Below, piece by piece: positions 1-31,184 of a DNA stretch of 31,184 nt. The notes under the pieces are model-generated. The model saw only the letters and a list, made by a program, of their open reading frames with translations, made no database searches and was not told the origin of the DNA. The stretch comes from Candidatus Hodarchaeaceae archaeon (lineage in GTDB: Archaea > Hadarchaeota > Hadarchaeia > Hadarchaeales > Hadarchaeaceae). Where the stretch lies: positions 1 through 31,184 of the forward strand of contig JASEGJ010000012.1 in assembly GCA_030018135.1 (NCBI GenBank). Direction: 5' to 3'. A program made the translations under genes and the position numbers. Every line of letters starts with the position of its first letter. The first letter of the stretch is position 1.

Positions 1-510
1 CCGCTTGCATGAATAGTCATCAACGGCAAAAACAAAGGAATTTTGCACACCCCTAAATATTTTATTGAACTTTGCGCCGAATTTTTTTGCTGTAATCATT
101 GGCAGCTCGGCTGACCTCATTGAGGAGCATCTTCCTCAGGATCGAAACGAGCTGCTTGAGCTGGTTTTTATCCCTCACATTCAGCTCGACTCGCTTTTTA
201 TCAAAAATCCCACCTTCAATGATTTTGCATCAAGGATGTTAAAACAGTCGCCGAAGATGAGCAGGCCGCGATCGTGCCCCACCATATTTCTGACTTTCTC
301 GATCGCCTTCTGAATCTCTTCGTGCTTCCTAGAAACCCATCCCGTCTTCCTTTCGAGGAGGGAAGATTCGTCGCCCCAGCTCTTCGGGAGGACTACCAAC
401 AGTTTTCCAGTTTTGAACTCTAAGCGCGGGTATCTTACAGGCCTCCTTTCGACCACATATGGCATTTCCGAGCCGTTCACCCGGAGGAACTGCTCAATAA
501 ACTTGAGCAA
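1..510 (-). pseudogene. YgjP/M48-like metallopeptidase family protein, frameshifted and cut by window edge
   Basis: The first 109 codons (510 to 181) resemble the N-terminal half of the YgjP (DUF45, UTP pyrophosphatase-like) family: a basic beta-hairpin start (VERRPVRYPRLEFKTGKL), a W-x-x-RKHEEI helix and a LLIFGDCFNI strand. This frame stops at 181, but the family-like sequence resumes in another frame from about 201 (KKRVELNVRDKNQLKQLV) and appears to shift again at a run of seven T on the plus strand (89-95), giving KKFGAKFNKIF. The catalytic HExxH segment would lie beyond base 1. The start could be TTG 510, with a TATA-like ctatttaac about 25 bp upstream, or ATG 465. The two breaks near homopolymers could be sequencing errors or true decay. 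Family assignment is by pattern only. Confidence 0.5.
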
Positions 511-615
511 GGGCGATGACCAGACAGTATGTGTTAAATAGGGGGATAGAAAGAAATTGTGCGTTATTTGGCGATTCTTTCTGTATGTTGCCTTAAAAAT
601 ATGTTTTCTAGTTTT

Positions 616-1374
616 TCAGGTATTTTTTTTCCAAATAGAGACCGGAAGACGCATTATTTCCCACATATCTCGGATTAATGGCTCTTGTCCAGGTGGATAT
701 ATCTGCGTTTTAAACTTCAAAATAAAGCCGTTACAGGGCTTCATTTGCTCAAATTGAACTGCTGGTGCGTTTCTTAAAATCCACAGGGGAATCAAACCGA
801 GAAATTCACACATCTTCAACTTGATCTTGAGTTCATCCTCTTCCATGTAGGGCAGTGTGTTTTTTACCTCCACACCATATGCGATTGAATCTTTTTCGAT
901 GATGAAATCCAAATCGTGCCCGGTTTCCTCCCACCTGAGCCCGCGGTATTCATTTGTATCCTCACCTACTATCCTGAACCCATTCAGCCGAAACATGAAA
1001 AAACAGCATTTGTGCAAATCTCCGATAGCCTTAGTTATTGTGGGATCGGTGTACCTACTAATTATCTTGGCTCTCCTATTGATCTCCCTACGAATGTATC
1101 TAATATCGGATCTGTACACAAAATGAGCGATATCTCTCTTTTCCAACCCCGGGAATCCCTCATCTACCAAACTATCAACGGCCCGATTGGTGACCCAATG
1201 AAAGTATTTGTCTTCAAAAATCACCTCAATTTGCTTCCTGTGGTGGGGGGAATTCGGGTTGCAGCTCGGGGTAGGAGTTCCGTATTGATAAGTCCAGTGG
1301 CGAGGATCTTTGAAAAATGACCTTATGTTCTCCTTTACTTCTGCATTTGTCAGCGCGCTCACGATCTTTCTCAC
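616..1374 (-). CDS. Hypothetical protein with PD-(D/E)XK-like nuclease core
   Basis: This 252-residue protein starts at GTG 1374, with a ttaaaaacc TATA-like element about 20 bp upstream. The overall family is not recognised. Its C-terminal half contains HDLDFIIEKDSIAYGVEVKN followed by a helix and a hydrophobic strand (GLIPLWILRNAP). That Asp, then Glu-x-Lys arrangement is the signature of PD-(D/E)XK nuclease folds such as Holliday-junction resolvases and many restriction or mobile-element endonucleases. The N-terminal half is basic and rich in aromatic residues and Arg (IRYIRREINRRAKI), compatible with DNA contact. It sits in the AT-richer first 1.4 kb between two broken genes, which fits an acquired accessory gene. 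No methyltransferase partner is visible. A nuclease function is an inference from the motif. Confidence 0.6.
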   Translation of the reverse strand: MRKIVSALTNAEVKENIRSFFKDPRHWTYQYGTPTPSCNPNSPHHRKQIEVIFEDKYFHWVTNRAVDSLVDEGFPGLEKRDIAHFVYRSDIRYIRREINRRAKIISRYTDPTITKAIGDLHKCCFFMFRLNGFRIVGEDTNEYRGLRWEETGHDLDFIIEKDSIAYGVEVKNTLPYMEEDELKIKLKMCEFLGLIPLWILRNAPAVQFEQMKPCNGFILKFKTQIYPPGQEPLIRDMWEIMRLPVSIWKKNT

Positions 1375-1403
1375 CCGATTGCTTGTGGTTTTTAACTTGC
1401 TGA

Positions 1404-1816
1404 TTACTGAATAAGCTTGTTAGAGATAATCCCATGGGCTTTCATGCTCGTGTAGCCGTCACTCCCGATTATCACGTGGTCCTGAATCCACACCCCTAGC
1501 ATCTTGCCAATTTTAACTAATTTTTTAGTGACCTCGATATCCGTCTCGCTGGGTTCCGGGCTCCCGCTTGGATGGTTGTGGACGAGGATGATGAAGGTGG
1601 CGGAGTTTTTGAATGCGCTCGCGAACACCTCTCGAGGGCGAAGCAAAGTTATGTCGACGCCCCGTCGGATATCGTCTCGCAGTTGATCAGCACGTTTTGG
1701 GAATCGAGGGAGATGAGCTTGACCACCTCGTGCGTAAGGGCCTGAACTTCCCGCCCGACCAACTCGAAAACATCTTTTGGACTCGTGATAAAAATTCTCC
1801 TGTTCTCTAATCCCAT
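1404..1816 (-). pseudogene. radC: Short RadC-family JAB/MPN protein with an apparent frameshift
   Basis: The C-terminal part carries RadC hallmarks: LLRPREVFASAFKNSA, then LVHNHPSGSPEPSETD, the JAMM zinc motif (H-x-H, Ser, Asp), then a DHVIIGSDGY end. The expected upstream RadC region is in a different frame: from ATG 1816 one reads MGLENRRIFITSPKDVFELV, then KLISLDSQNVL and ETISDG. The two frames meet near 1650-1660 next to a GGGG run; one extra G would join them into about 137 residues. This short form lacks the N-terminal helix-hairpin-helix of bacterial RadC. Despite the family name, RadC's biochemical role is unsettled, and the family is often found in mobile or accessory DNA. The longer open frame extending to 2081 is probably spurious. 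Confidence 0.7.
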
Positions 1817-1844
1817 TTTCCCGCCTAGGTTTTGGATGAGAGCG

Positions 1845-1857
1845 GTTTATAAAGACA
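1845..1857 (-). promoter_or_regulatory. TATA-like promoter for the RadC-like gene
   Basis: The minus strand reads ctttataaacc here, about 30 bp before ATG 1816, the spacing expected for an archaeal TATA box driving a short-leader transcript. It also supports 1816 rather than 2081 as the gene start. Confidence 0.4.
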
Positions 1858-1859
1858 AA

Positions 1860-2210
1860 ACTCGCTTCAAGGGCTGATAGCTTTAAGGCGCGCTTCCCCA
1901 GTCCACCGACCGCCCCACCCTTCCAGTACCCGATCACCGCATCGCCGCCCACCAGCTCCGATCTCGCCCCCTGAACCTCCGAAGCCTGTGTGGGGCAGGT
2001 CCCGACCCCTCTGGAGGACATCTGCATCCTCAACGTCCTCATCCCCGCCTCTACAGATGTTTCCCCGTCGTGGGGCGTCATCGCCCACCTGCCCTGAAGG
2101 CCCCAAGGACAAACTGGCTCCTCCGGAAACGGGCACGATTAGAGCAGTGCAACATCACCGCCTGCTGGAGGGACACGGCGGGAAATGGTACTTAAGCTGG
2201 TGAACGGGTT
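1860..2210. other. GC-rich stretch without a convincing gene
   Basis: About 350 bases lie between the RadC promoter and the antitoxin gene. Open frames exist on both strands (minus 1867-2136, plus 1988-2203), but their translations are low-complexity Gly/Arg/Pro or Ser-rich and match nothing I recognise. They look like the by-product of high G+C. It could be decayed coding sequence, an insertion-sequence end or a structured RNA; nothing in it decides. Confidence 0.4.
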
Positions 2211-2216
2211 GTGACC

Positions 2217-2555
2217 TCATTCCTCCGTCTCTACGACCATACGCTTTCCGACGACCCTTATCTCAACCCTGCGCCCGTGCCTCAGGCCGAGCATCCGCTC
2301 CACGTCCACGGGGATGTAAAGCGCCCATTTCTTCCCTATCCTAGAGACCTTGCGCTTAAGTCTGATCCCATGGCCCCAGATCCCGGCCTCCTCGGCGGCC
2401 GCCCTCAGCTTGGACGCCTGCTCCACGGTGAGCACCACCTCCCCGCACCGGTCACACTTCTCGACCTCGAGCCCCGCAACTAGCTTCACGCCTTCGACCA
2501 CGATGTCATCCCTCGCCTTGACGAGGGTTCCCTTCTTGCATTTAGGACACTCCAC
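2217..2555 (-). CDS. YgiT-type zinc finger plus AbrB/SpoVT domain protein (antitoxin-like)
   Basis: This 112-residue protein starts at GTG 2555. Residues 1-45 form an MqsA/YgiT-type zinc-binding module with two CxxC pairs (MECPKCKKG and EKCDRCGEVV). Residues 60-110 form an AbrB/SpoVT-like swapped-hairpin DNA-binding domain (RKVSRIGKKWALYIPVDV, GRRVEIRVVGKRM). In this class the zinc module typically contacts a toxin and the DNA-binding domain represses the operon. The start lies inside the end of the truncated toxin-like reading frame just upstream (14 bp overlap), the usual translational coupling of toxin-antitoxin pairs. The gene looks intact while its partner is shortened, so it may be an orphan antitoxin or a plain regulator. 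Confidence 0.75.
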   Translation of the reverse strand: MECPKCKKGTLVKARDDIVVEGVKLVAGLEVEKCDRCGEVVLTVEQASKLRAAAEEAGIWGHGIRLKRKVSRIGKKWALYIPVDVERMLGLRHGRRVEIRVVGKRMVVETEE

Positions 2556-2682
2556 CCTTTCGCCCCCTCACATTGACGCTCATCACAACGATCGCGGCCG
2601 GGTTCTCCACGTAAACCACGCGCAGGATTTTCCTCCCCGCGCCGACCTCTGCGTAATACTTATCGGTCCTAGTGGGGAGCAT
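2542..2682 (-). pseudogene. Truncated DUF4258/BrnT-like toxin remnant
   Basis: Only 46 residues remain from ATG 2682. The sequence KYYAEVGAGRKILRVVYVEN followed by AAIVVMSVNVRGRKGG resembles the C-terminal beta strands of DUF4258 toxins, which often precede YgiT-type antitoxins. The N-terminal His/Arg-rich catalytic part is not present upstream in this frame; that DNA instead reads well as a plus-strand ORF. The stop overlaps the start of the antitoxin gene. Assignment rests on a short tail and on the neighbour, so it is tentative; a genuine tiny protein is an alternative. Confidence 0.4.
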
Positions 2683-2686
2683 TTTT

Positions 2687-2890
2687 GTGCTGATGGCAGG
2701 TAATAACCTCAGAACTCTCGCAGGAGAAGCGGAAAGAGCGATGGAGATGTATGATGCAGGCCAGATGGAGAGGGTTGTAGTCGATTTGTCGGGGAACTTC
2801 GCTTGGTCCGTCACGGTATTCGGAATAGGTGGCATCGTATACGGGATTAAGCGGCTCGTAGATGGCATGGCTGGAGTAGCTCGCGGGTGA
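2687..2890 (+). CDS. Small hypothetical protein
   Basis: An ORF of about 67 residues starts from GTG 2687, with gggag nine bases upstream and a TATA-like taatactta further up. An alternative GTG at 2672 is in frame. The protein has an acidic helical N-terminus (GEAERAMEMYDAGQMER) and a hydrophobic C-terminal stretch (WSVTVFGIGGIVYGIKRLV) that might touch a membrane. I recognise no family. It starts just after, and diverges from, the truncated toxin, so it may be what replaced that gene's 5' end, or a chance ORF. Confidence 0.35.
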   Translation: MLMAGNNLRTLAGEAERAMEMYDAGQMERVVVDLSGNFAWSVTVFGIGGIVYGIKRLVDGMAGVARG

Positions 2891-2914
2891 CTAAAACCGT
2901 GCTGAGAGGAAAAG

Positions 2915-3079
2915 GTGGAAAATCAAACTTGGATAACCGTACCTACCACGCTATTGGAAAGGTATACTTTTGTAATAGGGAACAAGCGGAAAACTGATCA
3001 AGCAAATCGAGAAGGACGGGTTGAAACCTTAAGCAAATGCAGGATTCGGGCCGAACCCGTTAAACCGCGCGTGAGATGA
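2915..3079 (+). CDS. Very small ORF with RHH-like start (doubtful)
   Basis: A 54-codon ORF starts from GTG 2915, preceded by gagaggaaaag. Its beginning (VENQTWITVPTTLLERYTF) resembles the strand and helix of small ribbon-helix-helix antitoxins, but the rest does not continue the pattern. It overlaps the end of the opposite-strand mptD gene by 20 bp. It may be a decayed antitoxin in this toxin-antitoxin-like strip or a chance ORF. Confidence 0.2.
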   Translation: MENQTWITVPTTLLERYTFVIGNKRKTDQANREGRVETLSKCRIRAEPVKPRVR

Positions 3080-3425
3080 ACATCAGCGGGTAGTCCAGCT
3101 CCCGCACATATCGCATGCCCACGCGCGCTCGAGCCTTGCCGTATTTTGCGAGGAGGTCAATCGTGAGCATCTCGCCAGACAGTTCCGGGTAGATGTAGGG
3201 GTGCCTGCGTCTACCCTTTGGGCACTTGATCTTCACCCTCGCCTCCTCGATGAACGGCTGCGCGAGCGCCGCCTGCTCCATCGCCCGCTCGAGCGCCTTG
3301 GCGTCGTGTATCGCCGCGCCCACGAACTGGTGGTAGAGGGCGCCGAGCGTTATCGCCCCCTCGAATATCGCCCGCTCGCGGTCCGTCACTCTCTTATCGA
3401 AGTACTTGCGCGCGGGGTCCTTCAC
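3060..3425 (-). CDS. mptD: Dihydroneopterin aldolase, archaeal MptD family
   Basis: MptD converts 7,8-dihydroneopterin to 6-hydroxymethyl-7,8-dihydropterin and glycolaldehyde on the tetrahydromethanopterin (or archaeal folate) path. Family landmarks are RERAIFEGAITLGALYHQFV near the N-terminus, a central QPFIEEARVKI and the C-terminal ELDYPLMFISRAV. Length (about 121 residues) suits the family. GTG 3425 is preferred because ggaggggat lies 3-8 bases upstream of it; a GTG at 3440 is also in frame. It follows mptE on the same strand with an 82-base gap, so consecutive pathway steps are side by side, which strongly supports both calls. Confidence 0.85.
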   Translation of the reverse strand: MKDPARKYFDKRVTDRERAIFEGAITLGALYHQFVGAAIHDAKALERAMEQAALAQPFIEEARVKIKCPKGRRRHPYIYPELSGEMLTIDLLAKYGKARARVGMRYVRELDYPLMFISRAV

Positions 3426-3507
3426 CTCATCCCCTCCCACGCCTTCTCGCCTTCAGGGCTAAATAACCGACGATGTCCAGCGGATATTGGAACTCGCGGG
3501 CCAACCT

Positions 3508-4233
3508 TCACCCAGCGACCTCCCGCGGCACGTTGGGGATGTCCTCCCCTCGGCTGGTGAGGTTGACGAGCCTCGCCTTAAGCTCGCCGGCGAGCCACGC
3601 CAGGAGCTCCTTGCATATGGCCAGCTTGACGAGCTTCCTCGCGATGTCCTTGTCGCCCGAATGCCTCCCCACCTGCCCGCCAAGGTCCATCCCGGCGAGG
3701 TAGATCTCGGACGCGCCCAGCTCGTGCGCCATGAACGCCGCGCGGTCGCCGTCCGTGAAGCCGCCGAAGTTGAGGAGCCCGCCGAATGGCTCGACCTGCG
3801 TCGTGCCAACGACGCGCTCCTTCAACCTTGGGGCGATGCTCAGGAGCTGATCGAGGTTATCGCCGTGGGCATGGACGACGAGCCAGGAACCCAGCCGCCA
3901 GGCGCGGAGCTGGTCCTCGATTTTGCCGTCCAGGTCCGTGACGATGATCTCGGGCCTGCGATGCTCGATCACCGCTGAGGTGGCGCCGTCCGCAGCTATG
4001 AGCACCTTCTCCAGGTATCCGGCCCGCCTTAGCCTAGTCAAATCCTCGTCCAGCGAGGGGCCGGCGCCGAACACCACGCACTCCCTCCCGCGCAGGGTGC
4101 CCGCCATTCCCTCGAGGTCCGGCTCTGGGAGGAGATCGTTCAGCGCCCTCGCGGCCTCCAGATCTGCGGCGGCATCCAGCCCCAGCCGCCCGACGATCTC
4201 CTCGTACTTAGGGCGCCAAACTTCCCAGCGCAT
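3508..4233 (-). CDS. mptE: 6-hydroxymethyl-7,8-dihydropterin pyrophosphokinase MptE
   Basis: MptE (DUF115) transfers pyrophosphate from ATP to the hydroxymethyl group made by MptD, preparing the pterin for coupling in methanopterin or folate synthesis. The 241-residue protein shows CVVFGAGPSLDEDLTRLR near residue 55, ADGATSAVIEHRRPEIIVTD near 83 (the nucleotide/pterin-binding DLDG region) and HAHGDN near 125. FGGFTDGDRAAFMAHELGA and AGMDLGG follow. It is unrelated to bacterial FolK. It begins at ATG 4233, ten bases after the stop of the transglutaminase-like gene, and is followed by mptD, so it is probably co-transcribed with both. Confidence 0.9.
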   Translation of the reverse strand: MRWEVWRPKYEEIVGRLGLDAAADLEAARALNDLLPEPDLEGMAGTLRGRECVVFGAGPSLDEDLTRLRRAGYLEKVLIAADGATSAVIEHRRPEIIVTDLDGKIEDQLRAWRLGSWLVVHAHGDNLDQLLSIAPRLKERVVGTTQVEPFGGLLNFGGFTDGDRAAFMAHELGASEIYLAGMDLGGQVGRHSGDKDIARKLVKLAICKELLAWLAGELKARLVNLTSRGEDIPNVPREVAG

Positions 4234-4242
4234 GCCATCGCC

Positions 4243-5337
4243 TCACAGATTTCCGTACTTCGTCTCGTAGGCCGCCAAGGCGTCCCTCCACTCCTCCTCC
4301 ATCTCGGTGTACACCCTGTAGGGGAGCTGCCCGAATCTCCCCTGGGACTCCACCGGCGCCCACCCCTCACCCGGCAGGTACACCTCGACCCATGCGTGGG
4401 AGACGATGTTCTCCCCCTCGGGCGTAGTGCCGACGACCATCTCGAAGCCCGGCGGGGGGCGAAATTCCCCGGTGAAGACTATCCTCCCGGCGACCCTCCT
4501 AGCGGGTATTCCCGCGGTCCTGGCGAGGGCGAGGTAGACGTTGGTGAAGTCCCCGCACTGCCCCTTCCCCAACTCCAGAACCTGCTCGGACGTGAGCCCG
4601 ACCAGAAAGACGTAGGTGATGTGGGTGCTCGTCCACTCGCAGAGCTTCCGCGCCAGCTCCCTGTCGTCCTTCGCGAGCCCGCGGACCTGCGACAGGACCT
4701 CGTTCACCCTCTCGCTGCCGGTGATCACCTGCGTCGAGGGGAGCAGAAAATACGCGTAGCTGGCCGGGATCTCGAAGTTATCCAGAGCTAAATTGCCGCT
4801 CGGCGCGGGCGCGAACTTGATCTCATCGGGCAACCTCCCGCCCTCGCGGTAGGAGAGGAGGATCCTGCTGAACGTAAACAGGATGTCCCTGAATCTGATC
4901 CTGCCGATCGAGGCTTCAACGCTGCCGGGCGCCCTCCCGGTCGCTTCCACCTCGTCGCGAATCCCTAGCGCCAGGCCGAGGTAATCGTCCTTTGAAAGAC
5001 TCCTCCAAGAGGCCGTGAAATCGCCGCTTTCTTCGCCCGCCCCGGCCACGGAAATCGGTCGCTCGATCGAGAACCGCTCGCCTCGAGCTGCGGCGACGAT
5101 CGCGTCCGCCGAGCAGTACAGCAGTTGGGGCGGGGTCAGGGAATACTCCAGACCTCCGACGGCGATCGAATATCGCTTGCCGAGCTCCCGTCCATATTTC
5201 AGGTCCCCGCGAACCTCGCCCATCGAACCCGCAAACTCCCGCAGGGCCTCATCGCTCGGGCGCCTCTGGAGCACGGCGATGGACAACATTGCCGCAGCTA
5301 CTATCGCAACGGCGGCGAGCAGGGCAACCTTGCGCAT
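4243..5337 (-). CDS. Exported transglutaminase-like (TGc) domain protein
   Basis: This 364-residue protein has an N-terminal hydrophobic segment (VALLAAVAIVAAAMLSIAVL) that would serve as signal or membrane anchor, so the rest should lie outside the cell. The C-terminal third is a transglutaminase/cysteine-protease-like core: the Cys is in LGKGQCGDFTNVYLALART (about residue 260), GIPARRVAGRI follows, and the His is in SHAWVEVYLPGEGW. The expected third acidic residue is ambiguous (PVESQG). Archaeal members usually lack a demonstrated activity; peptidase-like or structural roles are proposed. The middle (residues 50-230) is unrecognised. It begins seven bases after the membrane-anchored protein upstream and is followed closely by mptE. 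I infer that it works with its upstream neighbour on the cell surface. Confidence 0.8.
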   Translation of the reverse strand: MRKVALLAAVAIVAAAMLSIAVLQRRPSDEALREFAGSMGEVRGDLKYGRELGKRYSIAVGGLEYSLTPPQLLYCSADAIVAAARGERFSIERPISVAGAGEESGDFTASWRSLSKDDYLGLALGIRDEVEATGRAPGSVEASIGRIRFRDILFTFSRILLSYREGGRLPDEIKFAPAPSGNLALDNFEIPASYAYFLLPSTQVITGSERVNEVLSQVRGLAKDDRELARKLCEWTSTHITYVFLVGLTSEQVLELGKGQCGDFTNVYLALARTAGIPARRVAGRIVFTGEFRPPPGFEMVVGTTPEGENIVSHAWVEVYLPGEGWAPVESQGRFGQLPYRVYTEMEEEWRDALAAYETKYGNL

Positions 5338-5344
5338 GTTTCGC

Positions 5345-6181
5345 CTACCTTCTCCGGAGCAAGATCACGATCGCGGCCAGCACGACCAGCGCCGCCGCAA
5401 TTGCGCCGTACACGACATGGCTTGGGCCCTCCTCCGCGAGTGCTCCGGTGTATTCTATCGCGTGCGTCGGGAGCGTGTGAAGCAGTTCCTGCGGGGTTAT
5501 CGTGAGGTTATCCGTCGTGACGAAAATCTCGGTCCTCACCACGACCGCCGACCTCCCATCTATTCTTTCGATGCTGAGGGTGCTCTCCTCGCTGCTCCCC
5601 CCGCCGTACTCTATCCTCCAAGTGCCGACGCCCGCCAGCTCGGCCGCGTTGGTGATCTCGGCGCCCCTCGGCAGGATGGTCGCGAGATCCTGCGAAATTT
5701 TGAGCTGGGCCCCGGAGCCGAACGTAAGCAACATCGCCCGGAGGTTGTTCATCGTGTCGATCAGCCTCCGCGCATCCCCCTCTGGGTCGATGGGTTCGAA
5801 GGATATCGTCCATATGTTGTCGCTCCTCGCCAGGGCCGTTATCTCGCCGGTTATGGTCATCTGTAGCGTTTCCCCCTCGTCGAGGCCGGCGATTTCGCAT
5901 TTGAGATTTTTCACCTCCCAGCCGTATACGGCAAATGAGCTCCTCGCCTGCTCTATCGCCTGAGCTTTCACGAAGTCCTCCATGATCTTGTACATCGGCT
6001 TCAGGGCGTCCGCGAGAGGGGATGGGTGGTACTTCTGGACGAACCGGAGGGTGGCATTTCCCTTTTCATCGACGCGGATGTCGACGTCAGATGTTATCTC
6101 GAAGGGCTGTTGGGCCGCAAGCGGTTGCACCAAGGTCAAAAGCAAAAGCGCGGTCAGAGCTGCAGTCGCGAGATATCTCAC
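5345..6181 (-). CDS. Secreted surface protein with signal peptide and C-terminal membrane anchor
   Basis: This 278-residue protein starts at GTG 6181 after a good gaggtga ribosome-binding site. Residues 1-24 are a classic signal peptide ending near LAAQQ. Residues 25-250 are beta-rich and acidic (ITSDVDIRVDEKGNATLRFV, ELAGVGTWRIEYGGGSSEES). A hydrophobic segment followed by RRR at the extreme C-terminus (VVLAAIVILLRRR) gives a type I topology with nearly all of the protein outside. I do not recognise a named domain. It is directly upstream of the exported transglutaminase-like gene, and conserved pairs of this type suggest a receptor, scaffold or substrate role. No S-layer or PGF-type sorting signal is obvious. 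Confidence 0.7.
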   Translation of the reverse strand: MRYLATAALTALLLLTLVQPLAAQQPFEITSDVDIRVDEKGNATLRFVQKYHPSPLADALKPMYKIMEDFVKAQAIEQARSSFAVYGWEVKNLKCEIAGLDEGETLQMTITGEITALARSDNIWTISFEPIDPEGDARRLIDTMNNLRAMLLTFGSGAQLKISQDLATILPRGAEITNAAELAGVGTWRIEYGGGSSEESTLSIERIDGRSAVVVRTEIFVTTDNLTITPQELLHTLPTHAIEYTGALAEEGPSHVVYGAIAAALVVLAAIVILLRRR

Positions 6182-6247
6182 GCATTCACCTCTGAGGACC
6201 CCTCGACCTTTTTTTGATAAATACCTTGACGAGCGAGCCGACCGCGG

Positions 6248-6622
6248 TCATCCCACGACTCTCAGTGCCATCTCCGCCCCGCGGTGGTCGTAGGCCCGCC
6301 AGGAGCGCCCGTCGTACGGAAAGGCGATTATCAGGTGCACGCGGCCGAACTTGGCGAACAGCGACAAGTCCTCCGGCGACGGCGAGGGGTTTGGCGATGG
6401 GTGGCTGTGCACCGTGCCGCATGCGCTTCGGTCGATCGGCAGCATGTGCAGCCGCAGCACAGCCGAGCGGTCGGAGGAGAAGGTCCCGGGCAGCACTAGG
6501 ACCTCTCGGATCAGGCCTCGCTCGGCGCGGAGCACGCCCGCAAACTCGTTGGGGTGGCTTGAGCGCGAGACCCCCAACATGAACTCGAGGGCCTCCCGCT
6601 CGACGCCGAAAATCCTCGACAA
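6248..6622 (-). CDS. JAMM/MPN+ metalloprotease
   Basis: This 124-residue, single-domain JAB1/MPN protein has all zinc and catalytic positions. The Glu is in NEFAGVLRA, and HSHPSPNPSPSPEDLS matches H-x-H-x7-S-x2-D exactly. Archaeal JAMM proteins of this size include desampylases, which cut ubiquitin-like SAMP from targets; other MPN+ enzymes act on other small sulfur-carrier adducts. No ubiquitin-like gene is adjacent. The start appears to be TTG 6622 with weak upstream signals. It is the first gene of a minus-strand run leading into the surface-protein pair, with a 66-base gap that could hold a promoter for the latter. Confidence 0.85.
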   Translation of the reverse strand: MSRIFGVEREALEFMLGVSRSSHPNEFAGVLRAERGLIREVLVLPGTFSSDRSAVLRLHMLPIDRSACGTVHSHPSPNPSPSPEDLSLFAKFGRVHLIIAFPYDGRSWRAYDHRGAEMALRVVG

Positions 6623-6764
6623 TTAAGTCGCCCGATTTAGGTTTGGCTCAAACCCCCCTATTTACATCGCCCTCGGGCCTGTGCCAGCGGGCTTGGACAG
6701 CACAACTTTCATCTTTTGCTTCTTTCCATCTGGGTCAAGTTGTAACCCTCCGAGGAGCGCATGG

Positions 6765-7766
6765 TCAGCGCCATCTAGCCCTCACCTCTTTGACCGCCTC
6801 CACCATCGCCCGAAGCTTTCCGATGGCTTCCTCTCGCGTCCTAGTTTTGAGCCCGCAGTCCGGGTCGATCCAAAGCTGCTCCGGGCTGAGGACCTCCAAG
6901 GCGCGGCCGATCCGCCTCTTCACCAGGCCGATGCCCTCGATGACGTGCGAGTGGACGTCGACCACCCCGAACGAGATGTCCTTGGTGAACGGGTGCCTCC
7001 GGAAGAGCTCCACCAGATCGAGCTCGCTGTTCGACATCTCCAGATCGAAGTTGTCCACGGGCAGCTCCAGCATCTGGGGATAGATGAACTCAAACGCGCC
7101 GTAGCACACGTGGGTGATGAAGTACGCGTCGATGCCCTTGGTGACGATGTCCAGTGCCTCGACCGCAAACTCCGGAAGCTCCTCCGGCCTGGTGGAAAGT
7201 GCCGGCTCGTCGATCTGGATTATCTTGGCCCCGGCCAGCGCGAGCGCCTCGACCTCCTCGTGCAGCGCGCGCGCGAGGTCCAAGCAGGCCTCCCTTCGGC
7301 TCGGGTAGTACTCGTTGAAGGACCAGTCCATCATGGTGTACGGCCCCGTGATCATCCCCTTGACCGGCTTCTTCGTCAGCCCCTGGGCGAACTTCCACCA
7401 CTCCACCGTGATCGGGCCGCGCCAGCGCACCTTGCCCACGATGATGGGCTTCCTGTAGTAGCGGTTGCCGTACGAGCGGACGAGCCCGCTTATCGCGAAG
7501 CCGTCGAGGTTCTCCGCGAAGTGCGTCGCCATATCGCCGCGGTACATCTCCCCGTCCACAAGCACGTCCAGCCCGACCTCCTCCTGCAGCGCGATCCAGT
7601 CGCGCGTGGCCCGCTGCTCGAGCGGACGCAGTTCTCCTAGGGTGAGCTTTCCCGCCAGCAGCTTCTGCCTCGCCTCGAGCAGCTCTGGGGGCTTCGGATA
7701 GCTGCCCACCGCAGTCGTCGGGAGCAGCGGCAACTCCAGTCCGAGCCTTCGAAGCTTTTCCCGCAT
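6765..7766 (-). CDS. Core methionine synthase (MetE C-terminal-type), catalytic copy
   Basis: This 333-residue TIM-barrel protein matches the C-terminal catalytic barrel of MetE without the N-terminal folate-binding barrel. Zinc ligands are in place: His and Cys in THVCYG (about residue 217-219), Glu in DLEMSN (about 243) and Cys in DPDCGLKTR (about 302). It should transfer a methyl group to homocysteine. Core synthases of anaerobic archaea are proposed to take the methyl from a corrinoid protein rather than a methyl-folate. The substrate-binding TTAVGSYPKP start and IDEPALS motif are present. Its ATG directly follows the stop of the second barrel gene (7767), so the two are translationally coupled. 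The sub-family (MesB, MesC or other) cannot be settled by eye. Confidence 0.88.
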   Translation of the reverse strand: MREKLRRLGLELPLLPTTAVGSYPKPPELLEARQKLLAGKLTLGELRPLEQRATRDWIALQEEVGLDVLVDGEMYRGDMATHFAENLDGFAISGLVRSYGNRYYRKPIIVGKVRWRGPITVEWWKFAQGLTKKPVKGMITGPYTMMDWSFNEYYPSRREACLDLARALHEEVEALALAGAKIIQIDEPALSTRPEELPEFAVEALDIVTKGIDAYFITHVCYGAFEFIYPQMLELPVDNFDLEMSNSELDLVELFRRHPFTKDISFGVVDVHSHVIEGIGLVKRRIGRALEVLSPEQLWIDPDCGLKTRTREEAIGKLRAMVEAVKEVRARWR

Positions 7767-8747
7767 CTAGATGACCTCCCTCGCCCTTTGCGCGATCGAT
7801 ACCATGTTTTTGAGCTTCGCGAACGCGACGTCGCGCGGCAGGTATTCCAGCCCGCAGGACGGGTTCAAATAAGCGCGGTCGGCTTCGACGTGCGCGAGTA
7901 TGCGCCTCAGCAACGAGATCGTTTCTCCCTCGCCCTCGATCCTCGTGTTGCGCGCGTCGATCAACCCTAGCCCGAGCTCCTTCTCAGAGCCCGATGCCTC
8001 TATGGCGCCCACCAGCCTTTTGCCGTAGGTGAAGTCGAGCCCCAGCGCGTCCACCTGCAGCTCCTGAAGCTCGTCGTAGAGGGGGGCGGCATCGCCGAAG
8101 TATAAGTAAAGGGCAAGCCGGGCTCCGTGCTTTCGCCCCGCCAGTCTTTCAACCGCTGTGCGCAGAAGCTCGAAATCTCTAGGATTTTTTAATATCGCTG
8201 GCTCGTCGATTTGAATTATCTCAGCACCGACCTTCACCAGCTCCTCGACCTCATTTGCGATGACCTGCGCGAGGTCGGCAACTACCGAGGGAAAATCCTC
8301 GTAGTACCTATTGATGGAAAGCTTGGCGAGGGTATAGGGCCCGGTGAGCACCGGCTTGACGGGGACGGGGGAAACGCCCTTCGCGAAGACGAACTCATCC
8401 CTGACGATGGGCGCCGCCCAACGCAAACGCCTCACGATCACCGGCTGGCGGAAGTAGGTGTTGGTGTCGAAGAACCTGAGGAGGCCGTTTATCTCGCAAC
8501 CCTCAAGCCCCTTGGCGAAGTGGGAGACCTGGTCGTACCACCGCACCTGCCCGTCGGTCACGATGTCCAGCCCAGCCCTCGCCTGCTCTTGAATCACCTC
8601 CCCCGTGACCTCGTTTTGTACCTCTCCAAATTTTTCGTCCGAGATCTCGCCCTTCTCCCACTGCGCGTAGGCCCGCCGCAGCCTCTGCTGCTCGGGCAGG
8701 TCGCCGATGCGGGGGTAACTTCCGGCGTTCGTCGTCAAAAGCTCCAT
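7767..8747 (-). CDS. MetE-like TIM-barrel protein lacking most zinc ligands
   Basis: This 326-residue paralogue of the next gene keeps the TNAGSYPRIGD start, IIQIDEPAI and NPSCGLEYLP. The HxC pair is replaced by YLYFGD and the Glu position reads GLDFTYG, so a normal catalytic zinc site is unlikely. This mirrors full-length MetE, whose N-terminal barrel has lost its zinc site, and suggests that the two genes form a split, two-barrel enzyme in which this one supports methyl-donor docking. ATG 8747 fits the family start. The upstream in-frame extension to 8921 runs through the divergent promoter and the opposite gene, so I reject it. The next gene's ATG follows without a gap. Confidence 0.82.
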   Translation of the reverse strand: MELLTTNAGSYPRIGDLPEQQRLRRAYAQWEKGEISDEKFGEVQNEVTGEVIQEQARAGLDIVTDGQVRWYDQVSHFAKGLEGCEINGLLRFFDTNTYFRQPVIVRRLRWAAPIVRDEFVFAKGVSPVPVKPVLTGPYTLAKLSINRYYEDFPSVVADLAQVIANEVEELVKVGAEIIQIDEPAILKNPRDFELLRTAVERLAGRKHGARLALYLYFGDAAPLYDELQELQVDALGLDFTYGKRLVGAIEASGSEKELGLGLIDARNTRIEGEGETISLLRRILAHVEADRAYLNPSCGLEYLPRDVAFAKLKNMVSIAQRAREVI

Positions 8748-8776
8748 GCCATCCCGAAAAGAGGATATGGGGGGGC

Positions 8777-8787
8777 GCATAAAATAG
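8777..8787. promoter_or_regulatory. Shared TATA-like element between divergent metE-like and marker-14 genes
   Basis: The plus strand reads gcataaaatag, an AT-rich box readable on both strands in a GC-rich gap. It is about 25-30 bp from ATG 8812 on the plus strand and about 32 bp from ATG 8747 on the minus strand, so it could position transcription either way. This favours near-leaderless starts and possible co-regulation. Confidence 0.4.
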
Positions 8788-8811
8788 TTGCTATCAGGTT
8801 GGGTCGAGAGG

Positions 8812-10173
8812 ATGCAACCTAGGATGGTACGGATCCCGGAGATGGGCGCGGTGGATCTCAGTGGAAGGCCGTATTTCATCGTGGCGTCAGTCGAGCTCGG
8901 CAACGTTGTCACGAAATGCACGTTCGTCGCGACCGACCTAGAAACCCGCCGGACTTATGTTCTGGGCGGGGGTGCGCGACCCACGCGGGAGATCAGGCCA
9001 CCGGGACCGGACGAGGGGATAATCGGGAGGACCGTCGCCGGAGTCGAGCTCGCCGAGACCTCGGTGGAGGAATTTGTGGCAGATGTCGTGCGACTCTCGC
9101 TTGAGTCGGCGAGGCTAAACCTCGACGACCTGCACTTCGTCGTCTGCTCCACAGATGCGGTCGCTGGGCTCGCCAGCCCATCCGAGGTCGATGCGATCGT
9201 CAAAACTATTGCGAACGGTTGCTCGGCAGCTGGCGTGCGACCCGAGCAAATGGTGCCGCCGCTTGAGCCCACTGACATGCCGACCGAGTTGAGATCGTTC
9301 TCCGCGCTCGGCCGGAGGCGATTTGATGGCATCGTCGCGGGCATGCGCACATTTGGTCGAACTCGTTTGAGCGCGAATCAGATGAAGGGCGAGCTGGCCC
9401 TGGCGGGGGTGAAGGAGGGCGCGCGATCGGTCGTCGTCGACCTTCGCAATCCTGTCATGGCAATACATTTCGGAACGTTGCTCGCCGGGTTGGTGACCGG
9501 CGATGAAGAGCTCGCGAGCCCGGTCGGGATAATCTGCGGTTTGGGCGGCGCCATACCTGACGCCATGGCGAGGGGCTCCGGCGGTGTTGACCGGAAGCTT
9601 GGAGCGGCGCTCGATCTCCCTCCCGCGAGGGGCGATGCGTACGCTGAAATGGCGGGGGAACTCGCGGCTAGGGCGATGAAAACGGTCGGGATAGGAAGGG
9701 TCTCAGTTGGCAGACCAAGCGTCGGAATGATACCCATCGACACTAGGGCTGCGTACGAAGCTGGCGCGGTGCCGATCGGCTGCGATGTTGGGCGGGATGG
9801 TAAAGACCTGCCGAAGCTCATCGAGCTCGGATGCGATGCGGCCAGCTATGGACTGCCCACCTTGCATGCGACGATCGATCGCACCTGCGCACAGGTGGTG
9901 GCGCGACTCATAAAAACGGCTGACGACGAGGGGCTGCTAACAGAGCGAACGGCGTTCGGCATAGCCGGGCGAGCGGGCATAACGGGCGATAAGCCGAGGC
10001 TCGTGCTTGAGCTGCTGGGCGACATGGGGTTTGACGACATCGCCAACCGCGTGGTCTTCGTCGGGGATGGCTTGGCCCTCGGCGGCGCGGTCAGGGCGCG
10101 TTGTTTATGTGCCCTTTGCCCAGCCTGCCCGCCCCTGTGCGGTGCGCGGGGCAAGGACTTCAGTGCTTTTTGA
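8812..10173 (+). CDS. Methanogenesis marker protein 14 family (ASKHA-like)
   Basis: This protein of about 453 residues closely follows the methanogenesis marker 14 pattern (TIGR03285 as I recall it): RPYFIVASVELGNVVTKCTF at the start, an acetate-kinase/actin-like phosphate loop region, then LHFVVCSTDAVAGLASPSEV, ANQMKGELALAGV and the C-terminal FVGDGLALGGAV. The family is described as typical of methanogens, with function unknown; the fold suggests an ATPase. ATG 8812 is chosen for its spacing to a TATA box; ATG 8824 and 8842 are also possible. The extreme C-terminus is unusually Cys-rich (C-x-C-x2-C-x2-C-x3-C). It is divergent from the core methionine synthase pair, and its stop overlaps the ligase stop by 14 bp in convergent orientation. 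Confidence 0.8.
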   Translation: MQPRMVRIPEMGAVDLSGRPYFIVASVELGNVVTKCTFVATDLETRRTYVLGGGARPTREIRPPGPDEGIIGRTVAGVELAETSVEEFVADVVRLSLESARLNLDDLHFVVCSTDAVAGLASPSEVDAIVKTIANGCSAAGVRPEQMVPPLEPTDMPTELRSFSALGRRRFDGIVAGMRTFGRTRLSANQMKGELALAGVKEGARSVVVDLRNPVMAIHFGTLLAGLVTGDEELASPVGIICGLGGAIPDAMARGSGGVDRKLGAALDLPPARGDAYAEMAGELAARAMKTVGIGRVSVGRPSVGMIPIDTRAAYEAGAVPIGCDVGRDGKDLPKLIELGCDAASYGLPTLHATIDRTCAQVVARLIKTADDEGLLTERTAFGIAGRAGITGDKPRLVLELLGDMGFDDIANRVVFVGDGLALGGAVRARCLCALCPACPPLCGARGKDFSAF

Positions 10174-11828
10174 CCTGCCCCTGGTAAATTTCCCTTACCC
10201 TTTGGATGGTGTCGGCTTCCTCCGGTCCCTTATCCTCACGAACTCTGGTTACCCTGGCGAAACGCAGGGCCATGCCGCACTTGTACTTTGGGCTCCGCTG
10301 GACCTCGTTGTAAGCCACCTCCACCACTATTTTGGGAGTCACGATGACGCGCCGCCCCTCCCGCTTGACGGTCAGCTCCTTCAGCCGCTCGGTCATCTCG
10401 ACGATCTCTCTATCGGTGAGCCCCTTGAAGGTCTTGCCGACGATTAAGAACTCTCCCGTCTCGGCGTCGCGGGCCGCGAGGTAGTAGTCCGATAGCCACT
10501 CGTGGCGCCTCCCATAGCCGTACTCGGCAGCGACGATGACCAAGTCGAGCGGCTCCAGCACCGGTTTGACCTTCAACCAAAGCTTGCCCCGCAAGCCGGG
10601 CGTGTAGTGGCCGTCGAGCCGCTTCGCCATAAGCCCCTCGTGTCCGGCGCGCAATGCGTCATCTAGGAATCGCTCCGCATCCCCAACGTTGCTGGTGGTG
10701 AGCTGCTCGATCAGCGGTATGCCATCTGCGACCTCGGCAAGCTTGGCACGACGCTCATGATATGGAAGGTCGACCAAGCTCACGCCGTCGAGAAAGATGA
10801 TGTCGAAAAGGTAAAGTCCGACCGGCAGCTCCTGCATCATTTGCTTGATTTCCCGCTCCCTCCGGAAGCGCTGCATCAGGTATTGAAACGGTAGCGGCTT
10901 TCCCTGCTTGTCCAGCGCGATGATCTCCCCCTCGAGGATTGCCTCGCGGACTTGGAGCCCGTGCGCCCGCCTGACCACCTCCGGCAGACTTTCCGTCACG
11001 TCCGTCAGCCTGCGGCTGAAGATCCTGACAACATCGTCGGACTTATGAATTTGGACGCGGGCGCCATCTAGCTTGTGCTCGAACGCCGCCTCGCCGCCGT
11101 GTATTTTTAGCGCCTCCCTGATGCTGTCAACGCTTTGGGCCAGCATGGGCTGAATTGGCCTGAGGACTTGAGGTCGTAGCGCGGCCACGCCCTCCTCGCC
11201 ACGTTTCCTCGCAACCCTTGCGACATCGGCAACATCGCCGACAAACATCGCCGCCCGCTGAACCAGCTTTTGGGGCAAATCGAATGCCCTTGCAACGGCG
11301 AGTTCCATCAGACCCTCCTGAAAGCCCGTCCTCATCTCACCCACGATTATCTTGACCAAGTACTTCACCTCGAGCGGCACCGCGTTGCCCAGCAGTGCCT
11401 CGAGCAACCTCTTCTTTCGTTCGCGGGCGCCCGGACCGCGAGCCTCAGCGATGCCATCGAAAGTCCAACTGACGTCGAGTATGCCGAGCGGCCTTTCGAT
11501 CAGTGCGGCCTGTCGCCTGACCTTGCTGGACTCGAACACCATCGCTGCCGCTGCGCCCAAGTCGCCAGTTTTATCGAAGGCCTTTGCAAATCGCTCGTGT
11601 TCAACCTGCGTCAGCCGCCGGATTACATCGTAGAGTGCAGCCCAGCTGATATCAAGTGTCTTTTGACTCCACCTTGGAAACGCGCGGCCCAAAATCATCG
11701 ATACTGCTGGCTCGAGTTCCGCCGGTTGAAGCCCGCGCAGGAACCCTGCGACAAGCTCGACCATCTCCCCCCTCCCGCGCATCGCCCCGAGTTTTTCGCA
11801 GAGCTCAGCCAACTTCTCGAAATTTCAT
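10160..11828 (-). CDS. lig: ATP-dependent DNA ligase (archaeal LigB type), apparent 1-bp break at the 5' end
   Basis: This replicative/repair ligase seals nicks through an enzyme-AMP intermediate. The adenylated lysine lies in EHKLDGARVQIHK (about residue 245). Other nucleotidyltransferase motifs follow: SRRLTDVTESLPEV, ILEGEIIALD, FDIIFLDG, EGLMAKRLDG and WLKVKP. The length of about 555 residues and the N-terminal helical DNA-binding domain fit the archaeal family. The uninterrupted frame begins at TTG 11812 (AELCEKLGAM). Family members usually begin M-x-F-x-ELAE; here ATG 11828 reads MKFREV and then stops, while removing one base near 11815 gives MKFRELAELCEKL. Either TTG initiates or the sequence has an insertion. 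Confidence 0.93.
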
Positions 11829-11896
11829 CCTATCCACGTGAATACCTAAGTTGCAATTGGGCGATAAGTCTTTTAGAGCGCACAGAAGGGAAGACA

Positions 11897-11907
11897 CTTA
11901 TTTAAAG
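11897..11907 (+). promoter_or_regulatory. TATA-like promoter of the mevalonate operon
   Basis: The sequence cttatttaaag lies about 35 bp before ATG 11938 in the gap between the divergent ligase and mevalonate kinase genes. Transcription would start near 11930, giving a very short leader. It supports 11938 over the longer in-frame extension to 11851. Confidence 0.5.
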
Positions 11908-11937
11908 TTCGTGCTTAACACAAATTTTGGGTCATCG

Positions 11938-12873
11938 ATGGGGAAGGGCAGCGGTTTTGGAAAGGTGATCTTGTTAAACGAGCACTTCGTCGTCTACGGC
12001 GTGCCGTCGATCGTTTCCGCGATCGAGCAAGCGACGGTCGCGCTGGTGGAGCCGTTCGATGGTCGAGGCTGGATCATAGAGGATCGAAGGCCAGCTACGC
12101 CGGGCTACAAGGAGGAGAAGCTGGATCAGCAGAGGGGGTCCATCGAAAGAGTTTTAAAAGCTGCTAAAATTGACCCCTCTCGAAATCCGATTAAAATCGT
12201 GCTCGAAGGGGACTTGGTCGCGTCGAGCGGAATTGGAGCCAGCGCCGCGTCCTGCGTTGCCATCGCTAGGGCGCTGTCGGACGAGTTCGGCTTGGACCTC
12301 TCGGATGAAAGGGTAAACGAGATAGCCTACGAGGGCGAAAGGGCATACCACGGAACTCCCTCCGGGATCGACAACACGGCGGCAACTTACGGAGGCCTCA
12401 TCTGGTTCGTGCGGGGTACCCTAAACGTGATAGAGAGGATCAGAATAAGGAAGCCAGTCGAAATCGTGATGGGGAACACCGGCATGGTCGCGGACACCGC
12501 GGCGGCGGTAGCGGGGGTTCGCGAGCGCAGGGAAAGATATCCGGAGAAATACGACAAGCTGTTTAAGGCCGCGGAGGGGCTGGCGCGTGACGCTAGGAGG
12601 GCCGTTGAGGATTTTGACCTGAGGGAGTTGGGAAGGCTGATGGACGAGAACCACAAGCTACTGCAGGGGATAGAGGTCTCCTGCAAGGAACTTGATTTTT
12701 TGGTCGAGCTGGCGCGGAAGCATGGCGCACTCGGTGCAAAGCTGACCGGGGGAGGCCTCGGGGGCAACATGGTCGCGCTCACGCCGGGCAAGGAGCTGCA
12801 GGAGCGAGTGGCAAAGGCTATAGAGAAGGAGGGCTTCGAGGTCCTCAGGACGAGAATCGGGGTGAAAACATGA
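11938..12873 (+). CDS. mvk: Mevalonate kinase
   Basis: This GHMP kinase phosphorylates mevalonate to mevalonate 5-phosphate for archaeal lipid synthesis. The 311-residue protein shows the GHMP order: GSGFGKVILLNEHFVVYGVP at the N-terminus, the ATP loop DLVASSGIGASAASCVAIAR near residue 93, GTPSGIDNTAATYGG (substrate and catalytic region, about 140) and KLTGGGLGGNMVAL near the C-terminus. The TGA overlaps the ATG of the UbiD-type gene (ATGA). Co-location with the UbiD and aconitase-X genes shows that phosphomevalonate is probably fed into the dehydratase branch. Confidence 0.93.
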   Translation: MGKGSGFGKVILLNEHFVVYGVPSIVSAIEQATVALVEPFDGRGWIIEDRRPATPGYKEEKLDQQRGSIERVLKAAKIDPSRNPIKIVLEGDLVASSGIGASAASCVAIARALSDEFGLDLSDERVNEIAYEGERAYHGTPSGIDNTAATYGGLIWFVRGTLNVIERIRIRKPVEIVMGNTGMVADTAAAVAGVRERRERYPEKYDKLFKAAEGLARDARRAVEDFDLRELGRLMDENHKLLQGIEVSCKELDFLVELARKHGALGAKLTGGGLGGNMVALTPGKELQERVAKAIEKEGFEVLRTRIGVKT

Positions 12874-14144
12874 ACATGCGCGAGTTCGTCGAGTTCCTCG
12901 ACGAGAAGGGGCTTCTAATAAAAATAGGGAGGCAAGTAAGCGTCAGGTACGAGGCGGCGGCCCTGATGAAAATGCTGGACGGGAAGCCGATCCTCTTCAA
13001 AAATGTCAAGGGATTCGAGATGTCGGTGGCGGCGAACGTCTGCTCCTCGAGGGAGCTAATAGCGATGGGGCTGGGGATAAAGAAAAATGAGATCATAAGC
13101 AGGCTGACGAAGGCCATCGATCACCCGAAGGAGCCCAAAGTGGTGGAGGCAGAAGGTTACGAGGAAATCGACGCCGACCTCACGAAGCTCCCGATCCTGA
13201 CGTACTACCCCATCGACGGGGGACCATACATCTCCTCCGGCGTCGTCGTGGCGAGCGACAGGGACCTCGGTCTCAACGCTTCGTTCCACAGGATGATGGT
13301 CATAGGAAAAGACGAGGTGGCGATGAGGATACTTCCGAGACACTTTGACGAGTTCCTGAAGCGGGGAAACAAGGAGTTCGCGATATGCATCGGAAATTCA
13401 GTGCCGGTGCTCGTGGCCTCCGCTGTCTCGGCGGAGCTCGGGAAGAGCGAGTTGAGTATCGCAAACGCCTTGGCTGAGACGAATCTGATGGAGTTCGACG
13501 GGCACAAGGTTCCGGAGGCTGAGATAGTCATGATCGCGGAGATGACCGACGAGCTGCACGACGAGGGACCCTTCATAGACCTGACCGAGACGCCCGACAT
13601 CGTCCGAAAGCAGCGGGTGGCGAGGATAAAGAAAATATTCGTAAAAAAGGACCCGATCTTCCAGGCGCTGCTTCCGGGCGGCTTGGACCACAAGTTATTG
13701 ATGGGGATGCCCCGCGAACCCACTATCTTCAGGGAAGTCAGCAAGGTTTGCGAGTGCAAGGATGTCCTGATAACCCCCGGGGGATGTTCTTGGTTGCACG
13801 CTGTCGTCAGCATAAGGAAAAAGGGACCGGACGACGGCAGGAAGGCGATAGAGGCCGCCCTCAGGGGACACAAGTCGCTAAAACACATTTTCGTGGTCGA
13901 CGATGACATAGACATCCACAACCCCGGCGAGGTGGAGTGGGCGATGGCGACGAGATTTCAAGGCGACCGAGACATGATCATCAGAAGGGAGCCCGGCTCC
14001 TCGCTGGACCCGTCCTCAGACCTTGAAACGAGGGACACCGCAAAGGTGGGCTTCGACCTGACGATACCTTGGGGGAGGGACAAAAGAGAGTTCAGGAAGC
14101 CCGACCTGCCGATGAAGCTCGACCTCAAGGATTACCTGGAGTGA
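12870..14144 (+). CDS. UbiD-family decarboxylase, probable trans-anhydromevalonate 5-phosphate decarboxylase
   Basis: This 424-residue UbiD-family protein probably depends on prenylated FMN. Landmarks are DADLTKLPILTYYPIDGGPY near residue 95, PEAEIVMIAEMTDE (the Glu region) and DEGPFIDLTETPD. The late segments EVEWAMATRFQGDRDMII and SSLDPSSD are also typical. UbiD members decarboxylate many unsaturated acids, so sequence alone does not give the substrate. Position decides it: the gene is coupled to mevalonate kinase and followed by both aconitase-X subunits, matching the archaeal mevalonate variant in which phosphomevalonate is dehydrated and the product decarboxylated to isopentenyl phosphate. 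A UbiX-type prenyltransferase and an isopentenyl phosphate kinase are not in the window. Confidence 0.88.
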   Translation: MNMREFVEFLDEKGLLIKIGRQVSVRYEAAALMKMLDGKPILFKNVKGFEMSVAANVCSSRELIAMGLGIKKNEIISRLTKAIDHPKEPKVVEAEGYEEIDADLTKLPILTYYPIDGGPYISSGVVVASDRDLGLNASFHRMMVIGKDEVAMRILPRHFDEFLKRGNKEFAICIGNSVPVLVASAVSAELGKSELSIANALAETNLMEFDGHKVPEAEIVMIAEMTDELHDEGPFIDLTETPDIVRKQRVARIKKIFVKKDPIFQALLPGGLDHKLLMGMPREPTIFREVSKVCECKDVLITPGGCSWLHAVVSIRKKGPDDGRKAIEAALRGHKSLKHIFVVDDDIDIHNPGEVEWAMATRFQGDRDMIIRREPGSSLDPSSDLETRDTAKVGFDLTIPWGRDKREFRKPDLPMKLDLKDYLE

Positions 14145-14148
14145 TGGC

Positions 14149-15333
14149 TTGTACCTGACGAAAGAGCAGGAGCGGATGTTGAGCGGGGAGTACGGCGAGG
14201 TCCTGGAGCGGAACTTCAGGTTGCTCGTCAGGTTGGGCGAAATCTACGGCGCCGATAGGATGATCCCCGTGGGCTCGGTTCAGGTCGCTGGCGTCTCCTA
14301 CAAGTCCATCGGCGACCCGGGACTTGAGTTCCTTGAGGACCTGGCGGACAAGGGGGCTAGAGTTAGGGTGCCGACCACCCTGAACCCGCCCGGCATGGAC
14401 CTCGAGGACTGGAGGGAGCTCGGCTTTCCTAGGGACTTTGCCGAGAAACAGCTGAGGATAATCGACGCCTTCCGCAGGATGGGTGTGGCGATGACTGCGA
14501 CTTGCACCCCCTACCTCGTCGGCAACCTTCCGCGCTTCGGCGAGCACCTCGCTTGGTCCGAGTCGTCGGCGGTCTCCTTCGCGAACTCGGTGATCGGGGC
14601 GCGGACGAACCGCGAGGGCGGGCCCTCGGCGCTCGCGGCGGCGCTCTGCGGGGTGACTCCCAACTATGGACTGCACCTTGACGAGAACCGAAGGCCGAGC
14701 GTCGTGATAAAGGTCGATGCCGAGCTGAGGCGCGAGTCAGATTTCGGCGCCCTGGGCTACCACGTCGGAAAGACCATCGAGAAGGGGGTGCCCTACTTTT
14801 ATGGAATCAAGGACGCCGATGTCGACCAGCTGAAGGCCCTCGGCGCCGCGATGGCTGCGTCGGGGGCTATTGCCTTGTACCACGTCGAGGGCCTGACGCC
14901 GGAAGCTACTCTCGTGACAACCGGAGGGCTCGGGACGATCGAGGTCGGCGAGCGGGAGCTGAGGGAGGCCCACGAGGGGCTCAACACCGGGCGGGAGCCG
15001 GACATAGCCATCCTCGGCTGCCCCCACGCCTCGCTGGCGGAGATCGCGGAGCTGGCGGGCAAGCTCGAGGGGAGGCGCCTCCGCAAGCCCCTCTGGATCT
15101 GCACCGCGCGCGCGACCAAGCGGGCGGCGGCTGAGATGGGACTCGTCGATAAGATAGAAAGAGCTGGAGGCAAGGTGGTCGCCGACACCTGCGCGGTGGT
15201 CGCGCCCATCGAGCGCATGGGCTTTAAGTGCACGGCCGTGAACTCCGGCAAAGCGGCGAACTACCTGCCGGGCTTTTGTAAGCAGGCCGTCGTCTTCAAA
15301 AGCGTCGACGAGATATTGGAGATGGTGACATGA
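14149..15333 (+). CDS. Aconitase-X large subunit, probable phosphomevalonate dehydratase large subunit
   Basis: This 394-residue protein belongs to the AcnX/DUF521 catalytic family, an iron-sulfur dehydratase related to aconitase. It starts at TTG 14149 with ggagtgatgg just upstream; no in-frame ATG is available. Family segments include VGSVQVAGVSYKSIGDPGLE, VPTTLNPPGMD, TCTPYL near residue 118, SFANSVIGARTNREGGPSAL, LGCPHASLAEI, and DTCAVVAPIERMGFKC toward the end; the conserved cysteines are candidates for cluster ligation. In this operon the substrate is inferred to be mevalonate 5-phosphate, giving trans-anhydromevalonate 5-phosphate. Hydroxyproline- or other acid-directed AcnX relatives exist, but the neighbours argue against them. 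The 3' end overlaps the small-subunit ATG. Confidence 0.9.
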   Translation: MYLTKEQERMLSGEYGEVLERNFRLLVRLGEIYGADRMIPVGSVQVAGVSYKSIGDPGLEFLEDLADKGARVRVPTTLNPPGMDLEDWRELGFPRDFAEKQLRIIDAFRRMGVAMTATCTPYLVGNLPRFGEHLAWSESSAVSFANSVIGARTNREGGPSALAAALCGVTPNYGLHLDENRRPSVVIKVDAELRRESDFGALGYHVGKTIEKGVPYFYGIKDADVDQLKALGAAMAASGAIALYHVEGLTPEATLVTTGGLGTIEVGERELREAHEGLNTGREPDIAILGCPHASLAEIAELAGKLEGRRLRKPLWICTARATKRAAAEMGLVDKIERAGGKVVADTCAVVAPIERMGFKCTAVNSGKAANYLPGFCKQAVVFKSVDEILEMVT

Positions 15334-15713
15334 AGGGCAGGGCGATCAGCCCGGGCAGGGCGAGCGGCGAGGCGCTGGTCTCGAGGGAACCCCTGAGCTT
15401 CTACGGCGGGGTAGACCCCAAGACAGGCATGGTCACGGAAAGGGGGCACGAGCTCGAGGGCAAATGCGTGAAGGATAAAATCCTGGTCTTCCCCCGCGGA
15501 AAGGGCTCGACCGTCGGCTCCTACGTGATCTACGGGCTGAAGAAAAACGGCGTCGCCCCCGCCGCGATCGTCAACAAGGAGACGGAGACCATCGTGGCGA
15601 CTGGAGTCATCTTAGCTGGAATCCCCTGCGTCGATGGAATTGATATAGACAAGATCAAAACAGGGGACAGGCTGACGGTGGATGGCGACAACGCAGTTGT
15701 CGAGCTTGGGTAA
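15330..15713 (+). CDS. Aconitase-X swivel (small) subunit, probable phosphomevalonate dehydratase small subunit
   Basis: This 127-residue protein (DUF126) corresponds to the aconitase swivel domain. Typical pieces are GRAISPGRASGEALVSREPL, KILVFPRGKGSTVGSYVIYG, APAAIVNKETETIVATGVIL, IPCVDGID and a final GDRLTVDGDNAVVEL. The PRGKGSTVGSY loop is the serine-containing substrate-binding element of the family. ATG 15330 overlaps the large-subunit stop (ATGA), so the two chains are made in equal amounts. It ends the mevalonate operon; the next gene has its own TATA-like box. Confidence 0.92.
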   Translation: MKGRAISPGRASGEALVSREPLSFYGGVDPKTGMVTERGHELEGKCVKDKILVFPRGKGSTVGSYVIYGLKKNGVAPAAIVNKETETIVATGVILAGIPCVDGIDIDKIKTGDRLTVDGDNAVVELG

Positions 15714-15744
15714 TTGAAGAGGGGTGGCCTGAGGGATACGAAGG

Positions 15745-15753
15745 ATTTTAAAA
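15745..15753 (+). promoter_or_regulatory. TATA-like box for the small gene at 15772
   Basis: The sequence attttaaaa sits 19-27 bp before ATG 15772 in the gap after the mevalonate operon. The spacing predicts a leaderless transcript beginning at or next to that ATG. Confidence 0.45.
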
Positions 15754-15771
15754 CGTTGGGGGTTGGGTTGC

Positions 15772-16008
15772 ATGACCGGTCCGGCTGAGAGCAAGGTAGA
15801 GATAGAGGCCAAGGTGTACATACACAAGCGCGATCCACTGACGCGCTCAAAGATCCCGCACATCGACATTGAGGCACCGATCTTGAATGAGATCATCAAG
15901 CCCGACGAGACGACCTTCGTGAGCGGAAAGGAAGGCGGAGTTTTCATAGGGCTCAGGCGGGAGATGCTGGCGCGGCTCGAGCATGTGTTGGAAAAATTGG
16001 AAAAGTAG
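15772..16008 (+). CDS. Small conserved-looking hypothetical protein
   Basis: This 78-residue soluble protein from ATG 15772 (a TTG nine bases upstream is in frame) is not a family I recognise. It has an N-terminal strand (KVEIEAKVYIHKRDP), a central Pro-rich segment (IPHIDIEAPILNEIIKPDET) and a charged C-terminal helix (LRREMLARLEHVLEKLEK) that could dimerise. It has its own promoter-like box, lies 58 bases after the mevalonate operon and is followed by a tRNA gene. Codon use is like that of its neighbours, so I believe it is real. A link to lipid synthesis is only positional. Confidence 0.65.
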   Translation: MTGPAESKVEIEAKVYIHKRDPLTRSKIPHIDIEAPILNEIIKPDETTFVSGKEGGVFIGLRREMLARLEHVLEKLEK

Positions 16009-16070
16009 TCCTCTGGAATGGAAACCTTCTGTCAGCACATGGAATATCCAGCTGCCACTTTCACGAGAAG

Positions 16071-16079
16071 GTTTAATAT
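16071..16079 (+). promoter_or_regulatory. TATA box of tRNA-Val
   Basis: The sequence gtttaatat lies 22-30 bp before the tRNA 5' end at 16101, the standard archaeal tRNA promoter spacing. Confidence 0.5.
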
Positions 16080-16100
16080 CGTGCAACAGAATTTTTACTC

Positions 16101-16173
16101 GGGCCCGTGGTCTAGCGGTTATGACGGCAGTCTCACACACTGCAGATCCGGGGTTCGAATCCCCGCGGGCCCA
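16101..16173 (+). tRNA. tRNA-Val (anticodon CAC)
   Basis: A full cloverleaf is readable. The acceptor stem is GGGCCCG with CGGGCCC, followed by discriminator A. The D arm is GTCT with TGAC around AGCGGTTA. The anticodon stem GCAGT/ACTGC encloses the loop CTCACAC, so the anticodon is CAC, decoding GUG valine. The variable loop is AGATC, and the T arm is CGGGG/CCCCG with TTCGAAT. The 3' CCA is not encoded. There is no intron. Confidence 0.96.
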
Positions 16174-16299
16174 TCATTTATTTCGGTAGTCGTCGATCCT
16201 CCGCCCGAGAAGAGACATCGTGCACCAAGATGCCCGCGTTAAGTAAGCTTTAATAATGCAGAAGGAGATGTCACTTCACCAAAAGAGGGAGTTGAAGGA

Positions 16300-16533
16300 G
16301 TGTATAGGCCAAGAGGATTCAGACCGAGAGGTGAACGAGGGCCGCCTGCTCCGGTTAAAGTGGGCGACACACCCACCGTGAAGATAGAGGGACGAGGAAA
16401 GGGTGGCGACGGGATCGCCCGCGTGGAGGGGTTCGTGGTCTTCGTGCCCGGCACAAACGTCGGGGATGAGGTAAGGGTCCGGATAACCGCCGTACAGCGA
16501 AGATTTGCCACAGCTGAAGTTGTTAGGGGGTAA
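16300..16533 (+). CDS. TRAM domain mini-protein
   Basis: This 77-residue protein starts at GTG 16300; a TATA-like aagctttaataat lies 45-57 bp upstream. After a short Arg/Pro-rich tail ([13 protein letters not shown]) it is a single TRAM domain, an OB-like RNA-binding fold: [20 protein letters not shown], then [20 protein letters not shown]. Archaeal stand-alone TRAM proteins act as RNA chaperones, in some species taking the place of bacterial cold-shock proteins. The upstream T-rich leader may be regulated, but no thermosensor structure is evident. Confidence 0.9.
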
Positions 16534-16535
16534 GT

Positions 16536-16545
16536 TCCTTTTTTA
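16536..16545 (+). terminator. Oligo-T terminator after the TRAM gene
   Basis: The run ttcctttttt immediately follows the TRAM stop codon. A T-rich tract at the gene end without a hairpin is the usual archaeal terminator. Confidence 0.4.
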
Positions 16546-16602
16546 TCCGAGGCTCTGGCAATTCTCCCCCAAATAGCGGTAGCTAAAAACTTGAAATTTT
16601 AG

Positions 16603-17271
16603 TCACCACCCGCGTATCGCCTCCCCGCCGCAGAACCTGGTCACATAATCCACCGCGACCTCGCCAGCGTTTGCCAAGACGTCCCACCCTATGCCAGGCA
16701 CGCCGCAGATCAGGAGCATGACATTTTTCGTGGCGCTCGAGACCTTCGTTTGCTCGGCATCGCGGTAGGGGTAAATCGCGATTAACTTCTCCGCGTCAGT
16801 GACGATTACTTCCTCGCCAGCCAGCTTTTTGGGCGCCTGCATCCCTATGCCGAGGAAGCCCTCACCGGGGCGCGCGAACCTCATCATCGGCTCGCCGACG
16901 AGCAGGTCTCGATCGAAAGCGGCCAAAGCGATGCATGTCTTTATGGAGGCCAAGTTGTAGGCGTCGACGGCATTGTTTACGCTCGGGATGGGCTTCCCTG
17001 CCAAAATTCGCCTGATCAGCGCCTCCGCGGCTGGGCGGACCTTCGTGGGGTCTATGCCCACCCTCCAGAAGAAGTCCCGATAGGCCCTAAATGTGGGCAT
17101 GTCCTTCAACGACTCCAGCGTGTACCGCCGCCTCGTTTCCTCTAACAGCTGCTTAGAAAACTCTTTCAGGCGCTCGTCGCTCCGCCCGACCTTCACGCCC
17201 TCGACGTGAGCGACCAACGTGCAGAGGCCGGGAAATCTGGCCCTCAGCTCCCGAGCCACCCTCAACTCCAT
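16603..17271 (-). CDS. B3/B4 (PheT-like) tRNA-binding domain protein
   Basis: This 222-residue protein consists of the B3/B4 domain found in the beta chain of phenylalanyl-tRNA synthetase, where it edits mischarged Tyr-tRNA. Recognisable parts are FRAYRDFFWRVGIDPTKVRP, SVNNAVDAYNLASIKTCIAL and DAEKLIAIYPYRDAEQTKVS, with ICGVPGI near the end. Stand-alone versions occur widely in archaea and bacteria. They may be trans-editing factors or metabolite-binding proteins; no role is settled. It starts at ATG 17271 and ends convergently with the TRAM gene. Confidence 0.85.
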   Translation of the reverse strand: MELRVARELRARFPGLCTLVAHVEGVKVGRSDERLKEFSKQLLEETRRRYTLESLKDMPTFRAYRDFFWRVGIDPTKVRPAAEALIRRILAGKPIPSVNNAVDAYNLASIKTCIALAAFDRDLLVGEPMMRFARPGEGFLGIGMQAPKKLAGEEVIVTDAEKLIAIYPYRDAEQTKVSSATKNVMLLICGVPGIGWDVLANAGEVAVDYVTRFCGGEAIRGW

Positions 17272-17743
17272 TTGGCAACCCCCGGGTCTCCCGCGGGTTA
17301 ACTTTGTGTGGACGACATGTAAACTACCACCGGTCGAAGACCAGTTGACTTCTACGCTCCCTGACCTCTTTGGGCCAGTTCATCCGTAGCTTAGGGTGGT
17401 TCATCTGCACCCCCGACTCCGAGGCCCTGCCGAAATACCGGAGCCAGTTGGAGCAGGAACTTCCGATGGGTGATCGGCCCACCGCGCTCTCTCCACGGGA
17501 GCCGCGCCCGAGCTTACGCAAGGGGAAGTTCCCGCCGTCGATGAACCTACCATCCGAATCGCCTATATGCTTTATGGGGAGGGGGTCACCGAAAGTGATC
17601 CCTCGTCTTGCATCAAGGGGCTCGAGGTCCTCCGAAGAAGCCGAGATTTTGGGGCTTTGGGCCGGGGGCTACGGGGGATAGGATAGGGGGATAGTTACTT
17701 AAGCCGTTTGAAAATAACTAGCCATCGGGGTGAAAACACGAAA
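17272..17743. other. Long gene-free GC-rich region with several hairpins, candidate structured RNA or IS right-end remnant
   Basis: No convincing gene lies in these 470 bases. Both the plus ORF 17370-17681 and the minus ORF 17324-17521 give low-complexity translations. The plus strand can fold into successive short stems: GGGTG/CACCC (17394-17412), CTCCG/CGGAG (about 17418-17444), TGGG/CCCA (about 17467-17481) and CGCG/CGCG (about 17485-17508). The plus translation (QLEQELPMGDRPTAL) faintly resembles trailing sequence often seen after archaeal TnpB genes. I did not find RNase P or SRP RNA signature sequences. An intergenic structured RNA or a decayed insertion-sequence end are both possible. 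Confidence 0.3.
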
Positions 17744-18085
17744 TTGAAGAAACTAAGAGATGACAAGATCGTCGGCTACGTCTTGCTCGCCGTGGGGCTG
17801 GTCATGATACTGTTCGCGGTTCGCTCGATGTACGGCGTCTACACTGGCGCGGATCCGCCGCCCTCGGTCATCAGGGTCAGCGATGTCAAGTTCCCCGTAC
17901 CAAGCGAGGAGGGACAGCCCCGCGAGGAGGTCCTGCTGATATCGGGCGACCAAGCGAGCAAGGTGATAAACATGGGGCTGTGGTCGGTCCTGATGCTCTT
18001 CGTCGCCTCCGCGGGGGCAAAGATCGGGGGCCTCGGGGTAAAGATGGCGAGGGAGATAAAGGTCGAGGTGAAGAGGGAGGACTAG
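17744..18085 (+). CDS. Small membrane protein, two TM segments
   Basis: A 113-residue protein starts from TTG 17744, chosen because ggggtga lies 10 bases upstream; a TTG at 17708 is in frame. There are two hydrophobic helices: IVGYVLLAVGLVMILFAVRS (about residues 8-28) and LWSVLMLFVASAGAKIGGL (about 79-97). Between them is a probably external loop (PPPSVIRVSDVKFPVPSEEG) and after them a basic cytoplasmic tail. I do not know the family. It is convergent with the small gene at 18106-18342. Confidence 0.65.
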   Translation: MKKLRDDKIVGYVLLAVGLVMILFAVRSMYGVYTGADPPPSVIRVSDVKFPVPSEEGQPREEVLLISGDQASKVINMGLWSVLMLFVASAGAKIGGLGVKMAREIKVEVKRED

Positions 18086-18105
18086 CCCCGCCCTCGAGCT
18101 TTTCC

Positions 18106-18342
18106 CTAGACCCCCTCGAATTCCTCCACGCTGGCGTCCAACCGGTAGCCTAAGAAGAGCCCGTCCAGGGTTATGTTACTCACATTACTCACGCCGATGT
18201 TGCCCTTCCCGCGCAGCACGAGCAACTCCTCGAATATCAGGAAGTCGACCTCACGCGCCGCGATTATGGCGAATGATCTCCCATTTGCGCCTTTCGCGCC
18301 ACATTTTCTGCGCTCGAGATTTTTTATGCAAAAATCGACCAT
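18106..18342 (-). CDS. Small hypothetical protein
   Basis: A 78-residue ORF starts from ATG 18342, immediately preceded by cttttaaaa on the minus strand. The second half has strong G/C third-position bias and a plausible beta-rich sequence (EVDFLIFEELLVLRGKGNIG, LDGLFLGYRLDASVEEF). I recognise no family. It diverges from the metal-transporter operon with 71 bases between starts, so it could be a regulator or partner of that operon, though no DNA-binding motif is visible. Confidence 0.45.
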   Translation of the reverse strand: MVDFCIKNLERRKCGAKGANGRSFAIIAAREVDFLIFEELLVLRGKGNIGVSNVSNITLDGLFLGYRLDASVEEFEGV

Positions 18343-18413
18343 TTTTAAAAGGTTTCAGATTTGAACCGATCCAAAAAGCTTTTAACCGCTGGTCGCCTAG
18401 AATTCCGTTGCCG

Positions 18414-19286
18414 ATGTCCAAAACTCGGAGGTCTGAGTTATTGAAGGGCCAGAGGATTATTCCATCGCTCGTCATCGCCGCCTTGATGATTTTAGGGTAC
18501 CTCTCACTTGGCCCGCGCGGCGAGGAAAAGATCATCGCATTTTGCGGCTCGGCCTCCAAACCAGCGCTGGAAGCCGCTGCCTCGGCATTCGAGAGGAAGA
18601 CAGGGATAAGGGTGGAGCTGCAGTTTGGAGGCTCGGGTGCGATGCTCTCAAGGATGGAGATCTCCGGGAGCGGTGACCTTTACATTCCCGGCTCGCCCGA
18701 CTACATGGCGAAAGCGGTTGAGGAGGGCATCGTAGACGAGGACAGCATTCGAACCCTAGCTTACTTAGTTCCGGCGATCATAGTGCCCAAAGGCAACCCT
18801 AAGGGCATCACCGAGCTGCGGGATTTAGCTAAGGCTGGCGTAAGGGTTGGGATCGCTGACCCGGAATCGGTTTGTATCGGCGAGTACGCGGTCGAGCTCC
18901 TGAAGCACAATCTCCTCTACGATGAGGTGAGCAAAAACATAGTCGTGTATGCCGAAAGCTGCTCCAAGGCCGGCGCACTGGTCCCGATTGGCGCGGTCGA
19001 TGCCGTCATAGGCTGGGATGTCTTTCACAGGTGGAACCCAGATAAGGCCGACATCGTCCATATCGAACCCCACGCAAAGATACCGAGGCTCGCCTACATA
19101 CCCGCGGCGATCTCCAGCTACAGCAAAAATGTAGGGGGTGCGAGGCAATTTCTAGACTTCCTTTCCTCACAAGAGGGCCGCGAATATTTCGAGAACGCGG
19201 GCTACTTAACCACAGAGGGGGAGGCCAGAAAATATGCGCCGGATGCAGAGGTCCCGAGCATTCGGCAGCTCCTGGAAAAAATTTAA
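18414..19286 (+). CDS. ABC transporter substrate-binding protein, molybdate/tungstate type (ModA/WtpA-like)
   Basis: This 290-residue binding protein starts at ATG 18414, with an aaaaagcttttaa TATA-like region about 30-40 bp upstream. An N-terminal hydrophobic anchor (IIPSLVIAALMILGYLSL) puts the rest outside. The mature part follows the ModA-like pattern: FCGSASKPALEAAASAFERK, QFGGSGAMLSRMEISGSGDL, YIPGSPDYM, and DAVIGWDVF in the second lobe. No lipobox Cys is seen next to the hydrophobic stretch, so anchoring would be by the uncleaved helix. Permease and ATPase genes follow on the same strand. Oxyanion specificity (Mo or W) cannot be told from sequence by eye; sulfate-type relatives are less likely. 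Confidence 0.85.
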   Translation: MSKTRRSELLKGQRIIPSLVIAALMILGYLSLGPRGEEKIIAFCGSASKPALEAAASAFERKTGIRVELQFGGSGAMLSRMEISGSGDLYIPGSPDYMAKAVEEGIVDEDSIRTLAYLVPAIIVPKGNPKGITELRDLAKAGVRVGIADPESVCIGEYAVELLKHNLLYDEVSKNIVVYAESCSKAGALVPIGAVDAVIGWDVFHRWNPDKADIVHIEPHAKIPRLAYIPAAISSYSKNVGGARQFLDFLSSQEGREYFENAGYLTTEGEARKYAPDAEVPSIRQLLEKI

Positions 19287-19316
19287 TCATAGCATAACTA
19301 AAGTTGCGGGGAGAAG

Positions 19317-20111
19317 ATGAGGCTAAACGGGAATAGGTCCTTCAGCTCCTTCAGCTTTCTGGCGTTGGCGTCGCTCCTCGCCCTCTTCCTGTTCTTCGTA
19401 ACCTTGCTGCTCTCGGTGTTTCTCTACGTCGGCCCGCGCGAGCTTGCATCCTCGCTGCTATCGGAGGAGATCCTCTTCTCCATTCGATTGAGTTTGATCA
19501 CAGCGACGATGGCGACGGCAGCTTGTCTACTCGTGGCCGTCCCTGCCGCCTATGCCCTCTCTAGATTCAATTTTCGTGGCAAGGGATTGGTCGATGTCCT
19601 ACTCTACCTACCCATAGGTATGCCCCCCGTGGCCCTAGGTGCAGCGCTGCTGATATTCTTCGGTACACCTATGGGGGGGATCTTCTCTGCGAGGTTCGTA
19701 TTCGAGGTCCCAGGGATAATCTTGGCCCAGTTTGCGGTCATCAGCGCCTTGGCGACGAAGATAATGAAATCGACCTTCGACGGCATAGACCCGGAGTACG
19801 AGTCCGTGGCGAGAACCCTCGGGTGCAGCAGGTTTCAGGCATTTTACAAGGTGGCCCTGCCCCTAGCGAAAGGCGGGCTCATAACCGCGGTCGCCATCTC
19901 ATGGATCAGGGCCCTGGGCGAGTTCGGGGCAACGGTCATGCTTGCGGGGGCGACGAGGATGAAGACGGAGACCCTGCCAGTGGCGATATTCCTCAACCTT
20001 GAAACGGCGGATGTGGTGAAGATGTCGGCGGCAGTCCTGATACTTGCGGGGGTCGGTTTGACGGCGTTGATCTTGATCCATAAACTTGGAAAAAGGTGGC
20101 CGGCGGTTTGA
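19317..20111 (+). CDS. ABC transporter permease, molybdate/tungstate type (ModB/WtpB-like)
   Basis: This 264-residue integral membrane protein has about six hydrophobic helices. The EAA loop that docks the ATPase reads YESVARTLGCSRFQAFYKVA followed by LPLAKGGLITA, and the conserved late motif is WIRALGEFGATVMLAG, typical of the CysTW/ModB group. It starts 30 bases after the binding-protein stop at ATG 19317 and overlaps the ATPase gene by 16 bp. Confidence 0.92.
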   Translation: MRLNGNRSFSSFSFLALASLLALFLFFVTLLLSVFLYVGPRELASSLLSEEILFSIRLSLITATMATAACLLVAVPAAYALSRFNFRGKGLVDVLLYLPIGMPPVALGAALLIFFGTPMGGIFSARFVFEVPGIILAQFAVISALATKIMKSTFDGIDPEYESVARTLGCSRFQAFYKVALPLAKGGLITAVAISWIRALGEFGATVMLAGATRMKTETLPVAIFLNLETADVVKMSAAVLILAGVGLTALILIHKLGKRWPAV

Positions 20112-20809
20112 TAAGGGTAGAAAATCTCTCCATGCGGTTGGGCAATTTCGCTCTGACTGATGTGAATCTACGAGTTCAGAGGGGGGAACACTCGATTATC
20201 CTTGGGCCGATAGGCAGCGGCAAAACCACGCTCTTGAAATGCATCGCCGGCATTTACCGCCCGGACAGCGGGAGGATAGAGATGGACGGCGAGGACGTGA
20301 CGGAGCTGCCCCCCGAGAGGAGAAACATCGGCTATGTCCCGCAGGACTACAGGTTGTTCCCTCACCTGACGGTCAGCGAGAACATCTCGTTTGGGTTGAG
20401 GGTCAGAAGGTCGGGCAACTTGGAGGATAGGACGAGGGCGATGCTCGATCTGGTAGGCCTGTCCGACCTCTCGAGGCAATGCATAAAATGCCTGAGCGAG
20501 GGACAAAAACAGCTTGTGGCGCTGGCTAGGGCACTGGCAATTCAACCCAAGGTACTGCTGTTGGATGAGCCCTTCACTAGGCTGGACTCGACGGCGAAGG
20601 TAAGGCTTCGGAGGGAGCTGAGGAGGATTCACGAGCAGACAGGGGTAACGATAATTCACGTCACGCACGATTTCGAGGGGTCCTTGAACTCGAGGAATAG
20701 GGTCGCGATAATGAACGACGGGCGGCTGGTGCAAGATCTCTCCGAAATCAAGAAATATCTGGATGAAAAACTCGGGTACATCCCGATAGATCTGAGGGCA
20801 GGGGGCTGA
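20096..20809 (+). CDS. ABC transporter ATP-binding protein, molybdate/tungstate type (ModC/WtpC-like)
   Basis: This 237-residue ATPase has all nucleotide-binding motifs: Walker A GPIGSGKTT (about residue 38), Q-loop VPQDYRLFPHLTV, signature LSEGQKQLVALARAL, Walker B VLLLDEPF, D-loop and the switch His in IHVTHDF. It lacks the C-terminal MOP/TOBE regulatory domain of long ModC proteins, so metal-dependent trans-inhibition at that domain is absent. Initiation is at GTG 20096, inside the permease end, or TTG 20108. Confidence 0.92.
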   Translation: MAGGLIRVENLSMRLGNFALTDVNLRVQRGEHSIILGPIGSGKTTLLKCIAGIYRPDSGRIEMDGEDVTELPPERRNIGYVPQDYRLFPHLTVSENISFGLRVRRSGNLEDRTRAMLDLVGLSDLSRQCIKCLSEGQKQLVALARALAIQPKVLLLDEPFTRLDSTAKVRLRRELRRIHEQTGVTIIHVTHDFEGSLNSRNRVAIMNDGRLVQDLSEIKKYLDEKLGYIPIDLRAGG

Positions 20810-20860
20810 GTTATCTTTGACCATTTGAGGACCGCTGAACTTTGCGCGCGAACGGTCACC

Positions 20861-21381
20861 TTAACCGCTGGATTTGTGCAATCTGATGATCTCCTCATGT
20901 AGGGCATCGAGGCGTCCCAAGGCGGGATGGTCGGCGCCGAGTTGTGCCTTAAGTATCTCCTTAGCTTCCTCGTACGAAACATCGCCCGTTCCAACCATGA
21001 GTTTGTCCGCGTACGCGACGATCTTCTCCTCGAGGGTCTGCGGCATGAAATCCCTAGGTGGCAACCCAAGCTCCCCCGCCTCCTTAGCTGGGATGCCCGC
21101 CCCTATGTGAGATTCCGCAAATCCGGCGAACTCGCCCAAGCCCCGACTGCGCAGGAGTTGGGCCCCCTCCACGCCGTGTTCGATGTCGTGCGTCCTAGCC
21201 CTGCCGACATCGTGCAAGAGCGCCCCGAGCTCAACTAGCTTAGGTCCACCTCGTAACCATTTGCGCGGATCTGCCTGGCGATCTCGATCGCCTTTTTGGC
21301 AACCGCCGAGCAGTGCTCCACAACCCGCCTAGAGCAACCGGCCTCTCGCAGGAGGTTCAAAGCTTCCTCGCGAGTGAGCAA
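20861..21381 (-). pseudogene. HD-domain phosphohydrolase (archaeal TIGR00295-like), apparent frameshift
   Basis: The N-terminal part runs from TTG 21381 (LTREEALNLLREAGCSRRVV, then EHCSAVAKKAIEIARQI) to a stop at about 21239. The continuation in another frame is the HD core: LVELGALLHDVGRARTHDIE, EFAGFAESHIGAG, then a KIVAYADKLM segment with the second Asp. One missing base in EVDL/KLVEL (about 21241-21245) joins them into about 173 residues. HD proteins hydrolyse phosphate esters, usually with divalent metals; the substrate here is unknown. The start directly abuts the TFE stop (TAG then TTG), implying one operon. Sequence error and real inactivation are both possible. Confidence 0.8.
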
Positions 21382-21912
21382 CTAGCTCCCCATAAGGCTT
21401 TGTTTGAGGGACTCGATCTGACGCTCCAATGCGGTGATGATGTTGCTGTTGTCGAAGTGCTCCAGCTGCTGCCCGCACTGCGGGCACTTGAAGTCGTTCT
21501 CGGCAGCGGCGTCGAACGACAGCTTTGCGCAGCTATTGCCGCAGCCGAAGAACATCGTATTGCGCTCCTGCTCCAGCCTGGCCTGAAGCTTTTGAAGCAG
21601 AAGCCTCTTGTTGTTGTTGAAGAACTCCATCGCTCGCTCGGGCTCTATGCGCCAATAGTAAATGTACCATCCGCTGTTCTCGTCGCGCACCCTGCGGTAG
21701 CCAACCATGCGATTTTCGTAAAGGTCGTACAAGATTTTCCTAACTAGGTTTAGTCGGATGCCCGTCCGCTTCGCCAGCTCTTCATCGGTAGCCTCCCTGC
21801 CGGCTAACGCGGACGCCACCTCATACCCATTTTCGCCGGCGATTCTGACTAGGATCTCCCTAAAAACTGGGTCTTCTGCCATTTTTCCCCGGCCCACTTC
21901 ACTACCCTCCAT
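21382..21912 (-). CDS. tfe: Transcription factor E (TFE alpha)
   Basis: This 176-residue archaeal homologue of TFIIE-alpha helps RNA polymerase open promoters with weak TATA or initiator elements. The N-terminal winged helix includes ATDEELAKRTGIRLNLVRKI and YDLYENRMVGYRRVRDENSG with WYIYYW. The C-terminal zinc ribbon has CGNSC and FKCPQCG, and a final helix follows. It starts at ATG 21912, close to a strong TATA box; MAEDPVF at 21879 is an alternative. It is upstream of the HD gene in one unit. Confidence 0.95.
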   Translation of the reverse strand: MEGSEVGRGKMAEDPVFREILVRIAGENGYEVASALAGREATDEELAKRTGIRLNLVRKILYDLYENRMVGYRRVRDENSGWYIYYWRIEPERAMEFFNNNKRLLLQKLQARLEQERNTMFFGCGNSCAKLSFDAAAENDFKCPQCGQQLEHFDNSNIITALERQIESLKQSLMGS

Positions 21913-21937
21913 GGGCTTGTATGTATTTTTGTTGAAC

Positions 21938-21949
21938 TTATAAATAAAG
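21938..21949 (-). promoter_or_regulatory. Strong TATA box of the tfe gene
   Basis: The minus strand reads ctttatttataa, 26-37 bp before ATG 21912. Transcription should start within a few bases of the start codon. It separates tfe from the upstream trm56 gene. Confidence 0.55.
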
Positions 21950-21968
21950 TTAACGCGGAAATCTTAAG

Positions 21969-22508
21969 TTAACTAAACTTTTTAAACCTTTTTTCGACCT
22001 TTTTGCCCTTTTTGCTTGGTATTACCTTCAATTTGCTGTTTTTGAACTCCTTTTTCAGTTCGCTACCCTTAAAGAGCCTATCCAACAAAATAGCTAAAGC
22101 AGCGACCTCTGAGTGGGGCTGATGTCCAATTGCGACATTGAAATCCGCCAAATCGAAAAGTCCGCTTGGCATTTTCTCCGCTCCGACCACTATTAAAACA
22201 TCCTTTCCCTGAAGGTTGGGCAAAACTTCCTCGGGCGGCAGGCCATACATGGTGAGGTGGACCACCAAGCCACCGGCAGAGCGCCATTCCTCGATCACCC
22301 TTCGCCACGGCTCGCCAGCGCGGACGAAAAATGGGCCCCCCCAAAGTTCGACCACCCTTTGTACGCTTTGCTCAACCTGCTTGTCCCTAACATCGGCGAG
22401 GACGATGCCATCGGCTCCGAGGGCCCTAGCCGTCAACGCGACGTGCGTCGTGACGCGCTTATCCCTCTGCGACCTATGGCCCATGCGGAGGACCACAACT
22501 TTCGGCAA
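21969..22508 (-). CDS. trm56: tRNA (cytidine-56-2'-O)-methyltransferase aTrm56
   Basis: This 179-residue SPOUT-class enzyme methylates the ribose of C56 in the T loop of archaeal tRNA. Characteristic segments are [20 protein letters not shown] at the start, [33 protein letters not shown] and the knot region [20 protein letters not shown] followed by [16 protein letters not shown]. The C-terminal Lys-rich tail likely contacts RNA. TTG 22508 is preceded by ggtgaaat. It lies 11 bases after the hflX stop, so it is probably in the same transcript. Confidence 0.94.
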
Positions 22509-22519
22509 AATTTCACCAC

Positions 22520-23587
22520 TTAAGCTCCGATGCCCCTCTCAATCACCTTAGTCCGCAAAACATCGAGCAGTAAATCGAGGTTCGTGCCGTGCGCGGCTGA
22601 GATCGGCACAATCATTGACGAAATATCGCGAAGCAGCTCAAGCCTGTGCTCGAGTTCCGCGCGGGAAAGCAGGTCTATCTTGTTCAATGCGGTCACGACG
22701 TTCACCGGGTACTCCGCCAAGATCTCTCGGGATGCCTGAAGCTTCCGCAGGACCTCGTGCATCGGCTCCGAGACATCGACGACGAGCACGACGAGGTCCG
22801 CTAGGTATATCTCCTCCAGCGTTGCCTTGAACGCCTCGACCATCCAAGGGGGCAACCCGTCGATGAAGCCGACGGTATCAGTAAGCAAAATCGCTCGGCT
22901 CGCCTTCGCGGCGCGAGTTCGGGGCGTGAGAGTGGTAAACAACATGTCGTCCACCTCGACCTTGGCGGCGGTGAGCGCGTTCAGCAGGGTGCTCTTGCCC
23001 GCGTTAGTGTAGCCAGCGAGCGCGACCAAGTTGAAGCCGCGCCTGCGCCTGAGTTTCCGCCTTTGTTCCCTCGATTTGGCAATCGATGCGAGCTTTCGCC
23101 TCAGGCCAATCATGCGCCTCTTGATCATGTCGTAGTAAACATCAACCTCGTATTCACCCCTGCCCCGCAAGCCAGGCTGCTCGACAGACATTAGCGTCCT
23201 CACCCTTTCCCTGACCCTGGGCAGCTCGTAGCTCAGCCTAGCGTATTCGACTTGAAGCTTTGCCTCGGGAGAGCCCGCGCGCATCGCAAATATCTCCAAG
23301 ATTAACTGAAATCTATCGATGACATCCACGCCTGCCAGTTGGGAAAGCTTAAATGCCTGGGACGGCGTCAGCTGGTTGCTGAAGATCACGCGCTCCGCTT
23401 TTGCGACCTTGACCAAGTCGGCCAACTCCCTTGCCTTGCCCCTGCCAATTTGGTACGCCGGGTCTGGCTCGCGGATTTGCTCCACGACGGCGGCCACCTC
23501 GTGGTCGAGCGTCTTCGCCAATGCGGCTAGCTCATCCAGACGCGAGAGCTCTCCGGGCAGGCGGCGCTCCACCAGCACGACGCGCAT
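22520..23587 (-). CDS. hflX: HflX-family ribosome-associated GTPase
   Basis: The 355-residue protein has the HflX N-terminal domain ([20 protein letters not shown]), the Gly-rich linker typical of the family ([13 protein letters not shown]), a coiled basic segment, and the G domain: [14 protein letters not shown] (P-loop, about residue 196), TLTPRTRA (switch), [10 protein letters not shown] and NKIDLL. HflX binds the large ribosomal subunit and can rescue or split stalled ribosomes. ATG 23587 is followed by [13 protein letters not shown], as usual for archaeal members. Confidence 0.95.
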
Positions 23588-23634
23588 AGTACCATTTTAA
23601 AATATGCGTCCAAACTCAAAAGATGATGGGTTGG

Positions 23635-23988
23635 CTATTTGTTCGCGCCACTCTCCTCTTCCTCATCTTGACCGCGCCTGTGCAAGTACCAAGAGCCAAG
23701 GTGCCCGTAGATGAGCCAGCCGACGATGAGGATTATACCATGACACATCAGCAAGGTCCCGATGACTAATGTCCAGATGTAAGACATCCCCGTTAGGAGG
23801 GTGATGAGCACCAATAATCCGCCGGTCACGATTGTGAGGATGCCAACGCCGACGGGGTGCCGGCGAGGTCTTTCGCGGGAGATCCCAAGTTTATCCCAAC
23901 GCCTTGGCCGACGGATGACTTGCCCACAGCCCTTACATATCGTGGCTCCGTCCGCGTTCTCGGCGCCGCATTTTCCGCAGCGGATCAT
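23635..23988 (-). CDS. Zinc-ribbon membrane protein
   Basis: This 117-residue protein starts with a zinc ribbon (IRCGKCGAENADGATICKGC) of the zinc-ribbon_2 type, a basic linker and two membrane helices (VGILTIVTGGLLVLITLL and LVIGTLLMCHGIILIVGWLI), ending in an acidic tail. The ribbon should be cytoplasmic. Such proteins are common in archaea without a known role. It stands alone between hflX and aMBF1 on the minus strand. Confidence 0.8.
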   Translation of the reverse strand: MIRCGKCGAENADGATICKGCGQVIRRPRRWDKLGISRERPRRHPVGVGILTIVTGGLLVLITLLTGMSYIWTLVIGTLLMCHGIILIVGWLIYGHLGSWYLHRRGQDEEEESGANK

Positions 23989-24051
23989 CGTTTCCCTGTC
24001 ATACTTTTCTTCAACAAATATGTATTTTCTGGTCTGCCGAAAATTTTGATG

Positions 24052-24402
24052 CTACTCGGTCAGCCGAACGTTCAACACGCGCTGAAGCTTTCTTGTGAGC
24101 CGCTCGTCCGGCCTCAGGTCGCCCGCCTCGAGCTTCTTCACGACGGAGACGCGCTCCAAGAGCCGCTTCGCCAGCTCCTCCTGCTTGAGGCCAAGTCGCT
24201 CCCTCGCCTGCCGAATGAGCTTCGGATATTCCTCGACGAGTTCCGGCATGTCGAACAGCTCCTCCGCAGGGGCGGCTCGGTAAACTTCCTTCAACCTATA
24301 GCCGAGGCTGGAACATCGCTCGCATACAGATACCACGACGTCCTCAATCGAAACCCTGTACGGCTTGCCGATGATCCTTCGGCCGCAAACCTCGCAGTCC
24401 AC
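24052..24402 (-). CDS. Multiprotein bridging factor 1 homologue (aMBF1)
   Basis: This 116-residue protein has an N-terminal zinc ribbon (DCEVCGRRIIGKPYRVSIED with VCERCSS) and a C-terminal Cro-type helix-turn-helix (RLGLKQEELAKRLLERVSVV, KKLEAGDLRPDERL). Archaeal MBF1 associates with ribosomes and may link translation and transcription. GTG 24402 is preceded by ggcggtgatgcc. It is divergent from PAN, an arrangement I recall from other archaea. The minus-strand ctttatttg near 24425-24435 is a plausible TATA element. Confidence 0.92.
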   Translation of the reverse strand: MDCEVCGRRIIGKPYRVSIEDVVVSVCERCSSLGYRLKEVYRAAPAEELFDMPELVEEYPKLIRQARERLGLKQEELAKRLLERVSVVKKLEAGDLRPDERLTRKLQRVLNVRLTE

Positions 24403-24450
24403 GGCATCACCGCCCTCATTTCTGCAAATAAAGCTTGATTTCTACTGAAA

Positions 24451-24458
24451 GTTTATAT
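24451..24458 (+). promoter_or_regulatory. TATA box of the PAN gene
   Basis: The sequence gtttatat lies 36-43 bp before TTG 24494. Transcription would begin near 24482, giving a short leader that still includes the gggagag ribosome-binding site at 24482-24488. Confidence 0.5.
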
Positions 24459-24493
24459 CGAAGCCTTTCTCATTATGTTTTGGGAGAGTTTAA

Positions 24494-25690
24494 TTGGCGA
24501 ATGCCTCAAAAGCTAAGGAACCGGCACATGAAGACGAGTACATCATAGATTACATCAAGAATTTAGAGCAACGCGTCCGCAGCCTGGAGCACGAGAAGCG
24601 CTCGCTGGAGGGCGAACACGCGCGCATCCAGCGGGAGCTACACGGCCTTCGTACCGAATTCGAGCGCATACGGATGCCGCCCCTCATAGCCGCCACCTTG
24701 CTGGATATCCTGCCGGACGGTAGGGCAATAGTGCGGAGCAGCACAGGACCGCACTTTATAGTCAGCATATCGCAATTTATCAACCCAGAGGACCTCAGAC
24801 CCGGTGCTAGGGTCGCACTCAATCAGCGCACCTTCAGCATCATGGAGGTGCTGCCCTCAAAGAAGGACCCGCTAGTTCTGGGCATGGAAATCGAAGAGGC
24901 TCCAGATGTCACCTACGACGACGTTGGCGGGCTTGAGGAGCAAATTCGGGAGATACGAGAGACCGTCGAGCTACCGCTGCTGAAGCCGGAGCTGTTCAAG
25001 AAGGTGGGCATCGAACCGCCGCGCGGCGTGCTCCTATATGGCGCCCCGGGTACGGGCAAAACCCTGCTTGCGCGAGCGGTCGCCCATGAGACCCGTGCGA
25101 CGTTCATCCGCGTCATAGGCTCGGAACTCGTGCAGAAGTACATTGGCGAGGGAGCGAGAATGGTGCGCGAGATGTTCGAGCTGGCACAGGAGAGGGCGCC
25201 GAGCATCGTCTTCATAGATGAGATCGATGCGATAGGCGCGCGAAGGATGGACACCTCCACGAGCGGCGACCGCGAGGTCCACCGCACGATGATGCAACTG
25301 CTCGCTGAAATCGATGGATTCGATCCGCGCGGCGATGTCAAAATTTTGGCCGCGACCAACAGGCCGGATATCCTTGACCCGGCCCTGCTGCGACCCGGGC
25401 GCTTCGATAGGCTAATTCAGTTCCCGATGCCAAACGAGGCCGCGCGAGCCGCCATCTTCAAAATCCATGTGCGCGGAATGAACTTGGCCGAGGATGTCAA
25501 CTGGGAGGCACTCGCAAAGGAGACCGATAGGGCGACGGGTGCGGATATCAAGGCAATTTGCACCGAGGCCGGCATGTTCGCGATACGCAGGAGTGCCGAG
25601 CAGGTTACGCAGGCTGATTTCAAAATGGCGATCGCCAAAGTTTTGGCTGCCCCTCAAGCGCCCGCCAAGCCAGAAGTGATGTTCGGATAA
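24494..25690 (+). CDS. pan: Proteasome-activating nucleotidase PAN
   Basis: This 398-residue AAA ATPase unfolds substrates and feeds them to the 20S proteasome. It has an N-terminal coiled coil (about residues 15-58, [20 protein letters not shown]), an OB domain (about 62-120), the AAA core with Walker A GAPGTGKT (about 182-189), Walker B IVFIDEID, sensor AATNRPD and Arg-finger region LLRPGRFDR, then a helical lid. It ends EVMFG: the final three residues keep the hydrophobic and last positions of the HbYX gate-opening motif but have Phe instead of Tyr. It starts at TTG 24494 after gggagag. Confidence 0.95.
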
Positions 25691-25790
25691 GAAATGAATT
25701 TTCCACAACCAACTGTCCGAAAATCCCCTGTGAGAAATGTTGGGGTCTTTAACTCGCGCCACAAGTCATTTTTTGCCGTTGGTTCGAATA

Positions 25791-26342
25791 CTAGCCGCGC
25801 ACGTATGGGTAATCGTTCTCCAGCCACTCATAGGGGTCAGACTCCGAGGAGTAAAAGGTGTACCTCAACCAGTTGTGTCGTGGGTAAGCCTCCATCCCCC
25901 ACCTGAGCAACTCCGCGTTCACGTTCACCCAGGAGTTGTCGATCCTGACGTAGATCACAGCGAGCAACCTGCTATAGGCGTCACGATAACCGATGGCCTT
26001 GTCCTCCAAGTCGAGGTAAACCTCGGCCCCGGTTGGGCAGAGGCCGGAGATGAAGCCGCTCGCCTCCCTTCCGCCCTCGCTCCCCATCTCCGGGGCGTCT
26101 ATTCCGCCCGAGAACCTCACGCTCTCGCTCGTCCTGGCCGTGATGCCCTTTACGTTCTCCTGAACCCAGGTCAGGCTGACCCAGATGGTGTCGCCGTCGA
26201 CAACATAACTCACCGTCCCAATTGCCTCGAAATGCGGGGGCGGGATTTCTATTGCCGGAACTGGTCCGCGGGTGATCGCCATGGCAAAGACCAGACCCGC
26301 CACGACTACGACCGCCCCGATGAGGATGGCCTTCCTACCCAT
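25791..26342 (-). CDS. Membrane-anchored staphylococcal-nuclease-like (SNase) protein
   Basis: This 183-residue protein starts at ATG 26342; an upstream ATG at 26378 is in frame. An N-terminal helix (AILIGAVVVVAGLVFAMAI) anchors it with the nuclease domain outside. The SNase (thermonuclease) core is visible: TVSYVVDGDTIWVSLTW, SVRFSGGIDAPEMG with the Arg/Asp/Glu set, and DAYSRLLAVIYVR with the second catalytic Arg position. The Pro/aromatic-rich tail (YPRHNWLRYTFYSSESDPYE) is typical. It probably degrades extracellular DNA or RNA with calcium, for scavenging or defence. The R-x-S-G-G-I-D spacing has one extra residue compared with the common R-x-x-G-I-D. Confidence 0.85.
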   Translation of the reverse strand: MGRKAILIGAVVVVAGLVFAMAITRGPVPAIEIPPPHFEAIGTVSYVVDGDTIWVSLTWVQENVKGITARTSESVRFSGGIDAPEMGSEGGREASGFISGLCPTGAEVYLDLEDKAIGYRDAYSRLLAVIYVRIDNSWVNVNAELLRWGMEAYPRHNWLRYTFYSSESDPYEWLENDYPYVRG

Positions 26343-26494
26343 GCGATTACCACCCCGCTTGATTCGATCCGCAACCATTTTAACTTCTGCCCTAAAAATG
26401 CCCCGGGGCCTCGCCGCGGCGATCCTTTAAGACATCTGACCAACTGCACATTCATTGGGATAGATTTTTATCGTCGGTGGTCCAAACTTAAAAT

Positions 26495-26557
26495 GCCGAT
26501 GATGTCACTGACATCGTCTGAGCTTCGGCTATGATTAGATGATGGGCGGACTGAGGC
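26495..26557 (+). ncRNA. Candidate C/D box sRNA (2'-O-methylation guide)
   Basis: An archaeal-type double guide can be laid out in the gap before the nitroreductase gene: box C ATGATGT (26499-26505), a 12-nt guide, box D' CTGA (26518-26521), a 9-nt spacer, box C' ATGATTA (26531-26537), a 13-nt guide and box D CTGA (26551-26554). Flanking GCC and GGC could make a short end stem, although one G would bulge. A TATA-like gatttttat at 26464-26472 is about 25 bp upstream. Element lengths and order fit archaeal C/D RNAs, but boxes C and C' each deviate by one base and I could not identify the target. Confidence 0.4.
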
Positions 26558-26698
26558 CCTAGACAAAGCTCGAAATTCAAAGATGGGTCCTTCGAATTTG
26601 TCAAACGGTCTCGGATATCCCGGCAGCCAATCGCTTATCATCCGACTCCGCGCAACCCAAATGGCTAATACGATGAAAAACCTCAGTGTGATGAGAAA

Positions 26699-27232
26699 AT
26701 GGAAGTGTTCGAGGCCATTCGGAGGAGGAAGTCGGTCCGGGCATACTTGCCAACTCCCGTGCCGAGGGAGAAGCTGGAAAAGATCTTGGAGGCAGCTCGC
26801 TTGGCACCCTCGGCCGAAAACATCCAACCTTGGTACTTCGTGGTCGTGACGGATCCAGAGCGAAGGAGGCGGATCGCGAAAAGCGGGAGGTTTGCCAAGT
26901 TTCTGGTCGAATCTCCGGTCGTGATCGTCGGCTGCGGCGACCAAAGGGCCTCGCCGAGATGGCACTTGGTCGATGTCGCCATAGCTATGCAAAACATGGT
27001 CTTGGCCGCGACCGGCGAGGGCCTCGGGACCTGCTGGGTTGGGAGCTTCGACGAGGGGGTGGTCAGGAGGCTTTTAAAAATTCCGGAGCGCTTCAGGGTA
27101 ATCGCCCTCCTAGCGGTGGGTCATCCGCGCGGGAAACTCGACCTGCTGGGAAAAATGGTGCACCTCATCCATAGAAGGAAAAAGTTAGGGGAGATGGTGG
27201 GCTTCGAGGAGTACGGGGGCCCGTTCAGATAG
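26699..27232 (+). CDS. Nitroreductase-family FMN oxidoreductase
   Basis: This 177-residue protein has the nitroreductase fold: an FMN-phosphate-binding RRRKSVRAYLPTPVPREKLE start, AARLAPSAENIQPWYFVVV, the dimer segment HLVDVAIAMQNMVLAATGEG followed by LGTCWVGSF, and a final AVGHP loop. It uses NAD(P)H to reduce an unknown substrate; archaeal members are diverse and some lack nitro-compound activity. ATG 26699 is the natural start. It is convergent with the molybdenum-hydroxylase operon, one base separating the two stops, so a functional link is possible but unproven. Confidence 0.88.
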   Translation: MEVFEAIRRRKSVRAYLPTPVPREKLEKILEAARLAPSAENIQPWYFVVVTDPERRRRIAKSGRFAKFLVESPVVIVGCGDQRASPRWHLVDVAIAMQNMVLAATGEGLGTCWVGSFDEGVVRRLLKIPERFRVIALLAVGHPRGKLDLLGKMVHLIHRRKKLGEMVGFEEYGGPFR

Positions 27233-27233
27233 C

Positions 27234-27704
27234 TCACTCCCTTCCCTTGGCCGCATCTAAAATTGCGTCGATGATCTGTCTGTAGCCCGTGCACCTGCAG
27301 AGGATGCCGCCCACTGCCTCCTTCACCTCGTCCTCGCTGGGGTGGGGGTTCCTCTTCAGCAGCGCCTCCCCGGCGACGATGAACGCGGGGGTGCAAAAGC
27401 CGCACTGCACCGCGCCGTGCTCGATGAACGCACGCTGGAGGCGCGTGAGTTTCTCCCCCTTCGCCAGCCCTTCGATGGTCGTCACCTCTCGCCCATCGAC
27501 CTCGACCGCCAACACTAGGCAAGATTTAACTGGCTCCCCATCCATGAGGACCGTGCATAACCCGCAGTCCCCGCGCTCGCACGCGCGCTTGGTGCCGGTC
27601 ATCTCGAGGTCCTCCCGAAGGAGCTGAAGCAGGGTCCTGTTCGCCTCGACCTCCAGCTCGTGGCGCTCGCCGTTGACCGAGAATGAAATTTTGTGCCTCG
27701 ACAT
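27234..27704 (-). CDS. Molybdenum hydroxylase small subunit, two [2Fe-2S] clusters
   Basis: This 156-residue subunit of the xanthine dehydrogenase/aldehyde oxidoreductase family carries electrons from the Mo site to FAD. The plant-type ferredoxin cluster uses CERGDCGLC plus a later Cys (VKSCLVL). The second, helical cluster uses QCGFCTPAF and ILCRCTGYRQI. ATG 27704 overlaps the stop of the medium-subunit gene (ATGA); the longer in-frame extension to 28007 is antisense-like and rejected. It is the last gene of the operon. Confidence 0.94.
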   Translation of the reverse strand: MSRHKISFSVNGERHELEVEANRTLLQLLREDLEMTGTKRACERGDCGLCTVLMDGEPVKSCLVLAVEVDGREVTTIEGLAKGEKLTRLQRAFIEHGAVQCGFCTPAFIVAGEALLKRNPHPSEDEVKEAVGGILCRCTGYRQIIDAILDAAKGRE

Positions 27705-28564
27705 CAGCTCACCCCAAGCAGCTGCCTGAGAACCCGTCTCGTGAGTACGCCGGCCATGTGCAGGCGATACTCCCTGCTGGCCCGAACATCGGAGATCGGG
27801 GAAATTCTCTGCACAACGACTGAAGCAGCTTTCTCTATTCGCTCCTCTATCGAACCCTCCCCCCGAAATATATCCTCGACCTCGGAGATGAGGAGCGGCG
27901 TTGGGGCGACGGATGATAGCGCGACGCGCACGAACTTCTTGCCGGAGTCTGCCGCGAGGGCCGCGACCCCCACTACTGCCAGGTCCTCGCCTCGCGTGCG
28001 CCCCCACTTTAGATAGTCGCTCTTGGCCCCTTCCGGCGGATTCGGTATCCGCACACCCCTGACGAATTCGCCTCGCTCAAGGGTCGTCCGCTTGACGCCC
28101 ACGAAGAAGTCCCGGATCGGGATTGTCCTCTCGCCCCTCGCACCCACGACCTCCACCCCTCCATCGAGAACCAGAAGCGCCGGAGCGGTGTCGGCTGCGG
28201 GGGAGGCGTTGCATATGTTGCCCACCAGCGTCGCACGGTTCCTTATCGTCGGGTCTGCCAGCACGCTCGCCGCCTTCCAGAGCGCGCCGAAGCGCTGCTC
28301 GACGATTTCCGAGCCGATCAACTCATTCAGCGTGACCGCAGCGCCGATCATCAGCCCTCGCCCTTTGTCCCACGAGAGCTCGCGCAACTCCTCGATGCCC
28401 TTGATATCTATCACGCACTTCGGCCTGACAAGCCTGTCTCTCATCAATACAAAAAGATCGGTACCTCCCGCAAGTATTTTTGCATCCGCTCCGTGCCCAG
28501 CGAGCAAGGAGACGAGCCCCTCGATCGTTTTCGGCCTGAAGTAGCTAAATTCAGGTAGCGGCAT
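27704..28564 (-). CDS. Molybdenum hydroxylase medium subunit, FAD-binding
   Basis: This 286-residue FAD subunit resembles CoxM/CutM. FAD-binding motifs are AKILAGGTDLFVLMRD (about residue 30) and TIRNRATLVGNICNASPAAD (about 107), followed by the CO-dehydrogenase flavoprotein C-terminal domain. The start overlaps the large-subunit end by 14 bp and the stop overlaps the small-subunit start, so the three chains are tightly coupled. It passes electrons to an acceptor that cannot be named from sequence. Confidence 0.93.
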   Translation of the reverse strand: MPLPEFSYFRPKTIEGLVSLLAGHGADAKILAGGTDLFVLMRDRLVRPKCVIDIKGIEELRELSWDKGRGLMIGAAVTLNELIGSEIVEQRFGALWKAASVLADPTIRNRATLVGNICNASPAADTAPALLVLDGGVEVVGARGERTIPIRDFFVGVKRTTLERGEFVRGVRIPNPPEGAKSDYLKWGRTRGEDLAVVGVAALAADSGKKFVRVALSSVAPTPLLISEVEDIFRGEGSIEERIEKAASVVVQRISPISDVRASREYRLHMAGVLTRRVLRQLLGVS

Positions 28565-30893
28565 TTTTCCTCCCCTTCTGAAGCGCCCTCCAAACTTTTT
28601 CTCGGGTCATCGGGATCTCGAAGAGGTCGACCCCAATGGCATCGTAAATGGCGTTCGCTATCGCAGGCTCGATGGATATCCTCGGGTGCTCGCCGATGCC
28701 CCTCACGCCGTGGGGAGCGTTGCGCTGGGGGTTCTCTATGGGGATAAACACCAACTCATCCGGGATGTCCTGCGCCCTGCAGATCTTGTAATCGGTTAGG
28801 TTGTTATTCAACAGCACGCCCCTCCCGTTGAATATGAACTCCTCCATGAGCGCGCTCCCGATGCCCTGCACGATGCCCCCGTATATCTGACCCTCCAACA
28901 GCGACGGGTTGATGGCCTTTCCGATGTCAAACGCTGAGACCACCTTGATCACCTTAACATCGCCGGTTTCCGGGTCCACCTCCACCTCCGCCCCCTGCGC
29001 TCCGAAGGTCCACATGAGCGCCGGCAGCCCCTGCCCCGTTTCCGGGTCGAGGTTGGTCAGCCCCTCGGCGGTGTAATAACCGTAGCCGAGCACGGGGCCG
29101 CCGATGCCCCTGCCGTCGGGGAAAATACCCGCGGTCGCAAGCTTCGCTAAGGGCAAGCCCTTGTCTGGCCTCCCGGGCACGAATACCTTCTCGTCGGCCA
29201 CCACGAGCTCCTCCTCTGGAACTCCGAGCAACTGCGCGGCCATGCCTTTCACCTGCTCCTTGAGCTTTCTGGCGGCGTTGAGCGTGGCATTGCCCTCCAT
29301 GAAGAGGCCGCGGCTCGCGACGGTCTGCCAGGAGTAAGGGCCGAAATCCGTTTCCTGTTTTGTGACGACCTTGACCTTCTCGATCGGCATCTGCAGTTCC
29401 TCCGCCACCATCTGAGCTAAGGCGGTCGGGGTTCCTTGACCAATTTCCGTCGAGCTGATGGATAGGGTGACGCTACCATCCTCGTTGAGCTTCAGTATCG
29501 CGGAGGAGGAGGTAAAGGACGGCATCGCCGGAGCCTTCCAAAGCGCGGCTATCCCTATGCCGCGGAGTTTCCCACCGACCTGCTTTGGTCCCTTCTTTCC
29601 CCAGCCTATCGCCTCGGCGACGGCATTGATGCACTCGTCCACCCGCCCGGCATCCTCGCGGAGCTTCTCGCCCGTGGCGGTGATGCGCCCCGGCAGCGCG
29701 GCGTTTTTAAGACGGAACTCCACGGGATCCATGCCGATCGCCCTGGCAACCAAGTCCATCTGCCGCTCCACCGCGAAGTGGAACTCCGCGTGGCCGAACC
29801 CCCTATAAGCGGTGCCGTATGGATGATTGGTGTAGATGGTCAGGCTATCGCACTTCACGTTCGGGATCTCGTACGGCCCGGTGCACGAGTAGCCTGCGGC
29901 TCGCCCTATATTCACCCCGTAATCTGCGTAAGCTCCAGCGTCCCAAACGTAGAGGAATTCCCCAGCGACGATTTTTCCGTCTCGCTTGACCCCGGTCTTG
30001 ATGCGCGCGTAGAAGCCCTGGCGGACGGCGGTCGTGTTGAACTGCTCCTCGCGGGTCATCACAAGCTTCACAGGCCTTCCGCCGACCTTTTTAGACAGGA
30101 GGACCACCAAAGGTTCCCAGTGCAGCCCAGCCTTTCCGCCGAAGCCCCCGCCGACGTACGGAACTACAACGTTGATCTTGTGGATGGGGACGCCCAGCCC
30201 CGCGCTCAGGAGGTGTCTGACGGCGAAGGGAGATTGGGCGCTCGTCCAGATGTTTATCTGTCCATTGGGAAGCCACTGTCCTATAGAGGTGTGGGTCTCC
30301 ATCTGCACGTTTTGGACTTGCGGCTGGTAGAACTCGTTCTCCAAGATCACATCCGCCTCCTTGAAGCCGCGCTCCACATCGCCTTTGCGGAGCTTGAAGT
30401 GGTTGGCGATATTCGTGTGGGGTTTCGGGAAGATGAAGGGAGCGTGCTTGTACTCGTGAAGGCGTTCGTGAACCAGAGGAGCACCCTCCTTCCAAGCCTC
30501 GCGGACATCGAAGATGGGGGGCAACTCCCCGTACTCTACCTTTATGAGTTCGACCGCCCGCTCCGCGATCTCCTCGGTGTCAGCCGCGACCGCGACCACT
30601 GGCTCGCCGACGTGATGAACCTTTTCCTGAGCGAGCACCTCCTTATCCTGCATGTAGATCCCAAACTTGTAGGGCACCTCCTTCCCGGTGAGGATCGCGC
30701 GAACGCCCGGAAGCTTCTCGGCCTCGCTCGTGTCTATGCGGACGATTCGAGCGTGGGCATGGGGGCTCTTCAGCAGCTTAACGTGGAGCATTCCGGGGAG
30801 CCTCAGGTCGGCGGCGTACTGGGCCGCTCCAGTTACTTTTTCAATCGCGTCGATGCGGGGAACACGCTCACCGATGTACGAATATTTTTTCAT
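28551..30893 (-). CDS. Molybdenum hydroxylase large subunit (xanthine dehydrogenase/aldehyde oxidase family)
   Basis: This 780-residue molybdopterin-binding subunit starts at ATG 30893 after a strong aggagg seven bases upstream. Features are VTGAAQYAADLRLPGMLHVK (a/b hammerhead domain), VPYVGGGFGGKAGLHWEP (cofactor loop, about residue 245), TAYRGFGHAEFHFAVERQMD, EIGQGTPTALAQMVAEEL and GIGEHP, where the Glu corresponds to the catalytic base of hydroxylases. The Ser-selanyl-Cys loop of true aerobic CO dehydrogenase (AYRCSFR) is absent, so CO oxidation is unlikely. The substrate may be an aldehyde, a purine or an aromatic acyl-CoA. It is the first gene of a three-gene operon. Confidence 0.93.
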   Translation of the reverse strand: MKKYSYIGERVPRIDAIEKVTGAAQYAADLRLPGMLHVKLLKSPHAHARIVRIDTSEAEKLPGVRAILTGKEVPYKFGIYMQDKEVLAQEKVHHVGEPVVAVAADTEEIAERAVELIKVEYGELPPIFDVREAWKEGAPLVHERLHEYKHAPFIFPKPHTNIANHFKLRKGDVERGFKEADVILENEFYQPQVQNVQMETHTSIGQWLPNGQINIWTSAQSPFAVRHLLSAGLGVPIHKINVVVPYVGGGFGGKAGLHWEPLVVLLSKKVGGRPVKLVMTREEQFNTTAVRQGFYARIKTGVKRDGKIVAGEFLYVWDAGAYADYGVNIGRAAGYSCTGPYEIPNVKCDSLTIYTNHPYGTAYRGFGHAEFHFAVERQMDLVARAIGMDPVEFRLKNAALPGRITATGEKLREDAGRVDECINAVAEAIGWGKKGPKQVGGKLRGIGIAALWKAPAMPSFTSSSAILKLNEDGSVTLSISSTEIGQGTPTALAQMVAEELQMPIEKVKVVTKQETDFGPYSWQTVASRGLFMEGNATLNAARKLKEQVKGMAAQLLGVPEEELVVADEKVFVPGRPDKGLPLAKLATAGIFPDGRGIGGPVLGYGYYTAEGLTNLDPETGQGLPALMWTFGAQGAEVEVDPETGDVKVIKVVSAFDIGKAINPSLLEGQIYGGIVQGIGSALMEEFIFNGRGVLLNNNLTDYKICRAQDIPDELVFIPIENPQRNAPHGVRGIGEHPRISIEPAIANAIYDAIGVDLFEIPMTREKVWRALQKGRKNAAT

Positions 30894-31184
30894 CACTCGT
30901 CCTCCTGTCCACCTCCATTGCGAAGTCTTAAAAATTTTTCCTCGTAATCGCCACGCTTTGGTTAATCTCTCGCTAACATTTTTGATGAATTGAGCCCACG
31001 CGGTTTCCATGTTGCAAGTAACGTCATGATCGTCTCGTGGATTGAGGGTCGTCCTCAAGCACAAGCTTAGTTGATTATAGGGCTTGTAGAGCTTGTGTAG
31101 GGCTCTTCGGGTAGGCTTAGCCCCATAACGGTGCCGTTCAAATAAGGCTTTAATTTTTGAACCATAATCCATCGTCAATGGAGA
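30894..31184. other. Region upstream of the molybdenum hydroxylase operon; promoter and an in-frame open extension
   Basis: A minus-strand AT block (30927-30939, aaaaatttttaag) is a likely TATA element for the operon. Upstream, the large-subunit frame stays open on the minus strand to the window edge (from 31178, MDYGSKIKALFERHRYGAKP and onward), with codon use more AT-rich than the gene itself. It may be the tail of an unrelated or decayed gene, or chance. Nothing else is recognised. Confidence 0.35.

Follow-up and report, generated by a model that had tools for sequence, protein, structure and literature searches.

A divergent methanogenesis marker 14 protein beside a split methionine synthase in an archaeon with no Mcr or Mtr genes detected

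The window, that is, the whole stretch of 31,184 nucleotides analyzed here, carries a gene of the methanogenesis marker 14 family (DUF2114) on the forward strand. The gene spans positions 8812–10173 with its stop codon (10171–10173), starts with ATG at 8812, and encodes a protein of 453 amino acids in its coding part of 8812–10170. An earlier, sequence-only reading of this DNA had proposed this family, and the assignment was confirmed by a profile search with TIGR03285, which gave 423.9 bits against the curated cut-off of 274; PF09887 matched at 430 bits. The protein is full length and shares approximately 45% identity with family members from methanogens and Asgard archaea. Among 84,980 named species scanned, a set from which the window's own genome and those near to it may be absent, the best relative was 46% identical. 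No solved structure related to marker 14 by sequence was found, and literature searches by name found one paper on marker 14 and none on DUF2114.

Two genes of the MetE family lie in tandem on the reverse strand, divergent from marker 14. The gene adjoining marker 14, metB, occupies 7767–8747 (7770–8747 without the stop codon), and metA occupies 6765–7766 (6768–7766 without the stop codon). In the case of MetA, PF01717 matched at 288 bits and NF003317 at 409 bits (cut-off 406), and all zinc ligands were retained (ITHVCYG, EMSNSE, and PDCG). In the case of MetB, the H-x-C and Glu zinc ligands were missing (LYLYFG and LDFTYG), and the MetE N-domain model PF08267 matched at 116 bits, although PF01717 matched at 149 bits. 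Both proteins aligned with MetE enzymes of known structure over the C-terminal half of the latter, MetA far better than MetB, and both fell below the cut-off of the MesA-type model NF002119. The pair is a split MetE, with a catalytic half carrying the H-x-C/E/C ligands next to an N-like half lacking them, as in PF1268/PF1269 of Pyrococcus, where one of two adjacent genes has the zinc ligands and the other does not; no unusual difference from the Pyrococcus pair was found. Core methionine synthases (MesA, MesB, and MesC) have a single catalytic domain with no partner N-half, are thought to draw on corrinoids, and form groups distinct from split MetE. The sequence-only reading had described a split core methionine synthase; the two tandem MetE-family genes are as it described them, but the core assignment was ruled out by the missing zinc ligands in MetB and its PF08267 match. 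For the split MetE of archaea, methyl-pterin is the predicted methyl donor (PMC7857596), and the window's enzyme probably takes its methyl group from methyl-pterin, not from a corrinoid. Genes for an MptD-type dihydroneopterin aldolase (3060–3440, or 3063–3440 without the stop codon; PF04038) and an MptE-like pterin pyrophosphokinase (3508–4233, or 3511–4233 without the stop codon; PF01973), both on the reverse strand, are indeed present 3 kb from the MetE pair, as had been read from the sequence, and are consistent with pterin use.

The start codons of metB and marker 14 are separated by a gap of 64 bp (8748–8811). Since the element ATAAAATA, read at about 8779–8786, lies 25–30 bp from either start codon, it is plausible as a TATA box directing transcription both ways. 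A scan for sigma-70-type promoters returned nothing, as expected for an archaeal host.

The conservation of this neighborhood was evaluated in 28 genomes of 0.6–1.3 Mb each from the host's small phylum, probably Hadarchaeota, and marker 14 was found in only one of them, the genome of the window (G000). The metA–metB pair stands side by side in 13 relatives, none of which has marker 14. The usual order in these relatives is MptE, a transglutaminase-type protein, a hypothetical protein, metA, and metB, and in eight of the 13 a mevalonate kinase gene is divergent from metB. The closest relative (G005) has the ligase gene directly behind metB, after a gap of 103 bp. In the genome of the window, this MetB/ligase gap is occupied by marker 14, whose tail overlaps the tail of the ATP-dependent DNA ligase gene (10160–11812, reverse strand; PF01068), the right border of the insertion. 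A chimeric contig was ruled out because both flanks are native and follow the synteny of the family. A conserved marker 14–MetE neighborhood was likewise ruled out, the only other case among the loci read being of the Methanopyrus type and involving MesA. The adjacency is lineage-specific, and the neighborhood appears accidental.

The genome of the window comprises 1.11 Mb in 45 contigs and is 92.9% complete. Profile searches found no mcrA (PF02249) in the window or anywhere in the assembly, so the observation of the sequence-only reading that no mcr gene was visible holds for the whole assembly. MtrA, MtrH, and CdhD/E were also not found in this assembly (PF04208 and PF02007 were among the profiles searched), nor was RACo (PF14574). 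Because the assembly is only 93% complete, these absences are not proof. Unlike the usual carriers of marker 14, which have Mcr or Mtr, the host is thus without mcr, mtr, or cdh genes as far as assembled. The window copy is a warning that marker 14 alone is no proof of methanogenesis or corrinoid chemistry.

The distribution of the family was determined in 394 genomes. Marker 14 occurred in 69 of them, with MtrA in 68 and mcrA in 59 of the 69. Nine marker 14 genomes besides that of the window lack mcrA, and in all nine the gene is no more than about 2 kb away from MtrA or an MtrA–MtrH fusion. Seven of these nine belong to an Asgard family of the Thorarchaeota type, in which the genes run MetF C-terminal-domain protein, MetF, MtrH, MtrA, MtrH, marker 14, CofE, and LarC. 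In a wider set, marker 14 was present in 44 of 227 Asgard genomes, and MtrH was directly upstream of it in all 30 Asgard loci read. In Methanobacteria-type families, marker 14 follows mtrH or lies within a few kb of it, near the mcr–mtr region. The gene is unlinked to mtr in families f25, f30, f44, and f120, and it is absent from the Mcr-bearing families f35 and f94 and from three genomes that have a divergent mcrA and belong to the same order as the window's genome. Those three genomes (G024, G025, and G026) also carry CdhD/E and lack MtrH. In Methanopyrus-type genomes (L055:9365–12259; also L057, L109, and L118), marker 14, DUF2115, and a MesA-type core synthase are encoded consecutively, a few kb from mtr.

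With regard to the corrinoid activator RACo, 37 of the marker 14 genomes with MtrA lack it, 31 genomes carry marker 14 together with RACo, and about 20 genomes encode MtrA homologues but neither marker 14 nor RACo. The last two counts rule out strict complementarity between marker 14 and RACo, and marker 14 must be dispensable for some MtrA because these roughly 20 genomes have neither protein. The distribution supports the conclusion that the marker 14 family tracks MtrA/MtrH rather than Mcr. Accordingly, the proposal of the sequence-only reading that marker 14 serves methyl transfer, not methanogenesis itself, is supported at the level of the family by linkage and the neighborhood survey in other genomes, but not by this locus. 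The main text of a 2022 survey ties a marker m26 to Mtr and has it persist in Thorarchaeia (PMC9635834); m26 is probably marker 14, as the distribution fits, although the Pfam name does not appear in that main text. Within the literature searched, four points are new: the explicit operon with its counts, the incomplete coverage by RACo, the order marker 14–DUF2115–MesA, and the loss of nucleotide motifs in a member whose archaeal host has no Mtr.

The structure model of the window's protein was confident (pLDDT 87.8) and displayed the two-domain actin-like fold of the ASKHA superfamily. In the structure search, 81 PDB chains matched with an E-value of 0.001 or better, ASKHA proteins ranking highest, and the first four Foldseek matches included Kae1-type proteins and RACo (3zyy). 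With VIA-align, sugar kinases, FtsA, and the MbdO- and HgdC-type electron activators scored at Z 16–18, with a maximum of 17.9. The modeled ASKHA fold cannot by itself choose among kinases, FtsA, and activators, and the neighborhood helps. Like RACo and RamA (PF14574), marker 14 has the ASKHA fold, and the family's neighborhood with a corrinoid methyltransferase suggests similar work. Unlike them, it has no PF14574 match and thus falls outside their family, lacks a ferredoxin domain, and has only two C-terminal Cys conserved across its own family. The match to the ATP-driven electron activators of the HgdC/MbdO type extends over 245–248 residues at Z 16–17, but marker 14 has no sequence match to them. 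In those activators, the cluster Cys stand at other positions of the chain than in marker 14.

The state of the window copy was assessed in an alignment of 132 distinct marker 14 members (the window copy and 131 others), in which 112 highly conserved columns were scored. The window copy was changed at 34 of these columns, compared with 0–5 in 126 core members, and it kept 72% of the conserved columns, compared with 95–100% in members equally diverged at variable columns. Moreover, 12 columns kept in at least 130 of the 131 other members were altered. The phosphate-1 loop (residues 28–35; 8893–8916, forward strand) reads ELGNVVTK instead of the family's ELGNTTTK, with T32V and T33V at positions kept in 130 and 131 of the 131 other members, respectively. 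The phosphate-2 loop (residues 219–226; 9466–9489, forward strand) reads HFGTLLAG instead of DFGTTLAG, with D219H and T223L at positions kept in all 131. The remaining changes are R112C, G115D, E190Q, E192K, V307I, N433C, G443C, and the loss of the last Cys (C448). The C-terminus (10096–10170, forward strand), which overlaps the 3′ end of the ligase gene and lacks this last family Cys, has gained four Cys (CLCALCPACPPLC). The copy stays a marker 14 member, though a divergent one, because the lost residues lie outside the formal family definition. In the marker 14 tree, it sits on a long branch.

A C-terminal frameshift was ruled out, as the family motif does not reappear in another frame, and an odd base composition was ruled out by a codon-position G+C like that of other members. 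The pattern suggests either relaxed constraint or a new job, and the proposed nucleotide site is available here in a naturally altered form. Two other divergent members (in G196 and G122) adjoin MtrA/H and have kept the loop residues. Two divergent members without mcrA (L034:6514–7896 and L035:1532–2872) share with the window copy a gained Cys at residue 436 in the numbering of the window's protein. In G122 (L035:3050–6057), marker 14 is divergent from an MtrA–MtrH fusion gene, which is followed by a thymidylate-synthase-like gene.

The best explanation overall, to which we give a probability of roughly 60%, is that the family works with MtrA/MtrH and that the window copy is a displaced member whose ancestral job has probably been lost. 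The family would consist of ASKHA-fold proteins working with the MtrA/MtrH step from methyl-pterin to corrinoid, and its role would be the ATP-driven upkeep, probably the reductive reactivation, of the MtrA cobamide. We infer an activator because of the nucleotide loops, the two conserved Cys, the adjoining corrinoid methyltransferase, and the 37 MtrA genomes without RACo. A 2025 paper on the structure of Mtr names ATP-dependent Mtr activator enzymes as uncharacterized (PMC12774963), and marker 14, which adjoins MtrA/MtrH whether or not Mcr is present and frequently where RACo is missing, is a concrete candidate. However, its separation from mtr in families of the Methanosarcinaceae and Methanococcales types, the roughly 20 MtrA genomes with neither protein, and the occurrence of the ASKHA fold in kinases and other proteins speak against this explanation. 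In the case of the window copy, a full-length protein is still encoded between the ancestral split MetE operon and the DNA ligase gene, in this lineage only, and its link to MetE is positional, with shared transcription at most. The copy is probably without its ancestral job because the nucleotide-motif residues and the last Cys are lost and the partner, Mtr, is absent; nevertheless, the open frame and the four gained Cys suggest some function. It is possible, if doubtful, that marker 14 is the missing ATP-dependent MtrA activator and, at the same time, that the window copy was repurposed, with its nucleotide site lost and its Cys cluster serving another partner.

Plain decay, in which a relict or transferred gene drifts without function while its frame is still open, would fit the concentration of changes at the most conserved columns, the last Cys motif, which is cut short where the gene overlaps the ligase gene, and the long branch. 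It is unlikely given 453 open codons with a coding-type base pattern like that of relatives, the confident fold model, the clustered gain of four Cys, and the approximately 45% identity to the family still present. The copy might instead now serve the one stand-alone MtgC/MtbC-like corrinoid protein of this RACo-less genome, which has a B12-binding cap and a B12-binding domain (contig 1, L211:9511–10134) and adjoins a 351-aa protein reading like a UroD-type methyltransferase (the two together at L211:9511–11176). We consider such retargeting quite unlikely: the corrinoid protein is on another contig, unlinked to marker 14, its 351-aa neighbor has no significant family match, the loss of T32, T33, and D219 speaks against ATP-driven reduction, and the proposal rests on one genome.

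The sequence-only reading had marker 14 maintain the activity of a corrinoid that supplies methyl groups to the adjoining methionine synthase. The common promoter gap and the Methanopyrus-type gene order favor this, MesA being predicted to use MtrA (PMC7857596), but it is very unlikely here. The adjoining synthase is a split MetE of the methyl-pterin type, the genome lacks MtrA, MtrH, and CdhD/E, relatives have the same MetE pair without marker 14, and the nucleotide motifs of the copy are altered. That reading had conceded that its idea would fail if the adjacency were unique to this contig and the genome were that of an ordinary methanogen; the adjacency is indeed unique, whereas a genome without mcrA, MtrA, and MtrH is no ordinary methanogen. 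A part in Mcr function, the original sense of "methanogenesis marker", is hardly credible even though mcrA accompanies marker 14 in most of its genomes (59 of 69) and the gene lies near the mcr–mtr region in Methanobacteria-type genomes. The distribution largely refutes it, with nine other genomes having marker 14 and MtrA/H but no mcrA, and with marker 14 absent from the Mcr-bearing families f35 and f94 and from G024, G025, and G026.

Elsewhere in the window, a RadC-domain gene lies near an MqsA-like zinc protein gene (1404–2555, reverse strand). Genes for a mevalonate kinase-type protein, a UbiD-type protein, and two aconitase X proteins follow consecutively at 11917–15713 (forward strand), an isoprenoid set conserved in the family. 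An ABC transporter with a solute-binding protein, a permease, and an ATPase, possibly for tungstate or molybdate, is encoded at 18273–20809 (forward strand), and a xanthine dehydrogenase/CoxLMS-type molybdopterin hydroxylase operon occupies the end of the window (27234–31178, reverse strand).
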